NCBI RefSeq assembly: GCF_004210375.1 | Contig: NC_134834.1 | Location: 152,429,009-152,493,008, forward strand | DNA length: 64,000 bases | Direction: 5' to 3' | From: Tachypleus tridentatus | Lineage: Eukaryota > Arthropoda > Merostomata > Xiphosura > Limulidae | Shown: positions 1-64,000 of the stretch, one piece after another | How positions within the stretch are numbered: the stretch's first letter is position 1 | Layout: each line of letters opens with the position of its first letter | The notes under the pieces: model-generated | The model's input: only the letters and a program-made list of their open reading frames with translations | The model's database searches: none | What the model was told of the DNA's origin: nothing | Made by a program: the position numbers and the translations under genes

Positions 1-1093
1 CCTAACAAATTCATACATTTTAATATATGGTGTCTGAAAAATTGTGTTTTCTTACAAATCCATACATTTTATGTATTGGTGTCTTTAAATGATCGTGTTT
101 TCTAACAAATCCATACATTTTCTTACATGGTATCTAAATGATTTTGTTTCCTAACAAATCCATAATTTTTTTATATATTGGTGTCTTTAAACGATTGTGT
201 TTCCTAACAAATCTATGCTTTTAAATATGGTGTCTGAATTATCGTGTTTTTAAAAATCCACACATTTTTTTATATTTGTGTCTTTAAATGATCGTGTCTT
301 CAAACAAATCCATACATATTTATATATGGTGTCTGAATGATCTGTGTTTCCTCACAAATTCATCTATTTTTATGTATTGGTGTATTTTTCTGGTCATGTT
401 TCCTTACAAATCCATCTATTTTTATGTATTGGTATCTTTATCTGGTCATGTTCCCTCACAAATCCATACATTTTTTATATATGGTGTCTGAATGATTGTG
501 TTTCCTAACAAATTCATACATTTTAAATATGGTGTCTGAATGATCGTGTTTCCTAACAAATCCATACATTTTTATGTATTGGTGTCTTTTAATGATCGTG
601 TTTTTTAACAAATCCATACATTTTCTTACATGGTATCTCAATGATCGTGTTCCTAACAAATCCATATTTTTTTTTATATATTGGTGTCTTTAATGATCGT
701 GTTTCCTAACAAATCCATACATTTTTATATATGGTGTCTCAATGATTGTGTTTCCTAACAAATCCACATATTTTTGTATATTCTTGTCTTTAAATGATCA
801 TTTTCTCTAACAAATCCATACTTTTTTTAAATATGGTGTCCAAATGATCGTGTTTCCTTACAAATCCATCTATTTTTTATGTATTGGTGTCTTTATCTGG
901 TCATGTTTCCTTACAAATCCATCTATTTTTTATGTATTGGTGTTTTTATCTGGTCATGTTTCCTTACAAATCCATACATTTTTTATATATGGTGTCTGAA
1001 TGATTGTGTTTCCTAACAAATTGATACATTTTAAATATGGTGTCTCAATGATCGTGTTTTCTAACAAATCCATACATTTTTATGTATTGGTTT
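1..1093. repeat. 3' tail of a higher-order repeat unit
   Basis: This stretch aligns monomer by monomer with about 8,776-9,860, the last fifth of the full unit. The odd monomers occur in the same order: the GAAAAATTGTG variant near 40, the TTAAACGATTGTG variant near 190, and the GATCGTGTCTTCAAAC variant near 300. It ends at the same junction seen at 9,861, where TGTATTGGTTTCTTTT meets ATAATCGTGTTTCCTACAAA. The window therefore begins partway through a unit. Confidence 0.8.
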
Positions 1094-4000
1094 CTTTTAT
1101 AATCGTGTTTCCTACAAATCCATACATTTTTTATATGTGGTGTCTCAATGATTGTGTTTCCTAACAAATTCATACATTTTTTTACATATCGTGTCTCAAT
1201 GATTGTGTTTCCTAACAAATCCACATATTTTTTTGTATATACGTGTCTTTAAATGATCGTGTTCTCTAAAAAATCCATACTTTTTTTTAAATATGGTGTC
1301 TGAAATGATCGTGTTTTCTCACAAATCCATCTATTTTTATCTATTGGTGTCTTTATCTGGTCATGTTTCCTTACAAATCCATAATTTTTTAAAATGGTGT
1401 CTGAATGATCGTGTTTCCTAACAAATCCATAATTTTTAAAATGGTGTCTGAATGATCGTGTTTCCTAACAAATCCATACATTTTTGATATGTCGTGTCTC
1501 AATGATCTGTGTTTCCTAACAAATTCATATATTTTTTACATATCGTATCGCAATGATTGTGTTTCCTAACAAATCCATATATTTATTGTATATTCACGTC
1601 TTTAAATGATCGTGTTCTCTAAAAAATCCACACTTTTTTAAATATGGTGTCTCAATCATTCTGTTTCCTAACAAATTCATACATTTTAAATATGGGTGTC
1701 TGAATGATCGTGTTTCCTTACAAATCCATAATTTTTTTATATATTTGTGTCTTTTTAATGATCGTGTTTCCTAACAAATCCATTCATTTTTTTATATATG
1801 GTGTCTTAATGATTGTGTTTCCTAACAAATTCACACATTTTTTGTATATTCGTGTCTTTAAATGATCTTGTTTTCCAACAAATCCATTCTTCTTTTAAAA
1901 ATGGTGTCCATGTTCTCCAACAAATCCATTCTTCTTTTAAAAATGGTGTCCAAATGATCGTCTTTCCTTACAAATCCATCTATTTTTATGTATTGGTGTC
2001 TTTAACTGGTCATGTTTCCTAACAAATCCATACATTTTTATATATTGGTGTCTTTTAATAATCGTGTTTTTAACAAATCCATACATTTTTTAAATATGGT
2101 GTCTGAATGATTGTGTTTCCTAACAAATTCATACATTTTAAATATGGTGTCTGAATAATCATGTTTCCTTACAAATCCATAATTTTGTATATATTGGTGT
2201 CTTTTAATGATCGTGTTTCCTAACAAATCCATACATTTTTTTATATATTGTGTCTCAATGATTGTGTTTCCTAACAAATCCATACATTTTTTACATATTC
2301 GTGTCTTTAAATGATCTTGTTCTCCAACAAATCCATTCTTTTTCTAAATATGGTGTCCAAATGATCGTGTTTCCTCACAAATCCATATATTTTTACGTAT
2401 TGGTGTCTTTACCTGGTCATGTTTCCGTACAAATCCATAATTTTTTAAATATGGTGTCTGAATGATCGTGTTTCATAACAAATCCATACATTTTAATGTA
2501 TTGGTGTCTTTAAATGATCGTGTTTTCTCACAAATCCATACATTTTCTTATATGGTATCTGAATGATCTTAATTTTTTACAAATCCATAATTTTTTATAC
2601 ATTGGTGTCTTTTAATGATCGTGTTTCCTAACAAATCCACATATTTTTTTATATTCGTGTCTTTAAATGATCGTGTTCTCTAACAAATCCATACTTTTTT
2701 AAATATGGTGTCTAAATGATCGTGTTTCCTCACAAATCCATCTATTTGTATCTATTGGTGTCTTTATCTGGTCATGTTTCCTTACAAATCCATACTTTTT
2801 TAAATATGGTGACTGAATGATCGCGTCTCCTGACAAATCCATACATTTTTATGTATTGGTGTATTTAAATGATCGTGTTTTCTCACAAATCCATACATTT
2901 TCTTACATCGTACCTGAATAATCGTAATTCCTAACAAATCCATAATTTTTAAATATCGAGTTTGAATTATCGTGTTTCCTAACAAATCCATACATTTTTA
3001 TATGTGATGTCTGAATAATTGTGCTTCCTAACAAATTCATACATTTTAAATTTGGTGTCTGAATGATCGTGTTTCCTCACAAATACATAAATTTTTATAT
3101 GTTGGTGTTTTTTAATGATCGTGTTTCCTAACAAATTCATACATTTTTATATATGGTGTCTCAATGATTGTGTTTCAAAACAAATCCAGATATTTTTATG
3201 TATTGGTGTCTTTATCTGGTCATGTTTCCTTACAAATCCATCTATTTTTATGTATTGGTGTCTTTAACGGGTCATATTTCCTAACAAATTGATACATTTT
3301 AAATATGGTGTCTAAATGATCGTGTTTCCTAACAAATCTATACATTTTAATGTATTGGTGTCTTTTAATAATCGTGTTTTTTAACAAATCCATACATTTT
3401 TTAAATATGTTGTCTGAATGATTGTGTTTCCTAACAAATTCATACATTTTAAATATGGTGTCTGAATAATCATGTTTCCTTACAAATCCATAATTTTGTA
3501 TTAATTGGTGTCTTTTAATGATCGTGTTTCCAAACAAATCCATACATTTTTTATATATTGTGACTCAATAATTGTTATTCCTAACGAATCCACACATTTT
3601 TTGTATATTCGTGTCTTTAAATGATCTTGTTCTCTAACAAATCCATTCTTCTTTTAAATATGGTGTCCAAATGATCGTGTTTCCTCACAAATCCATCCAT
3701 TTTTATGTATTGGTGTCTTTACCTGGTCATGTTTCCGTACAAATCCATAATTTTTAAATATGGTGTCTGAATGATCGTGTTTCATGACAAATCCATACAT
3801 TCTAATGTATTGGTGTCTTTAAATGATCGTGTTTTCTCACAAATCCATACATTTTCTTACATGGTATCTGAATGATTTTAATTCTTCACAAATCCATAAT
3901 TTTTATATATTGGTGTCTTTTAATGATCGTGTTTCCTAAGAAATCCACACATTTTTTTTTATATTCGTGTCTTTAAATGATCTTGTTCTCTAACAAATCC

Positions 4001-4524
4001 ATACTTTTTCAAATATGGTGTCTTTATCTGGTCATGTTTCCTTTCAAATCCATACTTTTTAAATATGGTGTCCAAATGATCGTCTTTCCTTACAAATCCA
4101 TCTATTTTTATGTATTGGTGTCTTTATCTGATTATGTTTCCTTACAAATCCATCTATTTTTATGTATTGGTGTTTTTATCTGGTCATATTTCCTTACAAA
4201 TCCATACATTTTTATGTATTGGTGTCTTTTAATAATCGTGTTTTTAACACATCCGTACATTTTTTGTACATGGTGTCTCAATGATTGTGTTTCCTAACAA
4301 ATTCATAGATTTTTATATATGGTTTCTGAATGATTGTGTTTCCTAACAAATCCATACATTTTAAATATGGTGTCTAAATGATCCTGTTTCCTAACAAATC
4401 CATACATTTTTATGTATTGGTGTCTTTAAATGATCGTCTTTTGTCACAAATCTATTCATTTTCTTACATCGTATCTGAATAATCGTAATTTCTCACAAAT
4501 TCATAAATTTTTATATATTGGTGT
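1094..4524. repeat. Rearranged, shorter higher-order repeat unit (about 3.43 kb)
   Basis: The 5' part (1,094 to about 2,700) follows the order of 4,525 to about 6,100. The last 150 bases (about 4,380-4,524) match about 8,100-8,250, so the unit is missing its final third. It also carries an internal duplication: the block around 2,040-2,500 recurs around 3,340-3,790, about 1.3 kb further on. Divergence from the two full units is clearly higher than between those two. Confidence 0.7.
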
Positions 4525-7500
4525 CTTTTTATAATCGTGTTTCCTACAAATCCATGCATTTTTGATATGTGGTGTCTCAATGCCTGTGTTTCCTAACAAA
4601 TTCATACATTTTTTTACATATCGTGTCGCGATGATTGTGTTTCCTAACAAATCCATATATTTTTTGTATATTCGCGTCTTTAAATGATCGTGTTCTCTAA
4701 AAAATCCATACTTTTTTAAATATGGTGTCGAAATCATCGTGTTTTCTCACAAATCCATCTATTCCTATCTATTGGTGTTTTTATCTGGTCATGTTTCCTT
4801 ACAAATCCATAATTTTTAAAAATGGAGTCTGAATGATCGTGTTTCCTAACAAATCCATAATTTTTAAAAATGGAGTCTGAATGATCGTGTTTCCTAACAA
4901 ATCCATACATTTTTATATCTGGTGTCTGAATGATTGTGTTTCCTAACAAATTCATATATTTTTTTACATATCGTATCGCAATGATTGTGTTTCCTAACAA
5001 ATCCATATATTTATTGTATATTCACGTCTTTAAATGATCGTGTTCTCTAAAAAATCCACACTTTTTTAAATATGGTGTCTCAATCATTCTGTTTCCTAAC
5101 AAATTCATACATTTTAAATGTGGTGTCTGAATGATAGTGTTTCCTTACAAATCCATAATTTTTTTATATATTTGTGTCTTTTAATGATCGTGTTTCCTAA
5201 CAAATCCATTCATGTTTTATATATGGTGACTTAGTGATTGTGATTCCTAACAAATTCACACATTTTTTGTATATTCGTGTCTTTAAATGATCTTGTTCTC
5301 CAACAAATCCATTCTTTTTTTAAAAATGGTGTCCAAATGATCGTCTTTCCTTACAAATCCATCTATTTTTATGTATTGGTGTCTTTAACTGGTCATGTTT
5401 CCTAACAAATCCATACATTTTTTATATATGGTGTCTTTTAATGATCGTGTTTTTAACAAATCCATACATTTTTTTTAAATATGGTGTCTGAATGATTGTG
5501 TTTCCTAACAAATTCATACATTTTAAATATGGTGTCTGAATGAATCATGTTTCCTTACAAATCCATAATTTTTTATATATTGGTGTCTTTTAATGATCGT
5601 GTTTCCTAACAAATCCATACATTTTTTTATATATTGTGACTCAATGATTTTGATTCCTAACAAATCCACACATTTTTTGTATATTCGTGTCTTTAAATGA
5701 TCTTGTTCTCCAACAAATCCATTCTTTTTCTAAATATGGTGTCCAAATGATCGTGTTTCCTCACAAATCCATATATTTTTTTACGTATTGGTGTCTTTAC
5801 CTGGTCATGTTTCCTAACAAATCCATAATTTTTTAAATATGGTGTCTGAATGATCGTGTTTCATGACAAATCCATACATTCTAATGTATTGGTGTCTTTA
5901 AATGATCGTGTTTTCTCACAAAGCCATACATTTTCTTACATGGTATCTGAATGATCTTAATTTTTCACAAATCCATAATTTTTATACATTGGTGTCTTTT
6001 AATGATCGTGTTTCCTAACAAATCCACACATTTTTTTTTATATTCGTGTCTTTAAATGATCTTGTTCTCTAACAAATCCATACTTTTTCAAATATGGTGT
6101 CTTTATCTGGTCATGTTTCCTTACAAATCCATCTATTTTTATGTATTGGTGTCTTTATCTGGTCATGTTTCCTTACAAATCCATACATTTTTATATATGG
6201 TGTCTGAATGATTGTGTTTCCTAACAAATTAATACAATTTAAATATGGTGTCTGAATGATCTTGTTTCATAACAAGTCCATAGATCTTTATGTATTAGTG
6301 TCTTATAATAATCGTGTTTTTTAACAAATCCGTTCATTTTTTATACATGGTGTCTCAATGATTGTGTTTCCTAACAAATCCACACATTTTTTGTATATTC
6401 GTTTCTTTAAATGATCTTGTTCTCCTACAAATCCATTCTTCTTTTAAATATGGTGTCTAAATGATCGTGTTTCCTCACAAGTCCATATATTTTTATGTAC
6501 TGGTGTCTTTATCTGGTCATGTTTCCTTACAATTCCATAATTTTTAAATATGGAGTTTGAATGATCGTGTTTCCTAACAAATTCATACATTTTAAATTTG
6601 GTGTTCGAATGATCGTGTTTCCTCACAAATACATACATTTTTATGTATTAGTGGCTTTAAATGATCGTGTTTTCTCACAAATCCATACATTTTCTTACAT
6701 GGTATCTGAATGATTGTAGTTTTTAACAAATACATAAATTTTCATATGTTGGTGTTTTTTAATGATCGTGTTTCCTAACAAATTCATACATTTTTATATA
6801 TGGTGTCTCGATGATTGTGTTTCCTAACAAATCCACATATTTTTGTATATTCGTGTCTTTAAATGATCTTGTTCTCTTACAAATCCATACTTTTTTAAAT
6901 ATGGTGTTCAAATGATCGTCTTTCCTTACAAATACATTTTTATGTATTGGTGTCTTTATCAGGTTATGTTTCCTTACAAATCCATCTATTTTTATGTATT
7001 GGTGTATTTATCTGGTCATGTTTCCTTACAAATCCATACATTTTTATATATTGTGTCTGAATGATTGTGTTTCCTAACAAATTGATACATTTTAAATATG
7101 GTGTCTCAATGATCGTGTTTTCTAAAAAATCCATACATTTTTATATATGGTGTCTGGAAGATTGTGTTTCCTTACAAATCCACACATTTTTTGTATATTC
7201 GTGTTTTTAAATTATCTTGTTCTGTAACAAATCCATTCTTTTTTTGAATATGGCGTCCAAATGGTCGTCTTTCCTTACAAATCCATCTATTTTGATGTAT
7301 TGGTGTCTTTATTTGTTGATGTTTCCTTACAAATCCATACATTTATATATATGGTGTCTGAATGATTGTGTTTACTAACAAATTGATACATTTTAAATAT
7401 GGTGTCTAAATGATCATGTTTCCTAAGAAATCCATACATTTTTATGTATTGGTGTCTTTTATGATCGTGTTTCCTAAAAAATCCGTACATTTTTCATATA

Positions 7501-9860
7501 TGGTGACTCAATGATTGTGATTCCTAACAAATCTACACATTTTTTGTATAATCGTGTTTTAAATGATCTTCTTCTCTAACAAATCCATTCTTTTTTGAAT
7601 ATAGTGTCCAAATGATCGTGTTTCCTCAAAAATCCATCTATTTTTACGTATTGGTGTCTTTATCTGGTCATGTTTTTTTACAAATCTCTAATTTTTAAAT
7701 ATGGAGTCTGAATGATCGTGTTTCCTAACAAATCCATACATTTTTATATCTCGTATCTGAATGATTATGATTCCTAACAAATTGATACATTTTAAATATG
7801 GTGTCTGAATGATCGTGTTTCCTTACAAATCCTTACATTTTTATGTATTGGTGTCTTTAAATGATCGTGTTTTGTCACAAATCCATACATTTTTATATAT
7901 GGTGTCTGAATGATCGTGTTTCCTAACAAATCCATACATTTTAAATATGGTGTCTAAATGATCATGTTTCCTATCAAATCCAAACATTTTTATGTATTGG
8001 TGTCTTTTAATAATCGTGTTTTTTAACAAATCCATACATTTTTTATATATCGTGTCTCAATGATTCTGTTTCCTTAGAATTTGATACATTTTAAATATGG
8101 TGTCTCAATGATCGTGTTTTCTTACAAATCCATATATTTTTATTTATTGGTGTCTTTAAATCACCGTGTTTTCTCACAAATCCATTCATTTTCTTACATG
8201 GTATCTGAATTATCGTAATTCCTAACAAATTTATAAATTTTTATATATTGGTGTTTTTTAATGATCGTGTTTCCTAACAAATCCATACATTTTTCATATG
8301 TGGTGTCTCAATCATTGTGTTTCCTAACAAATCCACACATTTTTTGTATATTCGTGTCTTTAAATGATCTTGTTCTTTAACAAATCCATTCTTCTTTTAA
8401 ATATGGTGTCCAAATGATCGTGTTTCCTTACAAATCCATATATTTTACTTATTGGTGTCTTTATCTTGTCATATTTCCTTACAAATCCATAATTTTTAAA
8501 TATGGAGTTTGAATGATCGTGTTTCCTAACAAATTCATACATTTTAAATTTGGTGTCTGAATGATCGTGTTTCCTCACAGATATATACATTTTCTTACAT
8601 GGTATCTGAATGATCGTAGTTCTTAACAAATACATAAATTTTTATATGTTGGTGTTTTTTAATGATCGTGTTTCCTAACAAATTCATCTATTTTTATGTA
8701 TTGGTATCTTTATCTGGTCATGTTTCCTTACAAATCCATACATTTTTATATATAGTATCTGAATGATTGTGTTTCCTAAAAAATTCATACATTTTTATAT
8801 ATGGTGTCTGAAAAATTGTGTTTTCTTACAAATCCATACATTTTTATGTATTGGTGTCTTTAAATGATCGTGATTTCTCACAAATCCATACATTTTCTTA
8901 CATGGTATCTAAATGATTTTAATTCCTGACAAATCCATAATTTTTTATATATTGGTGTCTTTAAACGATTGTGTTTCCTGTCAAATCTATGCTTTTAAAT
9001 ATGGCGTCTGAATTATCGTCTTTTTTAAAAATCCACACATTTAACATATTTGTTTCATTAAATGATCGTGTCTTCAAACACATCGATACATATTTATATA
9101 TGGTGTCTGAATGACTGTGTTTCCTCAGAAATTCATCTATTTTTATGTATTGGTGTATTTTTCTGGTCATGTTTCCTTACAAATCCATCTATTTTTATGT
9201 ATTGGTATCTTTATCTGGTCATGTTCCCTCACAAATCCATACATTTTTATATATAGTGGCTGAATGATTGTGTTTCCTAAAAAATTCATACATTTTAAAT
9301 ATGGTGTCTGAATGATCGTGTTTCCTAACAAATCCATACATTTTTTATGTATTGGTGTCTTTAAATAATCGTGTTTTTAACAAATCCATACATTTTCTTA
9401 CATGGTATCTCAATGATCGTAGTTCTTAACAAATACATATTTTTTTATATGTTGGTGTTTTTTAATGATCGTGTTTCCTAACAAATTCATACATTTTTAT
9501 ATATGGTGTCTCAATGATTGTGTTTCCTAACAAATCCACATATTTTTGTATATTCTTGTCTTTAAATGATCATTTTCTCTAACAAATCCATACTTTTTTA
9601 AATATGGTGTCCAAATGATCGTCTTTCCTTACAAATCCATCTATTTTTATGTATTGGTGTCTTTATCTGGTCATGTTTCCTTACAAATCCATCTATTTTT
9701 ATGTATTGGTGTTTTATCTGGTCATGTTTCCTTACAAATCCATACATTTTTATATATGGTGTCTGAATGATTGTGTTTCCTAACAAATTGATACATTTTA
9801 AATATGGTGTCTCAATGATCGTGTTTTCTAAAAAATCCATACATTTTTATGTATTGGTTT
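4525..9860. repeat. Higher-order repeat unit, full copy A (about 5.34 kb)
   Basis: First of two adjacent full units. From about 6,440 to 9,840 it matches copy B at a constant offset of 5,329 bases, and conceptual translations of seven separate segments are identical between the two. The first 1.6-1.9 kb is less similar, and the offset there drifts from 5,336 to 5,329. The unit holds about 105 monomers if 50 bp is taken as the mean. Confidence 0.9.
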
Positions 9861-12800
9861 CTTTTTATAATCGTGTTTCCTACAAACCCATGCATTTTTT
9901 ATATGTGGTGTCTCAATGCCTGTGTTTCCTAACAAATTCATACATTTTTTTACATATCGTGTCGCGATGATTGTGTTTCCTAACAAATCCACATATTTTT
10001 TGTATATACGCGTCTTTAAATGATCGTGTTCTCTAAAAAAATCCATACTTTTTTAAATATGGTGTCGAAATCATCGTGTTTTCTCACAAATCCATCTATT
10101 TCTATCTATTGGTGTTTTTATCTGGTCATGTTTCCTTACAAATCCATAATTTTTAAAAATGGAGTCTGAATGATCGTGTTTCCTAACAAATCCATAATTT
10201 TTAAAAATGGAGTCTGAATGATCGTGTTTGCTAACAAATCCATACATTTTTGATATGTCGTGTCTCAATGACTGTGTTTCCTAACAAATTCATATATTTT
10301 TTACATATCGTATCGCAATGATTGTGTTTCCTAACAAATCCATATATTTTTTGTATATTCACGTCTTTAAATGATCGTGTTCTCTAAAAAATCCACACTT
10401 TTTTAAATATGGTGTCTCAATCATTCTGTTTCCTAACAAATTCATACATTTTAAATGTGGTGTCTGAATGATAGTGTTTCCTTACAAATCCATAATTTTT
10501 TTATATATTTGTGTCTTTTAATGATCGTGTTTCCTAACAAATCCATTCATGTTTTATATATGGTGACTTAGTGATTGTGATTCCTAACAAATTCACACAT
10601 TTTTTGTATATTCGTGTCTTTAAATGATCTTGTTCTCCAACAAATCCATTCTTCTTTTAAAAATGGTGTCCAAATGATCGTCTTTCCTTACAAATCCATC
10701 TATTTTTATGTATTGGTGTCTTTAACTGGTCATGTTTCCTAACAAATTCATACATTTTTATATACTGGTGTCTTTTAATAATCGTGTTTTTAACAAATCC
10801 ATACATTTTTTAAATATGGTGTCTGAATGATTGTGTTTCCTAACAAATTCATACATTTTAAATATGGTGTCTGAATAATCATGTTTCCTTACAAATCCAT
10901 AATTTTGTATATATTGGTGTCTTTTAATGATCGTGTTTCCTAACAAATCCATACATTTTTTATATATTGTGACTCAATAATTTTGATTCCTAACGAATCC
11001 ACACATTTTTTGTATATTCGTGTCTTTAAATGATCTTGTTCTCCAACAAATCCATTCTTTTTCTAAATATGGTGTCCAAATGATCGTGTTTCCTCACAAA
11101 TCCATATATTTTTACGTATTGGTGTCTTTACCTGGTCATGTTTCCGTACAAATCCATAATTTTTAAATATGGTGTCTGAATGATCGTGTTTCATGACAAA
11201 TCCATACATTCTAATGTATTGGTGTCTTTAAATGATCGTGTTTTCTCACAAAGCCATACATTTTCTTACATGGTATCTGAATGATCTTAATTTTTCACAA
11301 ATCCATAATTTTTATACATTGGTGTCTTTTAATGATCGTGTTTCCAAAGAAATCCACACATTTTTTTTATATTCGTGTCTTTAAATGATCTTGTTCTCTA
11401 ACAAATCCATACTTTTTCAAATATGGTGTCTTTATCTGGTCATGTTTCCTTACAAATCCATCTATTTTTATGTATTGGTGTCTTTATCTGGTCATGTTTC
11501 CTTACAAATCCATACATTTTTATATATGGTGTCTGAATGATTGTGTTTCCTAACAAATTAATACAATTTAAATATGGTGTCTGAATGATCTTGTTTCATA
11601 ACAAATCCATAGATCTTTATGTATTGGTGTCTTATAATAATCGTGTTTTTTAACAAATCCGTTCATTTTTTATACATGGTGTCTCAATGATTGTGTTTCC
11701 TAACAAATCCACACATTTTTTGTATATTCGTTTCTTTAAATGATCTTGTTCTCCTACAAATCCATTCTTCTTTTAAATATGGTGTCTAAATGATCGTGTT
11801 TCCTCACAAGTCCATATATTTTTATGTACTGGTGTCTTTATCTGGTCATGTTTCCTTACAATTCCATAATTTTTAAATATGGAGTTTGAATGATCGTGTT
11901 TCCTAACAAATTCATACATTTTAAATTTGGTGTTCGAATGATCGTGTTTCCTCACAAATACATACATTTTTATGTATTAGTGGCTTTAAATGATCGTGTT
12001 TTCTCACAAATCCATACATTTTCTTACATGGTATCTGAATGATTGTAGTTTTTAACAAATACATAAATTTTCATATGTTGGTGTTTTTTAATGATCGTGT
12101 TTCCTAACAAATTCATACATTTTTATATATGGTGTCTCGATGATTGTGTTTCCTAACAAATCCACATATTTTTGTATATTCGTGTCTTTAAATGATCTTG
12201 TTCTCTTACAAATCCATACTTTTTTAAATATGGTGTTCAAATGATCGTCTTTCCTTACAAATACATTTTTATGTATTGGTGTCTTTATCAGGTTATGTTT
12301 CCTTACAAATCCATCTATTTTTATGTATTGGTGTATTTATCTGGTCATGTTTCCTTACAAATCCATACATTTTTATATATTGTGTCTGAATGATTGTGTT
12401 TCCTAACAAATTGATACATTTTAAATATGGTGTCTCAATGATCGTGTTTTCTAAAAAATCCATACATTTTTATATATGGTGTCTGGAAGATTGTGTTTCC
12501 TTACAAATCCACACATTTTTTGTATATTCGTGTTTTTAAATTATCTTGTTCTGTAACAAATCCATTCTTTTTTTGAATATGGCGTCCAAATGGTCGTCTT
12601 TCCTTACAAATCCATCTATTTTGATGTATTGGTGTCTTTATTTGTTGATGTTTCCTTACAAATCCATACATTTATATATATGGTGTCTGAATGATTGTGT
12701 TTACTAACAAATTGATACATTTTAAATATGGTGTCTAAATGATCATGTTTCCTAAGAAATCCATACATTTTTATGTATTGGTGTCTTTTATGATCGTGTT

Positions 12801-15195
12801 TCCTAAAAAATCCGTACATTTTTCATATATGGTGACTCAATGATTGTGATTCCTAACAAATCTACACATTTTTTGTATATTCGTGTTTTAAATGATCTTC
12901 TTCTCTAACAAATCCATTCTTTTTTGAATATAGTGTCCAAATGATCGTGTTTCCTCAAAAATCCATCTATTTTTACGTATTGGTGTCTTTATCTGGTCAT
13001 GTTTTTTTACAAATCTCTAATTTTTAAATATGGAGTCTGAATGATCGTGTTTCCTAACAAATCCATACATTTTTATATCTCGTATCTGAATGATTATGAT
13101 TCCTAACAAATTGATACATTTTAAATATGGTGTCTGAATGATCGTGTTTCCTTACAAATCCTTACATTTTTATGTATTGGTGTCTTTAAATGATCGTGTT
13201 TTGTCACAAATCCATACATTTTTATATATGGTGTCTGAATGATCGTGTTTCCTAACAAATCCATACATTTTAAATATGGTGTCTAAATGATCATGTTTCC
13301 TATCAAATCCAAACATTTTTATGTATTGGTGTCTTTTAATAATCGTGTTTTTTAACAAATCCATACATTTTTTATATATCGTGTCTCAATGATTCTGTTT
13401 CCTTAGAATTTGATACATTTTAAATATGGTGTCTCAATGATCGTGTTTTCTTACAAATCCATATATTTTTATTTATTGGTGTCTTTAAATCACCGTGTTT
13501 TCTCACAAATCCATTCATTTTCTTACATGGTATCTGAATTATCGTAATTCCTAACAAATTTATGAATTTTTATATATTGGTGTTTTTTAATGATCGTGTT
13601 TCCTAACAAATCCATACATTTTTCATATGTGGTGTCTCAATCATTGTGTTTCCTAACAAATCCACACATTTTTTGTATATTCGTGTCTTTAAATGATCTT
13701 GTTCTTTAACAAATCCATTCTTCTTTTAAATATGGTGTCCAAATGATCGTGTTTCCTTACAAATCCATATATTTTACTTATTGGTGTCTTTATCTTGTCA
13801 TATTTCCTTACAAATCCATAATTTTTAAATATGGAGTTTGAATGATCGTGTTTCCTAACAAATTCATACATTTTAAATTTGGTGTCTGAATGATCGTGTT
13901 TCCTCACAGATATATACATTTTCTTACATGGTATCTGAATGATCGTAGTTCTTAACAAATACATAAATTTTTATATGTTGGTGTTTTTTAATGATCGTGT
14001 TTCCTAACAAATTCATCTATTTTTATGTATTGGTATCTTTATCTGGTCATGTTTCCTTACAAATCCATACATTTTTATATATAGTATCTGAATGATTGTG
14101 TTTCCTAAAAAATTCATACATTTTTATATATGGTGTCTGAAAAATTGTGTTTTCTTACAAATCCATACATTTTTATGTATTGGTGTCTTTAAATGATCGT
14201 GATTTCTCACAAATCCATACATTTTCTTACATGGTATCTAAATGATTTTAATTCCTGACAAATCCATAATTTTTTATATATTGGTGTCTTTAAACGATTG
14301 TGTTTCCTGTCAAATCTATGCTTTTAAATATGGCGTCTGAATTATCGTCTTTTTTAAAAATCCACACATTTAACATATTTGTTTCATTAAATGATCGTGT
14401 CTTCAAACACATCGATACATATTTATATATGGTGTCTGAATGACTGTGTTTCCTCAGAAATTCATCTATTTTTATGTATTGGTGTATTTTTCTGGTCATG
14501 TTTCCTTACAAATCCATCTATTTTTATGTATTGGTATCTTTATCTGGTCATGTTCCCTCACAAATCCATACATTTTTATATATAGTGGCTGAATGATTGT
14601 GTTTCCTAAAAAATTCATACATTTTAAATATGGTGTCTGAATGATCGTGTTTCCTAACAAATCCATACATTTTTATGTATTGGTGTCTTTTAATAATCGT
14701 GTTTTTTAACAAATCCTTACATTTTCTTACATGGTATCTCACTGATCGTAGTTCTTAACAAATACATATTTTTTTATATGTTGGTGTTTTTTAATGATCG
14801 TGTTTCCTAACAAATTCATACATTTTTATATATGGTGTCTCAATGATTGTGTTTCCTAACAAATCCACATATTTTTGTATATTCTTGTCTTTAAATGATC
14901 ATTTTCTCTAACAAATCCATACTTTTTTAAATATGGTGTCCAAATGATCGTCTTTCCTTACAAATCCATCTATTTTTATGTATTGGTGTCTTTATCTGGT
15001 CATGTTTCCTTACAAATCCATCTATTTTTATGTATTGGTGTTTTATCTGGTCATGTTTCCTTACAAATCCATACATTTTTATATATGGTGTCTGAATGAT
15101 TGTGTTTCCTAACAAATTGATACATTTTAAATATGGTGTCTCAATGATCGTGTTTTCTAAAAAATCCATACATTTTTATGTATTGGTTTCTTTTA
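9861..15195. repeat. Higher-order repeat unit, full copy B (about 5.33 kb)
   Basis: Second full unit, directly abutting copy A. The few differences visible in the 3' two thirds are single bases and T-run lengths, for example TTTATAAA at 8,230 versus TTTATGAA at 13,560. Similarity to copy A stops just after the TATTGGTTTCTTTT motif near 15,190, which marks the right boundary of the duplication. Confidence 0.9.
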
Positions 15196-18100
15196 ATAAA
15201 CGTGTTTTTTTAACAAATCCGAACATTTTTTATACATGGTGTCTCAATGATTGTGTTTCCTAACAAAATTCATACATTTTTATATATGGTGTCTCAATTA
15301 TTGTGTTTCCTAACAAATTCATACATTTTAAATATGGTGCCTAAATGATCATGTTTCCTATCAAATCCATACATTTTTATATATGGTGTCTCAATTATTG
15401 TGTTTCCTAACAAATTCATACATTTTAAATATGGTGTCTAAATGATCATGTTTCCTATCAAATCCAAACATTTTCTTACATGGTATCTGAATGATCGTAG
15501 TTCCTAACAAATCCAAAAATTTTTATATATTGGTGTTTTTTAATGATCGTGTTTCCTAACAAATTATTAAATTTTTATATATGGTGTCTCAATGATTGTG
15601 TATCCTAACAATTAAACACATTTTTTACATATTGTGTCTAAATGACAGTTTTTCCTCACAAATCCATCTATTTTTATGTATTGGTTTCTTTATTTGGTCA
15701 TGTTTCCTAACAACTTCATACATTTTAAATATGGTGTCTGAATGTTCGTATTTCCTGACAAATCTATGCATTTTTTTACATGGTGACTCAATGATTGTGA
15801 TTCCTAACAAATCCACACATTTTTTGTATATTCGTGTCTTTAAATGATCTTCTTCTCTAACAAATCCATTCTTTTTTTAATATAGTGTCCAAATGATCGT
15901 GTTTCCTCAAAAATCCATCTATGTTTACGTATTGGTGTCTTTATCCTGTCATGTTTCTTAACAAATCCATAATTTGTAAATATGATGTCTGAATGATTGT
16001 GTTTCCTAACAACTTCATACATTTTAAATATGGTGTCTGAATGATCGTGTTTCCTGACAACTCCATAAATTTTTATATTTTGGAGTCTTGTAATGATTCT
16101 GTTTCGTAACAAATCTATCATTTTTTTACATATCGTGTCTCAATGATTGTGTTTTCTAACAAATCCACACATTTTATACATTCGTGTCGATAAATGATCG
16201 TATTTTCTAAAAAATCCATACATTTTTCTGTATGGTGTCTGAATGATTGTGTTTCATAACAAACCCATACCTTTTTATATATTTTAGTCTTTAAATGATC
16301 GTTTTTCCTAACAAATCCATATTTTTTAAATATGGTGTCAGAATGATCGTATTTGTTAACAAATCCATACATTTTATGTATTGGTCTCTTTAAATGATCA
16401 TCTTTCTTCACAAATCCGTACATTTTTATATATTAGTGTCTTTAAATAATCGTGTTTCCTAACATATACATACATTTTTATATATGTGTCTTTAAATAAT
16501 CGTGTTTCCTAACAATACATACATTTTTATATATTGGTGTCTTTAAATAATCGTCTTTCCTAACATATACATACATTTTTATATATTGGTGTCTTTAAAT
16601 GATCGTGATTTTTGACAAATGTATACATTTTTATATTTAGATGTCTTTAAATGATCGCCTTTCCTAGCAAATCCATACGTTTTTATATGTTGGTGTCTTT
16701 AAACGATTGTGTTTCCTGTCAAATCTATACTTTTAAATATGTCGTTTGAATTATCGTGTTTTTTTTAAATCCACACATTTAACATATTTGTTCCATTAAA
16801 TAATCGTGTCTTCAAACACATCGATACGTATTTATATATAGTGTCTGAATGACTGTGTTTCCTCACAAATCCATCTATTTTTATGTATTTGTGTCTTTAA
16901 ATTATCGTGTTTTCTCACAAATCCATTCATTTTCTTACATGGTATCTGAATGATCTTAATTCCTAACAAATCCATAAATTTTTATATATTGGTGTCTTTT
17001 AATGATTGTGTTTCCTAACTAATCCATACATTTTTTGTATGTTCGTGTCTTTAAATGATCGTGTTCTCTCACAAATCCATATTTTTTTTAAATATTGTAT
17101 CCAAATGATCGTCTTTCCTCACAAATCCATCTTTTTTTATGTATTGGTGTCTTTATCTGGCCATGTTTCCTTACAAATCCATCTATTTTTTATCTGTTGG
17201 TGTCATTATCTGGTCATGTTTCCTTACAAATCCATAATTTTTAAATGTGGATTCTGAAAGATCATGTTTCTTAACAAATTCATACATTTTAAATATAGTG
17301 TCTGAATAATCATGTTTCCTAACAAATCCATACATTTTTTTGTATTGGTGTCTTTAAATGATCGTGTTTTCTCTCAAATTCATTCATTTTCTTACATGGT
17401 ATCTGAATGATCGTAATTCCTAACAAATCCATAAATTTTTATATATATTGGTGTTTTTTAATGATCGTGTTTCCTAACAAATCCATAAATTTTCATATAT
17501 ATTGGTGTTTTTTAATGATCGTGTTTCCTAACAAATCCATACATTTTTATATATGGTGTCTGAATGATTGTGTTTCCTAACAAATTCATACATTTGAAAT
17601 ATGGTGTCTGAATGATCGTGTATCCTCACAAATCCATACATTTTTATGTATTGGTGTCTTTCTCTGTTCATGTTTCCTAACAAATCTATAATTTTTTTAC
17701 ATATCTTGTCTCAATGATTGTGCTTCCTAACAAATCCACACATTTTATACATTCGTGTCTATAAATGATCGTGTTTTCTAAAACATCCATACGTTTTTCT
17801 CTATGGTGTCTGAATGAATGTGTTGCATAACATACCCATACATTCTTTTCATGATGTCTGAATGTTCGTAATTCCTAACAAATCCATAAATTTTTATATA
17901 TTCCTGTTTTTTAATGATCGTGTTTCCTAACAAATCCATACATTTTTATATATGGTGTCTAAATGATCGTGTTTCCTCTCAAATTCATCTATTTGTATCT
18001 ATTGGTGTCTTTATCTGGTCATTTTTTCCTAAAAATCCATACATTTTTATGTATGGTGTTTCAATGATTGTATTTCCTAACAAACCCATACATTTTTATA

Positions 18101-21100
18101 TATTTTTGCCTTTATATGGTCGTGTTTCCTAACAAATCCATACATTCTTTTACATTATGTCTGAATGTTCGTAATTCCTAACAAATCCATATATTTTTAT
18201 ATATTGGTGTCTAAATTATCGTGTTTTCTAACAAATCAATATTTTCTAAATATTGTGTCTGAATGATCGTATTTCCTAACAAATTCATACATTTTACGTA
18301 TTGGTGTCTTTATATGATCATGTTTCCTAACAAATCCATACATTTTAAATATGGTGTCTGAATGATCGTGTTTCCTCACAAGTCCATACATTTTTATGTA
18401 TTGGTGTCTTTAAATGATCGTGTTTTCTCACAAATCCATACATTTTCTTACATGGTATCTGAATGACGGTAGTTTTTCAGAAATCCATAAATTTTTCTAT
18501 AGGGGTGTTTTTTAATGATCGTGTTTCCTAACAAATTCATACATTTTTATATATGGTGTCTCAATGATTGTGTATCTTAACAAATAAACACATTTTTTAC
18601 ATATTGTGTCAAAATGACAGTGCTTCCTCACAAATCCATCTATTTTTATATATGGTTTCTGAATGATTGTGTTTCCTAACAAATTCATACATTTTAAATA
18701 TGGTGTGTGAATGATTGTGTTTCATAACAAACCCATACATTTTTATATATTTTTGCCTTTATCTGATCATGTTTCCTAATAATCCATAATTTTTAAATAT
18801 GGTGTCTGAATGATCGTGCTTCCTAACAAATCCATACATTTTTATATATGGTTTCTGAATGATTGTGTTTCCTAACAAATTCATACATTTTAAATATGGT
18901 GTGTGAATGATTGTGTTTCATAACAAACCCATACATTTTTATATATTTTACTCTTTAAATGGTCGTGATTCCTAACAAATCCATGCATTCTTTTGCATGA
19001 TGTCTGAATGATCGTAATTCCTAACAAACCCATATATTTTTATATATTGGTGTCTTCAAGTGATCGTGTTCCCTAACAAATCCATACTTTTTAAATATGG
19101 TGTCTGAATGATCGTATTTCATAAAAAATCCATTCATTTTATGTATTGCTATTTTTAAATTATCGTGTTTTCTCACAAATCCATTTATTTTCTTACATGG
19201 TATCTGAATGATCGTAATTTTTAACAAATCCATAAATTTTTATATATTGGTGTCTTTTAATGATTGCGTTCTCTAACAAATTCATACATTTTTTACATAT
19301 CGTATCTCAATGATTGTGTTTCCTAACAAATCCACACATTTCTACATGATGTCTGAATGTTCGTAATTCCCAACAAATCCACATATTTTTATATATTGGT
19401 GTCTTTCAAAGATCGTGCTTCCTAACAAATCCATACATTCTTATATATGGTGACTGAATGATTGTGTTTCCTAACAAATTAATACATTCTTTTACATGAT
19501 GTCTGAATGTTCGTAATTCCTAACAAATCCATTTATTTTTATATACTGGTGTCTAAATTATCGTGTTTTCTAACAAATGAATATTTTCTGAATATGGTGT
19601 CTGAATGATCGTATTTCCTAACAAATTCGTACATTTTACGTATTGGTGTCTTTAAATGATCATGTTTCCTAACAAATCCATACATTTTAAATATGGTGTC
19701 TGAATGTTCGTGTTTCCTCACAAATCCATACATTTTTATGTATTGGTGTCTTTAAATGATCGTGTTTTCTCACAAATCCATACATTTTCTTACATGGTAT
19801 CTGAATGACGGTAGTTTTTAAGAAATCCATAAATTTTTATATAGTGGTGTTTCTTAATGATCGTGTTTCCTAACAAATTCATACATTTTTATATATGGTG
19901 TCTCAATGATTGTGTATCCTAACAAATAAACACATTTTTTACATATTGTGTCAAAATGACCGTGTTTCCTCACAAATCCATCTATTTTTATCTATTGGTG
20001 TCTTTATCTGATCATGTTTCCTAATAATCCATAATTTTTAAATATGGTGTCTGAATGATCGTGTTTCCTAACAAATCCATACTTTTTTATATATGGTGTC
20101 TGAATGATCGTGTTTCGTAACATATCCACATATTTTTATATATTGGTATTTTTAAATCATCATGTTTCCTAACAAATCCATACTTTTTAAATATGGTGTC
20201 TCAATTGTCGTGTTTTCTAACAAATCCATACATTTTATGTTTTGGTATCTTTAAATTATCATATTTTCTAACAAATCCATACATTTTTGTTTATTGGTGT
20301 CTTTAAATGATCGTGGTTCCTGACAAATCCATACATTTTATGTATTGGTGTCTTTAAATGATAATGTTTCCTAACAAATCCATACATTTTTATATGTTGA
20401 TGTCTTCAAATGATCGTGTTTTTTACAAATTTATACATTTTTATATAAAGGTGTTTTAAATGATTGTGTTTTTAACAAATTTATACATTTTTATATATAG
20501 CCGTCTTTAAATGATCGTGTTTCATAACAAATCCATACATTTTTATATATTGGTGTATCTGAATGATGGTATTTCCTGACAAATCTGTTTATTTTACATA
20601 TTGGTGTCGTTAAATGATCGTGTTTCCTAACAAATTCATACATTTTTATGTATTGGTGCCTTTAAGTGATCGTGTTTCCTTGCAAATCCATATTTTAAAA
20701 ATATATATAATAAACGTATGGTATCTAAATGATCGTGATTCCTGACAATTCCGTACATTTTTCTATATTGGTGTCTTTAAATGATCGTGTTTCCCATCAT
20801 ATCCATACATTATTTTTGTATGGTGTCTGAATGATTGTGTTTCCTAACAAATCCACACATTTTTTGCATATTCGTGTCTTTAAATGATCGTGTTCTCTAG
20901 CAAATCCGTACTCTTTTAAATATGGTGTCCAAATGATCGTGTTTCCTCACAAATCCATCTATTTTTATGCATTGGTGACTTTAAATAATCGTGTTTCCTA
21001 CCAAATCCATTCTTTTTTAAGTATGGTGTCTAAATGATCGTGTTTCCTGATATATCCATACTTTCAAATATGGTGTCTGAATGATTGTGTCTCCAAACAA

Positions 21101-22640
21101 ATCCATACATTTTTATATATTGATGTGTTTAAATGATCGTGTTTTTAACAAATTTATACATTTTTATATATTGGTGTCTTTAAATAATCATGTTTCCTAA
21201 CAAATCCATTCTTTTCAAATATGGTTTCTGAATTATCGTGTTTCCTAACAAATCCATACATATTTATGTATGGTGTCTGAATGATTGTGTTTTCTAACAA
21301 ATCCACACATTTTTATACATTCGTGCCTATAAATGATCGTGTTTTCTAAAAAATCCATACATTTTTATGTATGGTGTCTGAATGATTGTGTTTCCTAACA
21401 AACCCATAGATTTTTATATATTGGCGTCTTTAAATGGTCGTGTTTCCTAACAAATCCATACTTTTTAAATATGTGGTCTGAATTATCGTGTTTCCTGACA
21501 TTTCCATTTATTTTTATGTGTTGGTGTCTTTAAATAATCGTGTTTTCTAACAAATCCATGCATTTGTATGTATTGGTGTTTTTAAATGATCGTTTTTCCT
21601 AACAAATCCATACTTTCTAAATATGGTGTCTAAATGATCGTGTTTTTGACAAATCCATACTTTTTTATGTAAGATGCCAATACATGGTCCTGTTTCCTAA
21701 CAAATCCATATATTTTTATATATTGTGTGTCTGTAAATTATCGTGTTTCCTAACAAATCCATACTTTTTAAATATGGTGTCTGAATGATCGTGTTTCGTA
21801 ACATATCCACATATTTTTATTTTTGGTATTTTTAAATCATCATGTTTCCTAACAAATCCATACTTTTTAAATATGGTGTCTCAATTGTCGTGTTTCCTAA
21901 CAAATCCATACATTTTATGTATTGGTATCTTTAAATGGTCATGTTTCCTAACAAATCCATACATTTTTGTTTATTGGTGTCTTTAAATGATCGTATTTCC
22001 TAACAAATCCATACTTTTTAAATATGGTGCCTAATGATCGTTTTCCCTAACAAATCCATACTTTTTAAATATGGTGTCTAATGATCGTTTTTCCTAACAT
22101 ATCCATACATTTTATGTATTGGTGTCTTTAAATGATAATGTTTCCTGACAAATCCATACATTTTTATATGTTGGTGTCTTTAAATGATCGTGTTTCCCAA
22201 CAAATCCAAACCTTTTGGTATATTGGTTTCTATGAATGATCGTGTTTCATTACAAATCCATATATTTTTTATATTGGTTTCTTTAAATGATCATGTTTCC
22301 TAACAAATCCATTCATTTTTATATATTAGTGTCTTTAAATGATCGTGTTTCATTACAAATCCATACATTTTTGTGTATTGGTGTCTTTAAATGATCGTGT
22401 TTCCTAACAAATCCATACTTTTTAAATATAATGTCTAAACGATCGTGTTTCCTGACAAATCCATGCATTTTTATATAAGATGCCTTTAAATGATCGTGTT
22501 TCCTAACAACTCCATTCATTTTTATATCTGATGTCTTTAAATTATCGTGTTCCCTGATGAATCCATTGTTATTTTTTTTCTATGGTGTCTTTAATTGATT
22601 TTCATCCTAACAAAGCCTTATATTTTTTTTTCTTGGATCT
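15196..22640. repeat. Diverged satellite flank with smaller internal duplications
   Basis: The same monomer family continues but without the 5.3-kb order. Local duplications are visible: about 18,137-18,840 recurs at about 19,483-20,070 (offset near 1,345, with a deletion of roughly 0.1 kb), and about 20,085-20,300 recurs at about 21,758-21,985. Near 16,430-16,600 there are short runs of a monomer variant containing AACATATACATACATTTTTA. Point divergence rises towards the right, and the last recognisable monomers (22,540-22,690) are badly degraded. Confidence 0.8.
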
Positions 22641-22689
22641 TTGAATTTTTTTTCCCTAGTAAATCAAATAAGTTTATATTTCTGTTGCT

Positions 22690-22954
22690 TTAAAATTATT
22701 TTTTTATTCTTCCATCAGAACCAGAAATTTCTACTTCCAGTGTGTTTTAGCATCTATGACGTGCAATAAAAAGTGACACTAACTTGAACGTGTATTTTCC
22801 ACGAACCAATATAAAGATAGTTGAAGAAGTGCTTCCGCGGACTTCAAAAATTTAGCAGGAAGCAAAGAACTATTGTCTTAAAGAATTCTGTAATAATTAA
22901 AAACTTAATTTTTGTTTTATCGTAATAACAGAATTTACTATTTCTATTTATTTT
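22690..22954. other. Non-repeat spacer right of the satellite
   Basis: Unique-looking AT-rich sequence between the decayed satellite edge and the first SINE. I see no open frame with coding character and no recognisable element. Confidence 0.4.
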
Positions 22955-23056
22955 TGCTAACATTGGGCTGTCTGAGCTCTATTCACTAAAGGGAATCGAA
23001 CACTGAACTTAAGCGTTGTAAATCCGTCAGTTTCTACTGATCCACCGAGGGACATT
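22955..23056 (-). mobile_element. tRNA-derived SINE (type B), minus strand, degraded
   Basis: Read on the minus strand it has a tRNA-like head: TGGATCAGTAG (A-box-like), ACGGATTTACAACGCTTAAG, then TTCGATTCCC (B-box-like). The short tail contains CTCAGACAGCCCAATGT. It matches the copies at 38,911-39,024 and 49,434-49,547 in order and wording. The 5' and 3' ends are approximate. Confidence 0.7.
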
Positions 23057-23059
23057 TAC

Positions 23060-23790
23060 AACTCTAAATATGTGATATGTTTTTGCACCTTTTTAAATAT
23101 ACAAATCAATATAGATATAATTACAATTTTGTTTTGTAAATATAAATGCTTCGCTAATATCAATTGCTCTTGTTCTGAATTCATGTCTCTCTCTTTGATT
23201 GCGTGTTTTTATTTTTGTATCAGTTTATTTACGGTTTTCTCTGTTTCCTATATTTTAACAACACTTTGTTTTTCTTTGTTTATTTTATTCTATCAAGCTT
23301 TCACTGATGTCGTTATTGTTATTTTTTACTGTGTATAACCTCTATCTTCTCTTTGTATTACCGCTCATTATTCATTCACACCATTTTTTCTCTCTCTCTT
23401 TCTCTTTAGTTTTTCTTGTTGATGTTTGTCAAGTTCCAGTTACAAAGGAGTTGCTAAAACTCGAGGATAATAATCACAGTTAATGATGAATAGTCTGAAT
23501 TATAACAGGCAAATTGCAAAATTTATCTAAGATCACTCCGTTCTTGGTCACCAGAGTGTCTTCAGCCCTCAACCTAAGAGCATCTAACAGGATTGGGCTT
23601 AGTGATATTGACAAGTACCGAAGTAGAATTTTTACATGGAAAGTCTTTAGTACCAAGTCTCTGTTCTATCTTCAGTCTCTGGTTAAATACTGGTTTTATA
23701 TTTTTTTATCTCCAGGTTATATTTGTTTTCCGTTGTTCAATTTTTACTGTTGACACTTTTAATAATTTGGGTTTCCGTCTTTTTACATTT
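23060..23790. other. T-rich sequence, no gene recognised
   Basis: The plus-strand open frames here (for example 23,072-23,338) translate to F/L/I/C-rich low-complexity sequence driven by the T-rich composition. No splice or family signature was recognised. Confidence 0.4.
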
Positions 23791-23794
23791 TTAT

Positions 23795-24030
23795 TTTTAC
23801 TGATCAGATGTGGTCTGTGAATCAGAGGGTCAACAGTTAATGTCCCGTTGTCTCAAAAATACGCCCAACACATTAGGGCCGTTGATGGGTCATAAACAAG
23901 ACATTCAAGTTACAATATTCGATTAGAATAATCTAATGGTAAGCAGTGGGCACTGTTAGTTAGCTTCCTTCCATCTAGTACACTGGTTCAATGTCGGGGA
24001 CGACTACACACACGTAACCCGTTAGGGGCG
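23795..24030 (+). mobile_element. SINE type A, strongly degraded copy
   Basis: The order of type A landmarks is kept despite heavy divergence. A B-box region lies near 23,825 (CAGAGGGTCAACAG), a remnant of the central CGTTATAATGTGAC block near 23,885, an ATATTCGATTAG block near 23,915, and GTTAGCTTCCTTCCATCTAG near 23,958 in place of the usual GACTAGCTGCCTTCCCTCTA. It is probably one of the oldest copies in the window. Confidence 0.5.
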
Positions 24031-24039
24031 ACTACACAT

Positions 24040-25535
24040 ACGTAACCCGTTTTTTAACTTGTTTAATCTTATGGTGGAAATACTTCAGCGCTTTAAGTTT
24101 CTGTTTCTTTATCCACAGCTCAGTTTCTTAGTCAACTTTGTTCATCATTTATAATTGTGTTTATAATTGCGTTTTTCACATTATTTTCTTTTAATGCCTT
24201 GCGTTAACATTTTATTTATTACTACAGCGATTCTGTTTTTAATTTTTTTTTTGTTTATGAGTTTTACAGTTACTGTACTTCAACCTTTTTGTCATTTTGT
24301 GTCGACCTCTCCCTATTGGTAATATGTATGCTTTATCCTTTCTCTCTATTACGCTCTACTTCCCTCAGTCCAATCCACGTCTTCCTTTCGCTAATCGCCT
24401 CTTATGTAAGAGATAAATTGACAATGGATCAGTGGGTCACAGTTGTATTATCTTCTTGGGCTGATCATCGAAGTATGTTCCATCATGATGCGGAAACAAG
24501 TCATTGTCGTGACACGTGAGGAACAAAGAGCTGTAATTGGTAATGGAATATCATCTCTTCTTTCATTCTTCTTTAATGTAAAGCTGGTTTTGCTATTTTA
24601 TCTCCCAGTTTATCACATTCTATCATCCCTTTAATGCTCTAAATTAATGAAGAATGGTTAATGCTCATTTAGGAATAAATTCGCATTAATCTTCGTCTTA
24701 AGCAGCGAAATATAAATTTACTGTTGAAACGCGAAAGTCAAAGGAAAAATTGTCAATAATTCAAAGGTTAATATATGTAAATAGGGAGAGAGAGTATGGG
24801 AAGAGGCAGACATGTTATAAATTAGCATGAAAGCTACATACCTGGAACTTCGGTGACATTTTTGGAGTATTAATATATTTTACGTCTTTATTTATTGAGA
24901 CTTCGAATTATAAACTGATTGATTTTTAACTGATTAATTTAATTAAATAACTACTTATTCTAGAAAAATAAATTTATACAATGTTTCATTTTTACAGCTT
25001 TTGTAGGAGCGACCTCTTCACTTGGACGAATAAACTCACAAACGTTGTGAAAATGTGAAAAATATAAATTTAAAACTTTGTCACTATCGTATTTAGGCTA
25101 ATACATATTTATATTTATGACAAAGCAAGTACCACCGTTCATAATCCCGATCCAGAAGGAAAACGTTCAGTCAGCATCACCCTACTACCCACCATTTAAG
25201 TAACGGAATTGACTATAACTCTGATAACACACCTTGCTCCGGATTCATAGCTCTAACACAGGCCCAACTCGCATCCGTATGTAGGCTAAATACGTTCAAC
25301 ACGAAAATGGCAACATGCATATAAACCCCATTTTAAAACTCAACCATACAATATTCTCACTAAATAAGTGAAGTACAATGCGCCAACTTCCAGCGTCTTA
25401 GTTTTGTGCCCTAAATTATACTCGGGTGTGTATAAAGTATACATAGCCTAGATAACACGATATTTCGCGCTAGTTTATAAATAAATATGATTCTGAAAAC
25501 TGAACTATTTAATTGAAAGCGAGCAGCAAAAGAAG
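24040..25535. other. Intergenic, no gene recognised
   Basis: AT-rich sequence. The frames at 24,289-24,519 and 24,443-24,634 overlap in different frames and show no domain or repeat signature. Nothing else was recognised. Confidence 0.4.
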
Positions 25536-25539
25536 AAAT

Positions 25540-25792
25540 TTGTTTGGAATTCCGCGCAAAGCTATCTGTGCTAGCCGTCCCTAATTTAGCAGAGTAAGAC
25601 CACAGGGAAGGCAGCTAGTCATCACCAACCGCCGCCAACTTTTACCAACACATAGTGGGATTTGATCGTTACTTTATAACGACCTCATGGCTGAAAAAGC
25701 TAGCATGTTTGATGGGAGTGGGATGCGATCCCACGAACCTCCAATAACGAATCATGTGCTTCAACCACTGGACCATGCCAGACCCGAGAAGT
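25540..25792 (-). mobile_element. SINE type A, minus strand
   Basis: It begins (3' end of the element) with GAATTCCGCGCAAAGCTATC, contains the conserved body AAGGCAGCTAGTCATCACCA, and ends in a tRNA-like head with GGATGCGATCCCACG in the B-box region. It is nearly full length (about 250 bp), with substitutions at CpG sites. Confidence 0.85.
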
Positions 25793-26038
25793 AACAAACG
25801 AATAAACACAGTTTTAGTCTATTTTCGTTTTAGACCTGATTTGACGTTAAAATCAAATTATAACGGCATATACCTATGGGTCTATCTTGGCTGTTTGAAA
25901 CTTAATAAATAAATTGAAAATTAATTACATGTAAAATTGTAAACCGGTCCCTGTCATTAATTTACTTATCAAGCTTTCTTTTAAACACACTTAATTTTAC
26001 TCTCTCTGTAATATCCAAAAACAATCCATTTCAAGAGC

Positions 26039-26310
26039 TCGGCATGGCCAGGTGGTTAAGGCACTCGACTCGTAATCCGAGAGTCACGAGTTCGAATCCC
26101 TGTCACACCAAACATGCTCGCCTTTTCAGCCGTGGGGGCGTTATAATGTGACGGTCAGTCCCACTATTCGTTGGTAAAAGAGTAGCCCAAGAGTTGGCTG
26201 TGGGTGGTGATGACTAGCTGCCTTCCCTCTAGTCTTACACTGCTAAATTAGGAATGGCTAGCGCATTTAGCCATCGTGTAGCTTTGCGCGAAATTCAAAA
26301 CAAATCAAAC
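26039..26310 (+). mobile_element. SINE type A, head 1, full length
   Basis: The tRNA-like head has A box TGGCCAGGTGGTTAAGGC and B box GAGTTCGAATCCC. The anticodon-loop position reads CTCGTAA, which would be CGT, a Thr-like anticodon (inference). The body follows: ACCAAACATGCTCGCC, GCGTTATAATGTGACGGTCA, GGTGGTGATGACTAGCTGCC, TACACTGCTAAATTAGG, then GCTTTGCGCGAAATTCAAAA and an A/C-rich tail. The head could in principle drive RNA polymerase III. Its 3' end lies within about 10-20 bp of the LINE relic at 26,320. Confidence 0.93.
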
Positions 26311-26319
26311 CATTTCAAA

Positions 26320-27570
26320 AACCGACCATCCCGTTAGAAAAATATAACTGCCTTATCTGAATTTGACTCCTACCCTGACGAAAATTATATTTGTGTCCCT
26401 AGTCCTAGTATTCTCACTGTGAAATATTAAGAAAGATGATGTATCAACACTATCAATTCCCTATAAAATCTTAAATACCTCAATCAGAACCACCCTAACA
26501 CTTCTTTTTTCACGAAAAAAACAGAATGAGAGATTTTAACCTCTCCTTGTATGACAGTCTCCACATCTCAAGCACTATTCTAGTAATATTTTTCTGAACC
26601 CTTTCTAACACTTCAGTGTCTTTTCTAAAGTAAGGAGCCAAAGAATGAACATAATATTGCAAAATGGCCTAACCAATTACCCAGATAATGAAATTATAAC
26701 CTCTTTACACTTGTATTTAACATTTCTGTACATTCAACCTAACATCCTAATTGTCCTAACACTATCAACAACATACTAATTTAATAAATTTAGAGACTGA
26801 TCAACTATTACACGAAGATCCATTTCTTTCATGTCACTGTTAAGGTTATTTCCATCGAAATTATATTTGTAATTCAAATTATGATAACCCGTATATATTA
26901 TCTGGCATTTATTATAATTATAACCCATCTACCATTTATTTGCCCAACTTACTAAATGATCTGAATCCTTTTGTAAAGCAGCAGCAATCTCTTTACAGCT
27001 AGCAACACCAGCAAATTTAAGTAATTTATTGACTATTCCTTCATCTATGTCATTGATGTAAATCAAAACGAGAAAAGGTCCTAAGACTGAACCACCTGAG
27101 GTACATCACTTATGACATTAATCCAGTTTGACTGAACTCCATTTGTAACATTTCTCTGCTTTCTTTCACCCAACCACTCTTTTATCTAATTTGCTAACTT
27201 ATCCCCCCACATCTGTAGAGATATTTTTACAAACCTTTCAAATGCTTTCTAAAAATCTAGATACGTCAAATCTACACTCTTACCCTCATGTACATAACCA
27301 GAAACCTTTTTAAAGAATATTAAAAGATTTTACAACAAGAGTTTTTCCCTAGTGAAATCACGTTGACTATACAATAAAACTCTAAACGTTTTAAATGACT
27401 TTGGAAAGCATCTTTTGCCATACTTTCGAAAATTTTTCTGTTCTCTTTCACTTTCATTTCTGCCAGTAATAAGTGGCTCACATATCCAATCTTTGACCTC
27501 ATTCAAAACCTTTACAGAAATATTATCTGACACAGAAGCCAGTTCCTCGTCTGCAGAAACCAAGGGCTGA
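26320..27570 (-). pseudogene. Decayed non-LTR retrotransposon (LINE, CR1-like) RT fragment
   Basis: Read on the minus strand this is the reverse-transcriptase half of a LINE ORF2, with many stops and frameshifts. In order: VKDWICEPL (near 27,500), a SLTYLDF-like piece (near 27,265) corresponding to the usual VYLDFQKAFD motif, WLGERKQR (near 27,165), an LVLIYINDIDEG-like piece (near 27,060), KFAG where the catalytic FADD would be, HLVSWANKW (near 26,940) and NKCQIIYTGYHNLNY (near 26,890). The distal part near 26,350 resembles the FFTNR-type C-terminal motif of CR1-like LINEs. It is 5'-truncated near 27,570 and clearly non-functional. The motif order and the NLNY segment match the plus-strand relic near 60,850, so both belong to one family. 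Confidence 0.85.
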
Positions 27571-27579
27571 AATTTGTTT

Positions 27580-28265
27580 GCTCATTACAATTAAATCCAA
27601 TAGTCGTAGTCCTAATAATACTCTTTCTAATTTCCTAAATAATTAAGAAATAGTGTTACTTAACAGCTAAAACTATTGATATTAGTTAGTTAGAAAAATT
27701 ATAGGTTTGTTCACAATAGTACCTTGTGTGCCTTAACATTTGAAACGCTTAATAGTAATTGATCAGAAAAAATCAGAGGAGTGTTCACAATAATACGCAT
27801 CAAATCAGTAAATATCAATCCGAAATGCTGTATTGCTGTTTTTAATGTAACTAAGGCTGAACGTTTTAACTACACTTGTGTAATCGATACAGAATGTGCC
27901 GTATGCTAGGTCTGCAGTAATAATACACAGACTCATAGCGTGTTTAGTTAATACCACAACACGACATTTAAAAAATTTGAAGTCAAAGAAAGGCTCATGT
28001 TTCTTCATTTTTTTCTTCTCTCTTAAAATTGCATAAGAAACGTTGAATAACATTAAGTATTTCTACATCTATAGTTGTGATATACAGAGATCACAAACAA
28101 ACATCAAATAACATACTATATATTCATTCATATTTATTGACACAATTTTTCAAAATGTTATTTAAGGTTTTTATACTTAATTACAAGTTATTTAATGTAC
28201 ATAATGCTCTTATCGTTGAACTGTGTTAGTTTTTCTCGTAGGGTTGGTAGCTGATAAGTTTGCAA
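27580..28265. other. Intergenic, no gene recognised
   Basis: AT-rich sequence. The minus frame 27,805-28,053 has no recognisable family signature and no splice context I would trust. Confidence 0.4.
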
Positions 28266-28271
28266 TTTGGC

Positions 28272-28553
28272 GGGCCTGGTATGCCCTAGCGCGTTAAGGC
28301 GTGCGCTTCGTAATCTAAGGGTCGCGGGTTCGCGCCCGAGTCGCGCCAAACATGCTCGCCCTCCCAGCCGTGGGGGCGTTATAATGTGACGGTCAATCCC
28401 ACTTTTCGGTAGTAAAAGAGTAGCCCAAGAGTTGGTGGTGGGTGGTGATGACTAGCTGCCTTCCCTCTAGTCGTACACTACTAAATTAGGGACGGCTAGC
28501 ACAGATAGCCCTCGAGTAGCTTTGTGCGAAATTCCAAAAAACAAAAAAACAAA
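28272..28553 (+). mobile_element. SINE type A, head 2, full length
   Basis: It has the same body as the copy at 26,039 but a different, GC-rich tRNA-like head: GCCCTAGCGCGTTAAGGC, TGCGCTTCGTAATCTAAGG, GGGTTCGCGCCCGAGTCG. The B box is the non-canonical GGTTCGCGCCC. The 3' end is GCGAAATTCCAAAAAACAAA with an A-rich tail. The body is well preserved, so this is a fairly young copy. Confidence 0.93.
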
Positions 28554-28559
28554 ATCGTA

Positions 28560-29525
28560 ATTTGGCCCGAGACTAGTCTACTTTCATACCTGCATGATTT
28601 GGTAAATAATGTTTTACCTTTCTTTGATTAATGGGTTTTATACTCGATTGGTTACATGTGGAGACATAGAACTAAGAAATCCTAGCTTTCCTTTTATTTT
28701 AATGTGACTTGCTGATGATGAAAGCAACGTTAGAAAGCTGTAGTAGATATTAGGATTGTAAGAAAACTTGAAACAAAGTTACGTTTTTTTTCAGAGTTTA
28801 TCCTTATCTTTGTTAAGAAAAGTTGCTTGGAATTTATGCAGAAACCCAACCTTAGATAGAAAGGTCGTAATTGATAGTTTTATGACATTTATCTAACCAG
28901 ATTTTCACTGACAACTCCTAGAACCTCCTATAAGGTCCAATTCATCCTAAGGGGTTTTCCACTTTCACTTACAATAAACTGAAAATGTAGCCGTACCTTA
29001 ACTAAACAAAAATCAACTTTTACTGCAACAGGAAAAGTAGGTTTTTTTGGATACATTGAAGACCCAGCCGGTTTATAAAATTAATAAAACATGTTAGATT
29101 TAATCATACATAAGATATTTTGTAGTTAGTGGTAACATATGTTGCTCACAGAAATAGTTATCTGATAGTTATCTGATGCATACGTCATAAAAAATACAAA
29201 ATCGGGACAATATTAAACAGCAAAAGTCTTTGTAAAGTTTCAGTTTCCTTCCTAATAAAACAAGTTAAATTATCTAAATATATCATAAAATTAAAAGTGG
29301 CGTGTTCGCGCTTTCTTTAACTGCTCCAGCGAGGATATTGTTTCATTCCATCCGTGCACGTGTATGTGAACAATATAACTCTAAAATGTTTCATCTGATT
29401 TTGCTCACATTTTATATAAAGGTTTTATAACCCCATCCCAAGAATCAAGTGAGTAAAATTTGGTGAATAAAGCACAAGAGTCAAGATTATTTTAGATTTC
29501 TTGTTCTAAAAGTTGCACTCTATCA
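28560..29525. other. Intergenic, no gene recognised
   Basis: No open frame with coding character and no repeat recognised between two SINEs. Confidence 0.4.
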
Positions 29526-29534
29526 TTGGTCCCC

Positions 29535-29655
29535 CCTTATGGGTAAGGAGTAAGTTCCGAACTTATAATGCTAAACTTATGATTCGACTCACCGTGTTGG
29601 CCAGAGCCCATTGTGTAGCTCACCACAAATGTCGAAAGCCAACTTCTAGCCTATA
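29535..29655 (+). mobile_element. tRNA-derived SINE (type C), degraded
   Basis: Plus-strand landmarks are GGTAAGGAGTAAGTTCCG, ACTTATAATGCTAAACTTAT, ATTCGACTCACCGTG and GAGCCCATTGTGTAGCTCAC. They match, in inverted orientation, the better copy at 29,965-30,088. The plus-strand frame at 29,513-29,719 runs through this element and is not a gene. Confidence 0.55.
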
Positions 29656-29730
29656 CTTCCTTTGTGTCACTGGGTGGGGATACGTAAGAAGAAACTATAG
29701 AAAAAGTGAGATTAAATAAGAAACTTCATA

Positions 29731-29938
29731 ATTCGAGTGCGCAGGTTACTGGATTCATTGTTATGTAACTTATCACTTTTTACTTCGAGTGCGCAGGTTA
29801 CTGGATTTATTGTTATGTAACTTATCACTTTTTAATTCGAGTGCGCAGGTTACTGGATTTATTGTTATGTAACTTATCACTTTTTAATTCGAGTGCGCAG
29901 GTTACTGGATTTATTGTTATGTAACTTATCACTTTTTA
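29731..29938. repeat. Four tandem copies of a 52-bp unit
   Basis: The landmark TTCGAGTGCGCAGGTTACTG recurs at 29,732, 29,784, 29,836 and 29,888, exactly 52 bp apart. Each unit ends in TATGTAACTTATCACTTTTT. Units differ only by one or two bases (C/T in GGATTCATTG versus GGATTTATTG, and TACTTCGAG versus TAATTCGAG). Confidence 0.98.
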
Positions 29939-29964
29939 ATCATTTTCTTATAACTTCCTAGTTG

Positions 29965-30088
29965 TTGTTTGTAATTAAGCACAAAGCTACACAAGGGCTA
30001 GCTGAGCTCTGCCCGCCACGGTTATCGAAACCCGGTTTTAGCGTTTTACGTTCGCAGACATACCGTTGAGCCATTGGAGAGCGACTTC
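29965..30088 (-). mobile_element. tRNA-derived SINE (type C), minus strand
   Basis: On the minus strand it starts with AATGGCTCAACGGTATGTC (A box), has a B-box region GGGTTTCGATAACCGTGG, and continues with GCAGAGCTCAGCTAGCCC and TGTAGCTTTGTGCTTAATTA. The head is distinct from type A and type B. Length is about 120 bp. Confidence 0.8.
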
Positions 30089-30089
30089 T

Positions 30090-31885
30090 CAGAAAAATTC
30101 ATACAAAAATAATCTAAGGTTTTATTGTTTAGATGCGATGTTTTTCTTCAAATTTGTTTCTTTTTGTGTTTTCTTGGGATAGAAAAGAAAGACATCTGTT
30201 TTTAAAATGTCAGAAATCTTATCAAAATTGCTATTTAATTATAAAATAGATTTATCAATTACATAAATAGCAAAAGAAAACTTTTAATGTTACTTACGTA
30301 AAATTAGGTTTGTACTGAAATCTGTCTAAACTCTATGTTTATTTTCACATGTTATACGAAAGTAAATGAATTAGCGTGGAAACGTTTCATACGGTTACAG
30401 CGTTCTTAGAGACAGTTTTTAGATTAACTTGATACATTGACATTTATTCCTTCTACAAACGTGTAGAAGAATAATCACAGAATACAAATGATAATTTGTG
30501 ATACCTTTAATAACAGAGTAATGACACTTTTAACGTTTTAATGTAGAATAAGAATTTGCACGAACTTTTTCTTTCCTTTCTTTGGCGGGTTTAAATTATC
30601 ATAAGATTAATATAATATCTTTCTGTTCGTAGATATATCTAATTTTACATATTACTTACATGACTTGCACTCACAAAGCATTCAGAACTAATGAGTCGTA
30701 TATACAATAAAACTGTAAAACTCATATTAAATGATCACGCGTTCCTATTATTAACAAACGTTTTATTTTCGTTTTTTTTTTTTCAATCAAGAAATAGAAA
30801 TTTTCTTTGCCGCGTTCCTGGTTTCCTTTCTTCAATATATGAGGGAAATAACTAGAACTGTGTTTTATCAATAATTGTTGCGTGACTAAATTCTGTTGTT
30901 TCGAAACGAAGCGTGAACAGTTTATTGTTTGAAACTCCTCTTCTCCATGTTGTTCCGAAATCCCTTTAAGATATAGTTTACCAATGTGAGTGCTTTCAAT
31001 CAAGTGTGCTAGCCTTTCGTGTGAAATTCGCCGAAAACGTAATTTCCTCAAGCAACAGATTTGAAGGAGGTAAAGGTGCAGTGTTTGATACTTACAACTA
31101 TTTAAAATTGTACTTATTATTCTAGTTTGTTTCTTTACAACACAATATCATATAAAAGAGAAAATATCACTAACTTTGAAGTATGCATGTTTTATATTCT
31201 CTATCGATTATTTTCTACCAAAGTGAAAATTAACCAAAGAGTCTTCGCATGTGCGTCAGAGACAGAGGGTGAACAGTATGAATGATAGATTATACATAGT
31301 CTATACTTATACTAGACAAACCTTGCTGAAGGGTCAGTAGGTCAATTAGTAATTAATTGATTAATTCCAGGGTCTTTAATCGTATTAGGCGGAATCACCT
31401 TGAAAGGGTTTCTTGGACGATCAATGTTGAATATGGAATCCTTACCTACACTTATCACAGTCACGGGGACACACAACAAAATATTGTTTAAACTTCTCAC
31501 TTTATTCAAGACCTTAAAGGTAAGAGTTAAGTAAATGTGCTTAACCCATTAATTTCAGATTTATTCCTTTTTAGGTGAAAATGTGAAATATCAGTAAATT
31601 TCGTTAATCATAATATGCAAGTTAATCATAACTGCAAGTGAGAATTGTTCTAAACTTAATGGTAATTATCTCATATATATATCCCTATAAATTATTCATG
31701 TATGTTGTAGTTCCAACTCTCAAATGTATCGAAAATAAACCGTTAGACTTAAGTATTTAGTTTTTAAAATCAATGTGAACTAGTTAGTTAGATTAAATTT
31801 GCATGTTCGAAAATACAGTTTATTAAATTATCAGTGGTATAAATTATTTCAGTTTTTAAGAATGAAATCAGTTTTAGTTTGCTTA
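30090..31885. other. Intergenic, no gene recognised
   Basis: The minus frame at 30,722-31,051 (109 codons) is K/R- and L/I-rich, spans an A/T-run, and shows no family motif. I do not call it a gene. No other element was recognised. Confidence 0.4.
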
Positions 31886-31889
31886 TTTA

Positions 31890-32142
31890 TTTGTTAAATT
31901 CCGCACTCGAGGACAATCTGTGTTTTCCTTTGCTAATTTTGAAATGATAGACTAGAGGGAAGACAGCTAGTCAGCACCATTCACTGTCAACTCTTGGGCT
32001 TCTCTTTATCAACGAATAGTAGGGTCGACCATCTCATTATAACTCCCCACGGCTGAAAAGGCGAACATGTTCGGTGAAAGAATCGAATTCACGACACGCG
32101 GGCTGCGAATCAAGTATCTTAACCATCCAGCCATGTTAGGCC
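31890..32142 (-). mobile_element. SINE type A, minus strand, diverged
   Basis: Conserved body pieces are GAGGGAAGACAGCTAGTCAG, CAACTCTTGGGCTTCTCTTT, CAACGAATAGTAGGGT, CTCCCCACGGCTGAAAAGGC and the head complement AAGTATCTTAACCATCCAGC. Both ends are present. About one base in five to seven has changed by eye. Confidence 0.8.
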
Positions 32143-32231
32143 TAGTTAAGACCTGTGTCTGAATTATAGCCATTAATCGGCATCGTTTCACCAATTTCAA
32201 TGTTGCAATGTATCAATACATCTCTTTCAAT

Positions 32232-32470
32232 GTGCTGGTGATTAGGGCGTTCGAACCGCAATTTGGAGGTCGTAGGGTCGAAAACCGACTTCACACATTT
32301 TCACACGTTATAAAGTATTTTTCAAGTCCACTGTTTGTTGGAAAAAGTATGCCTTAAGAGTTTGCGGCGAGTCTGCCAACCAGCTTCCTTCCTTCTAAGC
32401 GGAAGTTCAAAATTAGAGATGGTCGTAGATAGCTTTAATATTGTTTCCCTAAACAAAACAAACATACAAA
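32232..32470 (+). mobile_element. SINE type A, strongly degraded copy
   Basis: Remnants occur in the right order: head TGCTGGTGATTAGGGCGTTC, B-box region GTCGTAGGGTCGAAAACC, middle GTCCACTGTTTGTTGGAAAA, body AACCAGCTTCCTTCCTTCTA, and 3' end AGATAGCTTTAATATTG with a CAAAACAAAC tail. The next SINE starts about 20 bp later. Confidence 0.55.
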
Positions 32471-32489
32471 CTGTCTTTCTTATACGGAA

Positions 32490-32752
32490 GACCTGGCATG
32501 ACCTAGCGCGTTGAGGCATGCGCTTCGTAATCTGAGGGCCGCGAGTTCGCGCCCGGGTCGCATAAACATGCTCGCCCTCCCAGCCGTGGGGGCGTTATAA
32601 TGTGACGGTCAATCCCACTATTCGTTGGTAAAAGAGTAGCCCAAGAGTTGGCGGTGGGTGGTGATGACTAGCTGCCTTCCCTCTAGTCTTACACTGCTAA
32701 ATTAGGGACAGATAGCCCTCGAGTAGCTTTGTGCGAAATTTCAAAACAAACA
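32490..32752 (+). mobile_element. SINE type A, head 2
   Basis: The GC-rich head (GACCTAGCGCGTTGAGGC, GCGCTTCGTAATCTGAGG, GAGTTCGCGCCCGGG) joins the standard body (AACATGCTCGCCCTCCCAGC, GCGTTATAATGTGACGGTCA, GATGACTAGCTGCCTTCCCT). It has a roughly 10-bp loss near GGGACAGATAGCC, where other copies read GGGACGGCTAGCACAGATAG. It is a young copy by body preservation. Confidence 0.93.
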
Positions 32753-32759
32753 TTTCTTG

Positions 32760-33570
32760 TACGATTTAGTTTAAATCACCCTGAACATTATGCCTGGCAA
32801 TTTTCTATCCCCCAGCGAACTTATGAATTATTTGTTCTAGTGGTAACTAAAGTAATTCTCAACAAGTTTTTCCGCTGCCGTAAAACGACTGGAAACAACA
32901 AGAGGTTCTTTAGATTTATCAACCTTACCCACCCAGACAACATATTCCAGTAGATGTACTGCTTATACCATATGTGTTACAACATATCTGTCAATTTGTA
33001 TTTTAATGTGTATGTTATAAAGTGCTTCTTTTAATGATAGAAGAGGTACATTGTAGTTAACTGGAACTACCTTAGCAATGTTGTTCGTAGTTATTCGGCG
33101 TTCTAGAATGTAGGAAGTTGTACCATTTCGCCATGTTTTATCCAGAGAACATGCACTGACTTACCTCTTTCTTTCTTCAAAATGTTGGGAAGCGTGACAT
33201 TGTGTTACAGACAGTAAAGTAAATAAAGTTTTGGTGTCATATAATTAACAGCAAACGTGATATAGGCTTCTTATATATGAATTTGTTTTGCGCCCTTTCA
33301 GATAATGGATTTAAATATGACAATTTCTGTACATAAAAACAACATCTGACTAATTGTGGTTATAAAGATGAAATTATAATTATTTTAAAGTCATGTTGTG
33401 CTGGTATATTAAGAGAAACAATTACAAAAAAACCGACGATTTTGGTACAATAGTATGCGAAATTATTTAATATAACTTACAGCCAACCAGTTTCGATAAA
33501 CTGTTATCCTTATCACTGTAGAATTTTGCCCTAATCATGATAACCCATTTACCGAAGCTACTTCACTATA
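32760..33570. other. Intergenic, no gene recognised
   Basis: Spacer between SINEs. The frame at 32,729-32,953 starts inside the SINE tail and has no recognisable domain. Confidence 0.4.
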
Positions 33571-33573
33571 AGA

Positions 33574-33823
33574 TATGGTAGGTTAAGGCATTCGACTCGC
33601 AATCCGAGGGTCGGGTTCGAATCCCCGTCGTACCCAACATGCTCGCCCTTTTAGCCGTGGAGGCATTATAATGTGACGATCAATCCCACTATTCGTTGGT
33701 AAAAGCGTAGCTCAAGAGTTGGCGGTGGGTGGTGATGACTAGCTGCCTTCCCTCTACTCTTACACTGCAAAATTAGGGACGGCTAGCACAGATAGTTTTG
33801 CACAAAATTCAAAAACCAACCAA
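33574..33823 (+). mobile_element. SINE type A, head 1
   Basis: The head is GGTAGGTTAAGGCATTCGAC with B box GGGTTCGAATCCCCG, lacking a few bases at the 5' end and in the variable region. The body is intact up to GGGACGGCTAGCACAGATAG, followed by a deletion of the CCCTCGAGTAGC segment before TTTTGCACAAAATTCAAAA. Confidence 0.9.
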
Positions 33824-34187
33824 CTAATTTTGCTTATTATTTTGCCAAAAACATTTTTTTTTGTAGTTGTTACCCTTAAAGAAGAAGCTATACACGATAC
33901 AAATAATGAAAAACTACATGTTCCTAGGTCACTAAGCAACAAACATTGATAGAGGGCGTCATTGTCATTGAGTGTATAAACTTGCTCTGTATGGATAATA
34001 TTACAACCTGCACGTTCGAACATTTAAATATCAAGCAGGCTAAATGTTTATTAATGAAACCAGCTTTATAGCTACAAAACATATATATGATGTTAATTAT
34101 CTTCAAATTAGCTACATATTTTTTGACAGACAACGAATTTTCAATTCACAATTTTGAATACAAATATCTCGAAATCATTGTCTATAC

Positions 34188-34415
34188 TAGCCTAGCGTTG
34201 TGGTTAAGGCGACTCGCAATCTGTAGATCGTGTGCTCAAATTCTCGGTATCGAACATGCTTACGATAATATGACGGCCAAACCCACTGTTCGTTAGTAAA
34301 AGAGTAGACGACGGGTGATGTTGACTAGCTACGTTCTATCTAGTCTATTACAGTTAAATTAGGGACATCTAGCGCAGATAGCTCGCGTGCACTTTCGTAC
34401 GAAATTCAAAACAAC
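34188..34415 (+). mobile_element. SINE type A, head 1, diverged
   Basis: The head is GCCTAGCGTTGTGGTTAAGG with ACTCGCAATCTG. The body is shortened and diverged (TTCGTTAGTAAAAGAGTAGA, TTGACTAGCTACGTTCTATC, GTTAAATTAGGGACATCTAG), with the 3' end ACGAAATTCAAAACAACCA. The plus frame at 34,087-34,296 overlaps it and is not a gene. Confidence 0.8.
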
Positions 34416-34538
34416 CAAGTACGAAGAGTGTATAACAGTAATATCTATATGAAATTATTTATTTATTACTTTCTTAATTACAACACAAACATAAACAAAT
34501 ATTTAATGGTACAACACATTTGCCTTTGTGATTCTAAC

Positions 34539-34568
34539 TCTTTTACCAACGAATAGTGGGATTGATCA
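34539..34568 (-). mobile_element. SINE type A fragment (30 bp)
   Basis: An isolated piece containing TTTTACCAACGAATAGTGGG, identical to the minus-strand type A middle and directly followed by a repeated TTGATCAAAA. It is too short to define ends. Confidence 0.6.
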
Positions 34569-35659
34569 AAATTGATCAAAAACGTTAGAGACACATTGAA
34601 GAACAAATACATGATCGTCTACTTTTTAAAAATTTTAAACTCGGTGAAAAAGATTAAGTTTATCATATAATTGTTACGCATTATTATATTAATCTTCTTA
34701 TTATGGCATTAAGTTGATCAGTTATTTTTTATGCATTATAGAAACATTAACTAGATCTACTTATTATTGCATTATATACACACTGAAGAATATTAATTTG
34801 AATAACTTATTTTTGTCCATTAAAAACACCTTAATTTTATCTTCTATTTATCCATGCATCAGAGAGACATGGATGAACATTAGGTTGATCAAATAATGTT
34901 TAGGCATTATTGATTCACTAATGAACGTTAACTTGATCTTTTACTTTTTACACATTTGAAATTCACTCAGGAACATTAAATGAACTACCTTTTTATGCGC
35001 TTTCTATACACTGATGAACAATAATTTAAACTTCGATGTTTTTACGCATAGAGACGCTCCAGTGAATATTATTTTCATCTTCTATATTCTAACAATTTGA
35101 AATTCACTAATGAGCATTAACTGCATCTACTACGTTTGCGCATTAAAGACACACTAATGAAAGTTAATTTGACATTCTACTCATTAACGCATTGGAGATG
35201 CACTGATGAACAATAAATTGACCAAATATTCTACGCATTAGAGACACACTCATTAATAATACTTCTGTATTCCATGTTTCACACATTTTAAACTCAATGA
35301 CGAATATTATATTGATTAACTACTTTTACACATCACAGTAACACTGATAAACATTAAGTTCGTAAATAGCGCTGTCACGCATTAGAAACACACTAATCAA
35401 TATTTAACTTTATCTTCTACTTATGACCACATTGGAGATACACTAATGAACATTAACTTTATCTTCTACTTGTGAACACATTAGAAACACACTAATCAAT
35501 ATTTAACTTTATCTTCTACTTATGAACACATTAGAGATACAATGGTGAACATAAAATAGTAAAATAATTCTCACACATCAGAGACAGACCAACACACATT
35601 AACTTGACCATTTATTTATTAATACATTAGATATACACTGACGAACAATTACACGTTTG

Positions 35660-36600
35660 AAACTCACTGAGAAGCTTTATTTTCATCTATTCAGTCTTTC
35701 ACCTACCACAATACTGGTACAATTGATGGATTCACATCTACAGAACAAACACTTGGTTTTCTCAACCACGTTAACTCTACACACCCTAACATTAAGTTCA
35801 CCTGTGAACAAGAAAGAAAACAAACCAAATAGCATTTCTTAACCTCAAGATACTATAACTGATATACAATTCAAAACATAAATCCAAAGAAATATCACCC
35901 ATACTGGATTATACATTCCCTGGGACTCAGCACAGGAAAAAAGAAACCAAATAAACACAGCCATAAAACTATGTTCATCCGACAAAATTAACAATGTAAT
36001 CAACAAAATAAAACATCACTTCATCAACATCAACAAATTCCCTCAAATACCGTGAAAAAGTTATACGCACACACTTAGACCAACAACAAACAAACAACAA
36101 TAAATCTCAAGATACTATAAACTAAAAACATTATACTGTTGCATACTATGTGTTCCTGACATCAGCGAAAAAAGCCAACATTTGGAAAAAACCAGGTACA
36201 AAACTAAAGTAAACACTACACTGACAAACACAACACCAAATAATTTGTAAAATAACAGTGCAACAACTACCACAACTTCTATATTGGAGAAACAAGCAGA
36301 AAAATGGATTCAACAAGATTCAAAGAACACAAAAAACACCTTCATGTTTTTTAACACTGCAAATCAAATAAACAACATAATCATAGAAAACACCCAGATA
36401 TTAAGTAAGGAAACAAATATAAACAAACGCAAGATCAAAGAAGCGCTACTTAAACAGCAACTAAAACCAAAATTAAACCAATATAAAGGAACACCTTTAT
36501 ACCTATACTAATTAATAACCTAACATCCATCTGCAACGTCCCCTACAATCCAGTACCAGTTTATACTTTCATCCCTAAAACACGTATCCGGCAACGGTCA
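35660..36600 (+). pseudogene. Dead Penelope-like retroelement (RT end plus GIY-YIG endonuclease)
   Basis: In plus-strand order with frameshifts and stops between pieces: TEQTLGFLNHVNSTHPNIKF (about 35,738-35,797), which is the segment after the RT catalytic box; FLNLKIL (about 35,835); THTGLYIPWDSAQEK (about 35,896-35,945) followed by KINNVINKIKHHF (about 35,985); then CNNYHNFYIGETSRKM and TRFKEHKK (36,259-36,340), a GIY-YIG-type core; and finally ILSKETNINKRKIKEALL with GTPLYLY and a stop (about 36,395-36,511). This order of RT followed by C-terminal GIY-YIG is diagnostic of Penelope-like elements (established knowledge). The catalytic YxDD box is unrecognisable and the N-terminal RT motifs are missing, so it is 5'-truncated and inactive. 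It lies inside the 49-bp minisatellite. Confidence 0.85.
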
Positions 36601-36699
36601 GTGGCAAACTTTTTTTTTTTAACACGAAGATCATCTAGGTCAATAAGTGTTAATACCCATATCAGCCGTTCTGAAATACATTATTATTTGTATCAGCTA

Positions 36700-37640
36700 C
36701 TTTCAACGTATTAGATACACACAACTTAATCTTCTACATCTGCGTATTACATACACACAACTTGATCTTCCACACATACGTATTACAGACACACAGCTTG
36801 ATTTCTACATAGACATATTACAGACACACAATATGACCTTCTAACTCAAATATTACAAACATAGAACTTGATTTTCTACATCTACGTATTACACACACTT
36901 ATCTTCATCTTCTACATCTAGGTATTAGAGATATAGAACTTGTTCTTCCATATCAATTTATTAGAAACACACAACTTGATCTTCCACATCTACGTATTAG
37001 AAACACACAACTTGATATTCCACATCAAGTTATTAGAAACACACAACTTGATATTCCACATCAAATTATTAGAAACACACAACTTGATCTTCCATATCTA
37101 CGTATTAGAAACACACAACTTGATATTCCACATCTACGTATTAGAAACACACAACTTGATCTTCCACATGTACGTATTACAAACATAAAACTTGATCTTC
37201 ATTATCAACTTATTAGAAACACCCAACTCGGTCTTCTACATCTACGTATTATAGATACACAACTTGATTTTTTACATCTACGTATTACAAACACACAACG
37301 TTGTTTTCTACATCTACGTATTACAAACACACAACGTTGTCTTCTACATCTACGTATTACAAACACAAAACTTGATCTTCATTATCAACTTATTAGAAAC
37401 ACACAACTCGGTCTTCTAACTCAACGTATTAGAGACACAGAACTTGATCTTCTACATCTACGTATTACAAACACACAACGTTGTCTTCTACATCTACGTA
37501 TTACAAACACAAAACGTTGTCTTCTACATCTACGTATTATAGATACACAACCTGATCTTCTACATTACGTATTACAAACACAAAACTTGATCTTGTAAGT
37601 CAACGTATTACAAACGCACATCGTAATCTTCTACATTTAT
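36700..37640. repeat. 36-bp tandem sub-array, about 26 copies
   Basis: The unit reads ATTAGAAACACACAACTTGA, TCTTCTACATCTACGT, repeating every 36 bp. Because 36 is a multiple of three, the plus strand shows a 12-residue periodic translation (LETHNLIFHIYV) at 36,940-37,188, which I regard as non-coding. Variants swap ATCTACGT for ATCAACTT or ATCAAGTT. Confidence 0.93.
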
Positions 37641-38910
37641 TCAAAACTATTTGGGGAACGGTGATTTGATATACATTTTAAACGTGTTACAAACACATAA
37701 CTCAATATTATCTTTTCTTTACACATTTGAAACTCACTAACGAGTATTATTTTTCACGTACTTTTACAAATAGCGCACTCTTAACATTAACTTGTCCTTC
37801 TACTTATTAACGGTTTAGAAATACACCGATGAACATTAAATGGACCAACAACTATTTATACATTAGAGATACATAGTTGAACATTTGCTTGATCTTCTAT
37901 CTTTTATATATCTAAAACTCTCTGAGGAACATGAATTTGACAAACTTCATTTTATGCATTAGAGATAGATAATAGAATTTTAACTTGACTCTCTCCGGTT
38001 AACACATGCGAAACTCATTAACGAGCTTTATGTTCATCACTACATTTTACGGATAAGAGGCACACTAATAAACATTAACATAACCTTCTGCTTATTATTG
38101 GATTGGAGATACAATGATGAATGTTAAATGGATCTTTACTGTTTACACGAGGAAATACACTCATGAACATGAAGCTGATTAACTACTTTTACGTATTAAA
38201 GCACACTGATCAACGTTAACTTGATTTACTTATTGATGAATTAGAGATGTACTGATGAACATTAAGTTGATCGATTTTTTTGTTGGATTAGAGCAAGATT
38301 AAAAGAACGTTAACCAGACCTTCTACTACTAACGAGTGGGTGGGTTACTGATAAACTTTAAACTGGGTAACTACTATTTAACGCGTTAGAAACACACTAA
38401 TGAACATTACCTACTACTTCATTATCGAATAGAATAGGAGATACACTGATGAGCATTAAGTTGATGAATTACTTTTACGCAATATAGAAACTAATATTAA
38501 CAATCTCGTATTTATTATTGTCTTGATGTATACTGAGGATCATTAAATTGATCAACTAATTTTATTGCACATTAAGAACACACTAAGGAACATTAAATAG
38601 ACATTTTACTTTATGATTGTGTTGGAGATATACTGATTGACATTGATTTCATGAACTACTTTTCTTGCCACTCATTTTTTACAGTTTAACAGCCTTCATA
38701 TGTAATGAATTGTGTTCCACTCACACTCAAAATATACAAACATGTTTTGAAATATAAATTCTCTGGCATCTTTTGTAATTGTGTAGCTTTGTTTTTAACA
38801 ACAAATAAACAAAAGCTAGTTGTTTTAATTTAGAACACTAATATTAAACGAAAACACAGAAGATTGATTACTAACTGATTCAGAACAATATTCGAGAAAA
38901 AAGGTAACTG

Positions 38911-39024
38911 CGGCTGGTATAGCGGTAAGTCTACGGATTTACAACGCTAAAATCAGGAGTTTCATTCCCCTGGATGGACTCAGCTGATAGCCAGATGTCG
39001 CTTTGGTATAAGAAAACGCACACA
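38911..39024 (+). mobile_element. tRNA-derived SINE (type B)
   Basis: The head is GCGGCTGGTATAGCGGTAAG (A box), CTACGGATTTACAACGCTAA and AGGAGTTTCATTCCCCTGG (B-box region). The tail is CAGCTGATAGCCAGATGTCG and CTTTGGTATAAGAAAACG. It is the most complete type B copy in the window, and ends in a CA-rich stretch. Confidence 0.8.
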
Positions 39025-39249
39025 CACATACTCGAGAAAACGAAATTCCATATTTTATTTTTCTTACTTAGGAAGATGAACAATTTTGGTTTACCTAGAT
39101 TTTCAAATACACGTACTTGGCGCGCGTGTAGAAACTATCTTTAGCATATCTGTACTCTCCCATGGAAAATGTTCAGGTTTAGAAATACCTGGGATACGTC
39201 TCCCACATTGATGTTTTGGGTCACCAAATGTGGTGAGTAATGCAGGTAT

Positions 39250-39376
39250 TTGTTTTTTTGTTTTTGAATTTCGCACAAAGATACTCAAGGCTACCTGTGC
39301 TGGCCGTTCCTAATTTAGCAGTGTAAGACTAGAGGGAAGGCAGCTAGTCATCACCACCGCCAACTCTTGGGCTACA
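39250..39376 (-). mobile_element. SINE type A, truncated, minus strand
   Basis: Only the 3' half of the element is present: GAATTTCGCACAAAGATACT, CCTAATTTAGCAGTGTAAGA, GGAAGGCAGCTAGTCATCAC and CAACTCTTGGGCTAC, where it stops. The head is missing, which is what 5' truncation during LINE-type reverse transcription would give. Confidence 0.88.
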
Positions 39377-39763
39377 TTACTTCAAACGTTGTCTTATGTT
39401 ATAGAGAACTTTACTAAAAAAATCACCCTTGTTTTAAGTTGATTTCAGTCTTTCTTATTAAACTCAGTAAGTTGTGTTACATTTCTTTCCGTTTCTCTAG
39501 TTATTTTGGTTGTTAATCTTATCACAGTTTCTCAGAAAGGATGAAGTAATCAACATAATGCCAGAAATATTGTCTCAAAACAGAATCAGAGCAAATGAAA
39601 TCCATGAAATACTTTGCCCTCACTCACAATCAGAAAGAACTCTTGTACTGGGATTTGGATAATAAGTTTAATATGACCTTAACGTGTAGACACTAGGATG
39701 TTAAAACTACTTTGTTTTAATTGTGTAATCTCAGACCATAAACTCCTCGGAGTTAAGAAGGTT

Positions 39764-39998
39764 TTTTTTTGAATTTTGCGCAAAGCTACAAAGAGGGCTT
39801 TCTGCCCTAGCTGTCCCTAATATAGTAGTGTAAGACTAGAGTGAAGGCAGCTAGTCATCACCACCCACCGCCAACTCTTGGGCTACTCTTTTACCAAAAA
39901 ATAGTGGGATTGATCGTCACATTATAACGTCCCCACGGCTGATAGAACGAGCATGTTTGGAGTCGAACGCCTTAACCCAATGGTCTATGCCGGGCCAC
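39764..39998 (-). mobile_element. SINE type A, minus strand
   Basis: The T-run is followed by GAATTTTGCGCAAAGCTACA and the full body (GGCAGCTAGTCATCACCACC, ACTCTTGGGCTACTCTTTTA, TGATCGTCACATTATAACGT, CCCCACGGCTGATAGAACGA). The head is shortened, with the B-box segment mostly deleted and CGCCTTAACCCAATGGTC retained. Confidence 0.9.
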
Positions 39999-39999
39999 C

Positions 40000-40531
40000 C
40001 TCGACGTTAAGAAGGTAACAGTTTGTTGAAGTTCGATGATTCTGAGAATTTAGAGTGATCTAACATTTAAGTTTTTAATACTGGTATACCATATTTGGTT
40101 TTGTACATTTGCTGATGGTTCTGAATTTCAGTAAATGTTAAAGATTTTGAGCTTAAAATCATAAATTAGACAAAATGTATTTACATTTGTTACACTAATC
40201 TCACTAATTTGCAATGCTTTTAGTTGAGTAATATTTAAATGTTGGACTTGAATTATTAGAAGAACAGAAGCAGGGATAATATCTTCTTAATGAAAATTAC
40301 ATTAGTAGCTAAAAAAAGTTAATAGTATTTGATTCGTTCTATTGAAATGTACAAAAGAGGTAATTGTATTACAGTGTAAATTTACATACTGATCAATAAA
40401 ATGGTTCTAGAATGTTTCCCACTAGAGGGAGTCGATCGAAAATGTTCAGATAAAATTTGGTTGATTCGATCAAGCAACAACAAAAAATCTTTCTTATAGC
40501 ATTTTACTGTATGGTGTTTGGTTCCACACAG
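40000..40531. other. Intergenic up to the gap, no gene recognised
   Basis: AT-rich sequence with no recognised element. Confidence 0.4.
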
Positions 40532-41031
40532 NNNNNNNNNNNNNNNNNNNNNNNNNNNNNNNNNNNNNNNNNNNNNNNNNNNNNNNNNNNNNNNNNNNNN
40601 NNNNNNNNNNNNNNNNNNNNNNNNNNNNNNNNNNNNNNNNNNNNNNNNNNNNNNNNNNNNNNNNNNNNNNNNNNNNNNNNNNNNNNNNNNNNNNNNNNNN
40701 NNNNNNNNNNNNNNNNNNNNNNNNNNNNNNNNNNNNNNNNNNNNNNNNNNNNNNNNNNNNNNNNNNNNNNNNNNNNNNNNNNNNNNNNNNNNNNNNNNNN
40801 NNNNNNNNNNNNNNNNNNNNNNNNNNNNNNNNNNNNNNNNNNNNNNNNNNNNNNNNNNNNNNNNNNNNNNNNNNNNNNNNNNNNNNNNNNNNNNNNNNNN
40901 NNNNNNNNNNNNNNNNNNNNNNNNNNNNNNNNNNNNNNNNNNNNNNNNNNNNNNNNNNNNNNNNNNNNNNNNNNNNNNNNNNNNNNNNNNNNNNNNNNNN
41001 NNNNNNNNNNNNNNNNNNNNNNNNNNNNNNN
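40532..41031. other. Assembly gap, exactly 500 N
   Basis: A run of 500 undetermined bases. The round length suggests a placeholder of unknown true size. The apparent long frames across it are artefacts of N. Confidence 0.99.
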
Positions 41032-41360
41032 TTTGTGTGTGTAGAAAGTTGCTGGAAGGTTTGGTAACTTAAAACTGACATTGTTAGAAAAGTCCAGTGT
41101 TCTATTCCAGTAAGGTATGTTTATGTCAGTAGTGTGTTATATTTTTCCTATACAAAATCAGTGGGATATCTCTCATTGGATCACCCTGTATATCTGATTT
41201 ATGGAAAGCAGGAAATTGGAAAAAAACATCACAGTGATCAGTTATTGGTCAACAAAACTAGCTCAATCACCATGGGAACAACATGCATATTCAGATAGCA
41301 CAAAATATCCATTTCCTTTAAAATTCCATTATGTTTACAAACATGAACCTTAGTGTAATA

Positions 41361-41602
41361 CAGGGTGTTCGGAAAGTCACTGTGCACTTATATGTATATA
41401 TTAACAGACATGTTTCAATATAGAATACAGGAGGTGAATATGAATGACAATTATAAACAACGTTGAAAGTGACCCCTGTTGGCATCAATGCAGGCCTGGA
41501 TCTTTCTTATTTTGTTTCTAAACACTGCTATCAGTTGCTGGCTTGAAATAGACTGAATAAAATATGATTACAAAACTGCACAGTAACTTTCGAAACACCC
41601 TG
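41361..41602. mobile_element. Tc1/mariner-type MITE (242 bp) with transposase tail
   Basis: The terminal inverted repeats are CAGGGTGTTCGGAAAGTCAC at the left and, reading inward from the right end, CAGGGTGTTTCGAAAGTTAC. Both continue into TGTGCA / TGTGCAG, giving about 26 bp with three differences. A TA dinucleotide flanks each side (41,359-41,360 and 41,603-41,604), as expected for Tc1/mariner insertion. Inside, the minus strand from about 41,540 to 41,455 encodes KIRKIQACIDANRGHFQ and then a stop, which resembles the C-terminal end of a mariner-type transposase. It is therefore an internal-deletion derivative and not autonomous. Confidence 0.9.
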
Positions 41603-41609
41603 TAAAATA

Positions 41610-42680
41610 GCATTTTTCCATGTATGTCTTCATAATAGTCAATAAATTACAAGAACATTATAAATATATTAGAAAAAAACTGCTTATAGATTAAATGAGA
41701 ATGTTACCCGATGCTGATATACATTTTTATGGTTATGATAATACTTAAACCTTTTTACATGCAATTATTTCACAGCATGTGTCAAAATTGTTGATTTTTG
41801 GATTGTTTAAGAAAATAAATATTAATAAATCTTAAAGCAGGACTGATAACTGCTTAAATAATGTGATTACTTATGAATGTATTTGATCTTTAACAAAACA
41901 GTTTTGATGATATATTATTGATGAAATATTATTGCAAAGTAGTCTGCATATAAAAAATTAATATATTGTAACTGCCTAAACTGCTTGATACTACTATATT
42001 TGTATGAGTTGTTAGATTTAATAATTTTTTAAAATTTAAATTAACAAGTCCTAAGAAATATGTCTGTTGGCTAATTATTAATTAGTCAACAGTATACTTT
42101 ATATACTTATAAAAATCCAGTTAGTTGCAGATATATGTTTAACTAATTGAAGAAATTTCTATATATTATTGTATTATATAAAATGCATTTCATAATATGT
42201 AAAATATTTTAATTCATTGAACCTGTAAAATAATTAGCTTTTTATAAACTACAAAACAACAATAAAAAGCAAAGCAGTGTTTTTCTATCTTTTACAGAAA
42301 TTTATAGATTTATAGTAATTCTAAGAACTTGGGTGAAAGTAAAAAAAGCATATGTTGCAGTATGTCAGTCAGCTGTTAGTGTTTATGAGGCTTTTCACCC
42401 AATACCAGGCCACCTGGGACATCTCAAACATAGTAATGGCATAGGCACTATTTACATCACCAATATTCATGAATAATTACTGTTATGGTGTGAGATAGAT
42501 TAAATGAGTAAATTGTGATTATAACAAATTCTATCCAAGTCAGTTACATATGTAATACTACAAAATGAAAGTTGTGCAATCTTACAAAGAGGGCTCATAA
42601 TCAATGATGATGAGAAAACCCACTTGTAGCGAAAATTATATATTTAAAACAACTGGTATGGGTGAGAAAGCACTGTAGTA
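41610..42680. other. AT-rich intergenic, no gene recognised
   Basis: Only simple AT-rich sequence was recognised. The last 60 bases probably belong to the repeat carrying the hairpin that follows. Confidence 0.4.
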
Positions 42681-42687
42681 GAGGGTG

Positions 42688-42729
42688 AACAACGTTTCAA
42701 CAATGACCGAAGAAGGTCAAAGCGTTGTT
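42688..42729 (+). ncRNA. Hammerhead-like hairpin, probable Penelope-element terminal relic
   Basis: The outer arms AACAACG (42,688) and CGTTGTT (42,723-42,729) are complementary. Inside them an inner stem GACC/GGTC encloses the loop GAAGAA. The order of outer stem, ATGA, small stem-loop, AAA, outer stem is that of a minimal hammerhead ribozyme of the kind carried by Penelope-like elements (established for that group). The core is damaged: the invariant CTGATGA is reduced to CAATGA and the GAAA to CAAA, so cleavage activity is unlikely. It could instead be an unrelated palindrome. Confidence 0.35.
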
Positions 42730-42734
42730 TCCTC

Positions 42735-44400
42735 CCCACTCATACTCTCTTTTTTTTTTTACATATACAAGATATGCTCATAGTTGTAATATTGCTTAGC
42801 TGCGGCTATCAATTGACAAAATACACATTACTACAAAATATTTTTTTACATGCAATGTAATGCAGCTTGATATTCATGTAATCAGCAAGAATTAATACAT
42901 GATACAACTACTGCCTTTTACATAGTTGCTGCTGTAGCTGAAAGATTACATTCTACACTGACAAGGGGTGATTATGTAACATGCATACTTAAGTAATAAT
43001 GGTATTTATATAAATGTAATTGAGTTATGTATTGACTAAAAGCAGGTGTATGTTGTTATTACACATTATGTGGTTGGCAGACAGGACTAAATACACATTT
43101 TATATGTAGTTTACTTACAATGGAAAATGTGCACTTCCACAATGAAGATAATATAGATGAAAAATAAAACCCATCTTGTGACTCAGAACAGACTTTGTGG
43201 TTTCTTGAAACAAATACTTCAAGTCTAAATCTCATTCTTTTGCCCATTTGCCAGCTTTCCCAAGTGGGGGCTTATAAGCTGGGCTGTCTTAAAATTGAAA
43301 TAATTGAACATCTGGATCTTTCTTGTACCACTGCCCTGATTACTAATTTATAAAATCTATATTTTGTAATTAAGTTAGTGACTAGAAAAGTAAGGTAAAA
43401 TGTAACTTTAAAACTGTTTTATCTCTTTGCATATTATCAGTAACTGGTTAAAGAGAGAGCTGTATCACTGATGTAGTATCAGTCACAAAACTTCGTTTAT
43501 TTATGTAGGACATGATTTATTGGTAATTAAAATCAGCCAATAACAATTTTCCAAAAGTAGAAATGGAAAGCGATGGTGCTAGTATTGGCATTTCTGTATC
43601 ATAAACATACATTAAACCTCGTAATGTCGATCACCCTTTGTAAGTTACTAAAGCAGAACTTCATAGAGCCCATGCATCAGTGTGATCTTAAGTCAAATCA
43701 TATTCTTTGTCAATAGATGGCATCCTAAACAGCTTAATTATGATATTATACACTGCTTTAGATTTCCTAGACTTCCTGTTTCAAGGTCATTGTTGATGGC
43801 TGACTATGCCTACCTATACCTATAGCATAGGTATGTATAATCTAAGATTGCTTTCTATGGCAAAATATAACTGTTTATAATAAACTGATTTGAGAAAAAA
43901 TATAATTAAACTTTATTACTCAGGGAAATATAATTCAATATGGTGAATTTTTAACAAGGTATGGGGTAGTGAAATGTGTCCAAGATACATCAGAATCAAA
44001 TCTAAATAATGAACTGATATACTTATTGGTTGAAATTATTAAAATTGAATCCCATACAACAAGGTTTTGATAAAATGAAAGTACTGCTACTGGTACAGGT
44101 ATGTAACATCTCAATGTAAAAACTTGAATCTCATTATGAGTCATTGTCTTCTTGAGATGAAAAATGCCACAAACCATGGCAAAGTGACAGTCCAGAAGTA
44201 GACAAAGGATAAAGATAAATGAAGAACAGTATGCCAAATATAAATGTGCACTGTCAAATTAAATGTAGATGTAAAAAGAAAACACAAAATGAATCTACAA
44301 AAAAGTGTGCATAAGATGCTTGGAGAGACCTGGTAGGAGTAGACTTGGAGTTGTAGCCAAGAGTGAAGAGCTGTGAAAAAGAGCTCAAACTGCAGCATAA
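42735..44400. other. Intergenic, no gene recognised
   Basis: The minus frames at 43,935-44,443 are short, overlap each other in different frames and have no motif support. Confidence 0.4.
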
Positions 44401-44463
44401 TCTTTCCACCATTTAATGAGTGCCAGTGCCTTGAGAGAAGCACTTTCTCATCCTTGGCAGGCT

Positions 44464-45450
44464 ATGACCCTAGCCTTGTTGCAAACACTTAAGCACAAGA
44501 AAGCTGTGTATTGTAAACTGATCAATGCACTTGCTGAAGAGTTTACCATAACCACTGTGTAAGTGTCTTATTGGCATCCTCACCTCTGGCTTTGGAAACA
44601 GTTGCCCTGGTTATGAAAGAAATAATACACAAACAAACAAGCACCAACAGGGAAAGAGGATGGCACTAAAAAAAAAAAGTACAAGCAAGACATCTGACTT
44701 CCTCTATCAAAGACTTCTTTTTTTTTCTTTTCTCTGAAGAGTATCTTGATGCAGAGATAGACAAAAGCAAGTTTGCTGAGCTCTGACCAAAACATGTAAT
44801 GCTGATTGACAAGCTAACGCACAATGTTTGTATTTGCAAATACCATGAGAACATCATCACTGCCATAAATGTACTAAATAAGAGTTGCAATAACTTTCAA
44901 TTTATTGCTGTGAACAACCAGACAAATTTATTTCTAGTCCAGCCACAAGAAAATGTTGACTAAACCAGTGCATCAAATGCAAAGATTGCCAAGGTTTCCA
45001 AACTGCATTTAATTTTTTCAGATGCTGATGTTGTAACATGGTACATTTTGAAAAAATGACAATGAGAATAAACTGTGCAAGATTATTGAAGAGAGCACTG
45101 CTGAAGATATTTCAGAAAATATTTGTTCCTTCATTCCTCAATTCATGGAACATTGCTTTGTAAAGTAACAACAAACTGCCAGATACCAGGAAGAAAGGGA
45201 GTCTGCTGGATCTGCATAATTTGATTAATCTTAAAGCTCTGTTTCAGGTGGGTTACTCTAAAAACTATACCTGCAGTTATTAAGAGAAAATTCAAAGTGC
45301 TCATTGGAAGCAAGAACAAGTCAGCCCTTTCACTACAGCTGTTTGGCACTCTGGCAAACTTCACTCAAAGGTTATTGCATCAGACAACTTTACCCATGCT
45401 AAGAGAAACTATACTTGTATACTTTTGAAATTCTCAAGACATTCAGCTAT
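44464..45450 (+). pseudogene. Decayed transposase-like gene (IQSAHW family)
   Basis: Plus-strand pieces in order, with stops and shifts between them: MTLALLQTLKHKKAVYCKLI (44,464), EEYLDAEIDKSKFAEL then stop then PKHVMLIDKLTHNVCICKYH (44,736-44,848), DADVVTWYILKK (45,021), an acidic EESTAEDISENICSFIPQF piece (about 45,088), and VGYSKNYTCSY then stop then EKIQSAHWKQEQVSPF (45,247-45,323). I recall the combination SKFAELRPKHV, NVCxCxYHEN, DADVVTW, and NYT followed by IQSAHW from a repeat-encoded invertebrate protein family without an assigned function. An RNase H-like transposase fold is my inference. The stop after FAEL is TGA where the family has arginine (CGA to TGA). It is broken many times and non-functional. 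Confidence 0.65.
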
Positions 45451-45479
45451 AAAAATAGTTTTTTTACTCCCAGTTTGGT

Positions 45480-46120
45480 TATCCAACTTGCATTTAAGTA
45501 ATCCTCACACTTAAATTATAAACTATTTTTCAGCATTACCTTCTTAATAATTTTTTTTGTTTTGACAAGAAATAAGAATATTATTAATGGCTTTCAACTA
45601 TATTGATTTCAAAAATGATTAATTACATTTTAACTAATGTTTTCTGTAATATAAATATAGTAGGTTGTGAGATGAAAGAAATATAAGTAACACTTTCTTA
45701 AAGGGGAACCTTCAATTAACTTAGTGACAAGGTACCGATGTGAAAAAACACACATACCTATATCCACCCTTACAATCAAACTTTAAAATGGAATTAATAT
45801 ATGTATCAAAATTATAATATGAAGAAATGTACTGATTAACAGAAGTTTAAAGATCTGACTTATATGTAATAAAATACATTCTTTTATCATACTTTCATTT
45901 GAATTATGAATTCTCATTTATTTTGCACTTATAGTAAATGTACATGAACTAATCACAGAAATACTTATTTTTCAATACCAACTTTCCTTCTAGATAAGGT
46001 GATAATTTCATACATTAACAAATTATTTTTCTTTTCTTACTTCTAGCTTTATATATGGTCAAGGGTTAATAATTAAAAACAAGTGCTGTCTTTTGAAGAA
46101 ACATTTATTTATTTAGAAAA
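45480..46120. other. Intergenic, no gene recognised
   Basis: AT-rich, nothing recognised. Confidence 0.4.
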
Positions 46121-46121
46121 T

Positions 46122-46123
<2 letters not shown>

Positions 46124-46167
<44 letters not shown>
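46124..46167. repeat. (AT)n microsatellite
   Basis: About 22 uninterrupted AT dinucleotides. Confidence 0.98.
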
Positions 46168-46169
<2 letters not shown>

Positions 46170-46171
<2 letters not shown>

Positions 46172-48505
46172 CTGTTTGTATCATTAAACAATAATCAAAT
46201 TCATAATTTTTTTCTTTTAAATTGGGAAAAATCACAATGTTTGGAATATTTTTATAAAAGTTCCCACTGAGTGGGACTTACAGGATCTAATAATGAATCT
46301 CTTAAAAATATTCAAAACAAATTCTCACTAACTGCTTGCTAAATGAACAAGATATATTTTTTGACTGGATGAATACCAGTATATTTTAAAATATGGAAAA
46401 CTCAAAAATTTTTTTTACACTGGCTATCCGAAGATGAATAAAACAAATCACTTGTGGATTTACAAGTACATATACTGTAAGTCAGCTTCATGAGTTTAGA
46501 AAGTAATATATTAAGGAATACAACAACAATACCAAATACTTACAGAATGCACTAAAAGTTATATAAAGAATAACTTGAATACATTATGTTTAAAAGAACA
46601 GTTAAAACTCACAATACTGATACTGCAGGAACATTTATTCAACACCTGAAAGGAGTAGCTTTTTTACAGTTTGTTTTATTTAATGCTGTAATTCATTTTG
46701 AAATACTATATTACCACCTTCTATCTTTAATTATTTTTTCTTCATAGTAGTGAAGTTAATCTGAATTTTATTTTACTTTTAAAATAATTCTACTGAAATA
46801 CTCTATTAGAAATAAATACAGTTGCAATTTTGAACTAAAACATGTTTCTAGTGTACTTGCTGTTAAAGCACCACTGCTCAAGAAAAGAAATACTTTAATA
46901 CAACTGCATCCTAATAATACAACACACATTCTTGCAGTTAAAATAAAAAATGACATAACATCAATATAAAAAACAGCAGAGATTCATTTGGTCAACATGT
47001 CATCAACAGGTAGGATTACTAATAAGATTAACAGTTATTTGTAAAGAATGCCTAAAGCCATATTTACAGTTTTGCAATATACATAAGACAAAATCAATAA
47101 ATATTGATGCTTTAAGCCATCTTTGGTAAAATATTTCAAAAGGCCTCTTAATAATTTCACAAATATTAACATCACACTTTTTTGATGCTCAAATTGATTT
47201 TTTGTCTTGATGTATTAAAAAAAATTCATATCTGTAGAATTGTTGCAAGTAACCCTAGTTACAGTAATATGTTATTAGATTGTTTACAGCGCCACTGTGC
47301 ATGCTAACCTATGATAAACAATGTATTATACCAAACAAAATGACTATTTATCAAAGTCTTGCATTTAAATGTAAACAATTACACCTGAAATCAAACAATA
47401 TTATAGGAAAGGTTGGAGCACATACTCCAATGTTTAATGATAAAAGCAACCACAGAAGTTTGTTAAAATCAAACTAAAACCAATGAATTGTACAGAACTT
47501 GTTACACAAAAATCTAAACTATTACAATAAATTCAAAACTGCCGTGGTTTGAAAAATGTTATGGACCTCACATTCCTTATATTCATTACATATTTTTAAA
47601 ATCTATTGTTTATATATGATGCATTAATGGGATAACACATCAAAAGTAAACTAATTCAACTTGAATTTTGTTGTAGTAATCAACTTCAATAATAAAAAAC
47701 TTACCTCATTCTCATTTTGCCCATTCAATAAAATGTAAATATTATTTCAAATACTTTTAATAAACTCTGAATTTGAAAAACTGAAGAAATGTACAAATAC
47801 CACAGACACATGATCTCAGTGGAAAAATCTAAGAAGTGTTATACATAGAATTATCATTTTCTGAAAATAAGTAATGTGATAAAGGTTGAGTAATACATTT
47901 TTCTACAAATACTGTAAAGTACACATAATGCATCTATTTTTCAAAATAATATTTTAAATAGATATTACAATGTAAAAGTATTAGTAATCATAAGCTCTAT
48001 ACAAAATATTATTAAGTGTTTTAAAAGAACAATCAATCTGTAGAAGCTTATTTACATAATTGTAGGATTTCCTTTATATTATCTAATACATTTTTATCCT
48101 GATCCTTCATTCAGAAACTTTTTGTCTATCCGCATCAAAATATTTAGTAGCAAACTGGTTATCAAATGTAGCAGAATATTAGTGTGGTAAGAACCAGCAT
48201 AAAAATAAACCTTATTAGCTTTAGTGAACTGTCTACTATAAGTTGGTTAGCAAATTATAAAAATTTACTACCAATCATCAGTAATATGTTTAGTGCTAAG
48301 TTGGTTATGTAGGCATCACAAAACACATTCAAAACTAAAATGGGAGTTTACCAATCAATAATATCTACAACACTGTCTGTAGTCACATGTTCATAATGCG
48401 TATAGCGTCTTTATAGCATTGTATACATACAAGTATTAGCTTCTCCCAGTTACCTTGAACAAAATATCATACCAGTTTCATAATATCTCCTTTCATAGTT
48501 TCTAT
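46170..48505. other. Sequence 3' of the TMEM179-like gene, no separate gene
   Basis: Downstream of the minus-strand stop codon at 48,510. Part of it may be the 3' untranslated region, but I cannot place a polyadenylation site with confidence. No coding exon was recognised. Confidence 0.4.
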
Positions 48506-48509
48506 CAGT

Positions 48510-48683
48510 TTAAAATGGCACTGCTGAATTAGTGTAAGATGGGCACTGAGATGGGTCCAATAATCTTCTTCGTTCTCGAGCCATACTAATTCGAATATTT
48601 TCCTCTTGGTGGTACCGGCATAACTTGCGAGTTGATAGAACAGTTAAAAGAACCCAGCAAACCCATGAACTCCATGATCCAAA
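48510..48683 (-). CDS. TMEM179: TMEM179-like, coding exon 4 (last)
   Basis: The acceptor TTTTTACAG precedes FGSWSSWVCWVLL. The frame is open for 57 codons to a TAA at 48,512-48,510. It encodes the fourth membrane segment and a charged tail ending SAVPF. The entry phase is 0, matching the exon 3 donor. Confidence 0.88.
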   Translation of the reverse strand, partial: FGSWSSWVCWVLLTVLSTRKLCRYHQEENIRISMARERRRLLDPSQCPSYTNSAVPF

Positions 48684-51600
48684 CTGTAAAAATAATGTTT
48701 TTTCTCTCAATACCCATTTCACAAGTTTAAAACAAACTGACATATTGCAAGATATTTTTTACAATTACAATAACATCTAAAACATTTTAAGATCAGGGAG
48801 TCACACTAAAAAAAAGTATTCAAAATTATATAATACTATGAGACTGACATTGAGTTTCCCTACCAATATTATAAAAAAAATATTTTAGTTCTTAGACCAC
48901 CTTCCTTTCCTTTGAAGTCACTGAATATGTATATAAAAAATAATTAATTTATTTGTGTTATTCTGATCATATTAACAATGAGAAGTATCAGGAAAAAGAT
49001 TTGAAACTACTGTATACATGAATATTTTTTTCCCCCCCATTTGCAACTAGGAAAAGTATCTGAAGAAAGAACATGAATATTGTGCTAAACTTCACACTAC
49101 ACATAAAGCATAAACTTACCTGAACTGTTCCCAGTTGAATGTAAAAGCCAAAAGTATCAATCCCATCTTTCTCATCAATTTGAAGTAGTTCAGCATCATC
49201 ACAACTAACCAATTAAAACATCACAAGATTAGGAGGTATCAATTATATGTATTGAGAAAAGTCATTTTCAGGTTCTCAAGATGTTTAAAGGTCAAGGATA
49301 CATATAGGCCATCATTTTTAAACACATTATTACCTATTAACAGATCAATTGTTTTGACGTGCACCAATAATAAAAAAAAAGCGACAATATGAATTGCACT
49401 GTTAATTATGAAGTGGTGGTACACATATTGTGTGTTTTCTTATAGCAAAGCCACATTGGGCTATCTGCTGCACCCACTGAGGGGAATTGAATCCCTGGTT
49501 CTAACATTATAGATCTGCAGACTAACTGCTGTCCCACCAGGGACAATGGTATATGTAATATAAATAATAGTTTATTATGCATGGCTATTCTTGGTTGGAT
49601 CAGCATAACCTGCAAACTAATAACACAGCTGAACCCAAAAACAAACATACTCCATGATACAAACTTAGATGAAACACACACTTAATGAAAACTGCATTCT
49701 TTATCAAATGGAATTCTTAATAGCTTTTTATTTTCTACAAAAAATAAACCAGTGTTATATAACAATTTTGAAATATCCTAATAGACCAAATATGAATATG
49801 TCACACCCTACAGCGAGCAAAAGTATATCAATAACTTGAATGCAAATGAAAATCTGTAACTACGAGGGAAACCTTTGCATGACAGTATTACACCAGGTAT
49901 GGAGACCTCCAGTTACAATGACAGAAGCTATAAAGATAAAGCCAGTCACCAGCAAGTTAATCACTGTGTCCAAAAAGGCAGACAGAAAGGAACTGAAAGA
50001 GAGGAATTTGTGTAATTTAGAATTATAAACTTGTTCATGGAGGATATTGTTATTATTAATCTTTCTTCATTTTTCACAATGACAACTTGTGGGAAATGTT
50101 AGAAGAAACACATATATCAAAACAATCTACAGATTACTGTTTTCATAAATTATTATGATTTTGTACTTTTATCATCTTTGCTTTGACACACATTAAAGAT
50201 AATGTCATCAATTATAGAAAATTATATAACTCTAGGTTTGTTATGTATATTTTTCATCTCTGACTAAATCCCAAATTTCGTAACTACTTTTTAATCCTTT
50301 TGCAGAGATGTCAACTATTTCAATTGACTGAGCATAATGATTGCAGACAGAGTCCTTTCATGGTTTTAGTCCTTTTAGATTTGCCAGAAACAAGACAATC
50401 TGGTGAGCGCAGCCTTTCTTTTCCATCTTGTGAACAATCTCATTAGGGTTTCTATGCCATTTAGAAAACGAGAAATACCCATCTGGCGAGAGCTGATTGG
50501 CTGACAAGCACTGATGATGTAACTATGGATTCCCCATGCCCAGTATGGAGAAGCACCGCACTCAAATTATTAGTAGACGCCGGAGATACAAATATTTTTT
50601 ATTATTTCAAGCATAAACATGATTATCACAAGTAGCCATTTGGACAATTTTATTTATTATCAGAATTTATTTGTATCTCACTAGAACATTTCTTTTCACC
50701 ACTTTCAAGCCCTGGGGAACAATTTATCACTATATTGTGTAGGCCTATATAATATATACATTTGGGAGTTGCAACAAAGTCGTAATATTTGTTTGTATCG
50801 AGTGCATAGTCGTAATGAATACACCAAAATTGTAATGGTTGGCATCTCTGCTTTTGTATTAGGCACGTTAAGTATTTGTAGTATAACTTTTGATACAATA
50901 TGCTATCTTCAAAAAATTTAGTAGACTTTTAGTAAAGATTACAATTTTTTGTTAACGCAAAATTAGATTTTTTAATGAAATATGTTTACTAAAGATTTGT
51001 TTGTGAAAATATCGAGACTGTTCTCTCTACTAGTCTGAGTCCAAGGTGATTTTTTGTTAGGATAAGAAAAAGAAAATTCATTGTTCCAAAAACCTCAAAT
51101 ATTATTTGCATATCTCTAAAACACTAAATACATTTCAAACATGGGGCCTGTCACATGATCAACCTTGTAATCATCATAAAGATAAAAAAAAATAAATACA
51201 AATTAAGCTTTTTTTACATGCTAGAATAACTACACATTGTAACACAAAATACAAATGTTCAGTCTAGTAGCTTAAGTCTCGTAATGTTACATATTTGTTA
51301 CTTTTGACTATATTGACCTACCAGTCATGCCTAGCTAACATTACATAACTTGCATTGATGAGTTACACATCCTCTTATGTTACCACATCCAATAATATGA
51401 AACTGATCTCTAGTCTTCCCTGTCTTGGCCATGTTTTATTGAGTATTTTGTAATATTCAGTTACATTTCAATTATTACAGATTATAGATGTATATAGATT
51501 ATTACTATATAGAAATAAGTTATGAAACTTATTTTTCTTAAAATATAAAACAATAAAAAGTAAAGCAAACAATCATCTCTTCTAGCTATAATCTTTGAAT

Positions 51601-53123
51601 TTGTTTGCTGCTGGATAAGTTGCTAAGCCTATTAAAATTTCACATGAAGAATATGAAACAATTTGTTTTTTAAGGTTATGTATATACAATTAAATAACTA
51701 AAAAATCACAAATAACTATACTCATACCATAGAATTCCATTACAAGTTTATTAAACTTAGAAACAATGCTGTATTTAAGTTTAAAAAATATGAAACTTTG
51801 AGCAGATAATAGACACAACCTACCTTGTTGAAATCTTGGTTCAAAAGAAGGTGGTAGCCTTTCCACAGATTAAAATGGCTTAGAAAACCACTGGGGAGAC
51901 ATTCTAAGTTGTTCATTGGTTATTTACATGCTATATACAGTAGTCAGAGTATAAAATGGACCATTTAAAAAAATGTAAAGAGTTGAATGGGATCACTGTG
52001 TTTGATTCAGTACATAACCCATATCTCAGCAAAATAAAGATAAGAGGTTCTTATTTTATGTTCTATCTTAGCAATATTGGCAATTCAAGTTCCTAATTTG
52101 TACAAGACCATAGACTTAGTATTTGAAATCACAAACATCTAATTTTAAACAGTGCTGCATTCAACATACCACATGATTTGTTAAAATGTATATTTTGGTA
52201 TGTTATTTTAATATTTACTTTTAAATTAAGAGGTTAACTCATATAATAATAAAGTTTGAATTATAATCTACAATTTGATACCAAAATTACTGACATAAGT
52301 TCATAAAAAAAGTATGTCAATAAAATTTTGAATGCAAGTCAATAAATACAATGACATGGTCATTGATCCCTTACCTATCATGAAAGGGTTAATTAAAGTG
52401 TAGTTTGGACACAAAACATTTGATATTGTAATTAATCACTAGTACTGTATGCAAACTGACAAAACAACAGATATAAATACTTTTCTAATTTCATAACACA
52501 GGTATTTATAATTTAATATAATTAAGATCTATAACAGGATTGTCCAACTTTGAGCTAATGATGAATCATGTAATATTCTGAGCATGGCTCAGGTTGGATA
52601 CTCAGTTACCAATAACAACAAAACATTTATCACTGCTATATTCATGCTTATTAATATTAAAATTCTACAGTATTATAGTAATAGGTAACAAATATTAAGT
52701 AATTAAGTCTCAACACATCAAAGAATCTAAAAGTAGAGAAGGTTTATTTTATATTTTTTCCTGGTGCTTAAGAGTATCTCACAAGTCACTAAATAGGACA
52801 ACTCAGATTTATCAAAAGATGATAATCTCCATCTTACCTGTCTACTCCTTTGAAGAGAAAAACTGAAAATCGAACAACTTTGAATTACAGACATAACCAT
52901 CATCATTACTCCCACAAACAGAACAAAGCTACAATAACTTGAAGAAGCCCAGGAGGCTCGTAGGTAACCCCATCTTTGTCAAAGTAGCCAGTGGTGTATA
53001 ATAAACAATGGCCCATGAAGTTTTTGTGTTGATGCTCAAAGGAACAACCACACATAAGGAGAGCAGAAAGGTCACAGTGTAACCTGTTGCTTGACTTAGA
53101 AGTAACTTGTTTCCTAAACCCAT
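48510..53123 (-). CDS. TMEM179: TMEM179-like four-pass membrane protein, four coding exons
   Basis: Coding exons on the minus strand are 53,123-52,838, 49,992-49,864, 49,204-49,120 and 48,683-48,510, together about 224 codons, close to the 233 residues I recall for vertebrate TMEM179. Recognisable matches in order: the N-terminal LLLSQ and VVVPL membrane segment; HKNFMGHCLLYTTGYFDKDG (an extracellular loop with the conserved G-x-C-L-L-Y/F-T); a second hydrophobic segment YCSFVLFVGVMMMVM; KGVDS joining SFLSAFL; a third hydrophobic segment with FIFIASVIVTGG and HTWC; CDDAELLQIDEKDGID; and the fourth segment FGSWSSWVCWVLLTVLSTRK followed by a cytosolic RYHQEE tail. The best family match is TMEM179 rather than TMEM179B. 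Molecular function is not established. Introns are GT-AG and their phases agree. The weak point is the first coding exon, which needs three frame corrections. The promoter and 5' untranslated exon are not identified. Confidence 0.85.
49120..49204 (-). CDS. TMEM179: TMEM179-like, coding exon 3
   Basis: Acceptor TTGGTTAG and donor CAG|GTAAG. One base completes the codon split with exon 2, then 28 codons starting CDDAELLQIDEKDG and ending LGTVQ in phase 0. The segment corresponds to the conserved CEELQDIDLELGVD region of the vertebrate protein. Confidence 0.88.
49430..49547 (-). mobile_element. tRNA-derived SINE (type B) in intron 2
   Basis: On the minus strand: GTCCCTGGTGGGACAGCAGT (A-box region), TTAGTCTGCAGATCTATAAT, AGGGATTCAATTCCCCTCAG (B box) and GCAGATAGCCCAATGTGGCT with a CTTTGCTATAAGAAAACAC end. 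It lies in the same orientation as the host gene. Confidence 0.85.
49580..49663 (-). pseudogene. Decayed duplicate of TMEM179-like exon 4
   Basis: On the minus strand it begins with TTTGTATCATGGAGTATGTT directly after an AG dinucleotide, and continues through CTGTGTTATTAG to TTTGCAGGTTATGCTGATCC and AACCAAGA. The true exon 4 has TTTGGATCATGGAGTTCATG and CGCAAGTTATGCCGGTACCA at the same positions. The frame is disrupted by small deletions, and it sits between exons 2 and 3, so it is not a usable alternative last exon as it stands. Confidence 0.75.
49864..49992 (-). CDS. TMEM179: TMEM179-like, coding exon 2
   Basis: Acceptor CTCTCTTTCAG. The exon starts with the third base of a split serine codon and reads SFLSAFLDTVINLLV, then TGFIFIASVIVTGGLHTWCN, and ends at RFP plus two bases (TC). 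The donor GTAGTT is acceptable but weak. An alternative donor upstream (CAAAG|GTTTCC) would drop three codons and keep the phase. Confidence 0.85.
50303..50850. mobile_element. 548-bp element with 24-bp terminal inverted repeats
   Basis: The left end reads CAGAGATGTCAACTATTTCA. The right end, read inward, is CAGAGATGCCAACCATTACA. The two match at all but three of the first 22-24 bases. A six-base direct repeat CTTTTG lies immediately outside both ends, a candidate target-site duplication. The minus frame 50,650-50,898 runs out of the element and has no transposase motif, so this is a non-autonomous DNA transposon. The terminal CAGAGATG resembles hAT ends, but the 6-bp duplication does not fit hAT's usual 8 bp. 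Superfamily is left open. It lies in intron 1 of the TMEM179-like gene. Confidence 0.8.
51824..51903 (-). other. Possible cryptic or cassette exon in TMEM179-like intron 1
   Basis: On the minus strand an 80-base segment lies between an acceptor-like AACTTAG and a strong donor AACAAG|GTAGGT. One frame is open (SHFNLWKGYHLLLNQDFNK). The neighbouring real exons already join in frame without it and match the vertebrate protein across the junction, so it is not needed for the protein. Confidence 0.2.
52838..53123 (-). CDS. TMEM179: TMEM179-like, first coding exon, with three frame breaks
   Basis: The ATG at 53,123-53,121 begins MGLGNKLLLSQ, matching the vertebrate start in position. The donor is ACAG|GTAAG at 52,838/52,837. 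The upstream sequence AACTTAACAG at about 53,150, preceded by a T-run, is a good acceptor, so a 5' untranslated exon probably exists further up. The homologous reading runs in three successive frames. Shifts are needed near 53,037-53,041 (one base short), near 52,948-52,951 in a GGG run (one base short) and near 52,870-52,895 (one base over). The net length then gives exactly the two-base overhang that exon 2 requires, which argues that the frame corrections are right. Confidence 0.78.
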
Positions 53124-53139
53124 ATTTCTTGTTTTCAAC

Positions 53140-53165
53140 TATGTAGCAGCTGTTAAGTTAAAAAA
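53140..53165 (-). promoter_or_regulatory. Splice acceptor of the first coding exon
   Basis: On the minus strand a 13-base T-run is followed by AACTTAACAG and CTGCTACATAG, giving an acceptor with the exon starting at 53,149. It implies that transcription begins upstream of 53,165. The promoter itself is not recognised. Confidence 0.5.
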
Positions 53166-53169
53166 AAAA

Positions 53170-54675
53170 AAAGTTTTAGAAATGACAAGAAAATTACAAA
53201 CTCATAATATATAATTTCTTCTGGCATTTTTATACATTTTGGTCAAACCTTTCTATGATGTAAACTGGTTGCTATTTCTTAGTTTTACAAGAACATAAAA
53301 AAAGTTGCACTGGGTATCTAGAATCCAGCCTATTTGGTCTTTTGTTGGATAGTCCATTCCGTCAGGTTATTAAACTTAAAAATGTACTGAAATAATTTTA
53401 CTAGAGTCAGAAAATATTACAATTTATTAACAATCCTCTCAATCAGTATCATTAAGTCTATTTTAAGCAGTCTTCTAAATAATTAGCCATAGACAACTTC
53501 AGTTTTTTAAAAACTAAATGTTCAAGTTCTACAACATAAGGTAATATTTTCTTAATAATCATAAAAAAAGATGGTTAAATAGCTACATAACATAAAACTT
53601 TTCCTTTATAGATTCAAATGTTTTTACAGTTTGTTTCATTAAAAAGGCAACAGAGATGATCAAGATGTAAATACTATGCATGTCTGCTAAGTGCTGTTCA
53701 AATTCCATTGGTAACAACTATTGTTTTAAGTGGGCTAAAATATAATTTAGTTAATTTGTTTTTGTGCTTTATACAAATTCATTCTTAACTTTAATATTTT
53801 TCATAAATCCACGTATAAGCTTCTTTGATGCATTTTATATCATTTTGATCATTATAGACAGGAGTGGTTGAAATATGTAACAATTTTTCTACTGCCTATT
53901 GCGAGATCAATATTCGTGATCATACAATAATCTGTGGAGGGAAGAAGATTCCCTTTATAACCTAGCATCATCAGAACATTTTATATAATTTGCTTCATTA
54001 CCTCTTATAAGAAGGTGAATATTTTCCTTTTAATTTCCCACATATTCTTTACACTTCCAGTATTTTCCCTGTAACATTGCAAGTATGACTTCTAGGAAAA
54101 TGCCTCATATTAGTGAATCATGTAGCAAATCCAAGTGTCCTGTGAAATCAGTAAAACTGTTGTTTATTATTGTGCATTACCTAGTAACTGTTGTTAGAGA
54201 AATGTCACTCATCTTTCAACTCTGATCGCTGATGTAGTTTTACACTTTCATATATATGAGGGGAATTTTTTTCAGAAACAATTTTGCTTAGTTATTCATA
54301 TTTAAATCGTACTTTTCATCAAGTGAACAAACCTATCATCAGTAACAGTTAAATATGATTAGTTATCTACTGCAACAATCTGATCAGTTGCATAGTGCAA
54401 CTCTTTAGGAAGATAATCTTTAATACTCCACAGTTTTTTGTGTTTTTTTTAACAATCCTGAATGGTTTGTTTTTTGGTAGGCATTTCAGTAGTCTTCACC
54501 ATGCTTATTGTTTTTCAAATAATTGTAAATTGCTTTTTTGATTTAAAATCAGCTACTGCAAAGTAATCCCACTCTGAATTCTTTTAGTTTTAAATCATTT
54601 GTAACAATCAGTGAATAGAGGTTGTCACTGAATAACATTTAGTCACTGATAGATATATTCAACTAAAACTTCTCA
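53170..54675. other. 5' flank or intron of the TMEM179-like gene, nothing recognised
   Basis: AT-rich. No upstream untranslated exon or promoter can be placed from sequence alone. Confidence 0.4.
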
Positions 54676-54678
54676 GAA

Positions 54679-54680
<2 letters not shown>

Positions 54681-54732
<52 letters not shown>
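54681..54732. repeat. (GT)n microsatellite, about 26 repeats
   Basis: Uninterrupted GT dinucleotides. Confidence 0.98.
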
Positions 54733-54733
<1 letters not shown>

Positions 54734-54734
54734 G

Positions 54735-55480
54735 CTGTAAATTACAGGTTTCTTAAGGTTTTGTTTACTGACTTGTTAAGACAAAGCCTGCTGACATGTT
54801 ATAAATTACATATGCAGAGCAATACACAGGTTAAAATTTAAAGTGCTGAAATTGTCTAGACAATATTAGCTGTCAGTAAAATACTTTAATATCTGTAAAA
54901 ATATTTCTTACAGTTGTAGATACTAGACAGTATAACAAACAGCAGTATAAACACATTCACCTGGAAATATACAAGATCTTTTGTTAAAAATATTATTGCA
55001 TCTAACCTAATCTGTTGATATTTTTCAAAAAAAAAAAGAAGACAAGAGGAAACAAAATCAATCACATTTTTTATAGTTACAAACATATTCAATAGTTTTC
55101 AGTGTCTCATGAAACTACAGAAAATATACATAAAATATGACTCTTACTTAAATCAAATGTTTAATCACCTTGCCAGATACTTAGTATCTTGCTGAAAAAT
55201 AACAATCTCTAGAAACATATACAAGGTTATGGAATATGTTTATAGAAATGAAATACCTAAATATTAATTTGAAGAAATAAAAAATGCAAAACCATTTAAA
55301 AAGCAATAAAAGCAAGTAAAACTCAACAATATACAAAAGATAAATAACGTGCAACTTTTAGGTTGGTGAATACAAAATGATGATGTGACAATTTGCATGG
55401 ATATGCTGCAACAAAAATGGTTATGCAAACCCTTATTCACAACATAATATTTAAGGGCAACAAGATACTTGTTGGTCCAA
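54735..55480. other. Intergenic, no gene recognised
   Basis: AT-rich. The short minus frames lack motif support. The last 200 bases may be the 3' tail of the LINE relic that follows. Confidence 0.4.
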
Positions 55481-55489
55481 CAAGGCTCT

Positions 55490-56240
55490 TCCATTCATTA
55501 AACAATCAATAGTAATAATAATAAGGAAAATCAATAACGTAAAGCCATCCCTTTTATAAAAATATTTATCAAGCCTTCCATTAAACTCCCATACATTTAC
55601 TGTTTCTACCATATCTGAAAGCAACCAGTTTCAAAGAGCAATAGCCTGGGAAAATATTCCATGAAAAAAGAGTCTCATGGAAAATTTGTGATGAAAGCAA
55701 ATCACTAGTTTGCAACATTTAAAACTGAAGCACATTAACTACTTTGTGAAAATAGCTGGTGGACTCATAGGTATCACCCTCAATGCAAATGAAACCATGG
55801 CAAACCGTGAGGTCGTGTAATCAGAAAAGTATGGATGGAAGAGTGGGTTTCAACCATGAGCACTGAATAAAATCTGTAGTCCTTTTGCTGTGGCTGCACT
55901 AAGTCATGATGCTAAAAACAATGTTCAATTGCATTGACATCTGTGTTGTTCTGAAACTGGGGAAGCATGTGATGAAAATATAGAACAGACAAATCCATTA
56001 TTTGAAGAGAAGGAGGAGAGAGATGATGACATGCTCCTGCAAAATATCTGGTGTACTTCCAAATGTTATTTTGGTAAGGAAGTCAAGACTGAACATAATA
56101 CTCCAGATGTGACCAATATAACAAAATTAAACTTCTTTAGAACTGTATCCAATAACTGTAAATACAAACTAATATTCCTATTTGTCTTGCCACTTAAAAA
56201 AATGCGTTTAACAGTCTCTTCATTGCATACTTAACAATCC
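55490..56240 (-). pseudogene. LINE (CR1-like) 3'-end relic
   Basis: On the minus strand an ILLYWSHLEYYVQSWLPY piece near 56,110 corresponds to the IRPHLEYAVQAWSPY motif of CR1-like ORF2. Near 55,630 the reading LLSDMVETVNVWEFNGRLDK, then YFYK, matches the terminal LPENVVEASTVNxFKxRLDK motif. The block between them (about 55,690-56,020) does not fit the family and may be an insertion. It is non-functional. Confidence 0.6.
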
Positions 56241-56249
56241 CCTTTCCAA

Positions 56250-58725
56250 CCTTAAAAGACAGAAATGACAACTTTAAATGCATTATGATAAATATCTACA
56301 ACATGTTGATTGAATTATTTAAAAGTTGTCACCTCTCAGCTTGACACACATGCTTTCATAAGATGCATTTCAAATCTCAACACTCACACTGTATCACTTT
56401 TACTGTAAATAAAGGTGTATAAACTCCCTTTGTTAATTACAGATGTAATGGGCAGTTAGTTACAACAATTACCTACCACCGTGATTCCTAGTTGAAAATC
56501 CCAAAATATCTAGTTTTTTCTTTTTTTACAACCAATCCAACCATTCAGCAATCATGTTTGCTGAGCTACAACTAACTTTATTAGCAACTTTCTGGAACTA
56601 TGCATATTCATAAGTAACAGGACTGTAAAATAATTAAATAGAATGTTTCTTATCTGTCCAATAGGTTAGTCATTTTGGAAGTATTTGCTTATAGTGATCA
56701 ATCAACTTCTTTGTGGTAGTTACTTAAGTTAAAACATCTTTCAAACCCCAGGAGAAAACAAAAACTTTATTTCTCTTAACAATACTTCATGTTTTAAAAT
56801 TACGTCTTATGAATGCTAAGGATTCTGGACTAACATGTGAAAATTTTAATTAGAAACATAGGTATTTGTTGCTAGACTAATGTGGTGGAGCATTTCAGAA
56901 CATCAGGAGTAATTGTGTTTCTAAAGATCTGGAAACATTTTGGGAGATGCAATCCAATCCTAATTTGAAAATTTTGCTGAGGGAAAAATGGGAAGACCCT
57001 GAGAAAACTCACTTTCATGGCCAAGGTGCCTAATAAAATTGACCTGACTGTGCCTGGCAGAAGTTGTGGAAGAAAAACAATTGCTAAATATTCCTGGTAA
57101 GATGTACTTGATGATTTTAATAACATTTGATGACATTGGACAGTTGAAAGGTTGATGTTAAAATGGACAAGTTCTGGTAGTTGTTGAATTCTGAGTTCTC
57201 TTGAGCTTGAATGATGACTTTCATACGGTGATATTTTGTGGTTTGGTAGAGACTTTAGTCTGTTGGGTTTCAGGAGGCTGATGTTCCTTGGAGGAATAAG
57301 TTGATCTTTGGAAATATTCATCAGCTTGGTTATCCGTCTGGATAAGCCTACTTACAAATCTGAAGACTGTTGTTTCTAATTTCTCAGAATGAGTTTTCCA
57401 TGACTGGGAAATTTGATAAATTCTATTCTATTGATTTTGATTATCACTCAATCATACAATAATTGGCCTGATTCTGATTGCCAAAATGATTGTTGGTAAA
57501 ACACTGAATAACATAAAATAATAACTTTACATGAAAACAAAATAAAGATCTGAAAACAGAAAGTCATCTGATTCATTTTGCACATCTATTTTGTTACTAG
57601 ATTTCACCAGGCCTAGCTAGAAGGCTTAACAGCCTGTTGAGTGAGGTGGTCCTGTGCACATTAAAGCATAAATAATACTTAAATTATTCAAATAGAATGT
57701 TCAGAAACAATTGTAATTTAACTGGTTTTCTAAATGAGCTATTTAGTAAAAAAAACAATCTTAAATAATAGAGCAGCAACTTTCATATCAACACACACCC
57801 AATGAAATCCTCCACCAGTAATGGATTAGTAGTGTCTACTGGCCTTAATGAAAAATGACCAAAAATATGATATAAAATAAGCTCTTTTTATTGGTTATAA
57901 ATATGAACATAATCAAAAAACATGGTTTTAAAATAGCCTTGAAATTACATGTAGATAGATGTGGCTTCTGTTATGAATTGAGGAGATTAACTGATTTCTC
58001 ACTACAGAGAAGTTATGATAACTTGATCTGTGTTCTTTCTTATTTACATTAATAGAGTTTACTATTAACATTACACTCTTAGGTATTTCTTGCTGTATTG
58101 AGGATATTGAAGCACTACAGAATGACTTTAATCAATTGATAATTTGTAAAAATAATTAGCAAAAGCCTACAATTACATTAAGCATGAGGTAATATAGTGT
58201 ACTGGGGTTATCATAAACAAGCTAATAATTAGAAAAATGTGTTAGGTTCAAAACAATCCACATAAAATAAAAAACTAAAACTATTTCTAACAGTAACAGT
58301 ATAGTTGACATACAAAAGATATTGCTGTCAGAAATGGTGTAGGCTTAACACAGAATTTAAGGAAAATAAGGTACCATCTAGGGTGTCCCATCTACTGCAT
58401 TAAGTTATAAAAATCTCAGAGTTAGCCCTTGTCATTTAAATATTTACCAAGCATTCTCTTAATTTTACTGTATCCATTCCAAAGGCCATCCAGTCTGTTA
58501 GAAAAACGAAACAAGATTTTAAAAGGTTGTCAATACTTTCCTTATTGGAAAATTATGAGTTTAAATTTTTTTACTTTCCTTTAAGGTAATTGTGAAAGAA
58601 CAGCCTTATTGGGCCATATGATCTCTTGTTGTTCATATATTAATACTGTTAAATAGTTTCCATATTGGCACAGTTTAATAATAATTGCAATTGGGACCTA
58701 CAAAATGTACTACTTTATAACTAAT
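56250..58725. other. Intergenic, no gene supported
   Basis: This holds the longest gap-free open frame of the window (minus, 56,872-57,321, 149 codons), but I find no domain, repeat or splice support for it. Nothing else was recognised. Confidence 0.4.
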
Positions 58726-58732
58726 AAATTGG

Positions 58733-58905
58733 TTCATTGTCAGTTAAGTTCACTATATGCATTTCATAACATTAAATTACATCAGACAACTTTTCAAAGT
58801 GCATATCTATGAAATAAGTAATCTTATAAACACATTAACTTATGAAGTCTTAAGTACAAGTAATAGTAACACTAATACTATTGATAGTCTGTTGAACTTC
58901 AATGG
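58733..58905 (+). repeat. Direct repeat, left copy flanking a LINE
   Basis: Landmarks shared with 61,651-61,808: TTCATTGTCAGTTAAG, ACAACTTTTCAAAGTGCATA, GAAATAAGTAA, TATTGATAGTCTGTTGAACT. Both copies have an open plus frame reading LFKVHI-C/Y-EIS and IDSLLNFN. Confidence 0.75.
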
Positions 58906-59249
58906 GTTGATAAAGCATTTAAATAAAAGATCATTACATAATTTTGTTAGGGATACTGCTGAGAATTAACTGTGGGGATGAAATTATAAATAGGTCACTA
59001 GGGCTAAAGGCTGAGCTCAGGTTAATAGATAAGGATGAACAGACCAGCAGGTTGGATTTGTGAGATTAGTTCCATGGGAGAATGTAGCTTCTTGAAGTGG
59101 ATGGTTTTCATTTAAATACAGCAGGGTGTAGCTTGTTTGCAAAATATATTAACACAACTGTAAAGAAAGCTTTAAAATAGGACTAGAAAGTGGTATAGCC
59201 TGGATAGACTGAACAGAAAAACAATAAGATTTAGTGAAAACTTTAGCAA

Positions 59250-61560
59250 AGAAAATGAGCATCATATTAGTTGTTTTAAGGATAGGCTTAATTGTGACTA
59301 CTTTAAATGTTAGAAGTTTAAGAAATAAAATAAATGGCTTTAGGTCACTGGTAGGATGGAGCATTTTGATATAATAGAAATATCTGAAACATGGTTTACT
59401 GTAGATGATTTTGATGATAAAGTTCTTTGAAATACAGAGTTAGAGATTATTTAATAGGGATAGAGTACTACAGAGAAGTAATGGCTATATGTATATAAAA
59501 TGCGAGTTTCATTCTGTTGAAGTTGGGGATAAAGACATTAGTAAGGAGACTGAATCCATTTGAGATTTTACTAGCAAATATATTGGCAGCTTAGTTATCT
59601 GGAGACACTGATGAAATGTTGACAAATTCTAAAGATAAGCTTTTAAATTTTCAAGATAAATAATTATTTACAGAAAGAAAAGGAAGGCTGAAAGTCAACA
59701 ACCAAGTGCCATTATAAAGGGCAAGAGATGTAAAATAAAAGATAAGCATCAAAAGTTTAAGAAGTTAAACTGGCTAGTATGACAGGATACATAGAAGATT
59801 ATATAAAGACAGTTGATCAAACAGGAAATTAGGACATCAAAAGGATGTATGAAAAAATGGTGGCAAGAAATTTAAAATTAACAGCAAGGATTTCTTTAAA
59901 TACATTAAGGGTAAACAAAATGTTAGGATGGGAGAACCCTTAATGGATGATAAAAGAAGGCTTGTATCTGACAATTAAGAGACAGCTGAGTTCAAATTGT
60001 TTTTTCTTTAGTCTTTATTGACGATGATGTGACCAGTATTCCTTATCTTGAACAGTTAATAGAAAAAAACAAGGTCATGCTGCATTAATTCTGAGCTTAT
60101 TAAGAAACAATTGGAAAGTTTAAAGAATGTTAAGGCTCCTGGGTCAAATAATATTTACCCAAGGGTTTTGAAGAAGATTAAGAATTGGATATGTTAATCA
60201 CTTGCTACTATTTTTGTACAAACTTGATTAGTGCCAAAGAATTGAAAGTTAGCTGGTATCACTCCTCTTTACAAGGAAATACAAACTGTTCCAGTAATTA
60301 TAGGCCTACTTGTCTTACATCAGTGATAGTAAAAGATTTGGTGAAACTGATGAAAGATGCTTTGCACAGTCATTTAATAAAATTAAGAATTTTACTGTAC
60401 AGTGAACATGGTTGTACTAAGGGAAAATCTTGATTTGCAAATATTTTTACATTCTTTGGAAAGGTTACAGTTTATGTAAAAGTGTAGATTTGGTGTACCT
60501 TGATTTTCAGAAAATATCTGATAAGGTGCCACATAAAAGATGTGTAAAAAAAATTCTCTCTATGATGTAGGTGACAAGTGAGCTAACTGGTGAAAAGAGT
60601 AGCTGGATGGAAGAAAGCAAAAGGATTGTTATAGAGTTCAGTCAATCTGGATTAATATCACAGGGCTCAGTCTGGCCTTTTGCTCTTTTTGATTTACAAA
60701 AATAACATAGATGAAGGAATGTCATTGAATTACATAAATATGCTAATAAAATTAGTCTTGATGTTGCTAGCTGTGAAAATGATGCTGCTGCTTTAGAAAA
60801 GGATATGGATCATTTAGTGAGTTGGGCAAATAAATGGTTGATAGGTTATAATTACAATAAATGCAAGATAATGCATGAAGGTTATCATAATTTGAATTAT
60901 AACTTAGATGGGAATAACCTTAACAGTGGTATGAATGAGAGACTTTGAGGTAACAGTTGATCAGTCTCAAAATCCATCTAAGCAATACTTTGTTGCTAGT
61001 GGTAGTACAAATATAATTTTAGGTTATATTTACATAAATATTGAATCCAGGTCTAAAGAGGTTATAATTCCACTGCATGGGTCTGGCGAGACCACATTTG
61101 GAGTAGTATGTTCAGTCTTGGGCTTCTTACCTTAGAAATGTCACTGAATTATTGGAAAGGGTTTGAAGGAGACTTACTAAAATAGTGCCTGTGATGGAGG
61201 GATTGTAATATGAGAATAAGTTAAGATTTATGAAACTGTTTTTTCTTGAAAAAAAATGACAGTTAAGGGTGGGTATCTGATAAGGTGTTTAAGATTGTAA
61301 GAAGGCTTGATAGTGCTGGTACTCTATCCCTTTTTTTCATACTTAACAGTGAGAATAGTAGGAGTAGAAGATAAATATAAAGTATGACAAGGAAGAAGTC
61401 TTCTTTACGTAAGACAGTTTTATTTTTCTAACAGGGTAGGTGGCCTCTGGAATGGGTTGCCTTCAGATGTTGTGAAAGAAGTGAACTTTAAACGAGTTTA
61501 AAGGATTGCCTGGTAAATACCAAAACAATAAGGGCTGGTTTTAAATTTTTTTATTTAATG
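59250..61560 (+). pseudogene. LINE (CR1-like) relic: endonuclease plus reverse transcriptase
   Basis: Plus-strand pieces in the order of a LINE ORF2, with stops and shifts: apurinic-type endonuclease N-terminus LNVRSLRNKINGFRSLV (59,302) and EISETWFTVDDFDD (59,365); RT motifs NVKAPGSNNIYPRVLKK (60,126), NYRPTCLTSVI (60,295), SEHGCTKGKS (60,400), VDLVYLDFQKISDKVPHKR (60,485-60,541) and ISQGSVWPFALF (60,655); YANK where the catalytic F/Y-A-D-D should be (60,740); HLVSWANKWLIGYNYNKCKI (60,812-60,871); and the terminal GLWNGLPSDVVKEV (61,443-61,485). The catalytic aspartates are lost, so it is dead. It has the same family signature as the minus-strand relic at 26,320-27,570. It lies between two direct repeats. 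Confidence 0.9.
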
Positions 61561-61650
61561 ATTTTAGTTTAGCTTAGAGGATTGGGCAGGTAAGATGTAC
61601 AAACATGCCCCTTGTTATCCCTAAACATTATCATTATGTTGATTGACATT

Positions 61651-61808
61651 TCATTGTCAGTTAAGCCTATCAGTAGTATTTCATTACATTACGACAAACT
61701 TTTCAAAGTACATATCTGCGAAATAAGTTACACTGTAAATACGAGAACTATAAAGTCTAAAATACAAGTAAAAATGATAAATATTGACAGTCTATTGAAT
61801 TTTAATTT
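61651..61808 (+). repeat. Direct repeat, right copy flanking a LINE
   Basis: Matches 58,733-58,905 at about three bases in four by eye. It shares TTCATTGTCAGTTAAG exactly and ACAAACTTTTCAAAGTACAT nearly so, ending near ATTGACAGTCTATTGAAT. Confidence 0.75.
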
Positions 61809-61819
61809 TCAAATTTCAA

Positions 61820-63530
61820 TAGACCAAGATAACTGAATACTCACTGCCCATTCAAAAGTTTATAAAGTAACGTCTGAAGTTCAATTTCAAGTCAGTGGAA
61901 GTACGGTCGACCCTGTTAACTTAAAATAAAGTTGTATAACTTAGGATATAAGAAACATATCAATTAATAACTAAATTAACAATAAAATCAAAACGACGTT
62001 TCGATCGCTAAATTAATCATACTATTATGATTTCATCACGTACGTCAAGGTACTTAAGCACTTCATCCAAAATGTAAATTTTGAAATCCAGATTTTTTTT
62101 AATGGAAAATAACTTGATAACCATTTAAAAGAAAATAAAAAGTTTTGTTAATATATTTTTATTTTTAAATTTCTTAATAAATAAGTAATTTTAAAAAAAA
62201 GTGTTGAAAAATGTGTTATATTAGTAACTGCATGATTTACGTCACAAACCAATATAATATACCAGTTACTCGATTAGTTATGCCAAAAATAAACTAGAAG
62301 TGATTGAGCATTTGTTGGGTTGTGTTTCGTAACGGATAGTATTAGATGAGCGCCTTAAAAGAGAATCCAGGTAATCCTCGTTTGTATATGCTTTATATCC
62401 TTCTGAACACTTTTTATTAGTTTGTATATTGTTATCGCATAACATTATATAGTGCATTTCAAAAGTTATTTGTTTTACTCCTTAATACTTGGATGAGTGA
62501 TAGATGTTTCGTAGACTACTTTAGTTCATAGCTTAGGCCTAACGACACGTAACTGAAGGCAATACTAATGGTTCTACGACTTGTACTACTACCTTTATTA
62601 GTATCGGTAGTTAACATTATGTTAAGTTAAAAAAATTCACTAGCACCGTACTAGTTCTGTTGACATCATATTCATAGATATTAACAGTTACAAGATGCTT
62701 TTAGGAGTGATGGGTTTATTCAAGGGTTTAAAATTTCTAGACAATAAATCGTGAATAGTGTTCTTGCTGGAGATTGGAGTGGAGAGAGGCATGATTTGAG
62801 GTTTTTAAGATGTGGAACACATGATATCAACTAATGACATGTTATTTTCTTGTTTTTAATCAGTTAACATGTCCAAACAATGAGACAAATATTTGTTTTT
62901 GAAAATGTAGGTTCAAAATTTGAGAAATTTTTCTATTGACAGGTTATATGTTAGATTCTACCACACAAACATAAATTTTAGTTGCACATATATCCTTTAT
63001 ATATAGTTAGATTTAAGCAAGATAAATTAAAATTTTACACAAAGTGGGAATCTTGAAGAATTATATTTCCCAGCTATAGAAGTGTGTGAATGTATAAAGC
63101 TTGCATAAATAAAATATGAATGAATGTACACCAAATCTCAAAAGGAAAACATTTATAGTAAGAGTACATGCTTAGTCTGCATGATTTATTGCAAGGCAGT
63201 TGTACCCTCACTAATTAGACATCCATTTTAAAATATGTTGGTTATTGCTCAAGCTGTTGTGTAATATTTGTCAGTGACCAATGAGCAAATGTTAAAACTA
63301 AAACCAGCATGTTTTCCAAGATAGTTTGAATTGGCCCCATTCACCTCTTTCAGTTTTTTGAAAACTATTATTTGCACTTCAAATTATGACACTTGAACAA
63401 CCAATTGCCAGCTTAAAATGTTCCAGTAATTGTTTTCTCAGTCGCTTTAATTTCTTAAAAAGCTACCTTGTTCTTTCAAAGTAAGGTTTCAAGGAGGCAA
63501 GTTGTATCTTTAGTCTGGTCAACATTACAT
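61820..63530. other. Intergenic, no gene recognised
   Basis: AT-rich. No open frame above background and no repeat recognised. Confidence 0.4.
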
Positions 63531-63534
63531 ACTA

Positions 63535-63604
63535 CAGTGGAATCCCTCTAAAGCAGCCACCTTCAGGACTGAGATAAACTGGCATGAGTAGAGGGGTTCC
63601 ACTG
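63535..63604. mobile_element. 70-bp MITE with 16-bp inverted repeats and TA flanks
   Basis: The left terminus is CAGTGGAATCCCTCTA. The right terminus, read inward, is CAGTGGAACCCCTCTA (one mismatch). TA lies directly outside both ends (63,533-63,534 and 63,605-63,606). The CAGTGGAAC-type end and TA duplication suggest a pogo/Tigger-like origin (inference). The interior of about 38 bp is non-coding. Confidence 0.85.
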
Positions 63605-63609
63605 TATTT

Positions 63610-64000
63610 AAACCTAAATACATTTTTAAGTTAGAGTGGAACTCAGTAGCATTGATATAGAAATTTGATTTTTGTTGTTATTTAACTGCATAAAAACAAA
63701 CAAACCAGAAAATGTTTTATATCCTCTATTTGCAAAATTTTAAATGATTTAGCAATCTACATTCAACAAAAATAGAGTTCAAACTTGTCCACTATAATAC
63801 AACTAAGACAGATCGCATTGTAAAGACTGAAGGTGGTCAGTTTTATAATCTTGGATATGATTATACGAGTTCATGTCTGCCATGTCGTTGTAACTTCTGC
63901 CTCAGCCAGCAATGACTGAAGGGTCAATATAATAAAAAATACTAAATTTATATTAATCCTTTTGTCATTTTCATTGCCTTTGTTGATTTGCATTCAAAAT
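63610..64000. other. Intergenic, no gene recognised
   Basis: No element or gene recognised up to the window end. Confidence 0.4.

Follow-up and report, generated by a model that had tools for sequence, protein, structure and literature searches.

Block copying and a 106-monomer double unit in a large ~50-bp satellite array of the horseshoe crab Tachypleus tridentatus

Introduction

Do two adjacent and nearly identical blocks in a satellite of short monomers represent a real higher-order repeat (HOR), and if so, how did it come about? This question was raised by a 64,000-nucleotide stretch of the Tachypleus tridentatus genome (the window), for which the original prediction proposed a very recent duplication of a 5.33-kb block and named a false duplication in the assembly as the alternative. 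On the evidence of coagulogen, the source is a horseshoe crab, and probably this species. The locus in the window is called A below, and B denotes the other version of this array. The features discussed here are listed in Table 1.

Results

The array and its monomers

TRF reported a single array with a period of 52 bp and 448 copies, running from the first base of the window to position 22566. At locus A, the array amounted to ~76.5 kb in total, extended leftward beyond the window to C10:152372978, and had two interruptions, an insert of ~1.6 kb and, at C10:152420589, a gap of 500 N. Wrap-around alignment divided the part inside the window into 449 monomers, 447 of which were 46-54 bp long. 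As predicted, neighbouring monomers differed widely (mean edit distance 12.6 in ~50, or ~75% identity). The short/long alternation of monomer lengths was 0.68 vs 0.50 expected, and TRF also listed a 101-bp period. A strict two-monomer (101-bp) register was rejected as the main structure, with a mean edit distance of 12.35 between monomers two apart and 12.62 between neighbours. The AA/TT dinucleotides of the array followed a period of ~50 bp with weaker peaks near 20 and 30. A coding function was also rejected, the longest stop-free stretch of the array being 114 residues. A profile search for monomers elsewhere in the window reported none, and no tRNA genes were found by ARAGORN.

A 401-bp flank probe had two matches in the genome, at A and B. 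A 34-base monomer probe had 167, equal to the 78 and 89 counted in the two loci. The monomer family is probably confined to these two loci, judging by this one probe with at most one mismatch, which would not detect arrays elsewhere that had diverged strongly.

The double unit

The best monomer offset in the array was 106. At this offset, 107 consecutive monomers (4495-9831 vs 9831-15160) matched with a mean edit distance of 0.5, and the diagonal scored 748.5, compared with maxima of 14-19 in five shuffles of monomer order. This confirmed that two units, U2 and U3, lie next to each other and match monomer for monomer. Thus, the predicted adjacent blocks with a common monomer order were borne out, with 106 monomers per block instead of about 105. 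Base-level homology extended from ~4524 to 9865 in the left copy and from ~9860 to 15194 in the right copy, and the junction was therefore placed at 9860-9865. The offset between the units was 5336-5338 bp at their start, went stepwise down to 5329 at 6031 and was constant thereafter, except for 5328 between 9341 and 9373. The fixed offset of 5,329 claimed for 6,440-9,840 therefore held apart from this short interval, and the few base changes noted there corresponded to 5 substitutions and 2 one-base indels. Since neighbouring monomers were ~75% alike and the units had the same order at a mean edit distance of 0.5, the structure was, in this respect, a real HOR. As to whether the unit is a true period, there were two full consecutive copies, plus an older, nearly complete copy within a longer period of 174-176 monomers.

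The two units were not equally similar along their length. Between 4524 and 6031, we counted 32 differences in 1,508 bp (21 substitutions and 11 indels), and between 6032 and 9865 only 9 in 3,834 bp (7 substitutions and 2 indels). Per base, the first 1.5 kb thus had ~9 times as many differences as the later stretch (Fisher p = 4e-11). Divergence fell at 6032-6297, corresponding to unit monomers 29-34, and a patch with 5 differences was located at 9341-9413. Therefore, the very recent copying covers only ~3.8 kb, and the part of the original prediction that extended it over 5.33 kb was not supported.

An older period and other block duplications

A further copy of the unit, ~3-6% diverged and mostly located left of the window, repeated both unit junctions with a period of 8.8 kb, which makes it improbable that the junctions arose in assembly. 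The order in this older period was block R, the unit, and then S, which is the first 34 unit monomers again. Matches at offset 174 (110-111 monomers) and offset 176 (46 monomers), with mean edit distances of 2.0-2.5, supported the period. Block R and the first unit monomers had their older copy at C10:152422755-152425031. At the R-to-unit junction of this copy, five successive monomers were identical, though the 46-monomer match averaged 2 edits per monomer. The hybrid junction monomer at 9831 was 2 edits from its older counterpart at 1064. The latter differed from the outer monomer at 4495 by 5 edits and from that at 15160 by 7. The older S copy (S') included one additional partial monomer of 42 bp (1878-1919). 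It ceased to match the unit at monomer 33, where the divergence between U2 and U3 drops, and it was followed by block R rather than by the remainder of the unit. Since this older period with the unit lies just upstream, the recent copy was not an isolated event.

The original prediction took higher-order structure this long on so short a monomer to be unusual for an arthropod satellite; within this one locus, long block repeats were common. Across four array pieces, 62 block pairs of at least 10 monomers had a mean edit distance of at most 2.5, and one shuffle of each piece gave none. Two examples from the window are included in Table 1, one of which is an older internal duplication within the unit (6477-7124).

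Table 1. Positions of the array features and flanking features in the window.
Feature	Position	Strand	Basis or remark
Array, right-hand part, ~50-bp monomers	1..22566	+	TRF, wrap-around alignment
Older unit copy U0, end (unit monomers 85-105)	5..1063	+	Remainder left of window, from ~C10:152424627
S', older copy of unit monomers 0-33, directly after U0 end	1064..2832	+	End-to-start junction as at 9860
Block R, preceding the unit; first 0.2 kb overlaps S' end	2631..4523	+	Monomer matches to older copy
Unit copy U2, 106 monomers	4524..9859	+	Monomer-offset and base-level comparison
Recent 3.8-kb copy, one of two	6032..9865	+	9 differences from 11361-15194
13 monomers resembling unit monomers 93-105 (9179-9830)	6477..7124	+	Distance 54 monomers, mean edit distance 3.5
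U2/U3 junction within hybrid monomer (9831-9881), monomer register kept	9860..9865	+	Base-level homology, monomer distances
Unit copy U3, 106 monomers	9860..15194	+	Monomer-offset and base-level comparison
Recent 3.8-kb copy, other of two	11361..15194	+	9 differences from 6032-9865
Block duplication in right part: 10 monomers at 18132, repeated at 19474	18132..19971	+	27 monomers apart
Right flank, 97.5-98.9% homology to locus B in three main alignments	22600..40528	.	Within three bases of contig end
500-N scaffold gap, end of homology to locus B	40532..41031	.	Sequence alignment

A second version of the array

The contig of the window (48.5 kb), which starts inside the array, and its left neighbour had a second version, locus B, which lay in the same orientation on this scaffold at a distance of 3.87 Mb. 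In the three longest alignments, the identity between the flanks of A and B was 98.4-99.4%; the left flank had 48 mismatches in 15,791 columns, and the right flank had 179 in 13,535. The homology set in with base 1 of the left contig and stopped together with the window contig at N-gaps; the 150 kb examined at locus B had no gap. The array interior was far more diverged than the flanks. The array of B lacked the 106-monomer block, and its interior was reshuffled and had block duplications of its own, with head-to-tail pairs at offsets of 12, 18, 19, 28 and 38 monomers. The unit had its best long match in B at 88% over 1.17 kb. The two interiors were partly collinear, with a chain of 29 blocks that included 264 of 1,518 monomers.

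Discussion

Heterozygosities of 0.65% and 0.8% have been reported for horseshoe crabs. The divergence between A and B was of the same order, being below these values on the left flank and ~2 times the value for T. tridentatus on the right; the excess on the right weighs against allelism. As far as the gaps that bound the contigs, the flanks of locus A matched another region at near-allelic divergence, as would be expected of a retained haplotig, and on these sequence grounds A and B are most likely two haplotypes of one locus that the assembly has retained. Rapid change within the satellite could account for the only partial collinearity of their interiors, and if A and B are alleles, the array must turn over much faster than its flanks, which is a point against this reading. 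Because both versions seem to have been retained, tests of depth or copy number should be interpreted cautiously here. In particular, the read-depth test suggested with the original prediction would be misleading if A is a haplotig, because A and B would both be at half depth whether the block was genuine or not.

We consider it likely that this is a single-locus satellite of ~75 kb, or a very large minisatellite, with ~50-bp monomers, which is altered when misaligned blocks of monomers undergo homologous exchange in register, and whose versions A and B are haplotypes. We infer that such exchange, either unequal crossing-over or break-induced copying, produced the units; the narrow range of monomer lengths and the register kept at the junction support the in-register part. 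In the proposed scheme, the older 8.8-kb period would first have brought two S copies within mutual reach. The S after the unit would then have exchanged with the S that begins the unit, near unit monomers 29-34. By this exchange, the 3.8 kb that follow would have been copied anew, and the 5.33-kb double block would be one recent product. A single crossover between identical sister chromatids predicts a further S after U3, but the sequence after 15194 was different, with only ~3 weakly S-like monomers. The scheme therefore requires either another step or another partner. Substitution counts among the S copies (22 vs 29 in ~911 bases) weakly suggest that S3 paired with S'.

Three other explanations were weighed against this exchange scheme. 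U2 and U3 might be two old units, 3.8 kb of which gene conversion later homogenised, and the abrupt shift in divergence at 6032-6297 does resemble a tract edge, as does the patch at 9341-9413. However, gene conversion requires a full second unit beforehand, and the S of the older period precedes block R; we thus regard it as unlikely. A true segmental duplication within one chromosome, with arrays that have since been independent, would agree with the common scaffold and orientation of A and B, and two independent loci might also show interiors diverged far beyond their flanks. We nevertheless find it rather improbable, since the limits of homology coincide with contig ends on the side of A only, the unequal flanks are not predicted by one event, and the divergence is of the order of the reported heterozygosity. 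Finally, it is very unlikely that the assembler passed one unit twice: polishing errors might suffice for the 9 differing sites of the later 3.8 kb, the contig starts in the array, and there is another contig problem at the same locus, but the 32 sites in the first 1.5 kb mean that U2 and U3 are not the product of a single read set. In addition, both unit junctions, including the end-to-start one, recur upstream, where the copy has diverged by several per cent, and locus B, with no offset of 106 among its head-to-tail pairs and no long match better than 88%, cannot have lent the unit.

It is somewhat more likely than not that the two haplotypes of one animal carry different versions of this single-locus satellite of ~75 kb, with flanks 98-99% identical and interiors rebuilt by repeated block copying, the 106-monomer HOR being present on one haplotype only. 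The origin of HORs has mostly been inferred from very large arrays, and a single locus of ~75 kb is within the reach of ultra-long reads. Here, two versions were assembled, and several stages are visible together: the old 8.8-kb period, the short repeated S and the fresh 3.8-kb copy. If our reading is true, a single diploid genome is enough to follow satellite turnover, including the birth of an HOR, at one locus whose edges are shared. A limited literature search listed no title on a satellite of horseshoe crabs.

Hypervariable minisatellites are single loci with short variant monomers, conserved flanks and a changing internal order of variants. The horseshoe-crab array was like them in being a single locus, as counted with one 34-base probe, and A and B, with their different interiors and conserved flanks, would resemble minisatellite alleles if they are indeed allelic. 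The arrays (~73-77 kb) were longer than minisatellite alleles are known to be, and blocks of more than 100 monomers were copied.

Among human alpha-satellite HORs, single-base variation between two genomes was at least 4.1-fold that of unique flanks, and 45.8% of the sequence could not be reliably aligned owing to new HORs, according to one study (PMC11062924). In both systems, blocks of divergent monomers are copied as units. However, alpha-satellite has a 171-bp monomer and forms megabase centromeres, whereas the array described here has monomers of ~50 bp, one ~75-kb locus and only two consecutive full copies of the unit. In another arthropod, Tribolium madens, satellites were also amplified from a short ancestral unit (~110 bp) through HORs, and nearly 38% of the genome is reported to derive from one progenitor sequence (PMC13081366), whereas our probe matched one locus and its second version. 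The presence of the locus A region twice in the assembly resembled the haplotype type of false duplication, in which both haplotypes are kept, as outlined in PMC9516828 and PMC8081667. This likeness, which was judged from sequence, concerns locus A as a whole and not the 5.33-kb unit. Block exchange is a known kind of process, and the locus for which it is proposed here is new and informative.

The block repeat in the window

Positions 1-22566 of the window formed a single array of 449 monomers of about 50 bp, 447 of which were 46-54 bp long. The edit distance between neighbouring monomers was 12.6 on average. At an offset of 106 monomers the mean fell to 0.5 across 107 monomers, and the best diagonal score was 748.5 versus 14-19 in five shuffles of monomer order. 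The block repeat was genuine, as the original prediction of a recent 5.33-kb tandem block had claimed; the very recent copying covered only about 3.8 kb of it. Between the two copies of the 106-monomer unit, U2 and U3, we counted 21 substitutions and 11 indels in the 1,508 bp at 4524-6031 versus 7 substitutions and 2 indels in the 3,834 bp at 6032-9865 (Fisher p = 4e-11). Since 32 differences fell in the former segment and nine in the latter, the stretch copied in the recent event was about 3.8 kb long, and the initial 1.5 kb of the unit (S) was older.

Satellite features at the two loci
Feature	Position	Strand	Description
Unit copy U2	4524-9859
Unit copy U3	9860-15194
U2/U3 junction	9860-9865		clean, within one hybrid monomer
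Array A	C10:152372978-152451607		three satellite pieces (A1, A2, A3) totalling about 76.5 kb
Array B	C10:156243015-156315741	same as A	72.7 kb
Plain positions are window coordinates; C10 positions are scaffold coordinates, on which the window spans C10:152429009-152493008.

A third copy of S (S', 1064-2832) matched unit monomers 0-33 and then ended, with one additional partial monomer. The divergence between U2 and U3 dropped at 6032-6297, corresponding to unit monomers 29-34, where the S' match also ended. We take this coincidence as a sign that S3, the S copy following the unit, exchanged with S2, the one with which the unit begins. In a 0.9-kb alignment, substitutions separated S3 from S2 by 1.54%, from S' by 2.42% and from the older upstream unit (U0) by 5.97%, and S2 from S' by 3.18%; these distances weakly back a pairing of S3 with S'. 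No S was found after U3, where only about three weakly similar monomers were present, and this does not fit the simplest form of the exchange model. We infer that the block repeat was made by an ordinary mechanism.

Older layers upstream

The sequence at C10:152425280-152430833 matched 152434058-152439595 over 111 monomers at an offset of 174, and C10:152422755-152425031 matched 152431639-152433905 over 46 monomers at an offset of 176. Compared monomer by monomer, the older copy contained both the junction of the preceding block (R) with the unit and that of the unit end with S. The older unit differed from U2 and U3 by 3.0-6.0% substitutions depending on region, and unevenly, with five consecutive monomers identical at the R-to-unit junction. 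The hybrid junction monomer at 1064 was 2 edits from its counterpart at 9831; the outer monomers were further off, with 5 edits to 4495 and 7 to 15160. Such a diverged counterpart would not be expected if 9860 were a chimeric assembly join.

A second array with near-identical flanks

In the assembly (205 contigs or scaffolds totalling 2.167 Gb, a size consistent with the 2.14-2.15 Gb estimated for T. tridentatus, PMC6390705), a 401-bp flank probe had two matches, the array at the window (A) and a second version 3.87 Mb away (B). This second array with near-identical flanks was among our strongest new points. Array A was interrupted by a 1.6-kb insert (approximate length) and a 500-N gap; no gap was present in B within the 150 kb taken around it. 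The left flanks matched at 99.4% over 15.8 kb and likewise over 8.2 kb; identities on the right were 98.9% (1.4 kb), 98.4% (13.5 kb) and 97.5% (3.6 kb). The homology began at C10:152345577, the first base following a gap, and stopped at window 40528, three bases before the next; window 41032-64000 did not match B at E 1e-30, with B covered to about 26 kb past the homology. Thus locus A looked like a haplotig retained in two contigs; a true segmental duplication is the less likely reading of A and B.

Mismatches amounted to about 0.3% in the left flank (48 of 15,791 columns, C10:152357137-152372900) and 1.3% in the right (179 of 13,535, window 24024-37539), an imbalance that recombination across the array could explain, as could differing histories of the two contigs. 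Heterozygosity values given are about 0.65% for T. tridentatus (PMC6390705) and 0.8% for Carcinoscorpius (PMC7210998). Since the sequence right of the 500-N scaffold gap at window 40532-41031 lacked homology to B's continuation, the two contigs that meet there in the window may not be adjacent in the genome.

Divergence inside the arrays

A-B substitutions per 250 bp were 0-2.8% in the flanks (below 1% in most), climbed within the first kilobase of the array, and alignment was lost 1.3-2.5 kb inside. A search of B at 88% identity or above gave, as the unit's best match, 1.17 kb at 88%; shorter segments reached up to 94.6%. The longest monomer run shared by B and A3 (the array in the window together with 7.9 kb on its left) was 19, at the right edge, and 12 inside the unit, among the best 15 of 35 runs. 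Nevertheless, 29 collinear blocks chained A to B (264 of 1,518 A monomers, mean edit distances 1.1-4.8), and three shuffles gave no collinear runs at threshold. At equal sample sizes, and with B split at 156275000 by choice, the mean nearest edit distance of A3 monomers was 3.37 to right B, 4.06 to A2, 5.52 to A1 and 5.64 to left B. Because of the collinear chain and the proximity of A3 to right B, A and B appear to derive from a single ordered ancestral array and to have been reshuffled afterwards.

Block-duplication pairs (at least 10 monomers, mean edit distance at most 2.5) numbered 1 in A1, 32 in A2, 8 in A3 and 21 in B, and none in shuffled order (one shuffle per piece). Offsets among those listed included 18, 19, 28, 36, 61, 88, 106, 117, 124, 154, 157 and 174 monomers; head-to-tail pairs in B had offsets of 12, 18, 19, 28 and 38, and none of 106. 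Since A and B both contained block duplications, the 106-monomer block is the longest head-to-tail example of a general process. At C10:156253517-156258509, B carried about five head-to-tail copies of a 19-monomer (about 970 bp) higher-order repeat; no such head-to-tail arrangement of it was seen in the pieces of A.

The non-satellite insert in A (C10:152384569-152386209) started with a short AAACT-type repeat, had apparent 13-base target-site repeats on either side by eye, and is perhaps a truncated retroelement. B seems to be without it, because breaks of at least 300 bp were absent from its array.

A 34-base monomer pattern (at most one mismatch) had 167 genome matches, all on the plus strand; those among the first listed lay in A or B, and counts within the two loci, 78 for A and 89 for B, likewise summed to 167. 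The pattern would miss strongly diverged arrays elsewhere and arrays absent from the assembly. The apparent confinement of the family to one locus was another of the strongest new points.

Other features

Repeats judged by eye to be SINE-like, with beginnings resembling a tRNA, lay at window 26040-26320, 28270-28540 (91-94% matches at several places in B) and 32490-32750; ARAGORN called no tRNA. Four near-identical 52-bp tandem repeats (98% match) at 29729-29940 were similar in length to the satellite and different in sequence. A 36-bp tandem array at 36706-37636 (about 26 copies) held an open frame of 253 residues; the A-B alignments overlapped there, which suggests a copy-number difference. 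In the genome, the coagulin family PF02035 occurred at 19 places, and in 0 of 14 control genomes; the last exon agreed at 47 of 47 aligned residues with 1aoc, the coagulogen of T. tridentatus. Coagulogen is not known outside horseshoe crabs.

Comparison with known systems

For human centromeres, PMC11062924 gives single-nucleotide variation at least 4.1-fold above unique flanks, with 45.8% unalignable. The array behaved like higher-order repeats and such variable centromeres. It did so at one locus of 50-bp monomers, which brings it nearer to a minisatellite of very great length. The array may have no function, and the locus is an informative place to see what is probably ordinary block-repeat formation.
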